Below, piece after piece: positions 1 through 64,000 of a stretch of 64,000 nucleotides of DNA. The notes under the pieces were generated by a model. That model saw nothing but the letters and a program-made list of their open reading frames with translations, did no database searches and was not told the DNA's origin. Every line of letters starts with the position of its first letter. Position 1 is the stretch's first letter. Both the position numbers and the translations under genes were made by a program. Source of the DNA: Yimella lutea (GTDB taxonomy: Bacteria > Actinomycetota > Actinomycetes > Actinomycetales > Dermatophilaceae). The stretch spans positions 2,790,001-2,854,000 of the forward strand of contig NZ_VFMO01000001.1 of NCBI RefSeq assembly GCF_006715095.1, written 5' to 3'.

Positions 1-1
1 C

Positions 2-1183
2 GAGTTCGGCTGGCCGATGGGCCTGATGGGCACCGCGGTCTCGATCAACCTGATCCTCTTCGGTCTGACCGCGCCGTTCTCTGCCGCGCTCATGGAGCGA
101 TTCGGCGTGCGACCGGTGATGGTGGTCGCGCTGATCCTCATCGGACTCGGGTCGATCCTGCCCCGCTGGATGACCGAGCCGTGGCAACTCATCGCCTGCT
201 GGGGCGTGCTGATCGGCCTCGGCACCGGGTCGATCTCCATGTCCCTGGTCGCCACGATCACCGGACGCTGGTTCGTGCAGCAGCGGGGGTTGGTGTCGGG
301 TGTTCTCAGCGCCGCGAACGCCACCGGCCAGCTGGCGTTCCTGCCGGTGATGGCATGGCTGCTCACCACCCAGGGCTGGCGCGCTGCATCCACCACGATC
401 GGCGTGGCTGCGCTGTGCGCGGTGCCTCTCGTCGTCCTGTTCATACGCAACCGGCCCGAGGACCTCGGCGTCCGGGCGTACGGCGCCACGGAAAGCGACC
501 CACCGGCGTCCGTGCCGGTGCAGAACGCAGCGAAACTCGCGGTCACGACCCTTCGGCAGGCCTTGCACAGCCGGGCCTTCTGGCTGCTGGCCGGCACGTT
601 CGCGATCTGCGGAGCGAGTACCAACGGACTCGTCGGGACGCACTTCATTCCGGCCGCGATGGACCACGGGATGGGCGAGCAGGCGGCCGCCGGACTGCTG
701 GCCCTGGTCGGCGTCTTCGACATCGTCGGCACGATCGCGTCCGGGTGGTTGACCGACCGCTTCGACCCCAGACTCCTGCTCGGCATCTACTACGCCGGAC
801 GCGGGTTGTCGCTGTTCGCGTTGCCGACCTTGTTCAGCGATTCGGTGCAGCTGAACATGTTTGCGTTCATCCTGTTCTACGGCCTCGACTGGGTCGCGAC
901 CGTGCCGCCGACCATGGCGCTGTGCAGACAACACTTCGGCGAACGTGCGCCGATCGTCTTCGGTTGGGTGTTCGCGAGCCACCAACTCGGTGCAGCCGTC
1001 ACCGCGAGCGCCGCCGGCTGGATCAGGGACGACCGCGGCACCTACGACCTGGCGTTCTACGCCGCCGGTGCCCTCTGCATCATCGCGGCCGCCGTGTGCC
1101 CGACCATTCACGCCGGTCGCAAGCAGCTCACCGAGAAGGACGCCGAGAACGTGCACTCGACCGTCGGCGAGTTGCAGGTCTGA
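2..1183 (+). CDS. MFS transporter, 5'-truncated by window edge
   Basis: Major facilitator superfamily permease of the inner membrane. The reading frame is open from the first bases of the window (it reads EFGWPMGLMG), so the start and first helix lie outside. About 394 residues are visible, with repeated 18-22 residue hydrophobic segments. An MFS-type loop (LMERFGVRPVM) follows the first visible helix, and a second copy (GWLTDRFDPRLLLG) opens the C-terminal half. The central loop carries RNRPEDLGVRAYG, a sequence common in the oxalate/formate-antiporter-like and monocarboxylate-like MFS branch. The substrate cannot be read from sequence. The gene converges on the radical SAM gene that ends at 1355. 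Confidence 0.85.
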   Translation, partial: EFGWPMGLMGTAVSINLILFGLTAPFSAALMERFGVRPVMVVALILIGLGSILPRWMTEPWQLIACWGVLIGLGTGSISMSLVATITGRWFVQQRGLVSGVLSAANATGQLAFLPVMAWLLTTQGWRAASTTIGVAALCAVPLVVLFIRNRPEDLGVRAYGATESDPPASVPVQNAAKLAVTTLRQALHSRAFWLLAGTFAICGASTNGLVGTHFIPAAMDHGMGEQAAAGLLALVGVFDIVGTIASGWLTDRFDPRLLLGIYYAGRGLSLFALPTLFSDSVQLNMFAFILFYGLDWVATVPPTMALCRQHFGERAPIVFGWVFASHQLGAAVTASAAGWIRDDRGTYDLAFYAAGALCIIAAAVCPTIHAGRKQLTEKDAENVHSTVGELQV

Positions 1184-1354
1184 GCGGTCAGCGTCCCGGC
1201 GGAGCCCTCGACGTAGCACCGACAGCGAGATCGACCGGACCCTCCAGCGGGCCGCGGTGCCAGGTCCGGACGTCGCGCACAGTTTCACCGGTCACAGGAA
1301 CTCACGTGCCTGATACAACCACGGGTCACCCGAAATCGCTTGCGGTGCAGGCGA

Positions 1355-3334
1355 TCAGACGACACTCAGCGGCAGCAGCTTCTTGCCGGTCGGACCGATC
1401 TGGATCTCAGTGCCCATCTGAGGGCAGACACCGCAGTCGAAGCACGGGGTCCAGCGGCAGTCGTCGACCTCGGTCTCGTCGAGGGCGTCCTGCCAGTCGT
1501 CCCAGAGCCATTCCTTGTCCAGGCCGGAATCCAGGTGATCCCACGCGAGCACCTCGGTCTCGCCGCGTTCACGCGTGGTGTACCAGGCGACGTCCACGCC
1601 GTACGGCTCCAGAGCCTCCTCGGCACAACGCATCCAACGCTCGTAGGAGAAGTGCTCGCTCCACCCGTCGAAGCGTCCGCCGTCCCGCCAGACGGCCTCG
1701 ATGACGCGTCCGATGCGACGATCACCGCGCGAGAGCAGTCCTTCGACGATGCCCGGCTGACCGTCGTGGTAGCGCATGCCGATCGAGCTGCCGTACCGCT
1801 TGTCGGAGCGGATCGCGTCACGCAGTTTCTGCAGACGGGCGTCGGTCTCCTCGGCGCCCAGTTGCGCGCACCACTGGAACGGCGTGTGCGGCTTGGGCAC
1901 GAACCCGCCGATGGAGACGGTGCAGCGGATGTCCTTGCGGCCACTCACCTGTCGGCCGGTCTCGATGACCCGCTTGGCGAGCTCGGCGATCTGCAGCACG
2001 TCCTCGTCGGTCTCGGTCGGCAGACCGCACATGAAGTACAGCTTCACCTGGCGCCAGCCGGCACCGTAGGCGGCGGCGACGGTGTTGATGAGGTCGTCCT
2101 CGGTGACCATCTTGTTGATCACCTTGCGGATGCGTTCCGAGCCGCCCTCCGGGGCGAAGGTCAGGCCGGAGCGACGACCGTTGCGGGTCAGTTCGTTCGC
2201 CAGGTCGATGTTGAAGGCGTCCACCCGGGTGGACGGGAGTGACAGTCCGGTCTGGGTGCCCTCGTACCGGTCGGCCAGGCCCTTGGTCAGGTCGGCGATC
2301 TCGGTGTGGTCGGCGGAGCTGAGTGAGAGCAGTCCGACTTCCTCGAATCCCGTAGCGGCCAGGCCCTTCTGGACCATCTCGCCGATACCGGTGATCGAGC
2401 GTTCGCGCACCGGACGGGTGATCATCCCCGCCTGACAGAACCGGCAGCCGCGGGTGCAGCCGCGAAAGATCTCCACCGACATGCGTTCGTGCACCGTCTC
2501 GGCCAGCGGCACCAGCGGCTGCTTCGGATACGGCCACTCGTCGAGTTCCATGACGGTGTGCTTCGACACGCGCCACGGGACGCCGGGCGCCTGCGGTGAG
2601 GGCGCGACGCGCTTGATCCGGCCGTCGGGGAGGTAGTCGACGTCGTAGAACGCCGGCACGTAGACGCCCCCGGTGCGCGCCAGGCGCAGCAGCAGTTCGC
2701 GGCGTCCGCCCGGACGTCCCTCGGCCTTCCACGCAGCGATGTGGGTGGTGATCGCCAGGACGGCTTCCTCGCCGTCGCCGACGACCGCACAGTCGATGAA
2801 GTCGGAGATCGGCTCAGGGTTGAACGCGGCGTGACCACCGGCCAACACGATCGGGTCGTCGTCGCCGCGGTCGGCCGCGTGCAGCGGGATACCGGCCAGG
2901 TCGAGCGCGGTGAGCATGTTGGTGTAACCGAGCTCGGTCGAGAACGACAGGCCGAAAACGTCGAAGTCGCGCACCGCGCGGTGCCCGTCGACGGTGAACT
3001 GCGGCAGACCGTGCTCCCGCATCTGCGCTTCCATGTCGGGCCACATCGCGTACGTGCGCTCGGCGAGAGCGTTCGGCTGCTCGTTGAGCACTTCGTACAG
3101 GATCATCACGCCCTGGTTGGGCAGCCCGACCTCGTACGCGTCGGGGTACATCAGCGCCCAGCGAACTGTGAGTTCCTGGCCGTCCGGGCCGGTGCCGCCG
3201 CAGTTCCAGTCCTTGGTCTGGCTGTTCAGCTCACCGCCGACGTACTGGATCGGCTTGCTGACGCGCTCGAGCAGCGGCTCGAGATCGTGGAAGAGGGACT
3301 CACCCGGAGCGGAGGTACGCGGGGTCACAGACAT
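1355..3334 (-). CDS. B12-binding-type radical SAM protein (TIGR03960-like)
   Basis: 659-residue radical SAM enzyme of the actinobacterial/firmicute TIGR03960 type. The N-terminal third (from MSVTPRTSAPGESLFHDLEP) has the cobalamin-binding-like Rossmann region with VILAGGHAAFNPEPISDFID. The [4Fe-4S]/SAM motif CTRGCRFC (CxxxCxxC) follows at about residue 290. The extreme C-terminus is Cys-rich (CFDCGVCPQMG), possibly an auxiliary metal site. The frame stays open upstream to 4162, but that is antisense to the synthetase gene. The ATG at 3334 has GGAG six bases upstream and matches the family N-terminus. In many genomes the gene is followed by a DUF2344 partner (TIGR03936); here the next gene is a convergent transporter, so the partner is absent locally. 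The reaction is not established. Confidence 0.85.
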   Translation of the reverse strand: MSVTPRTSAPGESLFHDLEPLLERVSKPIQYVGGELNSQTKDWNCGGTGPDGQELTVRWALMYPDAYEVGLPNQGVMILYEVLNEQPNALAERTYAMWPDMEAQMREHGLPQFTVDGHRAVRDFDVFGLSFSTELGYTNMLTALDLAGIPLHAADRGDDDPIVLAGGHAAFNPEPISDFIDCAVVGDGEEAVLAITTHIAAWKAEGRPGGRRELLLRLARTGGVYVPAFYDVDYLPDGRIKRVAPSPQAPGVPWRVSKHTVMELDEWPYPKQPLVPLAETVHERMSVEIFRGCTRGCRFCQAGMITRPVRERSITGIGEMVQKGLAATGFEEVGLLSLSSADHTEIADLTKGLADRYEGTQTGLSLPSTRVDAFNIDLANELTRNGRRSGLTFAPEGGSERIRKVINKMVTEDDLINTVAAAYGAGWRQVKLYFMCGLPTETDEDVLQIAELAKRVIETGRQVSGRKDIRCTVSIGGFVPKPHTPFQWCAQLGAEETDARLQKLRDAIRSDKRYGSSIGMRYHDGQPGIVEGLLSRGDRRIGRVIEAVWRDGGRFDGWSEHFSYERWMRCAEEALEPYGVDVAWYTTRERGETEVLAWDHLDSGLDKEWLWDDWQDALDETEVDDCRWTPCFDCGVCPQMGTEIQIGPTGKKLLPLSVV

Positions 3335-3385
3335 GAACTCCAGGGTAGGTGAGCGGCGGGCATTGGTCGAACATACGCAGTGATG

Positions 3386-3420
3386 CACGAAGGCCCGCGC
3401 GGCAGGCGCGGGCCTTCGTG
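3386..3420 (-). terminator. Hairpin terminator after acyl-CoA synthetase gene
   Basis: Perfect 15-bp inverted repeat (cacgaaggcccgcgc / gcgcgggccttcgtg) with a 5-base loop. It lies 19 bases past the stop of the acyl-CoA synthetase and upstream of the radical SAM gene. There is no long T-tract, as is common in actinobacteria. Confidence 0.7.
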
Positions 3421-3438
3421 AACGGTTGTCTGCTCGGA

Positions 3439-5289
3439 TCAGTCCTGGTAGAGCGTGTCCAGGTCGTCCTTGTACTTCTTGACGACGACCTTCCGCTTGA
3501 GCTTGAGGCTCGGCGTGATCTCGCCCTCCTCGATCGACAGGTCGCGCGGCAGGATGATGAACCGCTTGATCTGCTCCCAGCGGGCGAGCTTGCTGTTGAG
3601 CTCGTCGACATATCCCTGCACCATCTCGCGCACCTGGTCGGAGGTGACGATGGTCTGGTAGTCGGCGCCCTTCAAGTCGCCACCGTGCGCGTCCGCCCAT
3701 TCCTTGATGGCGTCCTCGTCGAGCGTGATGAGCGCCGACACGAATTTGCGACCGTCGCCCTCGACGACCAGTTGCGAGGCGAAGGGGCAGATGCCCTTGA
3801 AGATCGCCTCGATCTGGCTGGGTGCGACGTACTTGCCGTTGGAGGTCTTGAAGAGGTCCTTCTTGCGGTCGGTGACCCGCAGGTGACCGGTCGGGTTGAG
3901 CTCGCCGATGTCGCCGGTGTGGAACCACCCGTCGTCGGTGAGCACTTCCTTGGTGACGTCGTCCATGCCGCGGTAACCCTGCATCACGCCGGGTCCCTTC
4001 ACCAGGATCTCGCCGTCCTCGGCGATCTTCACCTCGGTGCCGGGCAGCGGCCAGCCGACGGTGCCCGGGATGTTGGCGTAGGGACGGTTGACGAACGTAG
4101 CGGCACTGGTCTCGGTGAGTCCGTAACCCTCCAGGATCGGGATGCCCATCCCGTCGAACCACTTGGCCACGTCCTGGTTGAGTGCGGCCGAACCGGAGAT
4201 GAAGAAGCGGATGTTGCCACCGAACCGCTGACGGATCTTCTTGGCGATGATTGCGTCACCGATCTTGTGCATGGCGGCCGTGGCAGCTCCGAGCTTTTCG
4301 CCCTTGGAGTTGGCATCGGACACCTTGAGCGCGTTGGCCGAGTGCCAGTCGAACAACTTCGCCTTCGCGCCGCCCTCCTCGCGCATCATGATCGAGATAC
4401 GGCCGTAGACCTTCTCGAAGATGCGCGGTGCAGCGCCCATCCACACCGGCTTCACCACCGGGAGGTTCTCGACGATCTTGTCGACCCGGCCGTCGATGGC
4501 GGTGGTGAATCCGATCTGCAGCGGAAGGGTCAGCAGCACCTTGCCGAAGACGTGGGCCAGCGGCAGCCACAGGAAGGCCTTGTCGTCCGGCCCCAACAGA
4601 TTGGACGAATCGACGGCCGCCGCTTCGTAGGTCCACGCGCGGTGCGGCAGCCGCACACCCTTCGGGCGGCCGGTGGTGCCGGAGGTGTAGATGAGGGTGG
4701 ACAGGTGCTCCGGTTCGGTCTTGTCGACCCGCTCCTCGACCGCACCCTCGTGCGAGGCAAGGTACTCGGCGCCGAGCTTCTCCAGGTCGGCCAACGAGAT
4801 GATCCAGTCGCCGTCCGCTTCACCGTCGAAGGTGACGACCTTGACGACGGAATCGATCGCGTCACGGCCCTCACGCAACATCGTGTTGTGCGCGTCGTCC
4901 TCGGTGAAGACGACTTTGCTGCCCGAGTCGGCGATGATGAACAGCGTGTCGTCGACGGTGGAGGTCGGGTAGATCGTGGTGGTGGCCGCACCGGCAAGCA
5001 TCACGCCGAGGTCGGTGATCGCCCACTCCACGCGGGTCGCACTGGCGATCGCGACGCGGTCCTCCATCTCGACGCCGAGGCTGATCAGACCGGCGGCGAT
5101 GTTGCGTGAGCGGACGGCGACCTCCGCCCAGGTCAGGGAGTGCCAGTTCTCGTCGGCGTCCGGGAACTCGAACGCGACCCGATCCGGGGTCTTCGAGACG
5201 CGATCGAGGAAGAGCGCACCGACCGAACGGGCGGCGTTGTTGATCACCGCGTAGTCGGGCTTTTCTTCCTGGTTGCTCATCATTGCCAT
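3439..5289 (-). CDS. Long-chain fatty acid-CoA ligase (AMP-forming)
   Basis: 616-residue ANL-superfamily enzyme that activates fatty acids to acyl-CoA through an acyl-adenylate; FadD15-like. It contains the P-loop-like adenylation motif YTSGTTGRPKG near residue 215, the motif FISGSAALNQDVAKWF, EGYGLTETSA, and the hinge/TGD motif GWFHTGDIGELNPTGHLRVTDR. The C-terminus has LKLKRKVVVKKY, typical of the bacterial long-chain branch. The first ATG (5289) has AGGAGAG nine bases upstream, which decides the start over the two in-frame ATGs just after it. It stands alone between hairpins and rodA, so no operon partner identifies the substrate. Confidence 0.9.
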   Translation of the reverse strand: MAMMSNQEEKPDYAVINNAARSVGALFLDRVSKTPDRVAFEFPDADENWHSLTWAEVAVRSRNIAAGLISLGVEMEDRVAIASATRVEWAITDLGVMLAGAATTTIYPTSTVDDTLFIIADSGSKVVFTEDDAHNTMLREGRDAIDSVVKVVTFDGEADGDWIISLADLEKLGAEYLASHEGAVEERVDKTEPEHLSTLIYTSGTTGRPKGVRLPHRAWTYEAAAVDSSNLLGPDDKAFLWLPLAHVFGKVLLTLPLQIGFTTAIDGRVDKIVENLPVVKPVWMGAAPRIFEKVYGRISIMMREEGGAKAKLFDWHSANALKVSDANSKGEKLGAATAAMHKIGDAIIAKKIRQRFGGNIRFFISGSAALNQDVAKWFDGMGIPILEGYGLTETSAATFVNRPYANIPGTVGWPLPGTEVKIAEDGEILVKGPGVMQGYRGMDDVTKEVLTDDGWFHTGDIGELNPTGHLRVTDRKKDLFKTSNGKYVAPSQIEAIFKGICPFASQLVVEGDGRKFVSALITLDEDAIKEWADAHGGDLKGADYQTIVTSDQVREMVQGYVDELNSKLARWEQIKRFIILPRDLSIEEGEITPSLKLKRKVVVKKYKDDLDTLYQD

Positions 5290-5398
5290 GGTGTTTTTCT
5301 CTCCTGCGTCGGGGGCGGGGCTCGCCAGTTTGTGACCCAGGTTACTTATGGGTCACAAGATCGTCAGGCGTTCCCGGCAACAAACCGGTCTCTCTTGC

Positions 5399-6553
5399 TC
5401 AATACAGACGCCGCAGGCTCACCAGATGGACGTTCTCCAGCAGCCCGATCGCCACCCAACAGGCGAACATGCTCGACCCGCCGTAGGAGACGAACGGCAG
5501 CGGAAGTCCGGTGACGGGCATGAGCCCGAGGTTCATCCCGATGTTCTCCAGCACCTGGAACAGGAACCAACCGACGACACCGACCGCGACCAGGCGTCCG
5601 AAGGAGTCCTGCGCGCGGCGGGCGATCAGGACGCCGCGCACCAGGATCGTTCCCAGCAACGCGATCACGATCGCTGCGCCGACGAAGCCGAGTTCCTCGC
5701 CTGCCACGGAGAAGACGAAGTCGGTCTGCTGGAAGGGGATGAAACCGCCCTGCGTCTGGCGTCCCTGGAAGAGTCCTTCGCCGGTCCAGCCGCCCGATCC
5801 GATCGCGATCTTCACCTGCTGCACCTGGTAGCCGATGCCGGTCGGGTCGCCGTCCGGATCCGCGAACGCGGTCAGGCGGGCTCGTTGGTACGGGTCGAGC
5901 ACGTTCGTGGTCACGGCGATCACCGCCGCGCACGCCATTGCGGTGAAGATCGTGGCCAGCCACCACCGCGAGGCCCCCGACACCGCGAGTACGCAGACGC
6001 TGAGCATCACCAGGACCAGGGCCGAGCCGAGGTCGGGTTGGGCGAGCACGAGCAGGATCGGCAGGGCGGCCACTCCCCCGGCGAGCCACACATCGCGCCG
6101 CGGAGGCGGCGCGCCACGTTCTCCCCGCTCGGCCAGGATCATCGCCAGACCCACACATAGGGCGACTTTCGCCAGTTCGGCGGGCTGGATCGAGAAGCCG
6201 GGCACCTGGATCCAGGACCGGGACCCGTTGATGGTCGAACCCAACGGACTCAGTACGAGCACCAGACCTACGATCGCGCCCAGGTAGACCCACGGCGCCA
6301 ATGCGCGGATCGCCCGGAAGTCGGTTCGCATCACCACCACCGCCAGGGTGACACCGACGACGGTGTTGAACAGATGCCGCACCAGAGATCCGGCGCCTTC
6401 CACGTTCCGCGTGGCGGAGTACACCAGGAGCGCGCCGATCGCGCAGAGAGCTGCCGCGGACAGCAGCAGACCCCAGTCGCTGCGTGTCCAGGACAACTGA
6501 CGCGTGTCGGCGGTCTTCGGCCAGACGGCGCCGAGACCGCCCTGCGTCGTCAT
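5399..6553 (-). CDS. rodA: SEDS-family peptidoglycan glycosyltransferase RodA-like
   Basis: 384-residue polytopic membrane protein of the shape, elongation, division and sporulation (SEDS) family, which polymerises lipid II during cell-wall elongation. About ten transmembrane helices are visible. Family landmarks are NGSRSWIQVPGFSIQPAELAK, the loop FQQTDFVFSVAGEELGFVGA, and the C-terminal GLPLPFVSYGGSSM. The length and the motif spacing favour RodA over FtsW, and there is no dcw cluster here. The usual penicillin-binding partner is not adjacent. It sits 14 bases downstream of ribF on the same strand, so the two are probably co-transcribed. Confidence 0.88.
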   Translation of the reverse strand: MTTQGGLGAVWPKTADTRQLSWTRSDWGLLLSAAALCAIGALLVYSATRNVEGAGSLVRHLFNTVVGVTLAVVVMRTDFRAIRALAPWVYLGAIVGLVLVLSPLGSTINGSRSWIQVPGFSIQPAELAKVALCVGLAMILAERGERGAPPPRRDVWLAGGVAALPILLVLAQPDLGSALVLVMLSVCVLAVSGASRWWLATIFTAMACAAVIAVTTNVLDPYQRARLTAFADPDGDPTGIGYQVQQVKIAIGSGGWTGEGLFQGRQTQGGFIPFQQTDFVFSVAGEELGFVGAAIVIALLGTILVRGVLIARRAQDSFGRLVAVGVVGWFLFQVLENIGMNLGLMPVTGLPLPFVSYGGSSMFACWVAIGLLENVHLVSLRRLY

Positions 6554-6567
6554 CGGGAGGTCCGTCG

Positions 6568-7551
6568 TCAGTCGCTCAGGGCCGGGCAGAGCCTGCGGGC
6601 CTCGTCGACGTCGCGGGTCATCTGCTCGATGAGTGGTTCGATGCCCTCGAATTTCACGTTGCCACGCAACCGCTGCACGAACTCCACCGTGACGACCTCG
6701 TCGTAAAGGTCGAGGTCGGTGCGGTCGAGCACGTATGCCTCCACGGTGCGCTGAGTGCCCTCGAAGGTCGGGTTGGTGCCGACCGAGATCGCCGCGGGGA
6801 GGCGGTGATCGGGGTGGATCGGCGCCAGCGACGGACGTACCAGATAACCGGCATAGACGCCGTCGGCGGGCACCATGCCGGTGCTGTTCTGGGCGAGGTT
6901 CGCCGTGGGAAAGCCGAGTTCACGGCCACGTTCGAAACCGTGCACGACCATGCCGGTCACCGTGTGCGGGCGACCGAGGATGTCGGCGGCGGCGGTGACA
7001 TCACCCTCCCGCAGCGCTTCGCGGACGCACGTCGAGGAGTAGCGCCGCCCGGTGCCCACGTCGTCCAGCACGACGACCTCGAAGCCGTGCTCGTCGCCCA
7101 GATCGCGCAGCGTCGAGACATCACCGGAGTTGCGCACACCGAAGCGAGTGTCCTTGCCGCACACCACGACCCGAACATTCAGTGCTTCGACGAAGACGGC
7201 ACGGACGAAGTCCTCGGGAGTCATCGCAGCCAGTTCGGTGGTGAACTCCAGGACCAAGGTCGCGGCCACACCGGCGTCGGCCAGGCGGCTCATCCGCGCC
7301 TCGAGCCCGGCCAATGCCTCGGGAGCCTCGTCCGGACGCAGGACGGCGATCGGATGCGGATCGAAGGTCACTGCGACCGGGGTCGCGTCTCGTTCACCGG
7401 CGAGGCCACAGACTCGTTCCAGCAGTGCTTGGTGCCCGCGGTGCACGCCGTCGAAGTTGCCCATCGTCACGACGGTGGGTCCGAGGTCGGCCGGCACGTC
7501 CTCGACGCGGGTGATCACAAGCACGGCGGCAACTGTAGTGCGCGTGCTCAT
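6568..7551 (-). CDS. ribF: Bifunctional riboflavin kinase / FAD synthetase
   Basis: 327-residue RibF that makes FMN from riboflavin and then FAD. The N-terminal FAD synthetase half has the nucleotidyltransferase motif GNFDGVHRGH (residues 31-40). The C-terminal flavokinase half has GRELGFPTANL, the PTAN motif of riboflavin kinases, near residue 210. The start is uncertain by a few codons because neither the ATG at 7551 nor the following GTG has a strong ribosome site. In most actinobacteria ribF directly follows truB. Here a plus-strand methyltransferase gene separates them. Confidence 0.93.
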   Translation of the reverse strand: MSTRTTVAAVLVITRVEDVPADLGPTVVTMGNFDGVHRGHQALLERVCGLAGERDATPVAVTFDPHPIAVLRPDEAPEALAGLEARMSRLADAGVAATLVLEFTTELAAMTPEDFVRAVFVEALNVRVVVCGKDTRFGVRNSGDVSTLRDLGDEHGFEVVVLDDVGTGRRYSSTCVREALREGDVTAAADILGRPHTVTGMVVHGFERGRELGFPTANLAQNSTGMVPADGVYAGYLVRPSLAPIHPDHRLPAAISVGTNPTFEGTQRTVEAYVLDRTDLDLYDEVVTVEFVQRLRGNVKFEGIEPLIEQMTRDVDEARRLCPALSD

Positions 7552-7624
7552 CCGACGGCGTTCCGCCTCGTGCCACTATTCGAACGACCCGGAACACCGG
7601 TCGACGCAGGTGATGGAGGTAGGG

Positions 7625-8656
7625 ATGACTGGCTGGGCCGAGCTGACGCGCCGATCGCTCGACGAACTCCGCACGACGGACGAGACGTATCGTCCGACGA
7701 ACTTCTGGGGACCCGGCGTGGATCGCCTGCTGTCCGAGATGGAGACGATCGGTCTGGAGAAGTTCAAATCGTGGCCGAGTGCCCCGATCTGGTTCTACCC
7801 GATGTACGGCGACGGCTGGACCGAGGCGACGTTGGCCAAAGCGCTGCAGAGCGCGAAGCAGGTCAACCCGCGCGCCAACCAGGGATACTTCTACAACTCA
7901 CTGAACGGATGGTTCGAGGCACGGCGCGACTTCGACGTGGCCATGATGGCCTGGGACCAGCACCGGTGGCCGTTCGACATCGGCGGGCACGGCGAGAGCA
8001 AGGTCGGATCCCCTTGGCAGGCATTCGGGGGTGTCCCCGGAGGAAGTGCCCAGTTCGGCAGGGCGTACGCCAACTACCTGCTGCTGCTGGCGGCGCTTTC
8101 GCGGCACGTCGATCGTCCACCGACCAGCTTCCTGGAGATCGGCGGCGGTTTCGGCGTTCTCGGCGAGATCGTGCGCACGCGCGATCCGCAAGCACGGTAC
8201 GTCGACCTCGACATCCCGCCGCTGCTGACCGTGGCCTCCTACTACCTGACCGAACTCTTCGGCGCCGATTCGGTCATCGTCTACGACCCGCAGACAGCCG
8301 CACGCGGTCCGATTTCCGTGCCCGAATGTGGCGTGTTGCCCAACTTCCGCATCGAGGACCTCGACGCGCAGTTCGACGTGTTCGTCAACTCCTTCTCCTT
8401 CCAGGAGATGGAGCCGCCCGTCGTCGACCACTACATCGGGCAGGTCTGCGACAAGGGCATCACGTACGCCGTGTCGCTCAACTCGCGAGAGGGCAAGCCG
8501 AAGGCAGCACAGGCAGGCGACTGGGGCGCCCTGGACCCGGTCAAGTCCGCCGACATCATCGACATGTTCGACCGCCATGGGCTCGAACTGGTCGGTCAGT
8601 ACGACACCCCGCTGGTCCGCAGCGCCGGACAGGTCAACGTCTTCCGTCGTCGCTGA
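7625..8656 (+). CDS. Putative sugar O-methyltransferase (NanM-like)
   Basis: 343-residue SAM-dependent methyltransferase. It has a class I SAM-binding motif (FLEIGGGFGVLGEIV) near residue 165, then an acidic motif II region (RYVDLDIPP), and VFVNSFSFQEM as the motif IV region. The whole resembles the putative sugar O-methyltransferase family found near glycan loci. The ATG at 7625 is set by a strong GGAGGT at 7615-7620; the frame is open upstream but without signals. It is transcribed opposite to its neighbours ribF and truB and interrupts their normal adjacency, which suggests later insertion. The acceptor sugar is unknown. Confidence 0.7.
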   Translation: MTGWAELTRRSLDELRTTDETYRPTNFWGPGVDRLLSEMETIGLEKFKSWPSAPIWFYPMYGDGWTEATLAKALQSAKQVNPRANQGYFYNSLNGWFEARRDFDVAMMAWDQHRWPFDIGGHGESKVGSPWQAFGGVPGGSAQFGRAYANYLLLLAALSRHVDRPPTSFLEIGGGFGVLGEIVRTRDPQARYVDLDIPPLLTVASYYLTELFGADSVIVYDPQTAARGPISVPECGVLPNFRIEDLDAQFDVFVNSFSFQEMEPPVVDHYIGQVCDKGITYAVSLNSREGKPKAAQAGDWGALDPVKSADIIDMFDRHGLELVGQYDTPLVRSAGQVNVFRRR

Positions 8657-8666
8657 CTCACCGACC

Positions 8667-9572
8667 TCAGCCGGCCGGGAAGACCACCTTCGACACAGCA
8701 CGCTCCCCGGTCTGGTCGAGGATCGCCACGAGATCCTCGTCCGGGCCGATGGCTGCCACCACGTCGACCCGCGGTCCTGACGAAGCGAGCTTCTGTCCGT
8801 ATCGCAACGCGCGTGCCTGCGCCTCGTCGAGTTCGCGCACCGGGAACTGCTCGCGCGCCGCCTGCGCCATGGGCAGGATGTTCAGCGGTTCATCGGCGTG
8901 ATGGGCCTTGTTGAGCTCGTCCATCGTCGGTACGCCGTCGATCGTGTACCGCCCGACGCGTGTGCGGCGCAGCGCGGTGAGGTGCCCACCGACTCCGAGC
9001 AGATCGCCCAGATCCCGGGCGAGCGCACGGACGTAGGTGCCCGACGAGACCTCGACCTCCACTTCAAGGTCAAGGGCTCCGGCCCCGATCTCCGGACGTG
9101 GGGTGCTCGACCTGATCTCGAAGGTGCTCACCGTCACCGGCCGAGCCGCGAGCTTCACCTCGTCGCCTCCGCGCACCTTCGCGTACGCCCGCTTCCCGTC
9201 GACCTTGATCGCGCTCACCGAACTGGGTACCTGCTGTATCGACCCGGTCAGCCGTGCGACCGCGTCCGAGACGGCACCGGCGTCGAGCTGCGCCGTCGCA
9301 ACTGTGGCGGTGATGTCGCCCTCGGCGTCATCGGTGACCGTCGACTGACCCAGTCTGATCGTCGCGGTGTACGTCTTGTCGCACCCGACCAGGAAGGTCA
9401 GCAACTTGGTCGCCCGATTGATACCGAGCACCAGCAGTCCGGTGGCCATCGGGTCGAGCGTGCCTGCATGCCCGACCCGGCGGGTGCCGGCGAGGCGACG
9501 GGTGCGGGCCACGACGTCGTGACTGGTCCAGCCGGCCGGCTTGTCGACCAGCAGGAGTCCGTCGTCGGTCAC
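8667..9572 (-). CDS. truB: tRNA pseudouridine(55) synthase
   Basis: 301-residue TruB, which isomerises U55 in the T-loop of tRNAs. The motif GHAGTLDPMATGLL with the catalytic Asp is at residues 39-52, KTYTATIRLG follows, and the C-terminus has a PUA-like extension. The frame is open well into rbfA. The GTG at 9572 (VTDDGLLLVDKPAGWTSHD) lies seven bases past the rbfA stop and is the family start. The product ends at 8667, only 10 bases from the convergent methyltransferase stop. Confidence 0.94.
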   Translation of the reverse strand: MTDDGLLLVDKPAGWTSHDVVARTRRLAGTRRVGHAGTLDPMATGLLVLGINRATKLLTFLVGCDKTYTATIRLGQSTVTDDAEGDITATVATAQLDAGAVSDAVARLTGSIQQVPSSVSAIKVDGKRAYAKVRGGDEVKLAARPVTVSTFEIRSSTPRPEIGAGALDLEVEVEVSSGTYVRALARDLGDLLGVGGHLTALRRTRVGRYTIDGVPTMDELNKAHHADEPLNILPMAQAAREQFPVRELDEAQARALRYGQKLASSGPRVDVVAAIGPDEDLVAILDQTGERAVSKVVFPAG

Positions 9573-9579
9573 TCGTCGG

Positions 9580-10017
9580 TCACTCGTCACCGGCGTCGTC
9601 CGCCGCAGGCTTGCGGTACGGGTCGGCGTCGCCGGCGTACTGGGCACCGGCATTGCGCTGCAGTTCGGCGTCGCGTTCCCGCGCGGCGGCGAGAGCTGCC
9701 TCGATGTTCGCTGCACCTTCGGGAATCGCGTCTGGGATGAACTCCAGCGACGGGGTGAGCCGGATGCCGAGGCCCTTGCCGACGTGCGAGCGGATCCGGC
9801 CGCGGTTGTCGGCGAGCGCCGCCTCGGTGTCGGCACGCGCCTTCTCGTCCCCGAAGATGGTGTAGAACACCGATGCGTGCTGCAGGTCGCCGGTGACCCG
9901 GACGTCGGTGACGGTGATGAATCCGAGGCGCTCGTCCTTCAGCCGGAACTCGAGGTACTCGGCCACCAAGGACTTGATGCGTTCGGCGATCTTTCGTGCG
10001 CGTGCGGGGTCAGCCAT
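9580..10017 (-). CDS. rbfA: 30S ribosome-binding factor A
   Basis: 145-residue RbfA, a late 16S rRNA/30S maturation and cold-adaptation factor with a KH-like fold. The N-terminus MADPARARKIAERIK, the core ITVTDVRVTGDLQHASVFYTI and the segment GIRLTPSLEFIPD are diagnostic. The ATG at 10017 is chosen over an upstream extension because it matches the family start and has AGG nine bases upstream. The C-terminus ends in an acidic Asp/Glu/Ala tail. It is followed by truB after seven bases. Confidence 0.93.
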   Translation of the reverse strand: MADPARARKIAERIKSLVAEYLEFRLKDERLGFITVTDVRVTGDLQHASVFYTIFGDEKARADTEAALADNRGRIRSHVGKGLGIRLTPSLEFIPDAIPEGAANIEAALAAARERDAELQRNAGAQYAGDADPYRKPAADDAGDE

Positions 10018-10185
10018 GCGTGCAAACCTACCGCCAACGACGTCGACCATCGTCGTCGGCGGGTGCGTGCTGCGACGAAGTCCCAGCATTGCGAAGGCAT
10101 CCCGACAGCCTCCTGACAGCCACCGGCCCGAATCTGCTTCAGGACGACACCGGACGGTGTCGGTTCCGACTCAGGAAGGCATGAC

Positions 10186-10746
10186 ATGGCAACCATGAAG
10201 ATCCTCGCGACTGCCGGACTCGCGGCGGCAGCAGGTCTCGGCGTGGGCGCGGCCGCGACCTCGCTCGCCGACACCACCTCGCCGAGCGCGACCAGTTCAC
10301 CGAGCTCGTCGAGCTCCTCGTCCGCTGACTCGAACAAGAGCTCCGGTGACGACGCGACGAAGGATGCGACCCAGGATTGCGGTCCGCGTGCGGGCAAGGA
10401 CGCTCGCGGGATGCACAAGCACACGGAGGTGACCGGCACGGCCGCGACCAGCGTGAAGAACGCGGTGACCGCGAAGTACCCAGGCGCGACGATCGAGAAG
10501 GTGTTGCAGGACGAGGACGGCTCGTACGACGTGCTGGCCACCAAGTCCGGCGACAGGGTCATGTACGAGGTGAGCAAGGACCTCAAGACGATCACCGAAC
10601 GCACCGGCGGCCCCGGTAAGGGCGGCCCGCGTGGTGAGCGTCCGGCTCCCCCGACCGGGCAGGGTCAGTCGGGCGACTCCTCGGCAGGCTCGTCCACAAC
10701 GTCGCCCTCGGGGACGGCGCAGTCCAGCTGGACGCCGACCGTCTGA
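10186..10746 (+). CDS. Secreted PepSY-like protein
   Basis: 186-residue exported protein. A signal peptide covers about residues 1-29 (KILATAGLAAAAGLGVGAAA, cleavage near SLAD). A Ser-rich linker follows, then a single PepSY-like alpha/beta domain at about residues 80-135 (VKNAVTAKYPGATIEKVLQD, then YDVLATKSGDRVMYEVSKDL). The tail is a low-complexity Gly/Pro/Ser segment. A strong AGGAAGG precedes the ATG. Such domains are thought to inhibit or sense proteases, or to act in signalling in the envelope. The gene lies on the opposite strand inside the infB-rbfA gap. Confidence 0.7.
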   Translation: MATMKILATAGLAAAAGLGVGAAATSLADTTSPSATSSPSSSSSSSADSNKSSGDDATKDATQDCGPRAGKDARGMHKHTEVTGTAATSVKNAVTAKYPGATIEKVLQDEDGSYDVLATKSGDRVMYEVSKDLKTITERTGGPGKGGPRGERPAPPTGQGQSGDSSAGSSTTSPSGTAQSSWTPTV

Positions 10747-10947
10747 GTCGGTCGCTGAGCATCTGCGCGATCGGGACCGCGTGAACATCGCCGAGCGGCA
10801 ACTTAGTTGGCTGCGCTCACGGGGACCTCACGTGGTCTCGATCGCGGGCGGGCTGACGGGATGCCGCGCAGACAGGTGAGCACGGTCGAGGCTCGGTCGG
10901 TAACCCTGCCTCACTACTCGACCGGCGTGAGGGCGTGGCCCGTGTTG

Positions 10948-11967
10948 TCAGGACTCCTTGCGAGCGACGATGAGGTCGCGGTCGATGGAGGCGTCGACCC
11001 GGTGGCGGAAAGGGCTGTCCCGCCAGTCGGTGACCACGATGAGACCGTGTTGTTCCAACATCAGCGCCAGGTTCTCGGCAGGAGCCACGTGTCGGTTGTA
11101 GGACAGACCGACCGTTCCTCCGGTGCGCAGCGTCCGGATCCATGCGGGCATCGCACGGTCGAGCAGTTCGAGCGGACGGCGCGAGAGACGGTCTCCGTGT
11201 GATCCGTGCTGCACGCCGTACGGGGTGTCGGTGACGATGACGTCGATGCTCGCCGCACGGACGAGGCCACCGAGGTCGGTGGTGTCGGTCGACAGATAGC
11301 GCACCGTCTGCGTGTCTCCGGTTTTGAACGCGTCCTTGGTCGGTGCCACCTCGAGAGTGAACTCGCGACCGCGGGCCCGTCCGCCGGTCGTGCTCGCGCC
11401 CCGGTCCATCGTGTGTTTGAGCCGGTGCGCCTGCACCCACGTCTTCAGGAACGCGGCGTAGGTGTCGTAGTCCTTGCGGTCGACGTCGACGCCGGTGACG
11501 CTGTACCCCGCCAGCAGAGCGATGTTGAGGGTCGTCCCGCGTCCGCACATCGGGTCCATGACGTCCAGGCCGCCGTCCAGCCACTTGCTCGGACGCTTGG
11601 TCGCAGCCGCAGTGACGTTGAGCAGCAACCGCGTCCACTGTTCGTTGGTCTTCCCCTGGTACTTCTGAATCGTCACCAGATCGCTGGGGTAGAACTGCCT
11701 GCGCTGCAACGGAATCGGCCGCAGCAACTCGCCCTCGCGCTCGAACAGCGCGAACGTCGCCGAGAGATTCGACAGAGCCGGCACGACCTCGTCACCGGAG
11801 GCGGAAATGGTCAGGTAATCGACCCCCGCCAAGTCGATCGGCGCGACGTCGGGAGTCGATCCGAAGGCCGCCAGCACGGTCTCGATCTCGGCCGCGGCCA
11901 GGCGCGGGGCAGCGTCCGCATAGACACGATTGCTCGACGGTGCGACCAGCACCAGGTACTCACTCAC
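10948..11967 (-). CDS. TRM11-like RNA/DNA methyltransferase
   Basis: 339-residue SAM-dependent methyltransferase of the TRM11/UPF0020 type. The N-terminal roughly 110 residues form a THUMP-like region. The catalytic domain has MDPMCGRGTTLNIALLAGY (motif I region) near residue 135 and the N-methylation motif TDTPYG, a DPPY variant, near residue 245. This motif suggests N2-guanine methylation of tRNA, but the substrate is inferred from the family only. It lies downstream of infB and upstream of rbfA, within a normally continuous translation-factor operon. A terminator hairpin separates it from infB. Confidence 0.75.
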   Translation of the reverse strand: MSEYLVLVAPSSNRVYADAAPRLAAAEIETVLAAFGSTPDVAPIDLAGVDYLTISASGDEVVPALSNLSATFALFEREGELLRPIPLQRRQFYPSDLVTIQKYQGKTNEQWTRLLLNVTAAATKRPSKWLDGGLDVMDPMCGRGTTLNIALLAGYSVTGVDVDRKDYDTYAAFLKTWVQAHRLKHTMDRGASTTGGRARGREFTLEVAPTKDAFKTGDTQTVRYLSTDTTDLGGLVRAASIDVIVTDTPYGVQHGSHGDRLSRRPLELLDRAMPAWIRTLRTGGTVGLSYNRHVAPAENLALMLEQHGLIVVTDWRDSPFRHRVDASIDRDLIVARKES

Positions 11968-12095
11968 GACCGGTCACGCTACCGGGCGGACGGCGCCGGC
12001 ATTTCGGGGAGGCGTTTGTCCACCGGCAGCGAACTTTCCCTTCTCGCGGGAAAATCCCTCCCTGTTCCTGCCAGGACGCGATCAGGGACGCAGGA

Positions 12096-12129
12096 AGCCC
12101 CCGGTGCGAGCGAACTCGCACCGGGGGCT
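12096..12129 (-). terminator. Strong hairpin terminator after infB
   Basis: Perfect 15-bp inverted repeat (agcccccggtgcgag / ctcgcaccgggggct) with a CGAA tetraloop, 19 bases beyond the infB stop codon. It would end the rimP-nusA-ylxR-infB transcript and explains why rbfA-truB must have a separate promoter here. Confidence 0.8.
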
Positions 12130-12147
12130 CCATGAAGAGCAGCGGGA

Positions 12148-15135
12148 TCAGGCCCGCGGCTTCTCCCGCATCTCGTACGTCGCGATGAGGTCGCCCAACT
12201 GCAGGTCGTTGTACGACCCGAGGTTGATACCGCACTCGAAGCCCTCACGGACCTCGGTGACGTCGTCCTTGAACCGGCGCAGACCGGCGATCTCGACGTT
12301 CTCGGCCACGACGACGCCGTTGCGGGTGATGCGCGCCTTGGTGCCGCGCTTGATCTCACCCGAGCGGACGATCGAGCCGGCGATGTTGCCGAACTTGGAC
12401 GAGCGGAAGATCTCGCGGATCTCCGCGGTACCGAGCTCGACCTCTTCGTACTCCGGCTTGAGCATGCCCTTCAGGGCCGCCTCGATCTCCTCGATGGCGC
12501 TGTAGATCACCGAGTAGTACCGGATCTCCACACCTTCCTTGTCGGCGTACTCCGCGTTCTGACCCTCGGCTCGCACGTTGAAGCCGATGATCACCGCGTT
12601 GGAGGCCACCGCGAGGTTGATGTTGTTCATCGTGATCGAGCCGACGCCTCGGTCGATGATGCGCAGGTCGACCTCTTCGCCCACATCGATCTGCATGAGG
12701 GCGTCCTCGAGCGCTTCGACCGAACCCGACACGTCACCCTTGAGGATGAGGTTGAGGGTCTCGACCTTGCCGGCGGCGAGGTGCTCGTTGAGGTCCTCCA
12801 GGCTGATCCGCTTGCGCGCCTTGGCCAGGCTGGCCTGACGGTCGGCAGCTTCACGCTTCTCGGCGATCTGGCGAGCCGTGCGGTCGTCCGGAGCCACGAT
12901 GAACGTGTCACCTGCACGCGGCACCGAGGCCAGACCGGTCACCTGGACCGGACGGGACGGGGTCGCCTCGTACACGTTGTTGCCGTGCTCGTCGAGCATC
13001 GCGCGGACGCGGCCGTGGGCCGTTCCGGCGACGATCGCGTCACCGACACGCAGCGTGCCCGACTGCACCAGGACGGTGGCGATCGCACCGCGTCCACGGT
13101 CGAGGTTGGCCTCGATCGCGACGCCGCGAGCGTCCTTGTCCGGGTTGGCGCGCAGGTCGAGGGCGGCGTCTGCGGTGAGCAGGACGGCCTCGAGCAGCTC
13201 GTCGATGTTCTGACCCTGGCGAGCCGACACGTCGACGAACATGGTGTCGCCGCCGTACTCCTCCGCGATCAGGTTGTACTCGGTCAGCTGCTGACGCACC
13301 TTGGCCGGGTTCGCACCGTCGACGTCGATCTTGTTGACCGCGACGACGATCGGCACATCGGCCGCCTGTGCGTGGTTCAAGGCCTCGATCGTCTGCGGCA
13401 TGACACCGTCGTCGGCCGCGACCACGAGGATCGCGACGTCGGTGACCTTCGCACCACGTGCACGCATGGCGGTGAACGCCTCGTGACCCGGGGTGTCGAT
13501 GAAGGTGATCGGACGGTCGTTGCCCTCGTGCTCCTTGTGCACCTGGTAGGCACCGATGTGCTGGGTGATGCCACCGGCCTCCGACGCCTGGACGTCGGCG
13601 TTACGGATGGCGTCCAGCAGTCGCGTCTTACCGTGGTCGACGTGACCCATGACGGTCACGACCGGCGGACGGGCCTGCAGGTCCTCGTCGGACTCGGCAT
13701 CGGCCTCTGCCTCGAGGTCGATGTTGAAGGCGCCGAACAGCTCCTTCTCCTCGTCCTCCGGCGAGACGACCTGGACGTCGTAGCCCAGCTCGGCACCGAG
13801 CAGCTTGAAGGTGTCCTCGTCGAGCGACTGGGTCGCCGTGGCCATCTCACCGAGGTGGATCAGCACGGTCACCAGCGACGCGGGGTTCGCGTCGATGCGG
13901 TCGGCGAAGTCGGTCAGCGACGAACCGCGACGCACCCGCACGACGGTCTTGCCGTCGCCACGGGGAACGCTGACGCCACCGATCGACGGAGCCTGCATCT
14001 GCTCGAATTCCTGACGCTTCGCGCGCTTGGACTTGCGACCGCGGACCTTTCCGCCGCCTCGTCCGAACGCACCCTGCGTGCCACCACGACCACCGGGACG
14101 GTTACCGCCGCCACCGGGACGACCGGCGAAACCGCCGCCGCCCGGACGACCGGGCGCACCGCCGGGGCCGCCACCGGGACGACCGGGGCCCCCACCACGG
14201 GCGGGACGGTCACCGGGACGACCGATCGAGGAGCGCTCCGGCATCATGCCGGGGCTGGGACGGGATCCACCCGGGCGCGGGGCACCACCGGCGGGAGCGC
14301 CACCGGGACGCGGACCTGCCGGACGCGGACCCGCTGCGCCACCGGCGCCGCGAGCCGAGGCCGGACGGGGCATGCCCTGGCTGGGAGCGAACGGGTTGTT
14401 GCCCGGACGCGCCGGCTGACCCGAGCGCATGCCCTGGCTGGAACTGAACGGGTTGTTGCCCGGACGCGGCGCGCCGGAGCGGCCACCACCGGACGCGCCG
14501 GCTCCACCGGGACGACCCGGGCGCGAGTCACCACGACCCTGATCGCGACCTTGATCGCGACCCTGGTCACGCGCCGGACGCTCTTCACGAGCGGCCGGTG
14601 CCGGACGAGCACCGGGCTTCGGTGCTGCCGGACCCGGACGGTTCGACGTCTCGCGGGCCGCCGGGGCGGCGGACGGCGCGGACGGCGCGGACTCGGCAGC
14701 GGGTGCCGATTCGGTCGCCGGCTTCGGGGCGGCCTTCACCTCGGGCGCGGCTGCGGGCTCGACTGTGGGCTTGACAGCCGCGGCCGGAGCCTGCGGAGCC
14801 TTCGGCTCTGCAGCGGGCTTGGCCGGTGACGGACCCGGACGAGCGGAGGTGCTCGACGGGGTGCTCGACGGGGTGCTCGGTGTGCTGGACGGGGACGGTG
14901 CAGCCCTCTTTGCGCCGGGCTTCGGCGCAGCCGACTTCGCGGCCGGCTTGTCGGCCTTCTCCTCAGCCTTACCCGCCGAGGGCGGCGGGTTCTCCTTGAT
15001 CTTGCGGACGACCGGAGCCTCGATGGTGGAGCTCGCCGTCTTGACGAACTCCCCCTGCTCCTTCAGGTACGCAAGAAGTTCTTTGCTCTCGATCCCGAGC
15101 TCTTTTGCGAGCTCGTGAACTCGGACCTTTGCCAC
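12148..15135 (-). CDS. infB: Translation initiation factor IF-2
   Basis: 995-residue IF-2, the GTPase that brings initiator fMet-tRNA to the 30S subunit. The N-terminus [20 protein letters not shown] is the IF2-N helical domain. About 330 residues of Ala/Pro then Gly/Arg/Pro low-complexity sequence follow, with short repeats such as [12 protein letters not shown] and two GNNPF..SQGM units, a form usual in actinobacteria. The G domain has [12 protein letters not shown] (G1), IDTPGHEAF (G3) and NKID (G4). The C-terminal domains C1 and C2 end in EMREKPRA. Full length, no lesion. Confidence 0.97.
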
Positions 15136-15242
15136 GCTTCTCCTTTATGGATTGCGACGGTCCGAGCGCGAAAGAATCGCGAGCGAACCGTCAATCAGAG
15201 GGTGTTGCTCATCGCTGAGTACTCATCGGGTGCTCATCAGCG

Positions 15243-15626
15243 TCAAACCCGCTTTCGGTTCTCTTCCTTGTCCGCGGCATCGGTCGATGCAGCGGCGTCG
15301 TGCATGGCCCACCACTCCTGGACGGGTGTGGTGTCCACCTGCGCCGGTACTCGCAACGCGCGTCCGAGTGCCTGACGGGCCAAAGCCCGTTCGACACATG
15401 CGACTCGCGGATGCAACCAGGCTCCCCTGCCGGGCAACCGGCCTCGCTCGTCGACCATGACCTGCCACCGAGACGGCCGCTCACGATCGGCGATCGCGAC
15501 GAGGTGTACCAACTCGGACCGTTCGTCCCGCTGCCGGCAACCGACACACGTCCGGAGACCGGTGTGTGCAGGTTTGTGGCTACGTTCTGGCGAACTGTCC
15601 GCGAGCAAGTCTAGCGCAGCGTTCAC
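15243..15626 (-). CDS. ylxR: YlxR-family RNA-binding/termination factor homologue
   Basis: 127-residue YlxR (DUF448). The motifs RTCVGCRQ near residue 25 and GRGAWLHP near residue 67 are the conserved family signatures. The start overlaps the nusA stop by four bases (ATGA), so translation is probably coupled. The family binds RNA or nucleoid/RNase P partners in other bacteria; the role here is inferred. A C-terminal extension of about 30 charged residues is present. It lies between nusA and infB, its standard place. Confidence 0.9.
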
Positions 15627-16672
15627 TCCCCGCCGTTTCCGGCGGGTCCCGCGGCGGTCGGCGAGCCGGACGCAACAGCCGGTCCACCGGGCGCTGTGTC
15701 GGGACGGATGTCGATGCGCCAGCCGGTCAGTTTGGCCGCGAGTCGGGCGTTCTGACCCTCCTTGCCGATCGCCAGCGAAAGCTGGTAGTCGGGCACGATG
15801 ACGCGCGCAGCCTTGCCGGCCCGGTCGGTGATCTCCACTGCGGAGACCCGCGAGGGCGACAGCGCAGCGGCAACGAACTCGGCCGGGTCCTCGGAGTAGT
15901 CGACGATGTCGATCTTCTCGCCGTGCAGTTCGGTCATGACGGCCCGCACCCGCGAGCCCATCGGGCCGATGCAGGCACCCTTCGCGTTCACGCCGGGAGT
16001 CTTGGAGTGCACCGCGAGTTTGGTGCGGTGGCCGGCCTCGCGGGCAAGAGCCGCGATCTGCACGGTGCCGTCGGCGATCTCGGGCACCTCGAGCGCGAAC
16101 AGCTTGCGCACCAGGTTGGGGTGGGTGCGCGACAGACCGATCTGCGGGCCCTTCGGTCCGCGCTTGACGCTCACGACATAGCAGCGCAGCCGCTCACCGT
16201 GCTTGTAGGTCTCGCCCGGCACCTGCTCGGCGGACGGCAGGAATCCCTCGACCGTGCCGAAGTCAACACGGACGGTGCGCGGGTCACTGGACTGTTGGAT
16301 GATGCCGGCGACGATGTCGCCCTCGCGGCCCTTGAAGTCGCCGAGGATCGCCTCGTCCTCGACGTCACGCATGCGCTGGACGATGACCTGTCGGGCGGTC
16401 GCCGCGGCGACGCGTCCGAAGTTGTCGGGGGTGTCGTCGAACTCCGGGCCGGGGTCGCTGCGGACGCCTTCGTCGTCGATCTCGCCGTCCTCACGGGCCC
16501 ACACAACGACATGGCCGCTCTTGCGGTCGAGTTCGACGCGGGCGTGCCGCAGGGATCCCTCCACGCGGTGGTAGGCGGTGAGCAGCGCCTGCTCGATCGC
16601 AGGCACGATGACATCCATCGGGATCTCGCGCTCCCGTTCGAGCGCGCGCAGTGCAGCCATGTCGATGTCCAT
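15623..16672 (-). CDS. nusA: Transcription termination/antitermination factor NusA
   Basis: 349-residue NusA, which binds RNA polymerase and modulates pausing, termination and rRNA antitermination. The N-terminal polymerase-binding domain ([20 protein letters not shown]) is followed by an S1 domain ([11 protein letters not shown] region) and two KH domains. KH1 includes [20 protein letters not shown] and KH2 includes [21 protein letters not shown]. There is no acidic repeat domain at the C-terminus, normal for actinobacteria. The ATG shares one base with the rimP stop (TGATG). Confidence 0.96.
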
Positions 16673-17208
16673 CAGAGCTCTCCTTCCTCGGCCCGGTTGA
16701 ACTCCACGTTCACCTTGCTCTTCGTCGTGTCGGCGTAGGCCAGCGTCGTCAGCGCAGGTTCGCCCTTGGCGGGTTGGACCAACAGGTCGAAATCGTCGGC
16801 ACCGGCGCGCATCACGCGTCCGGTGAGTTCGCCACCCTCGGTGCGGGCGACCGTGATCAGCCGGCCGACGTTGCGCCGGTAGTGCCGCGGCTCGGTGAGC
16901 GGGCGGTCGATTCCGGGCGAGGAGACCTCGAGTACGTAGGGCTGTTCGCCCATCGCGTCGGTCTCGTCGAGACGGTCGCTGATGACGCGGGTGAGTTCAC
17001 CGACGGTGTCGAGATCGAGCGGCTCGATGGCTGAGGTGTCGTCGGCGAGGTCGAGATCGGACAGGTCGCGGTCGACGAGCACGCGGACGACGCGGCGCTT
17101 GCCGGCGGGGGTGACGGTGAGGTCCTCGACGCGTGCGCCCAGGGGGGCCAACGCGCAGGTCAGGTCGGCAAGGATCTGCTGGTGCCGATCCGTCGGGCTG
17201 GTGCTCAT
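16672..17208 (-). CDS. rimP: Ribosome maturation factor RimP
   Basis: 178-residue RimP, needed for 30S subunit maturation. The motif [20 protein letters not shown] near residue 95 is the family hallmark, followed by the SH3-like C-terminal domain ending in [16 protein letters not shown]. The frame is open upstream to 17433, but the ATG at 17208 has AGGAG eight bases upstream and matches family length. It is the first gene of the rimP-nusA-ylxR-infB operon, so the promoter should lie at 17209-17290. Confidence 0.93.
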
Positions 17209-17290
17209 CGCCTGACTCCTGTGTTCTCGAGTGGGATTAACCACTCTAATCAGGACGGCTGCCGCTGCACCAATCGAAAGCGGGGTTGTC

Positions 17291-17308
17291 CGACCGGCGA
17301 GCCGGTCG
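17291..17308 (-). terminator. Short hairpin after cysH
   Basis: Inverted repeat cgaccggc / gccggtcg with a two-base loop, about 30 bases past the cysH stop and before the rimP promoter region. The loop is tighter than ideal, so it may fold with a shorter stem. Possible terminator of the sulfur operon. Confidence 0.4.
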
Positions 17309-17338
17309 TCTTCGATCCCGACTCGTCCGGGCACACGG

Positions 17339-18046
17339 TCAGCGTGCCCGGAGCGTCTCCTGCGACGTGTGGATCCCGCACTCGGTCTTCCCGGTGCCGG
17401 ACCAGCGTCCGGCGCGGGCGTCCTCGCCGGCAAGCACCTTGCGCGTGCAGGGCGCGCAGCCGATCGACGGAAAGCCCTGGGACAGAAGCGGATTCATGAT
17501 CACGTCGTGCTCGGCGACGTACCGCTCCACGTCCGCGTCGGTCCACGCGGCGAGCGGCGCGAGCTTGAGCAGCTCACGGCGATCGTCGTAGGAGACGACC
17601 GGCGTCCCGGCCCGCGACGGCGACTCCGCGCGCCGCAGACCTGTCGCCCAGGCGGCCTTCCCGTCGAGCGCCTCGTCGAGCGGATGTGTCTTTCGTAACG
17701 CGCAGCACAGGTCGGGGTCGCTGTCGTGCAACCGCGGGCTGTACTCGGCGTCCTGCTCGGCGACGGTCTGGCGCGGCTTGGCATCGATCAGCCGGACGTC
17801 GTACTCGCGGGCGACGCGGTCGCGGGTCTGGATCGTCTCGGCGAAGTGATAGCCGGTGTCGAGGAAGACGACCTGGATGCCGGGGACGGCCTTCGAGGCG
17901 AGGTGCACCAGCACGGTGTCCTGCATCGAAGCGGCGACCACCAGATCGTCCCCGAACCGCTCACCCGCCCAGCGCAGGATCTCCTGCGCCGGGGCGTCGG
18001 CAAGCTCGCGGGACGCGGTTTCTGCGAGCGCCGAGAGGTCACTCAT
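17339..18046 (-). CDS. cysH: Phosphoadenylyl/adenylyl-sulfate reductase
   Basis: 235-residue CysH that reduces activated sulfate (APS or PAPS) to sulfite with thioredoxin. VVAASMQDTVLVHL is the PP-loop-like region and FLDTGYHFAET follows. The Cys pairs LCCALRK and CAPCTRK with the terminal ECGIHTSQ give the four-cysteine pattern that binds a 4Fe-4S cluster. That pattern favours APS reductase activity, as in mycobacteria. The ATG at 18046 overlaps the sulfite reductase stop by four bases (ATGA), so the two steps of sulfate reduction are translationally coupled. Confidence 0.93.
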   Translation of the reverse strand: MSDLSALAETASRELADAPAQEILRWAGERFGDDLVVAASMQDTVLVHLASKAVPGIQVVFLDTGYHFAETIQTRDRVAREYDVRLIDAKPRQTVAEQDAEYSPRLHDSDPDLCCALRKTHPLDEALDGKAAWATGLRRAESPSRAGTPVVSYDDRRELLKLAPLAAWTDADVERYVAEHDVIMNPLLSQGFPSIGCAPCTRKVLAGEDARAGRWSGTGKTECGIHTSQETLRAR

Positions 18047-19695
18047 CGCAGGTGCTCCTCGTCGGCCCGGCCGACCCACTCCGCGAACCGCTCGCCGTCG
18101 GTGCGCTGCTGCGCGAAGTTGGTGGCAAGGCGCTCGACGTAGTCGCCGAGTTCGGCGGAGGTCACCTTGTGTGCGCGCAGCTTGCGGCCGAACCCGGCGT
18201 CGAGGCCGAGGCCCCCGCCGAGGTGCACCTGGAATCCCTCGACCTGTTCTCCGTCGGCAGTGGTGACGATCTGCCCCTTCAGACCGATGTCGGCGGTCTG
18301 GATGCGGGCGCACGAGTTCGGACAGCCGTTGAGGTGGATCGCGATCGGCACGTCGAGGTCGAGGTGCTCCAGGCGCGCATCCAGTTCCGCGACGAGGTCG
18401 ATCGCGCGCTGCTTGGTGTCGACGATCGCCAGCTTGCAGAACTCCAGACCGGTGCACGCCATCGTCGAACGACGCCAGCGCGACGGATTCGCCTCCAGGC
18501 CGACGGTCTTCATCTCGGCCACGAGCGGCTGGATCTGCTCAGGCGGCACGTCGAGCACCAGGAGTTTCTGGTGCGGAGTGAGCCGGACGCGTCCACTGCC
18601 GGCCCGCTCGGCGGCGTCGGCGACCTGCGACAGGATCGTGCCGGACACGCGTCCGACAACCGGCGCGAAGCCGATGTAGGCGTTGCCGTCGACCTGCTTG
18701 TGGATGCCGATGTGATCCAGCGGGGTCTCGTCGACCGGCGCCGGCGGACCGTCCGGCAGGTCGAATCCGAGAAACTCCCGCTGCAGCACGTCACGGAACT
18801 TCTCCGGTCCCCAGTCGGAGACCAGGAACTTGATGCGAGCACGGTGACGCAGACGCCGGTAGCCGTAATCGCGGAACAACTGCACGACGCCGTACCAGAC
18901 GTCCGGCACCTGTTCGAGGGTGACGAAGGCGCCGAGGCGGACCGCCAACTTGGGGTTGGTCGACAGGCCGCCACCGACGAGGAGGTCGAAGCCAGGACCG
19001 AGTTCGGGGTGGACGACGCCGACGAACGAGACATCGTTGATCTCCGGCGCGGTGTCGGGCAGCCACGAGATGGCGGTCTTGAACTTGCGCGGCAGGTTGC
19101 TGACGGTCGGGTCACCGATGTACCGGCGGCTGATCTCGTCGATCGCGGGCGTTGCATCCAGCACCTCTGCCGAGCTGACACCGGCCACGGGCGAACCGAG
19201 CACCACACGCGGGCAGTCGCCGCACGCCTCGGTGGTCGAGAGCCCGACGGCTTCGAGGCGCCGCCAGATCTCCGGGACGTCCTCGACCCGCACCCAGTGC
19301 AACTGGATGTTCTGTCGATCGGTGATGTCGGCCGTATCCCGGCCGAACTCGGTCGAGATCTGCGCGATCACCCGCAACTGCTCGGTGCTGAGCGCGCCGC
19401 CGTCGCAGCGGATCCGAAGCATGAAGAACTCGTCGTCGAGTTCCTCCGGCTCCATCGACGCCGTCCGGCCGCCGGAGATCCCCTGGCGGCGCTGGGTGTA
19501 CAGCCCCCACCAACGCATCCGGCCACGCAGATCGTCGGGATGGATCGAGGCGAACCCCTGCTTGGAGTAGACCTCCTCGATCCGGCGACGCACGTTCAGG
19601 CCGTCGTCCTGCGCCTTGAACTGCTCGTTGTGGTTCAGCGGCTCGCGCTGATCGAGCGCCCACTGCCCCTCGTTCTTCGTCGTCACGACTGTCAC
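18043..19695 (-). CDS. Ferredoxin-dependent sulfite (nitrite) reductase
   Basis: About 550-residue siroheme/4Fe-4S reductase close to mycobacterial SirA, which reduces sulfite to sulfide by six electrons. KNEGQWALDQREPLN at the N-terminus and RMRWWGLYTQRRQGISGG are typical. The cluster-siroheme ligands are CTGLEFC and CPNSC. The Tyr/Cys pair that forms a covalent bond in SirA is probably present (a Tyr in GLYTQR and a Cys in EACGDCPR). The reading frame begins at a TTG at 19725; the GTG at 19695 fits homologue length better, and the GTG at 19686 is another option. It is followed by the overlapping cysH. Nitrite as alternative substrate cannot be excluded. Confidence 0.88.
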   Translation of the reverse strand: MTVVTTKNEGQWALDQREPLNHNEQFKAQDDGLNVRRRIEEVYSKQGFASIHPDDLRGRMRWWGLYTQRRQGISGGRTASMEPEELDDEFFMLRIRCDGGALSTEQLRVIAQISTEFGRDTADITDRQNIQLHWVRVEDVPEIWRRLEAVGLSTTEACGDCPRVVLGSPVAGVSSAEVLDATPAIDEISRRYIGDPTVSNLPRKFKTAISWLPDTAPEINDVSFVGVVHPELGPGFDLLVGGGLSTNPKLAVRLGAFVTLEQVPDVWYGVVQLFRDYGYRRLRHRARIKFLVSDWGPEKFRDVLQREFLGFDLPDGPPAPVDETPLDHIGIHKQVDGNAYIGFAPVVGRVSGTILSQVADAAERAGSGRVRLTPHQKLLVLDVPPEQIQPLVAEMKTVGLEANPSRWRRSTMACTGLEFCKLAIVDTKQRAIDLVAELDARLEHLDLDVPIAIHLNGCPNSCARIQTADIGLKGQIVTTADGEQVEGFQVHLGGGLGLDAGFGRKLRAHKVTSAELGDYVERLATNFAQQRTDGERFAEWVGRADEEHLR

Positions 19696-19820
19696 GTTCC
19701 ATAACTTCCCATTTGGCGACCCCAAACTTCAAATGATGCATGCCGGGATCTCGGACGGCGAGACGCCGCCGGCTGCGAGCATGCGACTGCGCACAGCCGA
19801 GCCGTGCGACACTGGCGCGC

Positions 19821-20834
19821 ATGTCCGGTCCCGCAGCCTCAGGTGACGACTCGCGGACCGTCTTTGCCACGCGGCGCTCCGTACTCCTCGCGACCATTGC
19901 CCTTCCCTTGGCGGCGTGCGGCGTTCGTCTCGAGCGCGACGCCCCGCAGATCCCCGGAGTACCGACGGCGACCCCACCCGCCGACATCGCGGTCATGCAG
20001 GAGACCATCGCCCGTCTGCGCGTGCTCAGCCGCGCGCTGTCCGGTCAGGAACCTGCCCCGTGGACCGGTCGTCTGGCTGCGCTGCACAGCAAGCAGGCCG
20101 ACGAGCTCACCCGCATCGCGGCGTCTGCCGGGATCACCGTCGAACCATCACCCGTCGCTTCCTCGACCGGTGTCACCACCACGAACAGTTCGACGATCAC
20201 GCCGGTGACCACCCGCCCCGCGCCCACATCCTCCCCCGGTTCGGCGACCACGAGCAGTTCGACGATCACCGTCCACCCCGCCGGAGTCCTGGAGGCAGAC
20301 GAGATCAAGCCCGGACGCTTCGGCGCGGTGATCCGTGCGAGCGCGCAGCACCGGCCGGTACTCCTGGCGGTGCTTGCCGGGCACCGCATGGGGGCGCGTC
20401 TGCTCGCAGCGGTCGACTCGCCCGCGATCACCGGCTTGTCCGCCACGTCCGCCGCCACGGTACTCGGACCGGTGCGCACAGCCACCTACGCCGCCGAGGT
20501 GCTCATCGCCAAGACCCAGGTGAAGCAGCGCGGCGATCTGGCCGGTCTCCTTTCCTTCCTGTACGCCGAGCGGATGCGGCTGGGCTCCGAGGCAGGGTCA
20601 CGAGCACCCGCCGAGCAGCTGAGTTACGCGCTGCCCGCGGGCTCGGACGACCCGACCCGCGCCCGGACGACGATGGCCCACCTGCTGGGATCGTGCGTCG
20701 TCGCGGCGGCGAGCGTCAGCGGTGAGGAGCGCGACCCTGGCGGGGCACGGCGCACGCTGGAGCTGTGGGGCGACCTGGCGGCCGCAGCCTGGACCTGGGG
20801 CACGGCGCCGACCACCTTCCTCGGGCTGAAATGA
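19821..20834 (+). CDS. Putative lipoprotein, ferritin-like C-terminal region
   Basis: 337-residue protein with a twin-Arg-like n-region (FATRRSVLLATIALPLAACG) ending in the lipobox LAAC, so it is probably an outer-face lipoprotein. A Ser/Thr linker contains two related segments (NSSTITPVTT and SSSTITVHPA). The C-terminal half is helical, with EVLIAKTQVKQRGDLAGLLSF. It resembles DUF4439-type ferritin-like proteins only loosely. The ATG at 19821 is preferred over upstream codons because it places the signal correctly. The stop overlaps the next start by four bases (ATGA), which couples it to the kinase gene. Confidence 0.6.
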   Translation: MSGPAASGDDSRTVFATRRSVLLATIALPLAACGVRLERDAPQIPGVPTATPPADIAVMQETIARLRVLSRALSGQEPAPWTGRLAALHSKQADELTRIAASAGITVEPSPVASSTGVTTTNSSTITPVTTRPAPTSSPGSATTSSSTITVHPAGVLEADEIKPGRFGAVIRASAQHRPVLLAVLAGHRMGARLLAAVDSPAITGLSATSAATVLGPVRTATYAAEVLIAKTQVKQRGDLAGLLSFLYAERMRLGSEAGSRAPAEQLSYALPAGSDDPTRARTTMAHLLGSCVVAAASVSGEERDPGGARRTLELWGDLAAAAWTWGTAPTTFLGLK

Positions 20835-21718
20835 GTCTGATCCCGGAAGCCTTCGCTTCTTCGATCGCCGGACGTGAACCGCAGCCGTACGTCGGCGGCG
20901 ATGCCTGGTTGCGCACCCTGCCCGCGACGCTCGACAGCCTGCTCGACGACTGGCAGCTGATGGTGGACGGCGAACCGATGTTCGGTGAGTGCGCACTCGT
21001 CCTTCCCGTTGCGGGCGCCGGCGAACAGTCCGTACTCAAAGTGACTTGGCCCCACCTCGAAGCGTCTACCGAACATCTGGCGCTGCGGGCCTGGGACGGC
21101 GACGGTGCGGTGCGGCTGCTGCGCGCCGATCCGCGGCGATGGGCCATGCAGTTGGAACGCCTCGACCCCACCGACCTCACCAGCGTCCCGGTGCTCGAGG
21201 GATGCGAGGTCATCGGCGACCTGATGCGTCGACTGGACCGGCCCGCTCTCCCACAGCTCATCACACTCAGCGACCTGAGCAGTCAATGGATCACGTTGTG
21301 CAGCAACGGGTCTGCAGCCGTTCCACGACGCTTCACCGAGCAGGCCGCATCCATGGTGCGCGATCTGCAGCACGACGATGTCGACGCCTCGCTGATCCAC
21401 CAGGACCTGCACTTCATGAATGTCCTTGCTGCGGGGCGGACCTCTTGGCTGGCCATCGACCCCAAGGCGCTCGCCGGCGAATGGGAATTCGCCGTGGCGC
21501 CGGTGCTCTGGAACCGCGACGACGTCACGGCAGCCGCGCACCACGTCCGGTCACACCTTCGGCTGCGCCTGGGAGTCGTCTGCGAGGCGGCCGGTCTGGA
21601 CGAGGACCGCGCCGCCGCATGGACCTTCGTCCGGGTGATCGTGAACGCCCTGTGGGGGTCGGACTCCAAGGAGTGGGTGACGCGGATGATCACGATCGCC
21701 AAGGCGATGACCGACTGA
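20831..21718 (+). CDS. Aminoglycoside/hydroxyurea kinase-like (APH(6)/Hur) protein
   Basis: 295-residue protein of the APH_6_hur family, which includes streptomycin 6-kinases and the Streptomyces hydroxyurea kinase. LIHQDLHFMNVLAAG gives the catalytic-loop pattern HxDxxxxN, followed by LAIDPKALAGEWEFAVAP with the metal-binding Asp. An N-terminal lobe with VLPVAGAGEQSVLKVTWP contains the ATP-binding Lys. Whether it confers resistance is unknown, since many family members in soil actinomycetes have no tested substrate. It is coupled to the preceding lipoprotein gene by a 4-base overlap. Confidence 0.8.
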   Translation: MSLIPEAFASSIAGREPQPYVGGDAWLRTLPATLDSLLDDWQLMVDGEPMFGECALVLPVAGAGEQSVLKVTWPHLEASTEHLALRAWDGDGAVRLLRADPRRWAMQLERLDPTDLTSVPVLEGCEVIGDLMRRLDRPALPQLITLSDLSSQWITLCSNGSAAVPRRFTEQAASMVRDLQHDDVDASLIHQDLHFMNVLAAGRTSWLAIDPKALAGEWEFAVAPVLWNRDDVTAAAHHVRSHLRLRLGVVCEAAGLDEDRAAAWTFVRVIVNALWGSDSKEWVTRMITIAKAMTD

Positions 21719-21836
21719 CCTACTACGCTGCGTAGGTCCCGCTCTCCCGTTCGACGAACGGCGGATTAGGCTCGGACCACGAGGCTCAAGGGGGGACGTA
21801 CGTCCGCCCGAGCGAACGCACGTCGGAAGGAACACC

Positions 21837-22712
21837 GTGAGCATTCCCTCGACCCCCGGCAAGACCGGCCGTGAGCGGCTCGCTGAGGTCAAGGAACTTG
21901 AAGCCAGGCAGGCCAAGCAACGCAGGATGCTCGCCCTGGTGGCCGGTGTCGTGACCATTGCGGTGCTGGGCGTGGCGATCTTGTGGTTCGTGTCGCAGGG
22001 CAACAAGAAGAAGGAGAGCGAGTCCGCCGAGCAGCAGGCCCGCAACTCCCAGTTCATCAAGACGCTCACCACCATTCCGGCTGCCACCTACGACAAGGTC
22101 GGGTTCGGCGCGGCGACCGGCGTCCCGAGTGCGACCGACGGTCCGCAGGACAAGGTCGGGGACAAACCACGCGTCCTGTACGTCGGTGCCGAGTTCTGCC
22201 CGTTCTGTGCGGTCGAGCGGTGGTCGCTGGTGTCGGCCCTGTCGCGCTTCGGCACCTGGGACGGTCTGGGCGGCGCTGTGTCCAGCCCGAACGAGGGTGC
22301 GATGTCGAACATCCAGACTGTCACCTTCAAGGACGCGACCTACACCAGCAAGTACATCGCGTTCAAGGGGTGGGAGACCAAGGACCGGATGGGCGAACCG
22401 CTGCAGACGATGTCGGACGCCGACTCGACCCTGGTGAGCAAGTACAACGACCGGGGATCCATCCCGTTCGTTCTGATAGGCGGCAAGTCGACCACGCAGG
22501 GCGCGACCTGGGACGGACGCAGCCTGCCGGGCATGACCAATACAGAGATCGCCGAGCAGATGGCCGACCCGAACAGCGCGATCTCCAAGGGAGCCGTCGG
22601 CGCGGCAAATGTCTACTCGGCGCAGATCTGCACGCTCACCGGGCAGCAGCCGGCGAACGTCTGCAACTCCGCGGGAGTGAAGGCGGCCGCAGCGAAGCTC
22701 GAGGTGAAGTGA
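21837..22712 (+). CDS. Membrane-anchored thioredoxin-like (DUF929) oxidoreductase
   Basis: 291-residue protein with one N-terminal membrane anchor (about residues 32-53, MLALVAGVVTIAVLGVAILW) and an extracytoplasmic thioredoxin-like domain of the DUF929 type. The redox motif is CPFC (VGAEFCPFCAVERW) near residue 120. Two further cysteines near the C-terminus (QICTLTG and NVCNSAG) could form a structural disulfide. A GTG start is preceded by GGAAGGA. Its stop overlaps the VKOR start (GTGA), so the DsbA-like oxidase and its reoxidising partner are made together for disulfide formation in secreted proteins. Confidence 0.85.
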   Translation: MSIPSTPGKTGRERLAEVKELEARQAKQRRMLALVAGVVTIAVLGVAILWFVSQGNKKKESESAEQQARNSQFIKTLTTIPAATYDKVGFGAATGVPSATDGPQDKVGDKPRVLYVGAEFCPFCAVERWSLVSALSRFGTWDGLGGAVSSPNEGAMSNIQTVTFKDATYTSKYIAFKGWETKDRMGEPLQTMSDADSTLVSKYNDRGSIPFVLIGGKSTTQGATWDGRSLPGMTNTEIAEQMADPNSAISKGAVGAANVYSAQICTLTGQQPANVCNSAGVKAAAAKLEVK

Positions 22713-23200
22713 CCGACGTCCGCGCGACGCGGGGGTCGGTGCCCGGCTGGGTACCGACCACCTCGTTCGCACTCAGCGTGCTCGGGTTGCTGATCTCGGC
22801 GTACCTGACCTACGAGCACTACACCGGCTCTGATTCGTTGTTCTGCGCCGAATCCTCGACGGTCAACTGCCAGACGGTCACCACGAGCAAGTGGTCGTCG
22901 CTGTTCGGCCTGCCGGTGTCACTGCTGGGGCTGCTTTTCTTCGTCGCGATGGTCGTGTTGTGCCTACCGCAGGTCTGGCGTCGTGCTCCGCGTGCCGCCG
23001 ACCTGACGCGGCTGGCCGCGCTGGCCGTCGGCGTGCTGATGGTGGGTTATCTCATCTGGGCCGAGTTCATGTGGATCGGTGCGATCTGCCTGTGGTGCAC
23101 CGCTGTTCACGTGATCACGTTCGTGCTCGCGATCGTCGTGGTACTCGGCGAGATCCTGCGCGAACCGGCTCCTGAGCCCGCTCAGACCAGATCGAACTGA
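22709..23200 (+). CDS. Vitamin K epoxide reductase (VKOR) family protein
   Basis: 163-residue membrane protein with four transmembrane helices, which reoxidises the DsbA-like partner using quinone. The loop Cys pair is in LFCAESSTVNCQTV; the Ser and the downstream active-site pair CLWC (GAICLWCTAVHV) are as in bacterial VKORs. The GTG start overlaps the stop of the thioredoxin-like gene by four bases. The 3' end overlaps the convergent TauE gene by 19 bases. It plays the role DsbB has in proteobacteria. Confidence 0.9.
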   Translation: MTDVRATRGSVPGWVPTTSFALSVLGLLISAYLTYEHYTGSDSLFCAESSTVNCQTVTTSKWSSLFGLPVSLLGLLFFVAMVVLCLPQVWRRAPRAADLTRLAALAVGVLMVGYLIWAEFMWIGAICLWCTAVHVITFVLAIVVVLGEILREPAPEPAQTRSN

Positions 23201-23970
23201 CTCAGCACGTCGTAGCCGATCCGGAGGATGAACGCGCTCACGACGACGACGAACACCAACCGGACGAACCTCGCGCCCTTCGCGACTGCCGTCCGCGCAC
23301 CGAGGTAGCCACCGGTCATGTTGGCTGCGGCCATCGCCAGGCCCAGCTTCCAGAACCCGGCACCCTGCGGGATGAAGATCACCAGAGAGGCGAGGTTCGT
23401 GGCGAAGTTGGCGATCTTCGCCTTCGCCGACGCCTCCAGGAAGGCGTATCCCAGCAGACCGACCAACGCGAACACCAGGAACGAGCCGGTGCCCGGCCCG
23501 AGCGCGCCGTCGTACATGCCGATCGTGAACCCGGCACCGGCAGCGAGCACGGTGTGCTTGCGGCCGGTGTGCCGAAGCATCGTCGTCTGACCCAACGCCG
23601 GCTTGGCCACGGTGTAGATCATCACTGCGACGAGCGCGATCAGGATGATCGGGTTGAACGAACTGCGCGGCAGGTGCGAGGCGATCAGCGCACCGATCAA
23701 CGATCCGGCGAACGCAGGAATCGCCAGTGCCAGAGCCGTTTTCGGATCGGGTCTGACCCGTCGCCAGTAGGTGACACTGCTGACGGTCGTGCCGGCGATG
23801 GAGGCCATCTTGTTGGTGGCGAGCAGGTGCACCGGCGCAGCGTGCGGGAAGGCGATCAGCAGCGCGGGCAGTTGCACGAGCCCTCCCCCGCCGACGACCG
23901 AGTCGATCCACCCGGCCGCGAGGGCTGCAACGACCAGCAGGATGAAGACAGTGGTGGAGATGTCGTCCAT
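23182..23970 (-). CDS. TauE/SafE-family anion (sulfite/sulfonate) permease
   Basis: 262-residue integral membrane protein of the TSUP (TauE/SafE) family with seven to eight helices. DSVVGGGGLVQLPALLI near the N-terminus and GPGTGSFLVFALVGLLG in the middle are the paired family motifs. Members export sulfite or sulfoacetate, or move other sulfur anions. A sulfur role is attractive because sulfite reductase genes lie 4 kb away, but this is inference. The ATG at 23970 shares one base with the HAD stop (TGATG) and has GGTGG upstream; a GTG nine bases earlier is the alternative. Confidence 0.85.
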   Translation of the reverse strand: MDDISTTVFILLVVAALAAGWIDSVVGGGGLVQLPALLIAFPHAAPVHLLATNKMASIAGTTVSSVTYWRRVRPDPKTALALAIPAFAGSLIGALIASHLPRSSFNPIILIALVAVMIYTVAKPALGQTTMLRHTGRKHTVLAAGAGFTIGMYDGALGPGTGSFLVFALVGLLGYAFLEASAKAKIANFATNLASLVIFIPQGAGFWKLGLAMAAANMTGGYLGARTAVAKGARFVRLVFVVVVSAFILRIGYDVLSQFDLV

Positions 23971-24674
23971 CAACGCCACCGCTCGACGTGGTCGGCGACC
24001 TCGTCGATGGTCTGGACGACGGCGTCCGGCTCGACCTCGACCGGCACCTGCTGCTCCCTCGGGATATCGCTGTGCGGCACCAGGATCGCCTTCATCCCGA
24101 CCTGCTTGCTGCCGTGCACGTCCTCGAAGGGTCGGTCACCGACGTACGCGCAGTGTTCGGGAGCGACACCTACGGCGTCCGCAGCTGCCCGGAAGGCGTC
24201 CGGATGCGGTTTGGCCCACGGGATCTCGGACGAGTAGACGTCACCGTCGATCAGGTCGAGCACGCCGTCGCGTTCGAAGATGCCGCGGTGGTGCTCTCGC
24301 GACCAGATGGTGTTCGACAGCACCCCGATGCGAATGTCCATGTCGCGCAGACGTTCCCACATCGGACGCACCAACGGGTCGGTGTAGGTGTGCTCGTCCC
24401 AGAACGCCAGGTGCGCGGCGAGTCCGGCCTCGTGCCGAGCGTCGGTGGGGTCGACGCCGGCGTCCCGCAGGATGCTCTCGACGCTCGCGCTCGTATGTTG
24501 CTCACGGGCACGCGCCCACGCTGCCTGTCCGGCGGTCACGATGCGTCCGACCATCTCCTGCGGGTCGGGCACACCCCACGCCTGCGCGTAGCCGAGCCAC
24601 TCACGTTCGTAGTCGATGTCGCCGTGCCACGGGGTGAGCGTGCCGCCCCAGTCGAAGATGACGGCGCGGATCAC
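23970..24674 (-). CDS. HAD-superfamily hydrolase
   Basis: 234-residue HAD phosphatase-like protein. Motif I is [10 protein letters not shown], a variant in which the usual second Asp (DxD) is replaced by Gly (DWG), so the catalytic acid is atypical. Motif II is GVLSNT, motif III is the Lys in WAKPHPDAF, and motif IV is [10 protein letters not shown]. The change in motif I suggests altered or lost phosphatase activity, or a haloacid dehalogenase-like role; the substrate is unknown. The start is GTG, overlapping the proS stop by four bases, so it is translated with proS. Confidence 0.85.
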
Positions 24675-26443
24675 GCGCCCGCGACCTCGCCCTTGACCTC
24701 GCGCAGCACCTCGGTGACCGCGCCCTCGACCGGCACGTCACGTCGCTCGCCACTGCGACGGTCCTTGAGTTCGACCGTTCCGTCGGCCAAGCCCTTGCCC
24801 AAGACCAGGATCGTCGGCACACCGATGAGTTCGGCGTCCTTGAACTTCACACCGGGCGACACCTTGAGGCGATCGTCGTACAGCACCTCCAGACCCTGGG
24901 CTTCGAGTTCGTTCACGATCTCGGCGGCCTTGAGGAAGACGGCATCGTCCTTGCCGGTCGCGACGACATGGACGTCGGCCGGCGCGACCTCGCGGGGCCA
25001 GACCAGACCGATGTCGTCCAAGTTGTCCTCGGCGATCATTCCGACCGCGCGAGTGACACCCACCCCGTACGACCCCATCGTCACGGTGACCAACTTGCCG
25101 TTCTCGTCCAGCACCTTCAGCCCGAGGGCCTCGGCGTACTTGGTGCCCAACTGGAAGATGTGACCCATCTCGACGCCGCGGGCCAGGGTGAGGGCACGCC
25201 CGTTCGGGCCGAGGTCACCTTCTCGCAGCTGAGCCGCCTGCACAGTGCCGTCGGCGGTGAAGTCGCGGCCGTACACCAGGTCGAGCACGTGCTTGCCGTG
25301 CTCGTCGGCGCCGGTCACCCACGCCGAACCCTCGGCGACACTCGGGTCGAGCAGGTAACGGATCCCGCTCGCCTTCTCCTCACCGAGCACCCCGGGACCG
25401 ATGTAGCCCTTCGCCAGCATCGGGTAGCGCTTGAAGTCGCTCTCCTCGAAGGGCTCGATCTCGGCCGGGGCGACCTTGGTCTCCAGCCGCTTCGGGTCGA
25501 CCTCCCGGTCACCGGGCAACCCGACAGCCAACGGCTCGCGGGTGCCGTCCGGGTGCGCGAGCATGACCAGCACGTTCTTGAGGGTGTCAGCGGCGGTCCA
25601 GGACCGGCCGTCCTCGCGGGGGTGGTTCGCGTTGAGCGCGGCGACGAGCGTCTCGATGGTCGGGGTGTCGGGGGTGTCCTCGACGTGGGCCGGACCGGCG
25701 GTGACCTCGACGGCCGGGGCCTGCGGCACCTCGACCGCCTCGACGTTCGCAGCGTAGCCGGCGTCGTCCCGGACGAAGGTGTCCTCGCCCAGGTCGCTGA
25801 CCGCAAGGAACTCCTCGGACGCCGAGCCACCCATCGCGCCGGCATCGGCGTGCACGATGACGTACTCGAAGCCGAGCCGGTTGAAAATCTTGGTGTACGC
25901 GTCGCGGTGCGCGTCGTAGGACTTCTGCAGGCCCGCTTCGTTGATGTCGAAGGAGTAGGAGTCCTTCATGATGAATTCACGACCACGCAGGATGCCCGCC
26001 CGCGGACGCGCTTCGTCGCGGTACTTGTTCTGGATCTGGTAGAGCGACAGCGGCAGGTCCTTGTACGAGGAGTACATGTCCTTGACCGTGAGGCAGAACA
26101 TCTCCTCGTGCGTCGGACCCAGCAGCATGTCGTTGTCGCGCCGGTCCTTCAGGCGGAACAGGTTCGGGCCGTACTCGGTCCAGCGGTTCGACGCCTCGTA
26201 AGGCTCGCGCGGCAGGAGCGCGGGGAACTGCACCTCCTGGGCGCCGATCGCGTCCATCTCCTCGCGGATGATCGCCTCGACCTTGGCGCGCACCTTCAGA
26301 CCCAGCGGCAGCCAGGTGTAGATGCCGGGGGCCGCGCGGCGGATGTAGCCGGCGCGCACCAGCAGCTTGTGGCCCGGCAGTTCGGCGTCGGCCGGGTCCT
26401 CGCGCAGGGTTCGCAGGAACAAGGTCGACATGCGCAGTGCCAC
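24671..26443 (-). CDS. proS: Prolyl-tRNA synthetase (bacterial type)
   Basis: 590-residue class II synthetase that charges tRNA-Pro. Motif 1 is near [24 protein letters not shown], motif 2 includes [21 protein letters not shown], and motif 3 is [17 protein letters not shown]. The insertion editing domain lies between (about residues 220-400), including ATDTLKNV-like [13 protein letters not shown], so mischarged Ala can be cleared. The C-terminal anticodon-binding domain is complete. A GTG at 26443 with GGAGA seven bases upstream is the preferred start; an ATG four codons later is possible. Confidence 0.96.
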
Positions 26444-26541
26444 GGGCGGATCTCCAGATGTTCGTGGGTGTTGTTCGTGGTGGCTCTCGGGCCGTCCACC
26501 AGCCTATCCGTCCCCCGCCTCTGCCGAATCCGTAGTATCGG

Positions 26542-28197
26542 TCAGGCGGGGAGGGCTCGTCGCGCGATCGAGCGGACGTCGGCGGACGCCGGCAGGGTGC
26601 CGTACACGCCGTCCCACTCCCCCGCGACGCGACTGGCGACGAAGGCGTCCGCCACCTCGCCGGTGGAGTGCTGCACCAGCAGGGATGCCTGGAGGAGCAC
26701 GGCGAGCCGGGCGGTGAGCGAACGGGCACGGCCCTGAGCGGTGACCAGATCGGACGACGCGGCCTGCAGATCAGAAAGCGCGCTGTCGACAGCGCGATCG
26801 AGCACCTCGTACTCCCCTGCCACACAAGCCATTTCGCGCCGCCATGCCTCGACCGCGTCCGGTGATTTCGCGAGCACACGCAGCAGATCCAGTGCGTTGA
26901 CGTTGCCGCTGCCTTCCCAGATGGAGTTCAGCGGCGACTCCCGCACGAGCAGCGGCATGCCCGACTCTTCGGCGTAGCCGTTGCCGCCCAGGCACTCCAT
27001 CGCCTCGACGGTGACGGTCGGCGTGCGCTTGCAGACCCAGAACTTCGCCAGCGGTAGCGCCATGCGACGTAGCGCCATCTCGTGCTCGTCGTGCGGCTGC
27101 TCGACGGCGCGCGCCAGACGCAGGGCCAGGTGCGTCGCGGCCTCCGACTCCAGCGCGAGATCGGCGATCACGTTGGTCATCGCCGGCTGGTCGATGAGGG
27201 TGGCTCCGAAGGCAGCCCGCTGGGAGACGTGCCAACTCGCCTCCGCGACCGCCCGTCGCATCAACGCCGCGGAACCGAGCACGCAGTCGAGCCGTGTCGC
27301 CGCGACCATCTCGAGGATCGTCCGGACGCCGTTGCCTTCGTCCCCCAGGCGCTGGGCATACGCGCCGTGGAACTCCAACTCGCTGGACGCGTTCGACCGG
27401 TTGCCGAGCTTCTCCTTCAGGCGGACGATGTGCACCGGGTTGCGGGTGCCGTCCGGGCAGATGCGGGGCACGACGAAGCAGCTCAACCCGTCGGGTGCCT
27501 GTGCGAGCACGAGGAAGAGATCGTTCATCGGCGCCGAGGTGAACCACTTGTGCCCGGTGAGCCGGTACGACCCGTCGTCCTGGCGGTCGGCGCGTGTCAC
27601 GTTGGTGCGCACGTCGGACCCGCCCTGCTTCTCGGTCATGCCCATGCCGGCGAGCAGGCCGCGCTTGGTGTGCGGTTCGCGCAGCCCGAAGTCGTAGCTG
27701 GTCGACGCCAGGAGGTCGGTCCATTCCTTGGCCAGCGCGTCGTCGGAGCGCAGCGCCGGCACCGAGGCGTACGTCATCGTGATCGGGCACCCGTGGCCCG
27801 GCTCGAGCGGGGTCCAGGCGATGTAGCCGGCCGCGCGGCGCAGGTGCGGCAGCGGCTCGTCGCTCACCCACGGCGTCGCGCCGAGACCGTGGGCGATGCC
27901 GCGACTCATCATGTGGTGCCAGCTGGGGTGGAACTCCACCTCGTCGATGCGGGTGCCGAACCGGTCGACCGGGCGCAACGCGGGCGGGTGCTCGTTGGCG
28001 AGCATCCCGTGCTCGCGGGTTTCGGCCGACCCCGCCTCGAGGCCGAGTTCGTCGAGCGAATCGAGTAGCGCGTCGGCGTGATCGCCCGCCTGGGCGCGCA
28101 CCGCGGCGACGAGACCGGCATCGCCTCGGACGGCGTTGTGCCCGACGAGCGGGCGCGGCTGGTTGATCGGGTTGCGCTGGAAGACATCGGTGCTCAC
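26542..28197 (-). CDS. AidB-like acyl-CoA dehydrogenase family protein
   Basis: 551-residue flavoprotein of the acyl-CoA dehydrogenase superfamily, closest to AidB, a DNA-alkylation response protein that binds FAD and DNA. GMGMTEKQGGSDVRTN near residue 190 and ECLGGNGYAEESGMPLLVRE near residue 400 are the AidB-like signatures. The N-terminus NQPRPLVGHNAVRGD also fits. The start is a GTG at 28197. It is transcribed divergently from the fur-katA operon, which suggests a shared stress-response neighbourhood. Enzymatic activity on acyl-CoAs is doubtful for this branch. Confidence 0.85.
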   Translation of the reverse strand: MSTDVFQRNPINQPRPLVGHNAVRGDAGLVAAVRAQAGDHADALLDSLDELGLEAGSAETREHGMLANEHPPALRPVDRFGTRIDEVEFHPSWHHMMSRGIAHGLGATPWVSDEPLPHLRRAAGYIAWTPLEPGHGCPITMTYASVPALRSDDALAKEWTDLLASTSYDFGLREPHTKRGLLAGMGMTEKQGGSDVRTNVTRADRQDDGSYRLTGHKWFTSAPMNDLFLVLAQAPDGLSCFVVPRICPDGTRNPVHIVRLKEKLGNRSNASSELEFHGAYAQRLGDEGNGVRTILEMVAATRLDCVLGSAALMRRAVAEASWHVSQRAAFGATLIDQPAMTNVIADLALESEAATHLALRLARAVEQPHDEHEMALRRMALPLAKFWVCKRTPTVTVEAMECLGGNGYAEESGMPLLVRESPLNSIWEGSGNVNALDLLRVLAKSPDAVEAWRREMACVAGEYEVLDRAVDSALSDLQAASSDLVTAQGRARSLTARLAVLLQASLLVQHSTGEVADAFVASRVAGEWDGVYGTLPASADVRSIARRALPA

Positions 28198-28242
28198 CCT
28201 TCGAAGGGTAATTTGCCCGCCGCGCCGTCCACGCCTCGGGAC

Positions 28243-28283
28243 TTATTCTTGACTCATTCCAGAAAACTTGAAAGGTTCGAGTC
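28243..28283 (+). promoter_or_regulatory. Probable fur promoter/operator
   Basis: An AT-rich block directly before fur contains TTGACT (28249-28254), followed by CATTCCAGAAAACTTGAAA. The arrangement resembles the promoter/operator in front of mycobacterial furA-katG, where FurA represses itself and the catalase. The -10 would fall almost at the start codon, so the leader would be very short. Recognition is from memory of that region, and the match is approximate. Confidence 0.45.
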
Positions 28284-28703
28284 ATGACCACCCCGACCGA
28301 GCTGCTGCGCGATGCGCAGTTGCGCGTCACCCGTCCGCGGGTGACCGTGCTCGAGGTGCTGCGCGACCATCCGCACGCCAGCGCGGACGCCGTCGCACAA
28401 CAGGTGCGCGCGGCGATCGGGACGGTCTCGACACAGGCCGTCTACGACGTCCTGCACGCGCTGGAGAGCGCGTCACTCATCCGCCGGTTCGAGCCGGCCG
28501 GATCGAGTGCGCGTTACGAGTTGCAGGCACACGACAACCACCACCACCTGGTCTGCCGCCGCTGCGGCACGATCACCGACGTCGAGTGCGGCACCGGCAT
28601 CCGCCCGTGCATGGACGCCCCTGACGACCACGGTTTCGCCATCGACGAGACCGAGGTGACCTATTGGGGCCTGTGCCCCGAGTGCAAGTCGCTTGACCCC
28701 TGA
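28284..28703 (+). CDS. Fur-family regulator of catalase
   Basis: 139-residue Fur-family repressor (FurA/CatR/PerR-like). The N-terminal winged helix includes RVTRPRVTVLEVLRDHPHAS and STQAVYDVLHALESASLIRR. The C-terminal dimerisation domain has the His cluster HDNHHHLVCRRCG and a second Cys pair (LCPECK), giving two CxxC zinc ligands. The catalase gene begins 55 bases downstream on the same strand, so it most likely senses peroxide or iron and controls its own operon. CGCAA-N5-TTGCG at 28725-28739, just before the catalase start, might be an extra site or a weak hairpin. Confidence 0.9.
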   Translation: MTTPTELLRDAQLRVTRPRVTVLEVLRDHPHASADAVAQQVRAAIGTVSTQAVYDVLHALESASLIRRFEPAGSSARYELQAHDNHHHLVCRRCGTITDVECGTGIRPCMDAPDDHGFAIDETEVTYWGLCPECKSLDP

Positions 28704-28757
28704 TCCGTTCGAGCTATCCACCGACGCAACAAGATTGCGCAACGAAGGAGAGATGGA

Positions 28758-30299
28758 ATGACCGTCGAAGGACCCCGGCAGGACGCCGGTAACACCAAGC
28801 CGTTGACCACCGTCGCCGGTGCACCGGTGTGGGAGAACCAGAACAGCCTCACCGCGGGCGCCCGCGGCCCGATGCTGCTGCAGGACGTGTGGTTCCTGGA
28901 GAAGCTCGCCCACTTCGACCGTGAGGTCATCCCGGAGCGTCGTATGCACGCCAAGGGTTCGGGCGCCTACGGCACCTTCACCGTGACCAACGACATCACC
29001 AAGTACACCGGCGCGAGCATCTTCGCCGAGGTCGGCAAGAAGACCGAGATGTTCGCCCGTTTCTCGACCGTCGCCGGCGAGCGCGGCGCGGCCGACGCCG
29101 AGCGCGACATCCGCGGCTTCGCGCTGAAGTTCTACACCGACCAGGGCAACTGGGACCTCGTCGGCAACAACACCCCGGTGTTCTTCTTCCGCGACGCGCT
29201 GAAGTTCCCCGACCTCAACCACGCGGTCAAGCGCGACCCGAAGACCAACATGCGCAACGCCGAGAACAACTGGGACTTCTGGACCAACCTGCCCGAGGCG
29301 CTGCACCAGGTGACGATCGTGATGTCCGACCGCGGCATCCCGGACGGCTACCGCCACATGAACGGCTTCGGCAGCCACACCTACTCCTTCTACAACAAGG
29401 AGGGTGAGCGCTTCTGGGTGAAGTTCCACCACCGCAGCCAGCAGGGCCTGAAGAACCTCACCGACGCCGCCGCCGGTGAGATCGTCGCGGCCGACCGCGA
29501 ATCGAGCCAGCGCGACCTGTTCGAGGCGATCGAGCAGGGCGACTTCCCCAAGTGGAAGCTGTTCGTGCAGATCATGCCGGAGGCCGACGCGGAGAAGGTG
29601 CCCTACCACCCGTTCGACCTCACCAAGGTGTGGCCGAAGGCCGACTACCCGCTGATCGAGGTCGGCGAGTGGGAGCTCAACCGCAACGCGGAGAACTACC
29701 ACACCGACGTCGAGCAGGCCGCGTTCAGCCCGGCCAACGTCGTGCCCGGCATCGGCTTCTCGCCCGACCGCATGCTGCAGGGACGTCTGTTCTCCTACGG
29801 TGACGCCCAGCGCTACCGCCTCGGCGTCAACCACCACCAGATCCCGGTCAACTCCCCCAAGGGTGCGCCGCAGGTCAACTCCTACCACCGTGACGGTGCG
29901 ATGCGCCTGTCGGCCGAGCCGACCCCGGGCATCAACCCGAACAGCTACGGCCGGTGGGAGGAGCAGCCGCAGTTCCGCGAGCCGGCTCTGAAGATCGACC
30001 CGCTCGCCGACCGGTTCGACTTCCGCCAGGACGACGCCGACTACTTCAGCCAGCCGGGCCAGCTGTTCCGCAGCTTCACCGACGCGCAGAAGCAGCGCCT
30101 GTTCGAGAACACCGCCCGTGCGATCAGCGGTGCCTCGGCCGAGACCATCGAGCGCCACATCGGCAACTGCACCAAGGCCGACCAGGCCTACGGTGACGGT
30201 GTCCGCGCGGCGATCGACGCGCTCAACGCCGGTGAGGCCCCGAAGGCCGGCACCGACGACCTCGAGTACGGCCCGGAGTTCGACGGAGACCTGCTCTGA
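28758..30299 (+). CDS. katA: Monofunctional heme catalase
   Basis: 513-residue clade 3-type (small subunit) catalase that converts hydrogen peroxide to water and oxygen. The catalytic His is in [12 protein letters not shown] near residue 61, the conserved Asn in [10 protein letters not shown], and the proximal heme-ligand Tyr in [14 protein letters not shown] near residue 345. Codon use is strongly biased to C-ending codons, consistent with high expression. AGGAGAG lies nine bases upstream of the ATG. It is probably co-transcribed with the Fur gene upstream and with the ankyrin gene, whose start overlaps the catalase stop. Confidence 0.96.
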
Positions 30300-30682
30300 G
30301 CCAGCGGGAACTCACGCCGGAAGATCGCGAGCGCGTCGTTGCGCTCGCGCTCGACCTGGCGCGTGCCGGACGCGGTGACGAACTCCTGGAGTTCGTCGAC
30401 CACGGCCTGCCGATCGACGTCGTCGACGGCGACGGCAACACCCTGCTGATGCTCGCGGCGTACCACGGTCACTCCGACACCGTCCGCCGGTTGTTGACGG
30501 CGGGCGCCGACCCGAACCTGCGCAACGGACGTGACCAGTCGGTCGTGGCCGGCGCGTTGTTCAAGGGCGAGCGCGAGATCGTGCGTCTGCTCGTCGAGGC
30601 CGGCAGCGACCTCGACGCCGGCACCCCGACCGCCCGCCAGGCGGCCGAGATGTTCGGTCAACAGGCCTTGCTGGACGGCTGA
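30296..30682 (+). CDS. Ankyrin-repeat protein of the catalase operon (probable CTG start)
   Basis: 128-residue ankyrin protein. Repeats are visible from [20 protein letters not shown] through [20 protein letters not shown] to [18 protein letters not shown]. The first ATG (30449) would cut the N-terminal helix pair of the first repeat. The open frame extends back through [20 protein letters not shown] to a CTG at 30296 that overlaps the catalase stop as CTGA, with GGAG at 30285-30288 seven bases upstream. No ATG, GTG or TTG lies between, so CTG initiation is the best model. Small ankyrin proteins next to catalases (AnkB of Pseudomonas) support catalase activity; that role here is inferred. Confidence 0.8.
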
Positions 30683-30691
30683 AGCGGTGCC

Positions 30692-30728
30692 AGCGAACGC
30701 CCACTCGGTCTTCGGGTGGGCGTTCGCT
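30692..30728 (+). terminator. Hairpin terminator after fur-katA-ankyrin operon
   Basis: A 13-bp perfect stem (agcgaacgcccac / gtgggcgttcgct) with an 11-base loop that can pair further inside. It lies 10 bases after the ankyrin stop codon and 25 bases before folP2. Confidence 0.75.
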
Positions 30729-30752
30729 GTGTCCGGGTAGGTTGATCCGGCG

Positions 30753-31694
30753 ATGACTTCCCACTCCCCCGCCCCCTTGCGCCTGCGCGGCCACACCTTC
30801 GACGCGTCCCGCCCGGCGGTGATGGCGATCGTCAACCGCACGTCGGACTCGTTCTGGTCGGGCAACCGGCACTCCTGCCTCGAGTCAGCCCTGCACGCCC
30901 TGGACGCCGCCGTCGCTGCCGGCGCAGACATCGTGGATGTGGGCGGGGTGCGTGCCGGCCAGGACGGCGATTGGGTGGATGACGCCGAGGAGATCGAGCG
31001 CGTCGTACCGTTCCTGCGCGCTGCCCGCGAACGACACCCCGATCTCGTCCTCTCGCTCGACACCTGGCGATCATCCGTCGCACGCGCCGCCGCGGGGAAC
31101 GTCGATCTGATCAACGATACGTGGGCCGGACACGATCCCGAACTCGTTTGCGTCGCAGCCGAACTCGGTGCCGGTTACGTGGTCTCGCACACCGGTGGTC
31201 TCCCGCCGCGCACCGATCCCGTCGCGATCCGGTACGCCGACGAAGGTGTCTCACGGGAGCAGGAGGACGCTGCCGTGGTCACTTCGGTCGTCCGCACCTT
31301 GCGTGAAGGCGCCGAACGCGCGGTCGCCGAAGGCGTCGCACCTGAACGGGTGCTGATCGATCCGACGCTCGATTTCGGCAAGACCACCCACCATTCGTTG
31401 GCCGTGCTGCGTGCCACTGCTGAGATTGTCGCCCTTGGTTTCCCTGTGCTGCAGGCGCTTTCGCGCAAGGACTTCGTGGGCGAGACGCTCGATCTTCCCG
31501 CTGATGACCGCTTGGAGGGAACTCTCGCGGCGACTGCAGTCGCCACCTGGCTCGGCGCGACCGTGTTCCGCGCCCACGACGTCCGAGCCACCCGACGCGT
31601 GGTCGACATGGTGGCTTCGATCCGCGGTGATCGCCCGCCTTCCGTTGCCCGGCGCGGCGAATCACCCGGTGGCCCAGGGGTTCGGCTTCGCTAG
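30753..31694 (+). CDS. folP2: FolP2-type dihydropteroate synthase paralogue
   Basis: 313-residue TIM-barrel protein of the dihydropteroate synthase family. It has the FolP2 rather than the FolP1 motifs: MAIVNRTSDSF in place of LNVTPDSF, VDVGGVRAG in place of the ESTRPG loop, LINDTWAGHDP, LIDPTLDFGKTTHHS, and ALSRKDFVGETL. Mycobacterial FolP2 has the same changes and lacks measurable dihydropteroate synthase activity, so a folate role is doubtful. It follows the catalase operon after a terminator. Its TAG stop shares the palindrome CTAG with the stop of the convergent DoxX-like gene. Confidence 0.88.
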   Translation: MTSHSPAPLRLRGHTFDASRPAVMAIVNRTSDSFWSGNRHSCLESALHALDAAVAAGADIVDVGGVRAGQDGDWVDDAEEIERVVPFLRAARERHPDLVLSLDTWRSSVARAAAGNVDLINDTWAGHDPELVCVAAELGAGYVVSHTGGLPPRTDPVAIRYADEGVSREQEDAAVVTSVVRTLREGAERAVAEGVAPERVLIDPTLDFGKTTHHSLAVLRATAEIVALGFPVLQALSRKDFVGETLDLPADDRLEGTLAATAVATWLGATVFRAHDVRATRRVVDMVASIRGDRPPSVARRGESPGGPGVRLR

Positions 31695-32074
31695 TGCCGC
31701 TCTGACCACACCCAGCGGATCATCGGCCACTGCAGCGGCAGGCGCGCGATCGTCGCGGCAGCCAGCGCGTTCCGGGTAGGACTCGGACGACGACGAGCCG
31801 CAGATACAGCATCGGCTGCCATCTTCACGTTGGCGGGAAAGACCGCCGCCAGCAACGCCGCAGACGCGACAGCTCCGACTGCCCGAGTGCGAGGCACGAC
31901 AAGTGCTGCGGCACACGTGAGTTCCGCGACACCGGACAGATGCACGAGCGTCCTCGGGTTGCCCAAGAAGCGCGGCACGATCGGCTCGAAGACCTGCGGC
32001 CGCACCAGATGGGTCACACCCGAGGCGGTGAAGGCGATCGCGATACTGCGGGCTCCACGGGACAGTTCGCTCAT
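31691..32074 (-). CDS. DoxX-like small membrane protein
   Basis: 127-residue protein with three to four hydrophobic helices and the DoxX-like arrangement GVTHLVRPQVFEPIVPRFLG followed by LVHLSGVAELTCAAALVVP. Function is unknown; the family includes quinol oxidase subunits and thiosulfate-linked proteins. The frame is open upstream, but the ATG at 32074 starts the first helix appropriately. Its stop overlaps the folP2 stop in opposite orientation. Confidence 0.65.
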   Translation of the reverse strand: MSELSRGARSIAIAFTASGVTHLVRPQVFEPIVPRFLGNPRTLVHLSGVAELTCAAALVVPRTRAVGAVASAALLAAVFPANVKMAADAVSAARRRPSPTRNALAAATIARLPLQWPMIRWVWSERH

Positions 32075-32108
32075 TCGCCGACAGTACCGGCCGGCGTCCC
32101 CCACGATT

Positions 32109-33200
32109 TCAGGACCATTGCAGTTCGAGTTCGCGCTGGTGGAAGGCTGCCAGTCGTTCGGCTGCGTCGTGCACGGCCGTGCGCTCCTGCGATGAGAGCC
32201 GAACATCGGCTGTCACCGACACGATCACGTGTTTCGGCGCGACCTTCCGCTTGAAGGTGCCGACATCGTCGAGTCCGGCGATCACCACCCCGCCGCCGGC
32301 TTCTGACACCTGCCTGGTCCGGTCCGCGTCGGGACCTCGCCGAACAAAACCCGTTGTGGGGTAGGTCAGTTGCGCCTCGTCGAAGGTGGACAACAGGTAG
32401 GCGTCCTGAGCTCGCGTGGTGCGAGCACTGACCGACGGGTCGAAGTGGAGCGTCTCCCCCTCGCATTCGACCGCAGCCAACCGCTCACCGAGGTCGACGA
32501 TGGCCGCCCTGATCTGCGTGAGGGTCAGACCGCTCCAACGCTGCAGGTCCCGCTCGGACGCGGGCCCGTGTCCGGCATAGAACCGCTGTGCGAGGCGCCG
32601 GGCCGCTTCGTCCGGATCGAGCTCCTTGTCGTGCGCGACGACGTCCTCGACCAGTTGATACGTGTGTTCGGTGCCACGCGGCGGACCCGAACAGATGACG
32701 GAACGCACCTCGGCGACGAGCAGTTGGTGCCCGATCTGTTCGCCGGACGCTGGTAAACCATTCCGTGCGAAGTGTTGCTGAATCTCTTTGCGGGTCAGCG
32801 CATTCCCTCCGGCCAGCAGGTTGCTGAGTGCTTCCGAAGCTCGGCTCAGGCGCCGTGTGTCCAGGCCGAGTCCACGGTGGCGAGCGGCGAGACTCGACTC
32901 GACCTTCGGCCCGGTCAGGGCCTGGATCCAGCGCAGGTCCTCGGGTGCGACGAAATGCCAGGTCGGTCGCAGGATGTGCGTACGCACCCAACTTCCGGCG
33001 CGCTGTTCGTCCAGCACGGCGTCGTAGGTGGACGAACGCGTCCGCATCGCCAGTGAGTGCGCTGTCAGTGGAGCGTCCTGGGCCTGCACGCAAACCAGCA
33101 GGCGCACCGCGTCCGAACCGGTTCGAAGCTCTGCGCCGGACAGCCGTTGGGTGGCCAGCCGACGCCGGAGCACCCAGTCACGCGTCACTCGCCGGGGCAT
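32109..33200 (-). CDS. Winged-helix DNA-binding (HTH_42/YcaQ-like) protein
   Basis: 363-residue protein of the winged-helix HTH_42 family, related to the DNA glycosylases AlkX and YcaQ. VQAQDAPLTAHSLAMRTRSS at the N-terminus and TWHFVAPEDLRWIQALTGP are typical, as is the C-terminal GFVRRGPDADRTRQVSEAGG block. In characterised relatives the catalytic element is a QxQ/QxD motif; here QAQD near residue 39 is the candidate. It probably removes damaged or cross-linked bases, but this is family inference. It follows the GNAT gene by 18 bases on the same strand. Confidence 0.75.
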   Translation of the reverse strand: MPRRVTRDWVLRRRLATQRLSGAELRTGSDAVRLLVCVQAQDAPLTAHSLAMRTRSSTYDAVLDEQRAGSWVRTHILRPTWHFVAPEDLRWIQALTGPKVESSLAARHRGLGLDTRRLSRASEALSNLLAGGNALTRKEIQQHFARNGLPASGEQIGHQLLVAEVRSVICSGPPRGTEHTYQLVEDVVAHDKELDPDEAARRLAQRFYAGHGPASERDLQRWSGLTLTQIRAAIVDLGERLAAVECEGETLHFDPSVSARTTRAQDAYLLSTFDEAQLTYPTTGFVRRGPDADRTRQVSEAGGGVVIAGLDDVGTFKRKVAPKHVIVSVTADVRLSSQERTAVHDAAERLAAFHQRELELQWS

Positions 33201-33218
33201 CCGAGCGTCCGAGTCATG

Positions 33219-34064
33219 TCAGAGGATGACGGTCGCGAACGTGTCGCGATGCTGGAAGCCGACGCGTTCGTAGGTGCGGACAGCTGAGGTGTTGAAGTCG
33301 TTCACGTAGAGCGAGGCCGTCGTCGCGTGCTCGCCGAGTACCTGTTCCACCACGGCTTTCATTGCCGGTGCGGCCATGCCGTGCCCGCGCAGTTCGGGCG
33401 TGACCCACACGCCCTGTATCTGCGCAACGCCGAGCGCGAGCGACCCGACGTCCGCCTTGAAGACGACGCGTTTGCCCTCGACGATCACGTAGGTGTGGCC
33501 TTGGCGGATCAGCGAGGCGACCATCCGTCGGTACTCGCGATCGGAGCCGTAGAACGGCGGGTAACCGATCTCGCTGGTGAACATGTGCGCCGCAGCCGGA
33601 ACGACCAGGTCGAGTTCGCTCATGGTCGCCGGGCGGACGCGCTGGTCGGCGGCCACCTCAACGTTGAGATCATCAGCGGTCAGCGCCATCAGCGGCTGCT
33701 GCTCACGCACGGAACGCGGTGTGCCCCAGTGTTTCTCGAGCCGGTCCCAGAGTGGCAGCACCTGCGACGCGAGCCCGAAGACCGAACTGCTGCGTCGCCG
33801 GTAGCGGCGCAGTTTGCCGGCGTAGGCGTCCAGCTCGCCTTCGTCGAGATTGATCGGCACCACGTTGGCCGACGTCCAGCACATCGACCTCAGGTCGTCG
33901 CCGCCGCCGCCCATGGCGATCACGTTCTGGGCCGCGTACTCCCCACCCGAGGCCAGGCGCGCGGCGACGAACACGTTGGCCACCGGATCGGTCGCGGCCA
34001 GGCGCAGCGCGGCGTCCAGGTCCTCGGACCGAAGCGTGGCGGGTGGCCGGAACGTACGAAGCAC
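33219..34064 (-). CDS. GNAT acetyltransferase (DUF4081 plus GNAT), ispG-linked
   Basis: 281-residue protein with an N-terminal DUF4081-like half and a C-terminal GNAT domain. The acetyl-CoA motif is in QGVWVTPELRGHGMAAPAM near residue 225, and VNDFNTSAVRTYERVGFQ closes the domain. An orthologue sits next to ispG in mycobacteria (the dxr-rip1-ispG-GNAT order). Here it is separated from ispG by a plus-strand DUF402 gene and two gene relics. The GTG at 34064 is the likely start (VLRTFRPPATLRSEDLDAAL); GAGGGG lies too close to be ideal, so the start is not certain. Confidence 0.82.
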   Translation of the reverse strand: MLRTFRPPATLRSEDLDAALRLAATDPVANVFVAARLASGGEYAAQNVIAMGGGGDDLRSMCWTSANVVPINLDEGELDAYAGKLRRYRRRSSSVFGLASQVLPLWDRLEKHWGTPRSVREQQPLMALTADDLNVEVAADQRVRPATMSELDLVVPAAAHMFTSEIGYPPFYGSDREYRRMVASLIRQGHTYVIVEGKRVVFKADVGSLALGVAQIQGVWVTPELRGHGMAAPAMKAVVEQVLGEHATTASLYVNDFNTSAVRTYERVGFQHRDTFATVIL

Positions 34065-34137
34065 CCCCTCAGCCTGCCAGCCCGGCGCCGCCGACGGGCG
34101 CGAACGCCGATGTTGCCTTGCCGATACCGTGGCGCGC

Positions 34138-34704
34138 ATGACGACCGATCAGCCAGACGCCAACACGCCGGTCGGTACGCCGGTCCACGTCGACTTCCGT
34201 AAGTACGACGGTCGTGAGCACTGGCAGGAGCACTACTTTCTGCTCGGCGTGGACGAGATCGGGACCTGGTTGGGCATGCGCGCAGGCACCGCCTTCGCAC
34301 GGCCCGGCGTGGACGTCACGGCACGCACCGACACGGTGCGACTCCTGCCCCACCAGGCGCTCTGGGCCGCCTGCTACAACGCACCCGACCCGACCGGACA
34401 ACTGCGGTCCCGCACCTACGTCGACATCACCACGCCGGTCAGTTGGACGCGCACCGGCGAAGGTTTCCGGGCGACTCTCGCCGACATCGACCTGGACGTG
34501 ATCGAGCGTTTCACCGGCGAGGTGTTCATCGACGACGAGGACGAATTCGAAGCGCACACAGTCGCATTGAGCTACCCGCCGGAGCTGGTCGCCGCGACCA
34601 GACGTACGGCGGACGAGGTCTTCGGCGCGGTCCGCGATCACCGGCCGCCCTTCGACGGCACCGGTGAAGCGTGGCTGGAGCGGATCAACGATCTCCCGGG
34701 CTGA
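34138..34704 (+). CDS. DUF402 domain protein
   Basis: 188-residue DUF402/FomD-like protein. The segment VHVDFRKYDGREHWQEHYFL near the N-terminus and TYVDITTPVSWTRTG with DIDLDVIERFTGEVFIDDEDEFE give the conserved acidic/metal site of the family. Some members are nucleoside-diphosphate or nucleotidyl-phosphonate phosphatases; the substrate is unknown here. The frame is open upstream, but the ATG at 34138 is the natural start, divergent from the GNAT gene. Its last 20 bases overlap the end of a LuxR relic on the other strand. Confidence 0.75.
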   Translation: MTTDQPDANTPVGTPVHVDFRKYDGREHWQEHYFLLGVDEIGTWLGMRAGTAFARPGVDVTARTDTVRLLPHQALWAACYNAPDPTGQLRSRTYVDITTPVSWTRTGEGFRATLADIDLDVIERFTGEVFIDDEDEFEAHTVALSYPPELVAATRRTADEVFGAVRDHRPPFDGTGEAWLERINDLPG

Positions 34705-34820
34705 CGAACCCTGATTCGTAGGCGAACACCACCGCCTGCGTCCGGTCGCGCACACCGAGTTCGGCCAGCGCGGACGCCACATAGGCCTTGACTGTTTCCA
34801 GGCCGAGGAACAGTTCCGGC
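34685..34820 (-). pseudogene. LuxR/NarL response-regulator C-terminal remnant
   Basis: The minus strand encodes about 44 codons ending in TGA. They read ELFLGLETVKAYVASALAEL, then GVRDRTQAVVFAYESGFV, which is the recognition helix and end of a NarL-type HTH domain. No start or receiver domain precedes it; the homology stops abruptly at about 34815 where a membrane-protein relic begins. It is a truncated gene. Confidence 0.75.
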
Positions 34821-35156
34821 GGCGCTGGTCACCTTCCCGATGTGGGTGGGTTATGGCTTGCTCGGTCAGATCCTGCTGTTCGTGCCGCTCACCCTGATCG
34901 GGGGAACCGTCGGGACGCGGTGCTGGCGACCGGCCGTACCCAGGTCAAGGCCTGGGTGCCGGTGCTCGCCGCCTTCACCGGCACCGGCGCCCTGTTCGCC
35001 TGGGGCCTGTTCCAGGCGGTGGTCACCATCGTGCCGAACGACCTGGTGCCCGCAGACACTCCCAGGACGGTTGTCGTGTATGCCGCTGCTCGCGGCGCGG
35101 TCGGGTTGCTGGGCGGTTGGGCGCTGACTCGTCAGCTTCGGCGCATCGCCCGCTGA
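34819..35156 (+). pseudogene. Frameshifted membrane-protein remnant
   Basis: The plus strand reads AALVTFPMWVGYGLLGQILL, then FVPLTLIGGTVG, in one frame. It then continues in another frame from about 34910 with AVLATGRTQVKAWVPVLAAF, VVTIVPNDLVPADTPRTVVV and GLLGGWALTRQLRRIAR, ending at TGA. Both parts look like one small polytopic membrane protein that has lost its 5' end and suffered a frameshift. The parent family is not recognised. Confidence 0.65.
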
Positions 35157-35161
35157 CACGC

Positions 35162-35193
35162 GAAGGCCGGTCGCCCGAGAGCGACCGGCCTTC
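35162..35193 (-). terminator. Hairpin terminator after ispG
   Basis: Perfect 13-bp inverted repeat (gaaggccggtcgc / gcgaccggccttc) with a six-base loop, 18 bases past the ispG stop. On the plus strand it also follows the membrane-protein relic, so it may work in both directions. Confidence 0.75.
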
Positions 35194-35210
35194 TCGGTGT
35201 CGGGCGTACG

Positions 35211-36380
35211 TCAGCCCACCGTGACGGTCGGCGCACCCGCGCCGTCCTCGTCGATCGGTTCGCCCATCTCCTCGGCGATCCGCATCGCTTCTTCGATGAG
35301 GGTCTCCACGATCTGGCTCTCCGGAACGGTCTTGATGACCTCGCCCTTGACGAAAATCTGACCCTTGCCGTTGCCGGAGGCGACACCGAGGTCGGCCTCG
35401 CGAGCCTCACCCGGGCCGTTGACGACGCAACCCATCACGGCGACGCGCAACGGGACGGTCAGGCCCTCCAGGCCGGCGGTGACCTCGTCCGCCAGCGTGT
35501 AGACGTCGACCTGCGCACGCCCACACGACGGGCAGGAGACGATCTCGAGCTTGCGCGGCTTGAGGTTCAGGCTCTGCAGGATCTGGTTGCCGACCTTGAC
35601 CTCCTCGACCGGGGGCGCGGACAGCGAGACGCGAATGGTGTCGCCGATGCCCTTGGACAGCAGCGTACCGAAAGCGACCGAACTCTTGATCGTGCCCTGG
35701 AAGGCCGGGCCCGCCTCGGTGACGCCGAGGTGCAGCGGCCAGTCGCCCCGCTCGGCGAGCATCTCGTAGGCCTTCACCATCACGACCGGGTCGTTGTGCT
35801 TGACCGAGATCTTGAAGTCGTGGAAGTCGTGCTCTTCGAACAGCGACGCCTCCCAGACGGCCGACTCGACGAGCGCTTCCGGGGTGGGCTTGCCGTACTT
35901 CTCCAACAGGCGCTTGTCGAGCGAGCCGGCGTTGACGCCGATGCGGATCGAGACCCCGGCCGCCTTCGCGGCGTCGGCGATCTCCTTGACCTTGTCGTCG
36001 AACTGCCGGATGTTGCCCGGGTTGACGCGCACCGCCGCGCAGCCGGCGTCGATCGCGGCGAAGACGTACTTCGGTTGGAAGTGGATGTCGGCGATCACCG
36101 GGATCTGCGACTTCTTCGCGATCATCGGCAGCGCGTCGGCGTCGTCCTGGCTCGGGCAGGCGACCCGCACGATGTCGCATCCGGTGGCCGTGAGCTCGGC
36201 GATCTGCTGCAGGGTCGCGTTAACATCGGTGGTCGGTGTCGTGGTCATCGACTGCACCGAGATCGTGTGATCGGAACCGACGCCAACCGAACCGACCTGG
36301 ATCTGGCGGGTCTTGCGACGCGGCGCGAGCACCGGGGCCGGGGCGGAAGGCATGCCGAGCGAGATCGGGATAGAGGTCAT
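35211..36380 (-). CDS. ispG: 4-hydroxy-3-methylbut-2-enyl diphosphate synthase
   Basis: 389-residue IspG (GcpE), the 4Fe-4S enzyme that converts MEcPP to HMBPP in the MEP isoprenoid pathway. [36 protein letters not shown] and VRVNPGNI form the TIM-barrel half. The cluster ligands are CPSCGR and the Cys of [16 protein letters not shown]. The ATG at 36380 aligns with actinobacterial homologues ([12 protein letters not shown]); an ATG three codons earlier and a TTG before it are alternatives. It is normally adjacent to rip1/rseP; here two small genes intervene. Confidence 0.96.
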
Positions 36381-36449
36381 GACGCCCATTATCAACCCGC
36401 GCTGGTCACGAACCGAATCCGCGCGCCGCGCGGCCCGGCGATCCGTGTA

Positions 36450-36914
36450 TCAGGCGTCCGCCGACTCGCGGATGAACACGTAGAGCCGCACCTTCGTCGG
36501 TCCCTGGTCTGCCGCCCATCGCTCGACGGCCGGCACCGGACGCCGCAACTGGACGACGGCGACAAATCCATCCTCGGCAGGCGAAACTCCGACGCTCTCT
36601 ATCTCTTTCGCGGCTTCCGTGGGCACCTGCATCGCACTCGCACTAGCGACATCTAAGTCGGTGCCTTTTCCCGGTTGAGCGTCCCATGCCGACGTCTCCG
36701 GATGGTCAACCCTCTCGACAAAGAGCCCCTGCTCGTCCAGGTGTCCGGTGAGCCGCACCGCACCGTTGCCGACATCGGCCAAGTCCACAAGGGAGTCGCG
36801 AATCATTACGGTTGACGATTCACCTCGCGTTTCCGCAGGCGACGAGGAGATGATGCGGGGCCCTAGAAGCCACCCCGTAACGATTACCCCTTCTCCTGCA
36901 ACCACAGCTGCCAC
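36450..36914 (-). CDS. Hypothetical membrane-anchored protein
   Basis: About 154 residues, not recognised. A possible N-terminal membrane segment (VAAVVAGEGVIVTGWLLGP) is followed by a soluble domain with SSTVMIRDSLVDLADVGNGA, VDHPETSAWDAQPGKGTDLD and a C-terminus VRLYVFIRESADA. The frame is open to 37247, but the 5' part is antisense to the secreted-protein gene. GTG codons at 36914 and 36905 are candidate starts inside the end of that gene, implying a coupled pair. Coding status is supported mainly by the length and the sensible protein composition. Confidence 0.45.
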   Translation of the reverse strand: MAAVVAGEGVIVTGWLLGPRIISSSPAETRGESSTVMIRDSLVDLADVGNGAVRLTGHLDEQGLFVERVDHPETSAWDAQPGKGTDLDVASASAMQVPTEAAKEIESVGVSPAEDGFVAVVQLRRPVPAVERWAADQGPTKVRLYVFIRESADA

Positions 36915-37180
36915 TTTCCTGCGTTCGCACCGCTCGTAAGCTTGAGACACTTGTACGAGATGATGTTCGGGTCCGCCTGGTAGGCCGCTCCAGCGCTCAG
37001 ACACGACGACTGCGACGCGTAATAGCCCCACGGATACCACTGAGGTTGAGGTCCCTGCTCCACCAACTGGATCGCGTGAACCGAGGGTCCGGAGGCGTAG
37101 GACGCCGAGGGCCCGCCAACCAGCAGACCCAAGACTGCAACCACCACCGCAACTAGACTCGTACCCAACCTTCTCCGCAT
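36884..37180 (-). CDS. Small secreted protein
   Basis: 98-residue exported protein with a clear signal peptide (MRRRLGTSLVAVVVAVLGLL, cleavage near SASYASGP). The mature part is rich in Tyr and Trp (PQWYPWGYYASQSS) and has two cysteines (SCLSAG and YKCLKLTSG), likely one disulfide. GGGGAG lies six bases upstream of the ATG. No family recognised. Together with the following hypothetical gene it sits between rip1 and ispG, which are adjacent in other actinobacteria. Confidence 0.7.
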   Translation of the reverse strand: MRRRLGTSLVAVVVAVLGLLVGGPSASYASGPSVHAIQLVEQGPQPQWYPWGYYASQSSCLSAGAAYQADPNIISYKCLKLTSGANAGKWQLWLQEKG

Positions 37181-37315
37181 CGCTCACTCCCCGACCCGTT
37201 GTCAAAAATTGTGTACTGATAATGAGCGGAGGCGAGGTCACTGTCAACAGCGGCGTCTCCTTCCGCCATCAACCGAAACCTCGGTCGCGCCAGGCGCCGG
37301 TAGTTACCGAAAACC

Positions 37316-38653
37316 TCAGTTGCCGAGTTTCACCGGGTTGACGATGTCGGCGTACGCGAGCAGCACGAACATCACGATCAGCACCAGCGAGACGCCGTAC
37401 GCGACCGGCATGCCCTTCGCGGCGTCGGCGTAGATGCGCCCCTTCACTCCGCGGGCGCGCAGGACCGGGCGCTTGATCGCCTCCCAGATCGCGGTCGCGA
37501 TGTGGCCGCCGTCCAGCGGCAGGAGGGGCACCAGGTTGAACACGAACAGCGCCATGTTCAGCGCGGCGAGCATCATCAACAGCATCGCGAACTTGTCCAT
37601 CAGCGTGATCTGCTGGATGTCGGCCACCTCGCCGGCGATGCGGCCGACGCCCACGACGGAGACCGGTCCGTTGACGTCGCGTTCACCGCTGCCGAACGCG
37701 GCGTAGAACACGCCGACCATCTTCTGCGGGATCTTGACGAAGATGGACGCGGTCTTGGCCAGGGTGTCCCACACGATGCCGGGCGCGGCGGTCAGCGGAC
37801 GTCGTTCGTCGACGATCTTCGCCGCGCCGATGGAGGCGCCGATCACGCCGACCTCGGCCCGCTCGCGCTGACCCTTCCAATCCAGGACGGGAGCGCCGTC
37901 GGCGTCGATCTTGTCCATCGTCCGGGCGACGGGAGTGACGGTGATCGCCTGTTGCCGACCGTCGCGCAGCACCACGATCTCGACCGGCTTCCCGGCGTGC
38001 GCGCGGATGGTGTTGATGGCCTCGGTGCCACCGGTGATCCGGCGTCCGCCGATGGAGACCAGTTCGTCGTCATCCTTGAGTCCCGCGACGGACGCGGGTG
38101 CTCGCTCGGCCGGCGCGCAGGTTTTCACTGCGGCGTCCTGGCACTGCTGAACGGTGTAGATCTTGGCGGCCTTCTCCGTCGGCAGGCCGATGCCGCACGC
38201 GACGATCGTGAGCAGTACGCCGGCGATGACCAGGTTCATGAACGGTCCGCCGAACATGATGATCAGCTTCTTGTGCGTCGGCAGGTCGTAGAAGACGCGG
38301 TGCTGGTCGGCGGGCGAGACTTCCTCGTGCGCGGCGTTGCGCGCCTCGTCGACCAGCTGGCTGAAGCGTCCGGTGGAGGATGCGCGGACGCGGATGGTGC
38401 CGTCGGGGAGCACTTCGTCCTCGGGCCGCGGCGGGAACATGCCGATCATCCGGATGTAACCGCCGAGCGGGATGGCCTTGACGCCGTACTCGGTCTCACC
38501 CTTGCGCTTGGACCAGATGGTCGGACCGAAGCCGACCATGTACTGGGTGACCTTCACCCCGAACTTCTTGGCCGGGGTGAGGTGGCCGATCTCGTGCAAG
38601 GCGATCGACGCCCCGACACCGAGGATCATGAACAGAACGCCGAGCAGGAACAT
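37316..38653 (-). CDS. Site-2 intramembrane metalloprotease (Rip1/RseP family)
   Basis: 445-residue S2P protease that cuts anti-sigma factors and other proteins inside the membrane. The zinc motif HEIGH (SIALHEIGHLTPAKKFG) is in the first helix, and NLVPLLPLDGGH supplies the third ligand near residue 380. A PDZ domain lies at about residues 185-260 (AGLKDDDELVSIGGRRITGG). Four transmembrane segments are visible. GTG-ATG at 38656-38651 gives two adjacent starts. Its order with dxr upstream matches actinobacterial genomes, which suggests mycobacterial Rip1 orthology. Confidence 0.92.
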   Translation of the reverse strand: MFLLGVLFMILGVGASIALHEIGHLTPAKKFGVKVTQYMVGFGPTIWSKRKGETEYGVKAIPLGGYIRMIGMFPPRPEDEVLPDGTIRVRASSTGRFSQLVDEARNAAHEEVSPADQHRVFYDLPTHKKLIIMFGGPFMNLVIAGVLLTIVACGIGLPTEKAAKIYTVQQCQDAAVKTCAPAERAPASVAGLKDDDELVSIGGRRITGGTEAINTIRAHAGKPVEIVVLRDGRQQAITVTPVARTMDKIDADGAPVLDWKGQRERAEVGVIGASIGAAKIVDERRPLTAAPGIVWDTLAKTASIFVKIPQKMVGVFYAAFGSGERDVNGPVSVVGVGRIAGEVADIQQITLMDKFAMLLMMLAALNMALFVFNLVPLLPLDGGHIATAIWEAIKRPVLRARGVKGRIYADAAKGMPVAYGVSLVLIVMFVLLAYADIVNPVKLGN

Positions 38654-38712
38654 CACGCGCGGAAGTCTCTCACGCGTTCATGTGCACCGCCGTCGCGAAC
38701 GTGGAGCCTCAA

Positions 38713-38811
38713 CTGCGCAAACCGCGGTTTGTGAGTCCCTGCCTGTGCAAACCGCGGCGCCACTGCCGCGATTTGCACAGCTGGGTTACGCCGAACCGCG
38801 GGTTTGCACAG
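38713..38811. repeat. Cluster of REP-like palindromic repeats
   Basis: Between dxr and the protease gene the motif TGTGCAAACCGCGG occurs in four near-copies. A self-palindromic copy (caaaccgcggtttg) is at 38718-38731, a direct copy at 38743-38757, an inverted copy (ccgcgatttgcacag) at 38766-38780, and another inverted copy at 38794-38811. The two middle copies can form a hairpin of about 15 bp. The cluster starts one base after the dxr stop. Confidence 0.75.
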
Positions 38812-38812
38812 T

Positions 38813-40003
38813 TCATGCCGGTCGTCGGTCGAGAAGTTCGTTCGCACGGGCGCGGGCCCAGGTCTCGGCGTCCAACACCTGCTCGACGCTGAGTTCGCGC
38901 TCGGTCTGTGCGTCGTGCTCCCCGACGACGCGGGCGACAGTGTCGACGATGTCGGTGAAGCTGATCCGTCGGTCGTGGAAGGCCTCGACGCATTCCTCGT
39001 TGGCTGCGTTGTAGACGGCCGGGTAGGTCGAGCCCGCGCGTCCGACCTGGCGGGCCAGTTGCACCGCGGGGAACGCCTCGTCATCGAGCGGGGCGAACTC
39101 CCAGGTGCTGGCCTTCGTCCAGTCGATCGCGGTCTCGACGTCGGCCACACGGTCGGGCCATCCCATGCCGAGCGCGATGGGCACCATCATGGTCGGCAGT
39201 CCGATCTGTGCGACGACCGCACCGTCGACGAACTCCACCATCGAGTGGATGTACTGCTGCGGGTGCACCACGACGTCGATGTCGTCGATCGGCACGTCGA
39301 ACAGCAGGTGCGCCTCGATGACCTCAAGCCCCTTGTTGACCAGCGTCGCCGAGTTGGTGGTGATGACCTTGCCCATCGCGAAGTTCGGGTGCTTGAGGGC
39401 TTGCTCCGGCGTGACGTCCTGCAGTTGCTCGCGGCTCATGCCACGGAACGGCCCGCCACTGGCGGTGACGACGAGCTTGCGCGCCTCGTCGCGCCGTCCG
39501 GCCAGCAGCGACTGCGCGATGGCCGAGTGTTCACTGTCGACGGGGACGATCTGCTCGGGCTTGGCCAGGGACTTCACCACCGGGCCCCCGACGATGAGCG
39601 ATTCCTTGTTGGCCAACGCCAGGGTCGAATTCGCTTGCAGCGCAGCGATGGTCGGGACGAGACCGATCGAGCCGGTGATGCCGTTGACGACCACGTCGGC
39701 GCCGCAACCGGCAACGATGGACGCCGCCTGGTCGCCCTGCAGCACCTGCGTCGCCCCGGGCTGCTTACCCATCGCTCGACAGGCCGCGATGATGCGCTCG
39801 TCCAGGTCGGTTCCCTGGCGAGCCACACCCACCAGCGGCACCTCGAACTCCGCTGCCTGCTTCGCGATGAGGTCGAGATCCGATCCGCCGGCACTGAGCG
39901 CGACGATGCGGAACCGGTCGGGGTTGTCGCGGACGATCCGGCACGCCTGGGTACCGATCGAACCGGTGGAACCGAGCAAGGCCACGGTGCGAGGAGAAGT
40001 CAC
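38813..40003 (-). CDS. dxr: 1-deoxy-D-xylulose 5-phosphate reductoisomerase
   Basis: 396-residue Dxr (IspC), the NADPH-dependent first committed enzyme of the MEP pathway. LLGSTGSIGTQ is the NADPH-binding motif at the N-terminus. ANKESLIVGG, VDSEHSAIAQ and TASGGPFRG carry the metal and substrate ligands, and HPNFAMGKVITTNSATLVNK follows. The GTG at 40003 (VTSPRTVALLG) overlaps the stop of the upstream ESX-like gene by four bases (GTGA), so dxr translation may depend on that operon. Confidence 0.96.
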   Translation of the reverse strand: MTSPRTVALLGSTGSIGTQACRIVRDNPDRFRIVALSAGGSDLDLIAKQAAEFEVPLVGVARQGTDLDERIIAACRAMGKQPGATQVLQGDQAASIVAGCGADVVVNGITGSIGLVPTIAALQANSTLALANKESLIVGGPVVKSLAKPEQIVPVDSEHSAIAQSLLAGRRDEARKLVVTASGGPFRGMSREQLQDVTPEQALKHPNFAMGKVITTNSATLVNKGLEVIEAHLLFDVPIDDIDVVVHPQQYIHSMVEFVDGAVVAQIGLPTMMVPIALGMGWPDRVADVETAIDWTKASTWEFAPLDDEAFPAVQLARQVGRAGSTYPAVYNAANEECVEAFHDRRISFTDIVDTVARVVGEHDAQTERELSVEQVLDAETWARARANELLDRRPA

Positions 40004-40713
40004 GCGGTCATTGTGCCGCCTGGACCTGCCGGCCCCGCAGAAGCATCGTCGCCGACGGTCGGCAGAAGCGTCACGATGCGGTGCACAATGCGGTCGAGGT
40101 CGACGGGTTCGAGTTCCACCTCCCCCGGCTGCTGCGGTGCCACATCGGTGAGCCAACTGCCACGGGTGCCGCCGAGCACACCGATGAGACGTCCGCGGGG
40201 CCCACCCCGCAGGTGAAGGGTTGCGTCGAGACGGAACTGGCAGTCACCCCACGGTTCGGCCGCGTCGACCACGCGCATCGGATTCTCTTGTCCGGCAAGC
40301 GGTTCGAGCGGGATGATCCAGTCCCGCACAACGTCGTCCACCGCGGCGGGAGCGGCGAGCCCGAACTCATGGACGCCGTCCGCGCTGACATCCTCGACCA
40401 CGAAGAAGCCGTCGCAGCAATGCAGGTAGCGAGCAGCCCACAGGTCACGACGCAGGTCGGCTGCGATCAGGACGAGCGACACGTCCGCCTCTCGTCTGCA
40501 GCGCAGCAGGTCGAGGATCTGCTCCGGGACGCCGATGGACCCGTCCTCGGCCATCGCCCCGTGAGCGAAGAGGGCACGCTGAGCGACGGTCATCGCGACC
40601 GACCGGGCGTCGGGCTCCAGTACGTCGAGGAACGGAAGTGCGACGACGTGATGGTCGCCGCCGAGCAGCACGAGCTCCTCGTCGGTCAACCGCAGCGGGG
40701 GTGACTCGGTCAT
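40000..40713 (-). CDS. Putative ESX-associated EspG-like protein
   Basis: 237-residue protein (LRLTDEELVLLGGDHHVVAL at the start; DILRCRREADVSLVLIAADL-like LLRCRREADVSLVLIAADLR in the middle). Its length, strand order and overall pattern resemble EspG-type chaperones of type VII secretion substrates, but no single motif proves this. The ATG at 40713 overlaps the stop of the WXG-like gene by four bases, and its own stop overlaps dxr. The assignment rests mainly on context. Confidence 0.45.
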   Translation of the reverse strand: MTESPPLRLTDEELVLLGGDHHVVALPFLDVLEPDARSVAMTVAQRALFAHGAMAEDGSIGVPEQILDLLRCRREADVSLVLIAADLRRDLWAARYLHCCDGFFVVEDVSADGVHEFGLAAPAAVDDVVRDWIIPLEPLAGQENPMRVVDAAEPWGDCQFRLDATLHLRGGPRGRLIGVLGGTRGSWLTDVAPQQPGEVELEPVDLDRIVHRIVTLLPTVGDDASAGPAGPGGTMTA

Positions 40714-41909
40714 CGCGGCACGCCTACCTCGGCTGGGGGCGGCGGATACCACTTCAGACCGCGGAACCCGGCAGGTGGCGGAGCGGGCGGACCCATGGGC
40801 GGCGGCGCAGGACGCAACGGGGCGGGTGGGCGACGCCTTGCCGCATCGGGGTGCGGTGGCCTGGCCGCCAGGTATTTGATCAGCATGGCGGCAGGAACGT
40901 CCTGCTCGACGTGCTTGAGCAGAATGGGTGGAAGCTCCTCGGTGAGCCAATCCTCGTTGTCGTAACTGGCATTCGCGCCCTTCCACACCACCCACGTCCC
41001 GATCGCGATGGCACCGGGCAGCCGAGCAGAGGTACGCATCGCGATGACGCCGCCGATCTGTGCCAATCCCGCCAGGCGGGTACCGGCGTCGCGCCACCCG
41101 GTGTAGCCACCACCGGTCTTCACGTCCTTGATGCCCGGTCGCGCTGCGTCGAGGATCCCGACGACCGGAGCCAGCGGCCCGAGCAGTCGCACCACTCGTC
41201 CACCACCCGGCACCCGGTCGAGGTTGCCGGTGATGAAACCCTTCTGCAGTTTCTGGGTGGCTTGCGTGTGCGCGGCGGTCTGGTTCGGCGTGAGGGTCGG
41301 CTTGCGTTCGAGGTGGATGACGGTGACGGCGGCACGGCCTTTTGTGAGTGCCGCGATGGATGCCTTCGCCAGACCGAGGCGGCGAGCACCCAAGTGCCAC
41401 AACGCTTCCGGCGGGTCAGCGCGTTCGAGCCCGGTACGGAAGGTCGACACAGCACGGCGATGCCTCAGCCACAGATCGTCGTGCTGTCGCGTGAGATCAC
41501 CGACGGCGCCCTGCGCCTTCGTCAGTTCCTTCTGTGCTTGGGCCGTGCTCAACGGATCCGTGGCAACCCGGATCTCGGACCGCAACACCCGCACGTCGAA
41601 CTCGGCGGCGACGATCTTCCGACGCAGTTCCCTGTCCTCGGCCTGATGGCGGTCGAGGGTGTCGGCATACGTACGCACCACACCCGCGACGACACGCAGC
41701 GCAGCAACCGCTCGATCGACGTCCTTGCCGTAGGTCACGAACGTACCCGCGAACGACATGGACCCACTCCCGTCCCAGTTCGCCAGCCCGGCGTGCACCG
41801 CGTTGCGCTGATTGCCTCGTTGCACGCTCAGTTCGTCCGCCCGCCCGGTCAATGCGGTTGCCGCCTTGCGCAGAACGCCGGGATCACCCTCGATCGGACG
41901 CCGCATCAC
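40710..41909 (-). CDS. WXG100-like domain protein, possible type VII secretion substrate
   Basis: 399-residue protein. The N-terminal roughly 95 residues are helical with a central WDGSG turn (GLANWDGSGSMSFAGTFVTY), as in WXG100/PPE-like proteins. A coiled-coil region follows (about residues 90-150, DRELRRKIVAAEFDVRVL), then a Gly-rich hydrophobic stretch near residues 240-310 and a Pro-rich tail (PAPPPMGPPAPPPAG). No known toxin motif is evident. The start is the GTG at 41909, or the ATG at 41906 which shares a base with the upstream stop. Confidence 0.65.
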   Translation of the reverse strand: MMRRPIEGDPGVLRKAATALTGRADELSVQRGNQRNAVHAGLANWDGSGSMSFAGTFVTYGKDVDRAVAALRVVAGVVRTYADTLDRHQAEDRELRRKIVAAEFDVRVLRSEIRVATDPLSTAQAQKELTKAQGAVGDLTRQHDDLWLRHRRAVSTFRTGLERADPPEALWHLGARRLGLAKASIAALTKGRAAVTVIHLERKPTLTPNQTAAHTQATQKLQKGFITGNLDRVPGGGRVVRLLGPLAPVVGILDAARPGIKDVKTGGGYTGWRDAGTRLAGLAQIGGVIAMRTSARLPGAIAIGTWVVWKGANASYDNEDWLTEELPPILLKHVEQDVPAAMLIKYLAARPPHPDAARRRPPAPLRPAPPPMGPPAPPPAGFRGLKWYPPPPAEVGVPR

Positions 41910-42202
41910 TGCACCGATCGCATCGCGGCGAGGACGAGTGCTTCGTTGCGGCTGTACGCACCACCCGCCGTCGCGAGGCTGTCAGCGAGGCAGCCGCCAC
42001 CGTCGACGAGCATCCCCAGTGCCAGCTCCCATTTCGTGGCGAGGTTGAACGAGAGGCTGGAGCATCCCTCGTCCCCACAGGCACCGTCGACCGCGATCAA
42101 CGCGTTGCGCACACCGCCGGGCACCTGCAGCACCTGGTTTGTGGCGTGTCGCAACTGACGTGAACTCGCTTGCAGGTCAAGCGGATCGACCGAGAACTTC
42201 AT
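41906..42202 (-). CDS. EspC/WXG100-like small secreted protein
   Basis: 98-residue helical protein (MKFSVDPLDLQASSRQLRHA; NLATKWELALGMLVDGGGCL; AGGAYSRNEALVLAAM). The FSVDP start, the W-x3-L centre and the Y-x3-E/D end resemble EspC-type (DUF2580) partners of ESX systems. It is the first gene of a three-gene coupled set ending in dxr. No ESX ATPase or channel gene lies in this window. Confidence 0.6.
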   Translation of the reverse strand: MKFSVDPLDLQASSRQLRHATNQVLQVPGGVRNALIAVDGACGDEGCSSLSFNLATKWELALGMLVDGGGCLADSLATAGGAYSRNEALVLAAMRSVQ

Positions 42203-42244
42203 GAACGTCCCTTTCGTCCGTCGACGAGAGGGAGGCTAGGACGA

Positions 42245-42967
42245 TTACGCCTGACGCGTTTCGGTTATCCCCAGGGGCGCACTCGGACGGTCGGAACGAT
42301 CGATCACGGCCGCGACGATCAGCGCCTGCGCAGCGATGTAGGTGAGCATCACCCAGAAGCTGCGGTGGAGCAGGTCGAAGTCAGCGAACGCGTCCAGCGC
42401 AATGAGCGAATCGGACAACATGAAGATCGCACCACCGACGCCCGCGAGAGCGCCGAGTCCGGTCGAGAGCATCCCCATCACCGCGAGCGCTAGCCCGTAG
42501 ACGATCACCGGAGCAAGCATCACGCCGGCGCCGGGGGCGCACCACACGACGAGCACGGCGAACGCAGCCAGGTACGGCAAACGCGGCCAGCACCGCCGCC
42601 ACGGCGGCGCGTTATCCCGATGCGGCCAGAACGCGCGGATGTAGGCGCCCTGGGCCACCAGAAAGGCTGCGACGAGGCAGAGGAAGGCAGGGTCACCGTC
42701 CACGAACCGCGGCAGCGTGTCACCGAGCCAGGAGAAGAAGAGCGCGACGCTCACACCACGAACCAACGGTCCCCGGTCGGTCGTGCTGGTGAGCAGCACT
42801 GCGGCCAGCGCAGGCATCAGCAGCACCTGGGTGATGTCGCTGACCAAGCTGTCGGGCACGACCAGTTGCGAGACCAAATGCAGGCCCGCCACCAAGCCGG
42901 CGGCCGCGACGGCGGCCCGCGAGCGAGAATCTCGCCCGATCCCACGTACGATCGAGCGCAGGCTCAC
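42245..42967 (-). CDS. YhhN-family lysoplasmalogenase-like membrane protein
   Basis: 240-residue polytopic protein with about eight helices and the YhhN motifs FFSWLGDTLP near residue 80 and GGAIFMLSDSLIALDAF near residue 180, whose acidic residues form the catalytic site. Relatives hydrolyse the vinyl-ether bond of lysoplasmalogens; bacterial substrates are uncertain. The GTG start overlaps the stop of the succinate-semialdehyde dehydrogenase gene by four bases. Confidence 0.8.
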   Translation of the reverse strand: MSLRSIVRGIGRDSRSRAAVAAAGLVAGLHLVSQLVVPDSLVSDITQVLLMPALAAVLLTSTTDRGPLVRGVSVALFFSWLGDTLPRFVDGDPAFLCLVAAFLVAQGAYIRAFWPHRDNAPPWRRCWPRLPYLAAFAVLVVWCAPGAGVMLAPVIVYGLALAVMGMLSTGLGALAGVGGAIFMLSDSLIALDAFADFDLLHRSFWVMLTYIAAQALIVAAVIDRSDRPSAPLGITETRQA

Positions 42968-44415
42968 AGAGCCAGGCCGACGTACTTGGTCTCCAGGTAC
43001 TCCTCGATGCCTTCGAAGCCGCCCTCACGACCGAAACCGGACGCCTTGACGCCGCCGAAGGGCGCGGCTGGGTTGGACACGATGCCCTGGTTGACCCCGA
43101 CCATCCCGTATTCGAGCGCCTCACTCATGCGGATCGCTCGGGAGAAGTCCTGGGTGAAGAAGTAGGCGACGAGTCCGAACTCTGTCTCGTTGGCGCGGCG
43201 GACGACGTCGTCTTCGTCGGTGAAGGTCTGGATACCGGCGACCGGACCGAAGATCTCCTCGGCCGCCATCCGGGCGTCACCCGGCACGTCGGTCAGCACG
43301 GTCGGCGTGAAGAAGTGGCCCTTGCCCTCGGCGGGCTTGCCACCGGTGACCACCTTGGCGCCGCGCGACGTGGCGTCATCGAGCAGTTCCTGAACTCCCG
43401 CAACGGCTTTCGCGGTGATGAGCGGACCCACGGTGACGCCGTCGTCCATGCCGTTGCCGACGGTCATCGCGTCCATCTTGGCCGCGAACTTCTCACTGAA
43501 CTCCGTCGCCACCGACTCGTGCACGAAGAACCGGTTGGCCGCGGTGCAGGCCTCACCGATGTTGCGCATCTTGGCCAGCATCGCGCCCTCGACGGCCTTG
43601 TCGATGTCGGCGTCCTCGAACACGATGAACGGGGCGTTGCCACCGAGCTCCATCGAGACGCGCAGCAGCTGCTCGGCGGACTGTTCGACCAGCTTGCGTC
43701 CCACGTTCGTGGAACCGGTAAAGGTGAGCTTGCGGGCGCGCGAATCGCGGATCAGGGGTTCCATCACACCACTGGAGTCGGACGTGGTGATGACATTGAT
43801 GACGCCGGCGGGCACACCGACCTCCTGCATCAATTGCGCGAGCGCGAGCATCGTCAGCGGTGTCTCGGACGCGGGTTTGATCACCATCGTGCAGCCCGCC
43901 GCGAGGGCCGGACCGATCTTTCGGGTGCCCATCGCGAGCGGGAAGTTCCACGGCGTGATCATCAGCGAGGGTCCGACCGGCTGCTTCATCGTCACCAGGC
44001 GGGTCGCGCCGTTGGGCGCGGTCGACCAGCGCCCGGAGATCCGCACGGCCTCTTCGGCGAACCAGCGGAAGAACTCCGAGCCGTACGCGACCTCGCCCTT
44101 CGCCTCGGCGAGCGGCTTTCCCATTTCGAGCGTCATCAGCTCGGCGAAGTAGTCGGTGCGCTCGACCAACAGGTCGTACGCCCTGCGCAGCATCTCACTA
44201 CGATCACGCGGCGCGGTCTTGGCCCAATCGGACTGTGCCGCAGCGGCGGCCGCAAGCGCTGCCTCACCATCGGCGACGGACGCGTCCGCCACCTTCGCAA
44301 GCACTTCTTCGGTGGCGGGGTTGTGCACGTCAAGCGTTCGTCCCCCTTCGGCGTCGCGCCACTCGCCACCGATGAAGAGTTGGTTCCTGACCTGGGAAAC
44401 TGCCGATTCGCTCAT
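42964..44415 (-). CDS. gabD: Succinate-semialdehyde dehydrogenase (NAD(P)+)
   Basis: 483-residue aldehyde dehydrogenase. ITPWNFPLAMGTRKIGPALA binds the cofactor, MELGGNAPFIVFEDAD carries the general-base Glu, and NIGEACTAANRFFV carries the catalytic Cys. The overall sequence fits GabD-type enzymes that oxidise succinic semialdehyde, the last step of GABA breakdown. The ATG at 44415 matches family length; the frame is open further upstream without support. The neighbouring aldehyde dehydrogenase suits the preceding step (4-aminobutanal to GABA), though the transaminase is not in the window. Confidence 0.88.
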   Translation of the reverse strand: MSESAVSQVRNQLFIGGEWRDAEGGRTLDVHNPATEEVLAKVADASVADGEAALAAAAAAQSDWAKTAPRDRSEMLRRAYDLLVERTDYFAELMTLEMGKPLAEAKGEVAYGSEFFRWFAEEAVRISGRWSTAPNGATRLVTMKQPVGPSLMITPWNFPLAMGTRKIGPALAAGCTMVIKPASETPLTMLALAQLMQEVGVPAGVINVITTSDSSGVMEPLIRDSRARKLTFTGSTNVGRKLVEQSAEQLLRVSMELGGNAPFIVFEDADIDKAVEGAMLAKMRNIGEACTAANRFFVHESVATEFSEKFAAKMDAMTVGNGMDDGVTVGPLITAKAVAGVQELLDDATSRGAKVVTGGKPAEGKGHFFTPTVLTDVPGDARMAAEEIFGPVAGIQTFTDEDDVVRRANETEFGLVAYFFTQDFSRAIRMSEALEYGMVGVNQGIVSNPAAPFGGVKASGFGREGGFEGIEEYLETKYVGLAL

Positions 44416-44541
44416 GGGATCCAGTATTGCGCCGAAGTGAGCCGGCTTACATCCAGGGTGTTGTCGCGACCGGACGGATGAGGGCTGTCGAGCGCAGTCC
44501 GGCATCGCCATCGCGCGACATCCACCGCACCTACTGAAATG

Positions 44542-44577
44542 CACCGAACCCACTACGCATGCGCAATGGGTTCGGTG
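44542..44577 (-). terminator. Hairpin terminator after aminobutyraldehyde dehydrogenase gene
   Basis: An 11-bp stem (caccgaaccca / tgggttcggtg) with a 14-base loop that contains gcatgc. It lies 23 bases past the stop of the gene that ends at 44601. Confidence 0.6.
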
Positions 44578-44600
44578 GCAAGTAATGGGGCTCGGTTGGC

Positions 44601-46043
44601 CTAGGAATCGAGGTTGGCCATCACGTGCTTGACGCGGGTGTAGTCCTCGAACCCGTACATCGACAGGTCCTTGCCGTAACCGGAGTGCTTGAAACCACCG
44701 TGCGGCATCTCGGCGACCAACGGAATGTGAGTGTTGATCCACACGCAGCCGAAGTCGAGCGCCTTGCTGACCCGCATCGCGCGTCCGAAGTCCTTGGTCC
44801 AGACCGACGACGCCAGCCCGTACTTCACGCCGTTCGCCCAGGCGATGGCCTCGGCCTCGTCGTCGAACTGCTGGACTGTGATGACCGGGCCGAAGATCTC
44901 GTCCTGCACGACCTCGTCGTCCTGCCTCAGACCGGATACGACCGTCGGCTCGAGGAAGAAGCCCTCACCGAGCGAAGAGACACGGCTACCACCGGTGGCG
45001 ACGCTGGCGTGGCCCGGCAGACGGGACAGCATGCCGGTGATCTTCTCCAGGTGGCCGGCACTGTTGACCGGGCCGAACAAAGCGTCCTCGTCGTCGGGCA
45101 GACCGACCTTGGCGTTGCTTCGGGCGTAGTCGGCGAGCGCCGCGACGAAGTCGTTGTGGATCTTCGGGGACGCGAGCACACGGGTTGCCGCGGTGCAGTC
45201 CTGTCCGGCGTTGAAGTAACCGGCGGTCGCGATGCCTTCGACCGCAGCCTCGATGTCGGCGTCGTCGAACACGATGACCGGCGCCTTTCCACCGAGTTCG
45301 AGGTGAACGCGCTTGAGGTCCTTGGACGCCGACTCGGCGACCTGCATACCGGCACGAACCGATCCGGTGATCGCGACCAACTGCGGGATCTCGTGTTCGA
45401 CGATCAGGCGTCCGGTGTTCCGGTCACCGGTGACCACGTTGAAGGTGCCGGCGGGCAGGAACTCGGACGCGACCTCGGCCAGCAGGAGGGTGGTCTCGGG
45501 TGTGGTGTCACTCGGTTTGAGGACGACGGTGTTGCCTGCGGCGAGCGCCGGGGCGATCTTCCACATCGCCATCATCATCGGGTAGTTCCAGGGCGTCACC
45601 TGGCCGACGACACCGATCGGTTCCCGGCGGATCCAGCTGGTGTGACCCTTCATGTACTCAGCCGACGCGCGACCTTCGAGCACCCGTGCAGCGCCGGCGA
45701 AGAAGCGCAGCTGGTCGACCATCGGCGGGATCTCTTCGGAGGTCGTCAGCGCGTAGGGCTTGCCGGTGTTCTCGGCTTCGAGCTTCACGAACTCGTCCGC
45801 ACGCTTCTCGATGGCGTCGGCGAACTTGAGCAATGCCTGCTGCCGTTCGCTCGGAGTCGTCTCGCCCCACTCCCCCGCGAACGCCTTGCTCGCCGACTCG
45901 TACGCGGCGTCGACGTCTGCTTCGCCCGAGATCGGCGCCTTGGCGACCAGCTGGGCGTCGACCGGGTTGACGATGTCCTGCGTCTGGTCGGTCTGCGCCT
46001 CGACGAACTTTCCGTCGATGAAGTTCTTAAGTTGCCTGACCAC
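44601..46043 (-). CDS. Gamma-aminobutyraldehyde dehydrogenase-like ALDH
   Basis: 480-residue aldehyde dehydrogenase. [20 protein letters not shown] is the cofactor region, [16 protein letters not shown] has the Glu, and [14 protein letters not shown] has the catalytic Cys. The C-terminus [20 protein letters not shown] is typical of the PatD/BADH-like group that oxidises 4-aminobutanal from putrescine. The GTG at 46043 with GGGAGG six bases upstream is the start. Betaine aldehyde or another amino-aldehyde remains possible. Confidence 0.85.
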
Positions 46044-46372
46044 GAGGGCCCTCCCTGTTCTTCGGATTCGAACATCTCCGAGCCTATGTCCCTTGCACGC
46101 GCAGTGTGACCCAGGTTGCAACAGTCAGCCCGAATCCGCCCGCCGGCTCGTCGGTCACGACTGTCGAGAACGACTACTTCGCCTGGTCGATGACAGAGCG
46201 AGTTCATGGCTCCCGAGATCAACTGCGTCCGAGGCTGCATCACCACCGAGCACGCCGACGCGATCGTCGGGTCTTCGCTGAGGCGCTGACGCAGATCTGA
46301 GCCAACGACCTGCCCGCACTGACCGCCCGCCCATCGAGAAGGAACCACGCACCGCTACACCGCTACCAGGGA

Positions 46373-46675
46373 CTTGACCCGGTTCGGCGAGACGGATCAC
46401 GGTCATGGGTCCATCCTTGCCAGACCTGCGGCCCCGAGCTGTTCACCGACCACGACGGACGCAGCCCCTCGGACGCCGGCGCTCCCCGCGGACGCGGCCG
46501 CACCCCCGACCCGGCCGACTACCCCTCGATCCTCGCGATCTCGGCGGACGCCCAGGCGCGTCGACCCGGAGCGGACGGTTGCGACGAGGACTTCGAGATG
46601 GAGTTCGCGGTCGATGTGCTCATCGTCGGGATCGAGCGGCTCCGCGCGGACGGTTGGCAGTCGCCGTCCGGGTAA
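46373..46675 (+). pseudogene. Possible TetR-family C-terminal remnant
   Basis: One frame ends at TAA (46673) after DPADYPSILAISADAQ and EDFEMEFAVDVLIVGIERLR, which resembles the C-terminal helix pair of TetR ligand domains. No HTH domain precedes it. The assignment rests on pattern only. Confidence 0.4.
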
Positions 46676-46702
46676 TTGTCGGGCACATCGCCGGGAAACA
46701 AG

Positions 46703-46736
46703 AATGGCTCCCGACCCTCGCGGGTCGGGAGCCATT
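46703..46736 (-). terminator. Strong hairpin terminator after secreted-protein gene
   Basis: Perfect 15-bp inverted repeat (aatggctcccgaccc / gggtcgggagccatt) with a TCGC loop, 9 bases past the stop at 46746. On the plus strand it is followed by TTTCC, so it may be bidirectional. Confidence 0.8.
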
Positions 46737-46745
46737 TCCGGGTGG

Positions 46746-47273
46746 TCAGCTCGTGGTCTCCCAGTAGCGCCAGCCCTCGCTCGAGGTCGGGAAGTTGATC
46801 GTGCCGGACGCCAGGTTGCGGACGGCGCATCCACCGCCCGAAGCGGTGTAGATCTGGTACTTCTTCCACGTGACCTTCTTGCTCCACGCAACATATTGAG
46901 CGTGGCCGTACTTGGTCGACGTGATCGTGTGACGGTACGTGTGCGTCGTGCTCGTGGTGTTCGTCTTCGTCAGACTGGCCGAGACCGAAACCTTAGCCTT
47001 TGCGAGCACGGCGCCGACCTCACTCTCGGCACCGGCGGTGACCTGGTAGCTGGCCGAGCCCGAGTAGGAGCGGCTCACCTCGATCTCACCGCCTCGACCG
47101 TCCTTGAAGGTCGGGATCCCCTTGAAAGGGATATAGCTCGACGTGGCACTGACGGAGTAGTAGGTGCCGTAATCGACGCAGGCTGCCGAGGCCGTGGGCG
47201 CGACCGCCAGAGTGGAGGCCGAGGCCAGAACGAGGCCACAGGCCGAGAGGGCAGCAGTACGACAGAGAGCCAT
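46746..47273 (-). CDS. Secreted beta-rich protein of unknown function
   Basis: 175-residue exported protein. The signal peptide is MALCRTAALSACGLVLASAS with cleavage after TASA. The mature part has long alternating Ser/Thr/Val stretches (YSGSASYQVTAGAESEVGAV; AKVSVSASLTKTNTTSTTHT) and two Cys (ACVDYG and GGCAVRN). The ending TSSEGWRYWETTS resembles small secreted proteins of Streptomyces that I have seen without a function. The alternating pattern could form beta hairpins as in pore-forming proteins; this is speculation. AGGAG four bases before the ATG at 47273 makes it preferable to the ATG five codons earlier. Confidence 0.7.
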   Translation of the reverse strand: MALCRTAALSACGLVLASASTLAVAPTASAACVDYGTYYSVSATSSYIPFKGIPTFKDGRGGEIEVSRSYSGSASYQVTAGAESEVGAVLAKAKVSVSASLTKTNTTSTTHTYRHTITSTKYGHAQYVAWSKKVTWKKYQIYTASGGGCAVRNLASGTINFPTSSEGWRYWETTS

Positions 47274-47911
47274 GATTCTCCTGAACATGAAGGAACCCCC
47301 CGAGGGTTCTCCGGAGGCCGGACCCCCTGGTCCGGCTGAGGAGAATCTATGGCCTGATACAACGCGCGGTCTAGACCCCAATTGGCATGACTTCTCTGGG
47401 CTCGGAAACTCGGCCGGCGGACTCGCCCGGCCGACCAACCACAGAGGGCACTACTTGTCCAGGAGTGCACCACGTACGAGGAGCGGACTCGCGACAAAAT
47501 GTGCTCTCGGCGCGTCAGTCGTGGCCGACCAACACCACAAGCTCACGTGCGAAGTCGACACCGAGCGCCGTCACTTCCACCCGGTTGCTCTTGACCGTGA
47601 CGACCCCGGCCTCGCTCCAGAAGGCGAGCGTCCGATCCATGTCCTGGTCGCTGTTGTAATGCGCGTCATCGGCTCGATCTGCTTTGTCGACGCCGATTGG
47701 CCGTTGGTCCGGCGGAGCGTTCGTCACGCTGGGTGTAGGTGTGGTCTGGCCGAAGCGACTGACCAACCTCCTCCGCGACGACCTTCTTCGCGATGACCCG
47801 AGCGCGGAGTTGAACGTCAGCCAGCTGAGTCGAGCCGTCTCCGCGGCCCTCCCACCGGCATGAGTGCTGTCTAACAGGACGTTGCGCCGCGCGCACCTGC
47901 CGGTCACCGCG
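47274..47911. other. Leader hairpins and degenerate spacer
   Basis: Two hairpins lie in the leader of the secreted-protein gene: gaaccc/gggttc at 47293-47309 and gccggacc/ggtccggc at 47317-47336. Beyond 47515 the minus strand holds protein-like pieces in two frames: QLADVQLRARVIAKKVVAEE, then RTLAFWSEAGVVTVKSNRVE ending at a stop at 47515. They look like one frameshifted and eroded gene. No family is recognised, and no intact gene is supported. Confidence 0.45.
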
Positions 47912-48196
47912 TCAGCGGCAACCGTGCTTGGCGACCTCCAGCCGCACCATGCGCTCGTTGATCGGTTCCTGCTCACACACGACGAAGTTTGATTCGACGA
48001 GCACGCCGAACATCGCATCCTTCGCGTGAACGGAAGCCTCGACACCCGCAGACTTGAGCGCCGAACGGGCATCGGTCAGCACCATCCCCCGGACGTCAGG
48101 ACCAGCAGCTTTTTCACCGCATGCCGCATGTGAGGTCGCGATCAGTAGACAGGCGATTACACCCTGCACCGCACGCCGAGCCGAAGTCGACCTCAC
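47912..48196 (-). CDS. Small exported PASTA-like protein
   Basis: 94-residue protein. The N-terminal hydrophobic segment (RRAVQGVIACLLIATSHAACG) is a signal peptide or lipoprotein signal, although the lipobox is imperfect (His at -3). A single PASTA-like domain follows (PDVRGMVLTDARSALKSAGV, then VCEQEPINERMVRLEVAKHG). The GTG start overlaps the stop of the upstream PASTA-like gene by four bases (GTGA). Both end in similar domains and look like diverged tandem relatives. Confidence 0.6.
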   Translation of the reverse strand: MRSTSARRAVQGVIACLLIATSHAACGEKAAGPDVRGMVLTDARSALKSAGVEASVHAKDAMFGVLVESNFVVCEQEPINERMVRLEVAKHGCR

Positions 48197-48945
48197 GGGC
48201 ACTGCTCGGTGAGTTTCACGACGTCGAACGAAACGATCGTGGTGGCGGTCACGGTGGTTCCGGCACTCGGGGTCTGCGAGCAAACCTTCCAATTGCTGTC
48301 GAGAACCTGCCTGCGATTCGCTCCGAGCGCATCCGTCGAGAATGAGAGGTAGAGCGGGTCACCTGACACACGCTGGAGGTCGTCCTGGGCGATCTGGAGG
48401 ATCTGCCCGACCTCATTGGGCATGATGAACGGTGCCGCCGTGACGCCGGACGTCGCGGATTCGGTCGAAGCCGCCGGTGCCGAACTCGTCGTCGACGTAG
48501 TTTGGCTGGTTGGCGTCGCAGATTCGCTGGTGCTTGTCGAGGCAGACGCGGAGACCGGTTCCGACGAGGACGAGGTTGAAGGCGCGGCGGTCGAAGCAGG
48601 CGGCGTCGTAGTCGCAGTCGTAGTCGAGGACACCGCGGCCTCCGACGTGTCCTTCGCCGGCGCAACGATCGACCCGATGACGCCGATGAGAACGAACAAA
48701 CCCACGACCGCACCGGCCACGATCGCCATCGGGTGTTTCCACCACGGCCGTTTCCTCGGTGCAGGGCCGGGATCCGAAAGCCACGCGGGCGCGGGTCGAG
48801 TCGGAATGGGCTGCGTCTGGCTCACTCCCTGCGGTTCGGCGCCGACTGGGCTGGTGTGAGCGGTCCATTGCTGCCCATCCCAGTACCTCAGTTGACCCCC
48901 GCCCTGCGGATCGTCATACCAGCCTGGTTGTCCCGGATTCCCCAT
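48193..48945 (-). CDS. DUF2510 membrane protein with PASTA-like domain
   Basis: 250-residue protein. The N-terminus GQPGWYDDPQGGGQLRYWDG is a DUF2510 domain. A single transmembrane helix follows at about residues 73-93 (MAIVAGAVVGLFVLIGVIGS), then a Ser/Thr-rich stalk. The C-terminal extracellular PASTA-like domain includes MPNEVGQILQIAQDDLQRVS and KVCSQTPSAGTTVTATTIVS. It is probably a wall-facing sensor or anchor; no partner kinase is present. Confidence 0.75.
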   Translation of the reverse strand: MGNPGQPGWYDDPQGGGQLRYWDGQQWTAHTSPVGAEPQGVSQTQPIPTRPAPAWLSDPGPAPRKRPWWKHPMAIVAGAVVGLFVLIGVIGSIVAPAKDTSEAAVSSTTTATTTPPASTAAPSTSSSSEPVSASASTSTSESATPTSQTTSTTSSAPAASTESATSGVTAAPFIMPNEVGQILQIAQDDLQRVSGDPLYLSFSTDALGANRRQVLDSNWKVCSQTPSAGTTVTATTIVSFDVVKLTEQCP

Positions 48946-49589
48946 GAAGTGCCCCTAAACATACGATCGGCGGCCGTGTCGGCCACCGAGTTCATTGCGA
49001 AGTCGGCAGAGTCTAAGCAGGCATGGCCAGGCTTGTCTCAGCTTTCCGCAAAGCCCGGCGGAGCGACGCCATCACGTCAGAGCCGTGCCTCGCGACCGTG
49101 CTTGCGCAAGAGGCAGGGCTGCGATGACGAGCCGCCACCACGGGCCATTTCCTCGGTATCGCAGATGGGTCGATCGCAACGCAGATCGCCACAACACCCG
49201 CGATGACTGCCGATGAGGCATCGACGTGCTGACGGGTGGCGACCAGCGCATAGGGCTGCGGCGTCGACCACCCGGTGGCGGGTCTCACTGGCCATGTTTC
49301 GCGATCGAGCCCGGACACGCCGGGCCCCGCTCGTCACAGGCGTCGGCCGCACACCACGCGGTCTGCCCGGCTACTTCGATCGACTGGCTCCTGTTCGTGT
49401 CAACAGCCGCAGCCACCGCCGCCACCACCGGATTCCTCGCTTATCGGCCGGGTTCGCAACCGGCGGTAACGACTCACCCCAACTCGCAGCGCGATGTGTG
49501 TCATGAGTTGTAGCGTGCGACTGCTCACTAGTTGATGCCTCAACCGCCCGCAATGAGCACCCATCATCACTACTTCTCAAGGGGACGAG
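48946..49589. other. Gene-poor spacer
   Basis: About 640 bases between two surface-protein genes. Only short overlapping frames of GC-rich composition occur and none has a ribosome site or recognisable protein. A hydrophobic minus-strand run (SSAVIAGVVAICVAI) near 49200 is the only hint of an eroded membrane protein. I see no RNA gene. Confidence 0.5.
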
Positions 49590-50387
49590 TTGACCAATTT
49601 CGGACCGCCTTCCGGCGGGCAGGAGAACCCACAGCAGTACGGCAGTGCACCGAACTGCGGCACGCCCGACCGGCGGCAACCCGACAACTTGCCGCCGCAC
49701 GTGGCCCAGCCGCCCGCAGGCTTCGACCCGAAGGCGCAGGCCAAGGCGTCGCGGCCATGGTTCAAGAAGAAGCGCTACTGGCTGCTCGGTGTCGTCGCAG
49801 TGCTCATCATCGGCACGGCGGCCAACGGCGGTGGCAACTCCACGGATGCGTCGACGACCGCGTCCGACACGTCGACAACCACGTCCGGCACCTCGACGAG
49901 CAGCACGAGCGAGACCAGCTCCAGCCCTGAAGCGTCGCCTTCGACGGAAACGAGCAGCGCAAGCGAGTCGTCGACCTCCACCGAGGCGCCGAGCCCGACC
50001 GAGGAAGCCGCCGCGTCAGGTGGCGACACCGAAGCGTCGAGCACCAGCGCGGAGGCTCCGGCCAAGAACCCGAACCTCACTCCCTCCCAGGAGAACGCTG
50101 TGACGTCGGCGCAGAACTACCTCTCGTTCAGCGCGTTCTCGCGTCAGGGCCTCATCGATCAGTTGTCGTCGCAGTACGGCGACAAGTACCCGGTGAAGGA
50201 CGCCACGATCGCCGTCGACAGCCTCTCCGTCGATTGGAATGCACAGGCAGCGAAGGCCGCCAAGAATTACCTGCAAATGACCGGCTTCTCCTGCCAGGGG
50301 CTGATCGACCAACTGGCCTCGCAGTACGGCGATAAGTACACCCGTGCGCAGGCCACATACGGCGCGAAACAAAGCGGAGTCTGCTGA
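49590..50387 (+). CDS. Membrane-anchored protein with two Ltp-type repeats
   Basis: 265-residue protein. A cytoplasmic N-terminal part with Pro/Gln is followed by a transmembrane helix near residues 62-78 (YWLLGVVAVLIIGTAA) and an 85-residue Ser/Thr/Glu stalk. Two C-terminal repeats follow of the 'host cell surface-exposed lipoprotein' (Ltp) type: AQNYLSFSAFSRQGLIDQLS with SQYGDKYPVKDATIAVDSL, and AKNYLQMTGFSCQGLIDQLA with SQYGDKYTRAQATYGAKQSG. The phage TP-J34 Ltp protein blocks phage DNA entry; most chromosomal members are untested. TTG start with AAGGGGA five bases upstream. Confidence 0.82.
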   Translation: MTNFGPPSGGQENPQQYGSAPNCGTPDRRQPDNLPPHVAQPPAGFDPKAQAKASRPWFKKKRYWLLGVVAVLIIGTAANGGGNSTDASTTASDTSTTTSGTSTSSTSETSSSPEASPSTETSSASESSTSTEAPSPTEEAAASGGDTEASSTSAEAPAKNPNLTPSQENAVTSAQNYLSFSAFSRQGLIDQLSSQYGDKYPVKDATIAVDSLSVDWNAQAAKAAKNYLQMTGFSCQGLIDQLASQYGDKYTRAQATYGAKQSGVC

Positions 50388-50418
50388 CCTACGCCTGCCT
50401 CGAGGCGTAACTTCACGT

Positions 50419-50452
50419 GAGGTCCCGCGCACCGGATGGTGCGCGGGGCCTC
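50419..50452. terminator. Bidirectional hairpin terminator
   Basis: A 15-bp stem with one G-U pair (gaggtcccgcgcacc / ggtgcgcggggcctc) and a GGAT loop, 31 bases past the Ltp-repeat gene and directly at the end of the acyl-CoA dehydrogenase relic. Confidence 0.7.
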
Positions 50453-50670
50453 CCGCGCCATACCTACGCTGCAACTCCTTGGCGATCGTCATCAACTGGA
50501 TCTGAGAGGTGCCCTCGTAGATGCGCAGCACCCGAGCGTCCCGATAGCGCCGTTCGATCTCCGACTCGCGCAGGTAGCCGGCACCGCCGTGCACCTGCAG
50601 CGCGTCATCCGCGATTCGATGACAATGCCTCGGTCGCGACGTCCTTCGCGATCGACGCCCGCCGACCAGG
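50453..50670 (-). pseudogene. Acyl-CoA dehydrogenase C-terminal remnant
   Basis: The minus strand reads ASIAKDVATEA in one frame, then after a one-base shift near 50625 HRIADDALQVHGGAGYLRES, RRYRDARVLRIYEGTSQIQL and MTIAKELQRRYG. This is the last helical domain of an acyl-CoA dehydrogenase. The rest of the gene is missing and the normal stop has been lost. Confidence 0.85.
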
Positions 50671-50707
50671 CGGTCTGTCGGGACGCTTAGAGGTACAGCA
50701 CGCCGGT

Positions 50708-51221
50708 GTCCGGCTGTCGACCAAGTCGTACGTCGTGCTGGGGCTCATCGCACTGCGCGGCCCTCGACGTCGTACGACCTCAAGCGGCGGTCGGCCACTC
50801 GGTCGGCTACTTCTGGCCGCTCCCGCATGCGCAGCTGTATGCCGAACCCAAACGACTCATCTAAGCCGAGCTGCTCCGGATGGAGCAGGAGACCGACTCC
50901 CGCCGGCGACAGATCTATTCGCTCACGCCCGCCGGCCGCATGGCGCTGCGGGCGTGGCTGAAGGAGGCCGTCGGTGAACCGTTCCAGGTGCGCAACGTCG
51001 CCGAGCTCAAACTCTTCTGCGGCGAGCTCGCCGACGAGGAAGACCTCCGCGTCCTGGCTGAGGAGCATGTGACGTTGCACCGCGAGCGATTGGCGGAGTT
51101 CCAGCGCACGAGTGACCGGTTCGCCGCCGACGCCGACCGGGCCGGGCGGATGGTTCCGCTGGCGATGGGGGTGCGGTTGGAGGAGGCGGCGCTGGAGTTC
51201 TGGGAGGAGCAGTTGGGCTGA
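50708..51221 (+). pseudogene. Degenerate PadR-family regulator
   Basis: The pieces assemble into one PadR repressor: VRLSTKSYVVLGLIALRG, then after a frameshift STSYDLKR, then after a second shift AVGHSVGYFWPLPHAQLYAE. A TAA stop follows at 50862, and then in the same frame LLRMEQETDSRRRQIYSLTP and the C-terminal AphA-like helices to TGA at 51221. Two frameshifts, one nonsense codon and no usable start codon make it inactive. It lies head to head with the acyl-CoA dehydrogenase relic, so a regulator-target pair has decayed together. Confidence 0.85.
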
Positions 51222-51239
51222 GGCGCAGCACGCCGCTAG

Positions 51240-51768
51240 GTGCAGTAGCGTGCGACAGTCAGCGCGCGGTGAAGGCCATCATCGCGCCGGGGTGGGGGGA
51301 GGCTGCCCTGGCAAACGAGATTCGCCCTTCGCTCCTCAACCGATTTGCTCGGAGTTACCGAACCATCGGCGGGCACCTCGTGTTTCCTGCCAACCGGATC
51401 GGCGGCAAGGTGACGATTAACGGCGCGAAGGGCTTCCACCCGCGCATCAAGGACCGCAGCGGGCCTGACGCTCGAGTGCATCCGCCGGCACTACGCGGGC
51501 GTCGATAGCCCGCTCACTGAACCCCTCGCCAGATACGCCGACTTCTTTGCCCTTCGGCGATTTCGCCGGCTACGTCGACTTCTTCCTCTTGCAGGACGCC
51601 GTGAATCCGGACGGATCTGTCATCTACACGCCTTTTGCCGACTTCACCACCAGCCCACTGCCGACGTCTGTGTCCAACTATCGGGACTATCTCCAGGCGT
51701 GCATGACTTTCGTTGCGGCACGTGGCAACCGGATCGCAGTGTGGGCGACGCAGCAGCGCCTCGCCTAA
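51240..51768 (+). pseudogene. DUF6994-like gene with two frameshifts
   Basis: Three frames join as one protein: YRTIGGHLVFPANRIGGKVT with INGAKGFHPRIKDR, then LTLECIRRHYAGVDSPLTEP with ARYADFFAL, then FGDFAGYVDFFLLQDAVNPD with SNYRDYLQACMTFVAARGNR, ending in TAA at 51766. The order matches small DUF6994-type proteins of actinobacteria. The N-terminal part is also short, so the gene is truncated and twice frameshifted. Confidence 0.7.
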
Positions 51769-51778
51769 CCCTCCGCGG

Positions 51779-53561
51779 CTACTCCACGTCCTCTTCGATG
51801 TCGACCCCGTAGCCGACGGCAAGCCCAGCCAGGCGCCGTTGGTAGCCCTGACCGATCGCTCGGAACCGAAGCGCCCCGTTACGCCAATACACCTCAGCGA
51901 GAAGCATGCTCGTTTCGTCGGCGGCCGCATCGAGCGTCGCGCGCGCCAGCAACGAGCCGTCGCTCGATCGCACGCTCAGCTCAATAGCGCCGAGGACTCC
52001 GAACGTGCCATCACCATCGATCGCGGCGGCAAGGGTGATTCGTGAATCGATCGGAAGTGCCCCTGCCTGAACGTCGACGGACGCCTGGTCGGGCGTTGCG
52101 AGGTCGAGGTCGACGAGGCCGGTCGGATGGGTCGGTTGGTTGTAGAAACAGAAGTCCTCGTCGCGCGCGACGCTGCCCGTCGGATCCGTGACGAATGCGA
52201 CGACGTCGACTTCGTCGACCGCCTCGGCAGCGACCCAGGTGGCAGTAACGGTGAAGTCGAGGTGCGCGATATCGGTGACGCCACCTCGCGGGAGCGACAC
52301 CACGTCCACCGAATCGAGTTGCTGCGCCTCGTCATTCGCGCTGAGCTGCGAGGCACCGACAGGCTCGAGTGTCACTGGGTCGAGCTCGGTCAGAGCACGT
52401 TCCTTGACCTTCGAGATGCGCGCGTCTTTCTCGGCGTCCGCCAGCGCGACAAAGTCCGTCACGGTCATGGTGAGGTTCACCGCGCAGGTGCCACCAACCT
52501 CCTGCACACGGGTTCGCACGTCGGCCGCCTCATCGTGCGAGCCGCCGAGGATGATCACGCGCCTGCGCGAGAACCGCCCGGGGGCAGCCACTTTGGCACG
52601 CGGTCTCGGTGGGCTGAGCACGGGCACCGCGTCAGGCATCGTCTGCACGACAACCTGCGCCATCGTTCTCGGGTCACCTGGTTCGACCGAGTCGAGCAGC
52701 CCCATGAACTGCTCCTCGGTCATCAGGCTGGTGCCGTGCTTGAGCGCGAGATCCGCCTTGCGCGTGCCGAGTTCGCCGTTCGACACGAGGACGCTGGTGC
52801 GTGAACTCACCGAGTTCATCACGTCGAGACCGCACCGGGTTGCCGTCTCGATCAGCACCGCCCGGTCACGGTGCGTTTGACCGGTGAACACCACCGTCAT
52901 GCCTTGGCGCAGCGGTTGGCCAGGCACGTGCCGGCCGGGATACCGCCACATGCAGGGCGTGCGCGGCGCAACCGGCGGGTAACCACCGAGGAGGCGTGGT
53001 CGCGCGTAGGGCAACGGCAGTCCCAACCGGTGTGCCAACGCGAGCGAATGACGGGTGAGCTCGACGAGCGCACGTACGTCGTCCTCGGCATCGTGGGCAC
53101 GGTGTTGCTTGATGCCCCGGTAGTCGCACAGGCTCGCCAGCCTGAAATCGGCCAGGGGCAGGTCGAACCGCTGCGACAACTGGCAGGTACACAGTCTGAA
53201 GTCGGCGGGAAAGAGGTGCCCGGCTCGGGCGCGCTTCGTGGGCAAGGAAGTCCCAGTCGAACCGAGCGTTGTGCGCCACGACCACGCGCCGGCTAAGCAT
53301 CTCGTGGATCCGCGGAGCGACCTCGGCGTACCGGGGTGCACCGCGCAACCTTGCCCGGGTGATGCGATGAATCTCGACAGGGCCGGGGTCACGCTCGGGA
53401 TCGATCAGCGTTGACCATTGATCGGTCACGACACCGTTCGGCTCCATCTGGGCGATTGCGATCTGGACCACGCGGTCGCGACTCGCTGTCAGGCCGGTTG
53501 TCTCGACGTCGACAAGTGCGTACGGGCGGTCGTAGGTGTTTGCGACGCCAATCGGCAGCAT
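51779..53561 (-). pseudogene. Exonuclease-BRCT-BRCT-TerD fusion, frameshifted
   Basis: If one extra base near 53227-53233 (in a GGG run) is removed, the gene encodes 593 residues. A DEDDh exonuclease comes first: DVETTG as motif I, VVAHNARFDWDFLAHEA as motif II, and HDAEDDVRAL as motif III. A BRCT domain follows (GMTVVFTGQTHRDRAVLIET), then a second BRCT-like domain (RRRVIILGGSHDEAADVRTR), then a C-terminal TerD domain (VVSLPRGGVTDIAHLDFTVT; DEDFCFYNQPTHPTGLVDLD). The ATG at 53561 is 13 bases from an IS target duplication, so the natural promoter is displaced. Sequencing error in the GGG run would make it intact. Confidence 0.8.
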
Positions 53562-53573
53562 CACGACGTCCGG

Positions 53574-53581
53574 CCCGTCGT
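53574..53581. repeat. Left target-site duplication of the IS
   Basis: The octamer CCCGTCGT directly abuts the left IS end and is repeated exactly at 55072-55079. An 8-bp duplication fits the ISL3 family and shows a simple, recent insertion. Confidence 0.9.
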
Positions 53582-55071
53582 GGCTCCTTCCTACCTGAGG
53601 TGGGGGTGAGTGAGCCCGCCGCCGATGAGCAGCATGCGTAGCCGGTAGTGCTCGCGGTTGCGGAAGCCTCGGGCGACGCGTCGGTGGAGCTCGATCAGGC
53701 CGTTGATCGCCTCCGTGCCGCCGTTGTTGGCGCGGCTGGTGTCGAAGTAGGCCAGGAACGCTGCCCGCCACTGCTTCAGGGTCTTACCGAGCCGTCGGAT
53801 CTCCGGGATCGGACAGGTCGGCAGCGAGGCCAGGATTTTCTCCGCGATCCGCCGGCCCTCGACCGTGCTCTTGGCCTGGTAGGCCGACCGGAGCTGTTGG
53901 GTGCACAGCCACGCGACGAGCACTTCGTCGTGACGTTCGTCGGCAGCGATCGCACGGTCGAGCCGTGCCCGTTGCCGGTCGGTGAGCTTCTCCTGCCCGC
54001 AGCGCAGGATCGTGCGGATGCCATAGAGCGGGTCGTTCTTGCGGCCACGGTGACCATGGATCTCCTGCTGCACCCGACGGCGGACCTCATCCACGGCCTG
54101 GGTACCGAGCTTGACGACATGGAACGCGTCCAGGACCGCGACCGCGTCCTCGAGCTGGTCATCGATGGCGTTCTTGTAGCCGTGGAACGGGTCCAGTGTG
54201 GCGACCACGACACCGTCACGGAACTCCTGGCCACGTTCGGCAAGCCAGTCGCTGTACACCTTCCCGGACCGGCCCGGCACCAGGTCCAGCAACCGCGCCC
54301 GCGGCTTGCCGTCAACGTCGGGTGTCAGGTCGACCATCCCGGTCAGCTGCTTCGGACCGCGGCCACCCTCGGCGATCGGGAACTCGGACACGTGATGCCA
54401 CACGTGCTCGTCCACGCCGAGTCGCGTCACGCCGGCGAACCGATCCTCGTCGTCGGCCATCTCCTGCAGAAGTGGCCGGATCGAGGACCACACCGTGTTC
54501 CACGTCGTCCCCAACTGTCGGGCGATCCCGCTGATCGAGCCGTGCTCACGGCGGATCTGATTGATCGCCCACCAGCAGGCCCGCGTAGTCAGCAGCGCCC
54601 GCGGTCGAGCGATGTCCTCGTCTTGCTCGGTGAACGCCTTCCTCGGGCAGGCTGCCTCCTGGCAACGCCAGATCCGCTTGCGCCACACCACTTGGACCGG
54701 GCGGTCGAAGCACGGCGCGTCGACCAGCGTGACGTCACTGCGGCCGTGGCTGTGCGCAATCACGCCGCAGCTCGGGCAGCCCATCGGCGTCCGGGGCGAC
54801 TCCACACCAACGACCAGCAGCCCGACGTCGTGGTCGTACTCGACGGCGGTCACGCGCAATTCACCGAGCCCGACCAAAAGATCGCAGCGCGAGCAGTAGC
54901 GGGTGTCGCGATGGCAGCGCGCAGCGATGTGCGCCGTAGGCTCGGACAACGTCGAGGTCCTTCGGAACGGTGTGCTTGGTCGCCACTGATCCTGAAGGCC
55001 TCGACGTCCCTCACCCCGCAGCCAAGCTCATACCGGCGCGCCTCTCACCCCCACCGCAACTCGGAAGAGCC
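53582..55071 (-). mobile_element. Complete ISL3-type insertion sequence
   Basis: 1490-bp element with one transposase gene. The left end (53582-53612, GGCTCCTTCC... GGTGGGGGTGAG) and the complement of the right end (55041-55071, GGCTCTTCC... GGTGGGGGTGAG) form imperfect terminal inverted repeats of about 30 bp with one gap. Perfect 8-bp direct repeats CCCGTCGT flank it. The transposase stop codon lies inside the left terminal repeat. Confidence 0.92.
53591..54949 (-). CDS. ISL3-family transposase
   Basis: About 452-residue DDE transposase. The N-terminal zinc-binding parts (YCSRC, GCPSCG and the CQEAAC pair) are followed by a helix-turn-helix region (GSISGIARQLGTTWNTVWSS). The catalytic core has RLGVDEHVW (first Asp), LDAFHVVKLGT (second Asp) and NGGTEAINGLI (Glu). 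It looks intact, so the element may be active. A TTG at 54949 is the first possible start; later codons are possible. The last codons lie in the terminal repeat. Confidence 0.92.
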   Translation of the reverse strand: MSEPTAHIAARCHRDTRYCSRCDLLVGLGELRVTAVEYDHDVGLLVVGVESPRTPMGCPSCGVIAHSHGRSDVTLVDAPCFDRPVQVVWRKRIWRCQEAACPRKAFTEQDEDIARPRALLTTRACWWAINQIRREHGSISGIARQLGTTWNTVWSSIRPLLQEMADDEDRFAGVTRLGVDEHVWHHVSEFPIAEGGRGPKQLTGMVDLTPDVDGKPRARLLDLVPGRSGKVYSDWLAERGQEFRDGVVVATLDPFHGYKNAIDDQLEDAVAVLDAFHVVKLGTQAVDEVRRRVQQEIHGHRGRKNDPLYGIRTILRCGQEKLTDRQRARLDRAIAADERHDEVLVAWLCTQQLRSAYQAKSTVEGRRIAEKILASLPTCPIPEIRRLGKTLKQWRAAFLAYFDTSRANNGGTEAINGLIELHRRVARGFRNREHYRLRMLLIGGGLTHPHLR

Positions 55072-55079
55072 CCCGTCGT
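55041..55079. repeat. Right terminal repeat and right target duplication
   Basis: The terminal inverted repeat spans 55041-55071 and the second CCCGTCGT spans 55072-55079. Beyond it the host sequence continues into a 220-base region that should hold the original promoter of the exonuclease-TerD gene and the promoter of the DUF2075 gene. Confidence 0.9.
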
Positions 55080-55303
55080 CAGGTCGGTGCGCTGTGCGTG
55101 CGTTGTCGAGTTGCGAACCATGGTGCCCCTTGTCCCCGGTCGTTCAAAGCAGACGCTATCGGGCACCACTGACCCTTACCCGAGGCGAGGTCATCTCCGA
55201 GGAAGTCGTTTGTCATAGAGTGCCCACGTCAACGCGGATCGACGAGCTTCCTTGATGGACACGCTCCCCCGCACGCCTTTGTCGTGCTGCCCGGGAGCCA
55301 AAG

Positions 55304-57154
55304 ATGTCGTCGCTGCTACGCCAGTCTGCTGGCAGCTTCTCCGTCGCTGAGCAATACCTGGAGGAGCGCCTGGCCGAGCAGTTGGCGACGCGAACGGGTC
55401 AGTGGCCGTCGCCCGCTGAGCGCAGGTCGTGGAGCCGGAGCCTCCCCGCGCTCGCGGCCGATCTCGTGAGCGCAGGTCGGTCTGATGTCGAGATGCTCAT
55501 CGAGTACCAACTGCCACTGACGAGCAAGCGCGCCGATGTGGTGCTCGCCGGGGTGGACTCGAACGGCGAACCGACCTACCTGGTGGTCGAACTGAAGCAG
55601 TGGACCGACGCCACGATGTTCGAGGACAGCGATGACCTCGTGAGCGTTCCCGGCTACGCCCGACCGGTGAGCCACCCGATCGATCAGGTGCGCGGCTACT
55701 GTGAATACCTGACCGACTTCGTGATGACACTGCGCGGCAAGGAACAGAGCGTCCGCGGAATCGCATACTTGCACAACGCGACCGACTCCGACGTGCATGA
55801 TCTCCTCGCGAAGCCGTCCGATGGTTTCGGACGCCTCATCACCGGCCAGCGACGCGGCGAGTTCCAGGAGTTGCTGCGTTCGACCTTTGCTCCGACCAGC
55901 GGCGCCGAGGCTGCAGACCGGCTGAGCGGCAGCGGCATCGCGCCGTCGAAGCAGCTCATGGCGCTTGCTGCCGACGAGGTGCAGCACCGCGAGCAGTTCG
56001 TGCTGCTGGACGAGCAGCTCGACGCCTACAACTACGTGCTCCACTGCGTGAACGACGCTCGCCGCCGCAACACCAAGACCGCAGTGATCGTCTCGGGCGG
56101 TCCCGGCAGCGGCAAGAGCGTCATTGCCCTCTCGCTCATGGGCGAACTCGCCCGACAAGGCCGGACGGTGGTGCACGCCACCGGTTCGCGGTCGTTCACC
56201 CAGACGCTGCGCAAGGTCGCCGGCCGGCGCGCACCACGCGTGCAGAAGGCGTTCCAGTACTTCAACTCGTTCATGGCTGCCGAACCCAACGACCTCGACT
56301 GCCTGATCCTCGACGAGGCTCACCGCATCCGGCAGACGTCCGCCAACAGATTCACGAAGGCGCAGTTCCGGACCGGGCGGCCTCAGGTCGACGAACTGCT
56401 CAGTGCCGCACGGGTTCCGGTGTTTCTCCTCGACCAGTACCAAGTGGTGCGTCCTGGTGAGCTCGGAACCGTCGAGGACATCGAGGACGCGGCACGCGCA
56501 CGCGGGATCGACGTGCTGCGGGTCGATCTCGACGGACAGTTCCGGTCGGGTGGGTCGAAGGAGTACATCACCTGGGTGAAGCGCCTGCTCGAGCTCGAGC
56601 AGGGTGACCAGGCGTGGCCGGGCACCGACCGGTTCGAGGTTCACGCGATGGGGTCGCCCGAGGAACTCGACGCGTGGCTGCGGAGCAAGCAGGACGCCGG
56701 CTACTCCGCCCGGATCGCCGCCGGCTACTGCTGGCCGTGGAGCGATCCGCGGCCCGACCAGACCCTCGTGCCCGACGTCCGGATCGGTGATTGGGCACGT
56801 CCGTGGAATCTGAAGGGCGACCGCTCGGTCGGTGGCGCGCCCGCCGCCGCCCTGTGGGCCACCGACCCGGCCGGCTTCGGCCAGGTCGGCTGCATCTACA
56901 CCGCGCAGGGTTTTGAGTACGACTATGCCGGCGTAATCATCGGCCCCGACCTGGTGCGCCGCAACGACAGGTGGCTGACCGTGCGGTCGGCGAACCGTGA
57001 CCCGGACTTCAAGAACCGCACCCGCGTTCCCGACCAGCAGTTCGACCGGCTCGTGCGGCACGTCTACAAAGTGCTGCTCACCCGCGGCTTGCGCGGGGTG
57101 GGCATCTACTCGACCGACGCCGAAACGATGCTCTATATGAGATCTCTTGTCTGA
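55304..57154 (+). CDS. DUF2075 helicase/ATPase with nuclease-like N-terminus
   Basis: 616-residue protein. The N-terminal region (about residues 60-110) has RADVVLAGVDSNG then YLVVELKQW, an acidic-Lys pattern like PD-(D/E)XK nucleases. The DUF2075 (Schlafen-like/UvrD-type) ATPase core has Walker A SGGPGSGKSVIAL near residue 265, Walker B CLILDEAHRI near residue 330, and motif-like FLLDQYQVV and GFEYDYAGVI. GGGAG six bases before the ATG sets the start. DUF2075 proteins recur in phage-defence loci; the exact role is unknown. It is divergent from the IS-bearing exonuclease gene. Confidence 0.8.
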   Translation: MSSLLRQSAGSFSVAEQYLEERLAEQLATRTGQWPSPAERRSWSRSLPALAADLVSAGRSDVEMLIEYQLPLTSKRADVVLAGVDSNGEPTYLVVELKQWTDATMFEDSDDLVSVPGYARPVSHPIDQVRGYCEYLTDFVMTLRGKEQSVRGIAYLHNATDSDVHDLLAKPSDGFGRLITGQRRGEFQELLRSTFAPTSGAEAADRLSGSGIAPSKQLMALAADEVQHREQFVLLDEQLDAYNYVLHCVNDARRRNTKTAVIVSGGPGSGKSVIALSLMGELARQGRTVVHATGSRSFTQTLRKVAGRRAPRVQKAFQYFNSFMAAEPNDLDCLILDEAHRIRQTSANRFTKAQFRTGRPQVDELLSAARVPVFLLDQYQVVRPGELGTVEDIEDAARARGIDVLRVDLDGQFRSGGSKEYITWVKRLLELEQGDQAWPGTDRFEVHAMGSPEELDAWLRSKQDAGYSARIAAGYCWPWSDPRPDQTLVPDVRIGDWARPWNLKGDRSVGGAPAAALWATDPAGFGQVGCIYTAQGFEYDYAGVIIGPDLVRRNDRWLTVRSANRDPDFKNRTRVPDQQFDRLVRHVYKVLLTRGLRGVGIYSTDAETMLYMRSLV

Positions 57155-57231
57155 CAACTAAATTCACCACACCGCGGATCGACAGGCTTTCGACCTAGGA
57201 CATGCCTCCCCGCTCTTCTCCGAGGAGCAGC

Positions 57232-58154
57232 ATGTCTACCGCTTGGATCGTCGCCATCGACCGGGAGAACCCCGAGCACTGGCGGATCGCCTGCGAGAAC
57301 TCGTTCTGGGACATGACGTCACGGCGCGATATCCGCGCCGGGGACGTCGTCTACTTCTGGCAGTCCGGCGAGAGCTTCGTCGGGAGCGTGCGTGTGCTCG
57401 ACGACCTCCATGAAACGCTGCCGGGCACTGAAATGCCCTGGAACATCGACGACGCGAAGCGGAGCAACTACCGGTTCCGATTCAACTTCGTGCTCGAGCA
57501 CGCGACGTCCGCGGGGCAGCCGACCGGGAAAGAAGTTGCTAAGAACGCGGGTGCTCCGGCATTGCACACCAAGCCGCACATCACCGATCCCGATTCCATG
57601 CGATGGCTCGAGTCTCAGGTCGCTGGTGTCGCCCTCCACGCCGACCCGGTGTGGAGCACCGACGAGACCGGGCTGGTGTCGCCCTCCACGCCGACCCGGT
57701 GTGGAGCACCGACGAGACCGGGCTGGTGTCGGTGGAGGACATGGCGTCCGACAATCGCATCCGCGTCCCGGCAGATGTAGTGCGCAGGCAAGGCAGCGGC
57801 AAGTTCCGCGCCGACGCGGTCCGGGCCTACGGCGAGCGATGTGCGGTAACCGGCACCGACGTGCTGCCGATCCTGGAGGCAGCGCACATCATGGAGTACA
57901 AGGGGCCGCACACCAATGTCGTGACGAACGCTCTTCTGCTCAGGTCGGACATCCACACGCTGTTCGATCTGCACTTGCTAACCATTGGCCCGGAGCATCG
58001 AGTGCACCTGGCGCCTGCGGTTCGAGCGTCGCAGGAATACGCCGGTCTACACGGCCAACAGCTCCGGCTACCAAACGACCAGGCGGCCCATCCAGACGCC
58101 GAGTGGCTGCGCGCGCACAACACCAAGTGCAGCAGTTGGTTTGGTCGCGGCTAG
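57232..58154 (+). pseudogene. EVE-HNH endonuclease gene split by a 50-bp tandem duplication
   Basis: The 5' part encodes an EVE/PUA-like domain (STAWIVAIDRENPEHWRIAC; IRAGDVVYFWQSGESFVGSV), a fold that reads modified bases. The 3' part, in another frame, encodes an HNH nuclease (RAYGERCAVTGTDVLPILEA then AHIMEYKGPHTNVVTNALLL and SDIHTLFDLHLLTIGP). Removing one copy of the 50-bp repeat restores one continuous frame of 290 residues. AGGAG precedes the ATG at 57232. As sequenced, the protein would end soon after the EVE domain. The architecture fits a type IV-like restriction enzyme against modified phage DNA. Confidence 0.85.
57622..57721 (+). repeat. Exact 50-bp tandem duplication within EVE-HNH gene
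   Basis: Two identical 50-base units (57622-57671 and 57672-57721), beginning gctggtgtcgccctccacg and ending gacgagaccgg. A ten-base start of a third unit (gctggtgtcg) follows at 57722. Fifty is not a multiple of three, so the extra copy shifts the frame. The ten-base homology at the ends explains both formation and possible loss by slippage. Confidence 0.95.
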
Positions 58155-58206
58155 CGAGCGCGATTCCTGGCGTACTTCTCCGAACTACACCCCGATTGTC
58201 TGACCT

Positions 58207-60336
58207 GTGCACCAAGATGCGTCCATGCCCGCCACCCCGTCTCGTTATGAGTGGATGCCGTCCGCACTCCCGATGCTCTTCGGCGAAGAGCCGGAAGTCT
58301 CCGATCCGTGGCCTGGCCTGCTGAATGCGGTCGCCGATTTCCAAGGGACCGTAAACGAGATTGAGATTCAAGCCGTTCGTGACCGAGCGGAAGCCGGCCT
58401 GCCCCCACAGGTGACTCGCGGGGACGAACCTGCCCGTCCGCCGACAACGGACCGGTCCGGGGATCCGACGACGCCCATGCGGGTGGTCTTGATGGGCCGG
58501 ACGATGGCTGGCAAGTCGTCGCTGCTCGCTGCACTCACCGGTTCTCACTTCGACCGCGTCGGGGACGGACGGCAACGGTTCTCCCGGGATGTTCTCGCGG
58601 TCACCGCGGCTGTGTCTGATGCGATCGAGATCGTCGATACCCCCGGGGTCGGCGCCTACGAGGGCGTCGACGACACGGCCTTGGCTCTCGACGCCGCACG
58701 CGAGGCGGACGTCGTGCTGTGGGTCAACAGCAGCGACTCCGTTCAGGAAGAATCGGCGGTCGCGTTGCGACAGCTGGGCCTAATCGGCAAGCCGATCATT
58801 GTTGTCCTCAACTGCAGACAAGCGTTGGAAGGCGTGGGCCGGCTAAATCTGCTTCGTTTCCCGGAACGAGTGTTCGGCCAGAAGGACGCCCTCGTGGTGG
58901 AGATCGAGGCACATCTTGCTCAGGCGAGCGTGCGCGCGCTTGGGGTGGTCTACGTGCACGCGCTCGCGGCCGAAGCAGCGCTGGCTGACCCGGAGGCGAG
59001 GGTCGAGCTTCACGCAGCGAGCCGGATCAACGACCTCACGGACGCCCTGCTGCAGGAACAGCGCGCACATAGCGAGAGTCGCCGCGCACTTCGCTTGGTT
59101 GACGCCCAGCGCCAAGGCGCTGCGGAACTTGAGCGGTCGCTCGGGAGCGACATGGCGACCCTCCGCGCACAGGCAGAGCACGACCGCCAGAAGACGGCAG
59201 ACCTTCACTCCCGTCTGCGACGCGTCGTTCATACCGCCGGCGAGGAGATGGTGGCCGACGTCAAGAGAGCGGTGGGCAAGAGACGCGACTGGCACCTGCA
59301 GGCCACAGACTTCGGTCCGACACTGGAGGGAGAGTGGAAGGCAGAACTTTCTACCTTGAAGGAGGAGATCGAGCCGCTGCTCAAGACGCGATCCGCCAAG
59401 CTTGCAGCCGATATTCGGTCGGCGACGGAAGCTGCAGAGAGCGAGTGGGCGAGCGTACCGCTCAACGATTTCGGCTCAATCGACCTATCAGACTTCGGCT
59501 CAGTCTGGGGCAACCGCGCCCTGCGAGCCACGGTGGCACTGGTCAGCGTCGCAGTCATCAGCGCCATCGGCGCCGTTGTCGCCGGGCCAGGCGGCCTTGC
59601 TGCCGGAGTCAAGGCGGCAGCCATAACCAGCACCGTCGCAACGCCCGTCATTTCGATCGCTGCGAGTCGGCTAAACGATCGCATCAACCAAACCGTCCTC
59701 GGGAAGCCCGAAGTACTTCGTAGGAGGCGCCAGCAGCTCGCAGAAAAAGTCGGGCCAATCCTCGATCAGTTTTCCAAGGCCTATGTGGAAGCGATCGGCC
59801 AAAGTCTCGGGAAGCTCAGCGACACCCTCACCGATCAGCAGAGGCGAGCCGAGTCAGACGCCGGCGCCCTCGACGACGCTGCTGCCCGCCTGGCTGACCA
59901 CCGCAACAAGTTACACGCAACGCTCACCGAACTGGACCTGCAGACCACGAAGGCACTGCTCCGCATCGCCGGACGCGAGCGGCTCGCTCACTCAGTGAGG
60001 CGGTCGACGCGGGTGCCGGGCGTATGCATCCTGACCGAGCTGACCGAGACGGGCTTCCACGAAGCCTGGCTGTATCCACCAGACATCGGCGAGAAGCTCA
60101 GCGGCGGCAAAGCGCCACCTCTCCGTGGTGAAGCAGCGAGTGCGCTCAGCTACACCCTGAGCCTCATCGATGCCCCAGTCAATTTGCTGGAGGCATCGGC
60201 CCAGTCTGCGCACGTCCACATTGACACTGATATCCCACCCGCGATCGCCGAAACTTGGGGAGATGCCCTCGCCACACACATCGGTAAGAGCGTTCAGATC
60301 ACGACGACCAAGAAAGGCGCAGAATCGCATGAATGA
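58207..60336 (+). CDS. Dynamin-like GTPase, first of a pair
   Basis: 709-residue large GTPase. The G domain has G1 VLMGRTMAGKSSLLAAL near residue 95 and G3 EIVDTPGVGAYEG near residue 140; in place of NKxD the G4 position has VVLNCRQALEG. Long helical regions (about residues 285-420 and 525-610) and two hydrophobic segments near residues 440-495 (TVALVSVAVISAIGAVVAG; AAAITSTVATPVISIAAS) suggest membrane insertion or remodelling, as in bacterial dynamins. The start is GTG 58207 or ATG 58225. Its 3' end overlaps the second GTPase gene by eight bases, so they are co-translated. Confidence 0.8.
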   Translation: MHQDASMPATPSRYEWMPSALPMLFGEEPEVSDPWPGLLNAVADFQGTVNEIEIQAVRDRAEAGLPPQVTRGDEPARPPTTDRSGDPTTPMRVVLMGRTMAGKSSLLAALTGSHFDRVGDGRQRFSRDVLAVTAAVSDAIEIVDTPGVGAYEGVDDTALALDAAREADVVLWVNSSDSVQEESAVALRQLGLIGKPIIVVLNCRQALEGVGRLNLLRFPERVFGQKDALVVEIEAHLAQASVRALGVVYVHALAAEAALADPEARVELHAASRINDLTDALLQEQRAHSESRRALRLVDAQRQGAAELERSLGSDMATLRAQAEHDRQKTADLHSRLRRVVHTAGEEMVADVKRAVGKRRDWHLQATDFGPTLEGEWKAELSTLKEEIEPLLKTRSAKLAADIRSATEAAESEWASVPLNDFGSIDLSDFGSVWGNRALRATVALVSVAVISAIGAVVAGPGGLAAGVKAAAITSTVATPVISIAASRLNDRINQTVLGKPEVLRRRRQQLAEKVGPILDQFSKAYVEAIGQSLGKLSDTLTDQQRRAESDAGALDDAAARLADHRNKLHATLTELDLQTTKALLRIAGRERLAHSVRRSTRVPGVCILTELTETGFHEAWLYPPDIGEKLSGGKAPPLRGEAASALSYTLSLIDAPVNLLEASAQSAHVHIDTDIPPAIAETWGDALATHIGKSVQITTTKKGAESHE

Positions 60337-62062
60337 CAACCTCTTTAAGGAGTCGTCGGCGACCACGAGAATGCTTGGAGACGAGCTCAGGCAGCTATTG
60401 AGGGAGATCGACCCAGCCCAGGGGGAGCCTCTCCTCGATCGGCTCGCAGTAGAAGACCACGCCGTTCCGCTACTTGTCTTCACCGGCTACCACAGCAGCG
60501 GCAAGTCGACCCTCATCGAGGCGCTCACCGATCGGACGTTCAATGTGCCCATTGGGTCTGGGGTGACAACAGATTCCGTCACTGAGTACGACTGGGATGG
60601 CGATGTGAGGCTCGTTGACACACCCGGTGTCCATGCCGGCCGCCCCCACCATGACGAGCTCGCCGAGCAAGCCTTGCAGTCCGCGGACCTCGTGTTGTTT
60701 GCCGTGCCGGTCGAGTTGTTCGATGACACGCTTGTCGCTCACCTGCGTGATGTTCTTGGCCGGCTGGGAAAATCCCGTCAGACGCTGATGGTGATCACGA
60801 AGGCTGGAACGATGCCAACGCCGGCACCCGGCGTGCGTGAGCAAGCGATCCTCGAAGCGCTCGGGCCATTCGACAAAGTTCCGTGGGTTGAGTGCGATGC
60901 CCAGTACTACCTCGACGGCCTCGACTTGGCCACCTCTGCGCCCGCCGACTCGGCTGCGTTTATCGAAGCGTCCAATCTCGCCTTGGTGGCCGACCGCATC
61001 AACGGCTTCGCTCGAGATCACGGGACCATCGGGCGCGTGAGCCAGCCATTGCAACAGCTGCTGGCAATCTCGATCGAAGCCTCCGCATCCTTAGTAGACG
61101 ACCCTGACGAGCAGGCGTCCCTCACAGTGCTGGCAAGGCAACGATCCGCGCTTTCGAAGAAGCGCATTCATCTCGACGGCCAGCTAGAGGCGCAGGTAGC
61201 GCAGTTCCGCGGTGACGCGGTGCGGGCTGCGACCCGCTTCGCTGACGCCATTGAGACGGCCGACGATCATGGCACCGTCACCGACGAGAAGGTTCAGGAC
61301 GAAGTGGCGGACCTTAATAAGCAGTTGAGGACAGCGCTGACGAGCTTCGAGAGCTCCGTTCAAGACACCCTCCAGGCCCAGTTTGACGACCTCGCATCCG
61401 AGGTCCTCGAGATTGAGGCATCGCCGTATGGACGGGTAGCCGTTCGGCTCGGGGACGTGCAGGCGGAAGCTCTCGGTATGGACGAGGTATCGGTCCGTGC
61501 TGGCTCCACCACGTCCCAGCGCTCAGCCCCTCGCTGGGCAGGTGATCTGTCTGAACACCTCAAGAAGTTCCATCAGATGTGGGGCGCGGGCGACGGGGTG
61601 AAGGCAGCTTCGCAGAGCAACGGTCACAAGATCGTCTTAAGCCTCGGGCATACATTCGGAAAGAAGTTCAAGCCATGGGAAGCGGCGAGGACCGCCAACA
61701 CGATCGGAAGAGCCGTCAAGGTCGGTGGCGCTGTCATCGCAGTCGGGAGCCAGTTGTACGACGTCTACGCCGGCGAGCGTGACGCCGTCGCGACGGAGCG
61801 GGCACGGGCGGAGCGTCGCCGCAACATCACCCAGGAAGTCCTCGCCCAAGCCGACGACATCTCTGCGAATGCGCTGCGCACCGTGCGAGCAGGCTTGGAT
61901 GAGACGCTCTCCCCCGAGTTTCAGCGCATCGATGCCATGGCAGACGCCATCCACGGCGCGCGTTCGACGCGGTCCGACCATCGATCGCGCCTCGGCTCGA
62001 TCCAGGATGGTGCACGTGCAGCACTGGCCAGGTTGGCACCGGATGAGGTTAGTGCCGGATGA
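60329..62062 (+). CDS. Dynamin-like GTPase, second of a pair
   Basis: 577-residue GTPase. G1 is VFTGYHSSGKSTLIEAL near residue 53, G3 is VRLVDTPGVHAGRP near residue 92, and G4-like VITKAGT near residue 155. Helical stretches follow (ALSKKRIHLDGQLEAQVAQF; ADLNKQLRTALTSFESSVQD), with a short hydrophobic patch at VKVGGAVIAVGSQLYDVYA. The ATG at 60329 overlaps the end of the first GTPase gene. Paired dynamin-like GTPases are the core of the Eleos (LeoA/LeoBC-like) defence systems; the match here is of layout and fold, not proven orthology. Confidence 0.8.
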   Translation: MNDNLFKESSATTRMLGDELRQLLREIDPAQGEPLLDRLAVEDHAVPLLVFTGYHSSGKSTLIEALTDRTFNVPIGSGVTTDSVTEYDWDGDVRLVDTPGVHAGRPHHDELAEQALQSADLVLFAVPVELFDDTLVAHLRDVLGRLGKSRQTLMVITKAGTMPTPAPGVREQAILEALGPFDKVPWVECDAQYYLDGLDLATSAPADSAAFIEASNLALVADRINGFARDHGTIGRVSQPLQQLLAISIEASASLVDDPDEQASLTVLARQRSALSKKRIHLDGQLEAQVAQFRGDAVRAATRFADAIETADDHGTVTDEKVQDEVADLNKQLRTALTSFESSVQDTLQAQFDDLASEVLEIEASPYGRVAVRLGDVQAEALGMDEVSVRAGSTTSQRSAPRWAGDLSEHLKKFHQMWGAGDGVKAASQSNGHKIVLSLGHTFGKKFKPWEAARTANTIGRAVKVGGAVIAVGSQLYDVYAGERDAVATERARAERRRNITQEVLAQADDISANALRTVRAGLDETLSPEFQRIDAMADAIHGARSTRSDHRSRLGSIQDGARAALARLAPDEVSAG

Positions 62063-62180
62063 GCCTGCGACGTCGTATGGCCCGGGTTGAGAGCCAAAGA
62101 CGGCACCTCGTGGCGGTCGGCACGCCCACGGACCACGTCGGATAGGGTCGCCCGAGGACAAGCACCGCAAGGGGGACACG

Positions 62181-64000
62181 ATGGCGGGTGACCGTTGGAC
62201 TGAGGTCAGTCCGTCGCAGTTCACCCATGAGGCCGAGGGCCTCCAGATCGTCCGCAGACTGCTCCCCGACGAGCCACCGTTCCGGGCGTGGTCCAACTTT
62301 GAGTTCCGTGATGGCCAGGGTCGCTGGCATGAGGTCGATCTGCTCGTCCTCACCCGCGACACCCTGCATCTCGTCGAGATGAAGTACTACTCCGGCGTGC
62401 TGCACGGCGACGATCATCGCTGGTTGCGAGCCGGCAAACGTGCCGAGGATTCGCCGCTCAAGCTTGCTCGCCGCAAGGCGCAGTACTTCAAGAGCAAGCT
62501 GGTCACCGAACTCGACAACTGGGCACGGGAGCGCGGCGCGCACGGCGTCGACCCTCGGGAGATCGTTCCGTTCGTCAAGGAGTCGGTCTTCCTCCATCAC
62601 CCCAACCTCCGGTGTGAGCTCTCGGAGAGCTCGAAGCTCGGGCTCTACGGCCTTGATGGGTCGACCCACTCGCACCTGCCTGGCATCTCCGAGCTGCTGT
62701 TGGCGCCACCGCGGCACAAGCCGATTGGCGCGAACCAGGAGGAGATTCTCGCCCAGCTCATCGCACGGCTCGGCCTCGTTCAACGCCGGGAGCGCGAGGC
62801 TGGCTCCTGGGTCATCACCGATTCGGCTGCCGTTGATGAAGGATCCGGGTGGCAGGAGTGGTTCGCTTCGCACCGCGTCGCCCACCAGGAGCAGGCGCGC
62901 ATCCGCTTCCAGACGACTCCCGCCGACGCAGCGGAAAGCGAACGTCAACGGGTCCGAATGCTTGCCGACCACGAGTTCCGCATCATGTCGCGGCTTCACC
63001 ACGACGGCTTGGTCTGCCCCCGCGACATTGTCGACTCCGACCTCGGCGTCGGTCTCGTGTACGACCACGACGACCAGTGGCGCCGCCTCGATCTGTGGAT
63101 GGCCGACCGCGAAGGCCAGCTCCCTCTGACCACCCAGCTGTCGGTCGTTCGGCAGATCGGCGAGGCGCTGCAGTACGCGCACTCCAACAAGGTTGTACAC
63201 CGGTCGCTTACACCCCGAGCTGTTTGGGTGCGCGAGCTGGCAACCGACGACGAGGTGAAGGTCAAGGTCAGCGACTGGCATGGGTCAGGCGTTGTCGACG
63301 GCGGAACCTCACTTGGGCCGGGCGTGACCTCGCTCATGGGTGCCCAGACGGGTGCCTCGAGCGCGGGCATGAGCGACGAAAGCGACGCCGAGCAGTGGGC
63401 GTCCTCGTCGTTCCGCGCTCCCGAGGGCGTTTGGAACGCCGCGGCCGATCGCGTGCGGCTGGACGTCTTCGGTCTCGGCGCCCTCGCGTTCTACATCCTT
63501 ACCGGACGTGGCGCGGCAAGCAGCGCCATCGGGCTGCGCGATCGGCTCCGGGCCCAGGACGGACTCGACGTTTCGGTCGAACTTTCCCATGTTTCAAGCG
63601 AACTGCGAAACGCGATTCTTCGGGCGACCAACCCCTCACCGACCAAGCGGCTTGGCGACGTGAGCGCCTTTCTGCAGCTCCTTGCCCAGGCGGAACGAGC
63701 CGCAGCAACACCCGATGACTCCGATGACGACCCGCTGGATGCCCTTCCAGGGGCTGTGCTCTCGGGTCGCTTCGAACTGATTCAGCGCCTCGGAAAGGGC
63801 TCGACGGCGGTAGGGCTTCTGGTACGAGACCTCCTCGCACCAGAAGGAACGCCTGAGCGGGTCCTGAAAGTCGCGCTCAACGACGATGCCGCCGCGCGCC
63901 TGGTGGACGAGGCGGAGGTGTTGCGTGGCCTACGCAGCCCTCGCCTTGTGAAGCTTGTCGATGGTCCGCTTTCAGTGGGTGAACGACGCGCGTTGTTGCT
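62181..64000 (+). CDS. PglW-like NERD-kinase protein, 3'-truncated by window edge
   Basis: At least 606 residues, open at the right edge. The N-terminus is a NERD nuclease-related domain (FEFRDGQGRWHEVDLLVLTR, then LHLVEMKYYSG), with the D..E.K pattern. A first kinase-like domain has HRSLTPRAVWV in place of HRDxKPxN and VSDWHG in place of DFG, so it is probably a pseudokinase. A second kinase domain begins at about residue 525 (LSGRFELIQRLGKGSTAVG then RVLKVAL with the ATP-binding Lys). This layout is that of PglW, a kinase of type 2 BREX (Pgl). AGGGGG five bases before the ATG at 62181 sets the start. Other pgl genes would lie beyond 64000. Confidence 0.82.
   Translation, partial: MAGDRWTEVSPSQFTHEAEGLQIVRRLLPDEPPFRAWSNFEFRDGQGRWHEVDLLVLTRDTLHLVEMKYYSGVLHGDDHRWLRAGKRAEDSPLKLARRKAQYFKSKLVTELDNWARERGAHGVDPREIVPFVKESVFLHHPNLRCELSESSKLGLYGLDGSTHSHLPGISELLLAPPRHKPIGANQEEILAQLIARLGLVQRREREAGSWVITDSAAVDEGSGWQEWFASHRVAHQEQARIRFQTTPADAAESERQRVRMLADHEFRIMSRLHHDGLVCPRDIVDSDLGVGLVYDHDDQWRRLDLWMADREGQLPLTTQLSVVRQIGEALQYAHSNKVVHRSLTPRAVWVRELATDDEVKVKVSDWHGSGVVDGGTSLGPGVTSLMGAQTGASSAGMSDESDAEQWASSSFRAPEGVWNAAADRVRLDVFGLGALAFYILTGRGAASSAIGLRDRLRAQDGLDVSVELSHVSSELRNAILRATNPSPTKRLGDVSAFLQLLAQAERAAATPDDSDDDPLDALPGAVLSGRFELIQRLGKGSTAVGLLVRDLLAPEGTPERVLKVALNDDAAARLVDEAEVLRGLRSPRLVKLVDGPLSVGERRALL

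Follow-up and report, generated by a model that had tools for sequence, protein, structure and literature searches.

The evidence supports a 37-kb anti-virus island with a complete BREX type 2 system at its core; the left part of the island lies within the window (the whole 64,000-nt stretch of DNA analysed here). We read it, at a probability of roughly 80%, as a defence island in which a complete BREX-2 (Pgl) core is joined by extra layers on one strand, with functions assigned from the protein families. From the sequence we infer phage defence by the island, and likewise co-transcription, motif and targets. The island is larger and better delimited than can be seen from the window alone (Table 1).

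Table 1. Features of the island and their positions
Feature	Position	Strand	Remarks
Defence island	46.1-83.2 kb (~37 kb)		core: BREX-2 operon plus accessory genes
DEDDh exonuclease-BRCT-TerD gene	51779..53561	-	PADLOC PDC-S48; RNase_T, BRCT and TerD domains
ISL3-family insertion sequence	53582..55071 (1490 bp)	-	8-bp target duplication
ISL3 transposase	53591-54949
SLFN-g3 (DUF2075, now PF09848) helicase	55304..57154	+	N-terminal PD-(D/E)XK-like motif
HNH endonuclease gene	57202..58154	+	EVE-like N-terminus; out of frame
LeoBC-like dynamin GTPase	58207..60336	+	PADLOC LeoBC, 163.8 bits
LeoA-like dynamin GTPase	60329..62062	+	PADLOC LeoA, 220 bits
pglW	62181..64000 in window, to 66401 in source genome	+	NERD, tandem kinase-like stretches; first BREX-2 gene

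Layout and site of the island

A sequence-only reading of the window had proposed six consecutive, non-mobile, defence-type genes at its right edge. All six are present, as judged from ORF calls and matches to PADLOC, Pfam and NCBIfam profiles, and the defence-island reading is supported by PADLOC and NCBIfam matches and by the site in four relatives, which lacks the island. A PADLOC search extended past position 64000 matched PglX, PglY/BrxC, PglZ, BrxD, BrxHI, LeoBC, LeoA and PDC-S48, and PglW was matched via NCBIfam. The genes from SLFN-g3 to brxHI all lie on the + strand, in the order SLFN-g3, HNH gene, leoBC, leoA, pglW, pglX, GmrSD, pglY, pglZ, brxD and brxHI, with successive gaps of 47, 52, -8, 118, 5, 0, -4, -19, -4 and 2 bp. 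Among the relics that had been noted upstream, one is a 41-residue acyl-CoA dehydrogenase fragment. No known RNA element reached gathering level in positions 46000-64000 of the window. Streptomyces pglX carries a homopolymer switch; a similar switch was rejected here, as the region from 51.5 to 83.2 kb holds only two runs of 7 G.

The island is flanked by genes for an aldehyde dehydrogenase and a serine ammonia-lyase. Matches to these flanks lie 92 bp (G005) and 33 bp (G006) apart in two members of the same family, and 1.8 kb (G001) and 3.6 kb (G002) apart, with other genes between them, in two members of the same genus. The island is absent from the matching site in all four relatives, so that a check for synteny with close relatives found the site empty or different; a fifth genome (G020) was not counted because, apart from one gene farther to the left, only the lyase flank had a match there. 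The island was probably acquired horizontally, a route that we infer. Integration at a tRNA was rejected, as no tRNA was found in positions 40000-64000 of the window or in locus L004, and no direct or inverted repeats of at least 13 bp were found between 45901-47200 and 81901-83300.

The BREX type 2 core and its GmrSD gene

The NERD-kinase protein that had been called PglW-like is encoded by a real pglW, matching NF033442 (BREX_PglW) over its full length at 1302.9 bits (cut-off 990), with NERD (53.8 bits) and Pkinase (102.5 bits) domains. In the source genome (locus L003), the operon is complete, reading pglW-pglX-[GmrSD]-pglY-pglZ-brxD-brxHI with ORFs to 81924. It resembles known BREX type 2/Pgl systems in having all six genes on one strand, in canonical order, and matching NCBIfam or PADLOC models. 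It differs in the GmrSD gene between pglX and pglY, in the SLFN-g3, HNH and LeoBC-LeoA genes that immediately precede it in the same orientation, and in its PglY, which scores 990.3 bits against NCBIfam NF047891, below the cut-off of 1700. The last is read as a divergent PglY, since it matches PADLOC BrxC/PglY at 1471.3 bits over its full length. The 118-bp gap between leoA and pglW could hold a promoter, making the two sides separate units.

The GmrSD gene fits between its neighbours with spacings of 0 and -4 bp, and both of its domains exceed their cut-offs (GmrSD_N 99.2 bits, GmrSD_C 65.3 bits). BrxU, a GmrSD-family type IV enzyme, is encoded within a BREX-1 locus, where its gene separates brxC from pglX (PMC8565348). 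As described there, BrxU shares with the protein found here an N-terminal DUF262 (PF03235), a C-terminal GmrSD domain (PF07510), the DGQQR motif, which our translation contains, and a site between pglX and brxC(pglY), while differing in BREX type (type 1 there, type 2 here) and in gene order, which here is pglX-gmrSD-pglY. This position suggests that the association between BREX and modification-dependent nucleases originated in more than one BREX type. GmrSD at the pglX-pglY junction was not supported as a common arrangement within BREX-2: a tblastn search with the protein found here placed it there in 0 of 45 other BREX-2 loci, and none of the 42 genomes searched had a PF03235 match in the 5 kb downstream of pglX. 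GmrSD genes near BREX-2 occur at many different places; of 55 copies, 10 lie no more than 25 kb from pglX (55 of 56 rows, the second piece of one G385 gene having been dropped).

The SLFN-g3 helicase

The DUF2075 gene that had been noted in the window was found, with a PF09848 match of 282.3 bits, above cut-off, and with Walker A and B motifs. The P-loop and DEAH residues are invariant in all 24 alignment rows, as are E63, D78, E96-x-K98 and Q128 in the N-terminal part. In the predicted model, the helix-strand order of the N-terminal half fits PD-(D/E)XK; the fold-search lists are taken up by the helicase half, with residues ~228-616 matching SF1 helicases and SLFN11. The protein resembles AbiO-Nhi and PDC-S41 in its nuclease-like or helicase part, at the level of weak PADLOC matches (34 to 57 bits), and differs from them in a helicase half of Schlafen group 3 (PF09848, 282 bits).

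The SLFN-g3 helicase is a recurrent BREX-2 neighbour: in BREX-2 genomes, 21 of 27 copies lie within 25 kb of pglX. Overall, 50 of 71 copies have no BREX-2 pglX within 25 kb. A separate set of PglX sequences comprised 44 of 46 rows, those of L052 and L081 being missing. The copy counts in these genome searches are lower bounds, because only the best 2 or best 3 first-look candidates per genome were scored. Binomial tails for SLFN-g3 and GmrSD give scale only, since they treat the genomes as independent and the genes as randomly placed along 7 Mb, neither of which holds.

The dynamin pair and its linkage to BREX

The two dynamin-like GTPases of the sequence-only reading are adjacent genes, leoBC followed by leoA, that match the PADLOC models and overlap by 8 bp. 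The LeoA-like protein matches the solved LeoA structure 4aur (E 8.3e-12) and scores 49.9 bits with the NCBIfam LeoA/HP0731 model, far below its cut-off of 325. The pair resembles LeoABC/Dynamins in its two models, its adjacent GTPase genes and its leoBC-first order, and differs in being an actinobacterial subfamily, far below the LeoA/HP0731 model, placed 118 bp before pglW. Of 15 loci, 12 have LeoBC and LeoA as neighbours, and L025 has them weakly; LeoA stands alone in L019 (a 4.3-kb contig) and L024.

Of the 22 Leo loci counted in the sampled genomes, 8 are linked to BREX, in about five lineages: five to type 1 (L018, L020, L022, L023, L102) and three to type 2 (L077, L082, L091). These 8 are not independent, L018, L022 and L023 being close kin and L077 and L082 likewise. 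In BREX-1 loci the pair adjoins the brxL side, either by itself or following a Gabija or SIR2-HerA pair, and in one case it lies divergently at the opposite end. In BREX-2 loci it is found on the pglW side, where it consists of two genes or of one fused protein. Both BREX types thus have Leo neighbours, the gene order varies, and several LeoA lineages are involved, with seven label changes on the LeoA tree (some placements being unsure). In the same genomes as for the SLFN-g3 and GmrSD counts, a comparison family (PF00350; 60 rows at first, then repeated with all 123 non-own rows) was linked in 2 of 123 rows, both being Leo fusions. Full-length PglW relatives are present on plasmids, where Leo relatives are distant (24-34% identical); two annotated plasmid regions have no gene annotated as a dynamin or GTPase pair, one having an 'ATP/GTP-binding protein'.

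The 22 loci leave out L024 (partial), L025 (24% identical), G063 and two G194 copies (75-85 bits), which, taken as unlinked, give 8 of 27, as well as G246 (same contig as L014) and the weak LeoA matches G004, G010, G047 and G055 (E 7e-4 to 2e-5), where BREX was looked for by tblastn on 2-3.5-kb loci only. Genes of fetched loci were chosen by third-position GC score rather than by a gene finder. In the other 14 of the 22, no BREX was found in the fetched flanks, some of them short (short flanks: L012, L018, L019, L101), and diverged BREX could be missed because tblastn used few query proteins. One neighbour each in the non-BREX loci L011, L012, L014, L016, L017 and L021 had no PADLOC match at 1e-6, nor did one in L015 at 1e-10, and for the helicases of L013 and L015 the matches to GajB- or RecD-type models are partial.

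We tentatively suggest, at somewhat short of an even chance, that LeoBC-LeoA, and in BREX-2 also the SLFN-g3 helicase, are recurrently recruited BREX accessory layers, a membrane arm attached several times, in types 1 and 2, to a replication-blocking system. There is about an even chance that unrelated defence modules have gathered at one insertion hotspot, with Leo, SLFN-g3, GmrSD and BREX each acting alone. The Leo loci without BREX, the many SLFN-g3 copies away from BREX-2 and the scattered GmrSD positions all fit such a hotspot, as do the other genes at the same site in G001 and G002 and the SIR2-HerA or Gabija pair between brxL and Leo in L018, L023 and L022. Against it stand the association of Leo with both BREX types in several orders and lineages, the proximity of SLFN-g3 to pglX and the tight insertion of GmrSD within the operon. 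The nearest LeoA relatives (L011-L015, 61-71% identical) have no BREX match, so the link in the source genome may be a one-off island neighbourhood; the idea that BREX-2 always includes the dynamin pair was rejected, as only 3 of 45 fetched BREX-2 loci have it alongside.

It is unlikely that the Leo pair serves membrane maintenance or vesicle release in general and is carried as a non-defence passenger. E. coli LeoA/B are linked to vesicle release in PMC4159319, but Leo closes runs of BREX, Gabija and SIR2-HerA genes, and two later papers count 'Dynamins' among defence systems.

Broken genes and the insertion sequence

Two defence genes are out of frame, the leftmost one and the HNH gene. The former (exonuclease-BRCT-TerD) is split over two frames (52866-53771 and 51779-53392), with a frame shift near 53.2 kb and PADLOC PDC-S48 scores of 139 and 80.3 bits on the pieces; given this frame change, it is probably inactive. 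The insertion sequence noted within the island proved to be an ISL3-family element, lying 20 bp before this gene's likely ATG and present in two further copies in the source genome at 100% (rounded) identity. The HNH gene is out of frame because of an exact 50-bp tandem duplication (57622-57671 / 57672-57721), and its relative in G001 is 50 bp shorter. Of the proposed EVE-HNH architecture, the HNH part held, with HNH_2 at 45.5 bits against a cut-off of 21, while EVE is only weakly supported: the Pfam model (cut-off 23) gives 17.0 and 14.7 bits for two relatives whose genes are intact, and 13.6 bits for the fragment in the window; a fold model of a relative was unusable (pLDDT 32.7). Both layers are probably off in the source genome. 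That the whole island is decaying and silent is very unlikely: two frame breaks and an insertion sequence close to a gene start point that way, but of the defence genes only the leftmost and the HNH gene are broken, and no internal stop interrupts the reading frames of the seven BREX-operon genes, SLFN-g3, leoBC or leoA.

Possible mode of action and meaning

In the proposed mechanism, PglX would methylate host DNA at its own motif, and unmethylated incoming DNA would be recognised by PglW/PglY/PglZ/BrxD/BrxHI, blocking its replication. Modified phage DNA escaping BREX may be cut by the GmrSD enzyme, as by BrxU in its BREX-1 locus, and the SLFN-g3 protein may process nucleic acid of the invader or damaged nucleic acid. 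LeoBC-LeoA would come into play last, at the membrane, where they may put off lysis or seal damage, as has been reported for Bacillus DynA, which delays lysis.

The core components are all of known kinds. What is new is the repeated gene linkage of dynamins with BREX, seen also in other actinobacteria, between strategies that are usually listed separately, and a second linkage between BREX type 2 and a helicase family that has been little studied and whose N-terminus is nuclease-like. If functional, the dynamin pair would back up BREX at the membrane in infections that BREX fails to stop, and it should matter most against phages that evade or inhibit BREX.

A BREX type 2 operon continues the island

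The window comprises bases 2790001-2854000 of a single-contig genome of 3,533,116 bases. All six defence-type genes that the sequence-only reading placed at 51779..64000 are found there, and the PglW-like NERD-kinase gene cut by the window edge is pglW when the genome is read past 64000. Searching this extension with NCBIfam models and, as that reading had proposed, PADLOC models recovers BREX type 2 genes to the end of brxHI (table below), although the pglY product misses the NCBIfam PglY equivalog cut-off (990 vs 1700).

Features of the island and its right end (window numbering, continued past 64000)
Feature	Position	Strand	Evidence
Lipoprotein_Ltp-type gene	49590-50387	+	two stretches, PF07553, 104.5 bits
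Acyl-CoA dehydrogenase relic	50016-50594	-	41-residue C-terminal fragment
ISL3 element	53582-55071		8-bp target duplications
SLFN-g3	55304-57154	+	PF09848 (formerly DUF2075)
HNH gene, whole repeat tract	57622-57731		
LeoBC-like gene	58207-60336	+	
LeoA-like gene	60329-62062	+	
pglW	62181-66401	+	NCBIfam PglW, 1302.9 bits
pglX	66407-69961	+	NCBIfam PglX, 1713.5 bits
GmrSD-family gene	69962-71923	+	
pglY	71920-75693	+	PADLOC BrxC/PglY, 1471.3 bits
pglZ	75675-78476	+	NCBIfam PglZ, 748.1 bits
brxD	78473-79813	+	PADLOC BrxD, 674.9
brxHI	79816-81924	+	PADLOC BrxHI, 977.6
IS110 transposase relic	within 82333-83000		65.6 bits
Integrase-core match	82.3-82.9 kb		sub-threshold
Open-ended 69-residue ORF	within 82333-83000 (L003 19333-20000)		no Pfam match

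All genes from SLFN-g3, a helicase with a nuclease-like N-terminus, to brxHI lie on the plus strand, with successive gaps of 47, 52, -8, 118, 5, 0, -4, -19, -4 and 2 bp (gene starts being the longest or chosen ORFs), and we infer that they are co-transcribed. With its first base directly adjoining the pglX stop and a 4-bp overlap with pglY, the GmrSD-family gene is embedded in the BREX operon.

Lesions and mobile elements

The broken genes and the insertion sequence claimed within the island are both present. The exonuclease-BRCT-TerD gene occupies two reading frames, with a break near 53.2 kb, and the ISL3 element, which has two more genomic copies at 100% (rounded) identity, lies 20 bp ahead of its likely ATG. 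In the HNH gene a 50-bp stretch is exactly duplicated in tandem, and the two halves of the gene are in different frames; the matching DNA in G001, a genome of the same genus, is 78% identical and shorter by 50 bp, and in a relative from Calidifontibacter indicus (P0122) the frame stays open over 290 residues. After the second unit, a third repeat starts as a 10-bp partial copy, pointing to slippage as a possible origin; the duplication is perhaps reversible and could act as a slippage switch.

The relics claimed just upstream are represented by the acyl-CoA dehydrogenase fragment in the left part of the island. Also upstream of 51779, and still inside the island, lies the Lipoprotein_Ltp-type gene; the Ltp protein of a Streptococcus phage has a role in superinfection exclusion, so this may, by analogy, be a further phage-resistance gene.

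A variable site

The island is flanked by an aldehyde dehydrogenase gene at 46.1 kb and a serine ammonia-lyase gene at 83.15 kb, with the IS110 relic, the integrase-core match and the open-ended ORF between brxHI and the lyase gene; no tRNA, in the stretches scanned, and no flanking repeats were found at the island ends. Synteny in all close relatives, which the sequence-only reading had held to count against a defence island, is not what the flanks reveal: the 37 kb is absent at the matching site in G001, G002, G005 and G006. In the same-family genomes G006 and G005, the flank-matching stretches are separated by 33 and 92 bp; in the same-genus genomes G001 and G002 the separation is 1.8 and 3.6 kb. 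G020, whose fetched stretch matched the lyase side only, was left out of this count. Judged by sequence reading, both same-genus gaps hold a macrodomain-like gene, and that of G002 (L042 9463-13048) also encodes a protein of 672 aa whose beginning is TerD-like. The site is thus variable.

Leo dynamins beside BREX

Leo loci were drawn from an alignment-based scan of named genomes (15 loci), a LeoBC-model search of 394 genomes of the class (matches in 12 genomes, own included; at least 12 non-own copies in 11 genomes) and an earlier LeoA search (G027). We kept 22 (L011-L023, G280, G383, G360, G217, G164, G249, G241, G295 and G027), leaving out the duplicate G246, the weak or distant L024, L025, G063 and two G194 copies, and four weak LeoA matches (G004, G010, G047 and G055). 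Eight of the 22 are BREX-linked.

BREX-linked Leo loci
Locus	Genome	Arrangement	Detail
L018	Tessaracoccus bendigoensis	pglZ-brxL-SIR2-HerA-leoBC-leoA	
L023	Enemella dayhoffiae	pglZ-brxL-SIR2-HerA-leoBC-leoA	
L020	Intrasporangium calvum	pglX-pglZ-brxL-leoBC-leoA	48 bp brxL to leoBC
L022	Tessaracoccus sp. MC1679	pglZ-brxL-gajA-gajB-leoBC-leoA	gajB/leoBC overlap 4 bp
L102	G295	Leo pair divergent beside BREX-1 pglX, pglZ, brxL	BREX on other strand
L077	G383	fused LeoBC-LeoA divergent from BREX-2 pglW	1265 residues
L082	G280	fused LeoBC-LeoA divergent from BREX-2 pglW	1270 residues
L091	G360	fused LeoBC-LeoA divergent from BREX-2 pglW	1298 residues

The Gabija pair of L022 (GajA 748 bits, GajB 641 bits) occupies 4332-7912, between the BREX-1 brxL and leoBC. 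The fusions were identified by the LeoBC model in all three loci and by PADLOC in L077 and L091; in these two, the ones scanned, the gene after the fusion has a GTPase domain, called LeoA by PADLOC in L091. Because BREX-1 is rare (5/394 sampled genomes) and BREX-2 PglX exceeds its cut-off in 51/394, adjacency in 8/22 looks, judged from these frequencies, far above random placement, although the eight loci represent only some five lineages. A LeoA tree built from 21 rows (the window and 20 of the 22 loci) requires 7 changes of the BREX-linked label; its long branches leave some placements unsure.

SLFN-g3 and GmrSD near BREX-2

SLFN-g3 proteins (E up to 1e-60) number at least 71 copies, spread over 57 of the 393 other genomes, and BREX-2 PglX occurs in 18 of these 57 vs 50/393 overall. 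Those 18 genomes hold 27 of the copies counted, and 21 of the 27, from 15 genomes, are no more than 25 kb away from pglX; 17 are upstream of it and 4 downstream, and 10 have the same strand and 11 the opposite one. GmrSD_N copies lie this close in 10 of 55 cases (42 genomes searched), none of the 55 falling within 5 kb downstream of pglX; for the comparison family PF00350 the count is 2 of 123 rows (41 of these genomes), both Leo fusions. SLFN-g3 is present in 7 of 45 BREX-2 loci of 20 kb, and in a 44-row PglX tree built by a quick method its label needs 8 changes. The window's own PglX clade (six rows, SH-aLRT 100) has Leo, SLFN-g3 or both nearby in five rows, window included; G360 (L091) has both, as in the window.

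Among the BREX-2 loci L049-L093, pglY is visible in 37, and 12 of these have a pglX-pglY interval of 1.7-6.7 kb; this extra DNA makes the junction look like a cargo slot. Genes seen there encode a weak DzbB-like protein (L091), an AAA protein (L056) and a PLD-domain protein weakly like ZacB (L071).

Published parallels and proposed mechanism

A limited search of open-licence literature yielded no report of Leo-BREX or SLFN-g3-BREX-2 linkage. Two papers that mention both BREX and dynamins count dynamins as a separate system. According to a 2026 BREX survey (PMC12839542), the auxiliaries of BREX include GmrSD and other nucleases; dynamin, GTPase and DUF2075 have 0 occurrences in its main text. 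BrxU, a GmrSD enzyme described as giving complementary protection (PMC8565348), has its gene between brxC and pglX in a BREX-1 locus; the GmrSD gene here lies between pglX and pglY of BREX-2. Among dynamins, DynA is described as delaying lysis while not stopping phage replication (PMC8844932), and LeoA/B have been linked with vesicles, tandem dynamins possibly forming heterodimers (PMC4159319).

In the mechanism that we propose, BREX would block unmethylated DNA and the GmrSD enzyme would take modified DNA, SLFN-g3 would degrade or sense, and the Leo pair would form the last line, acting at the membrane.
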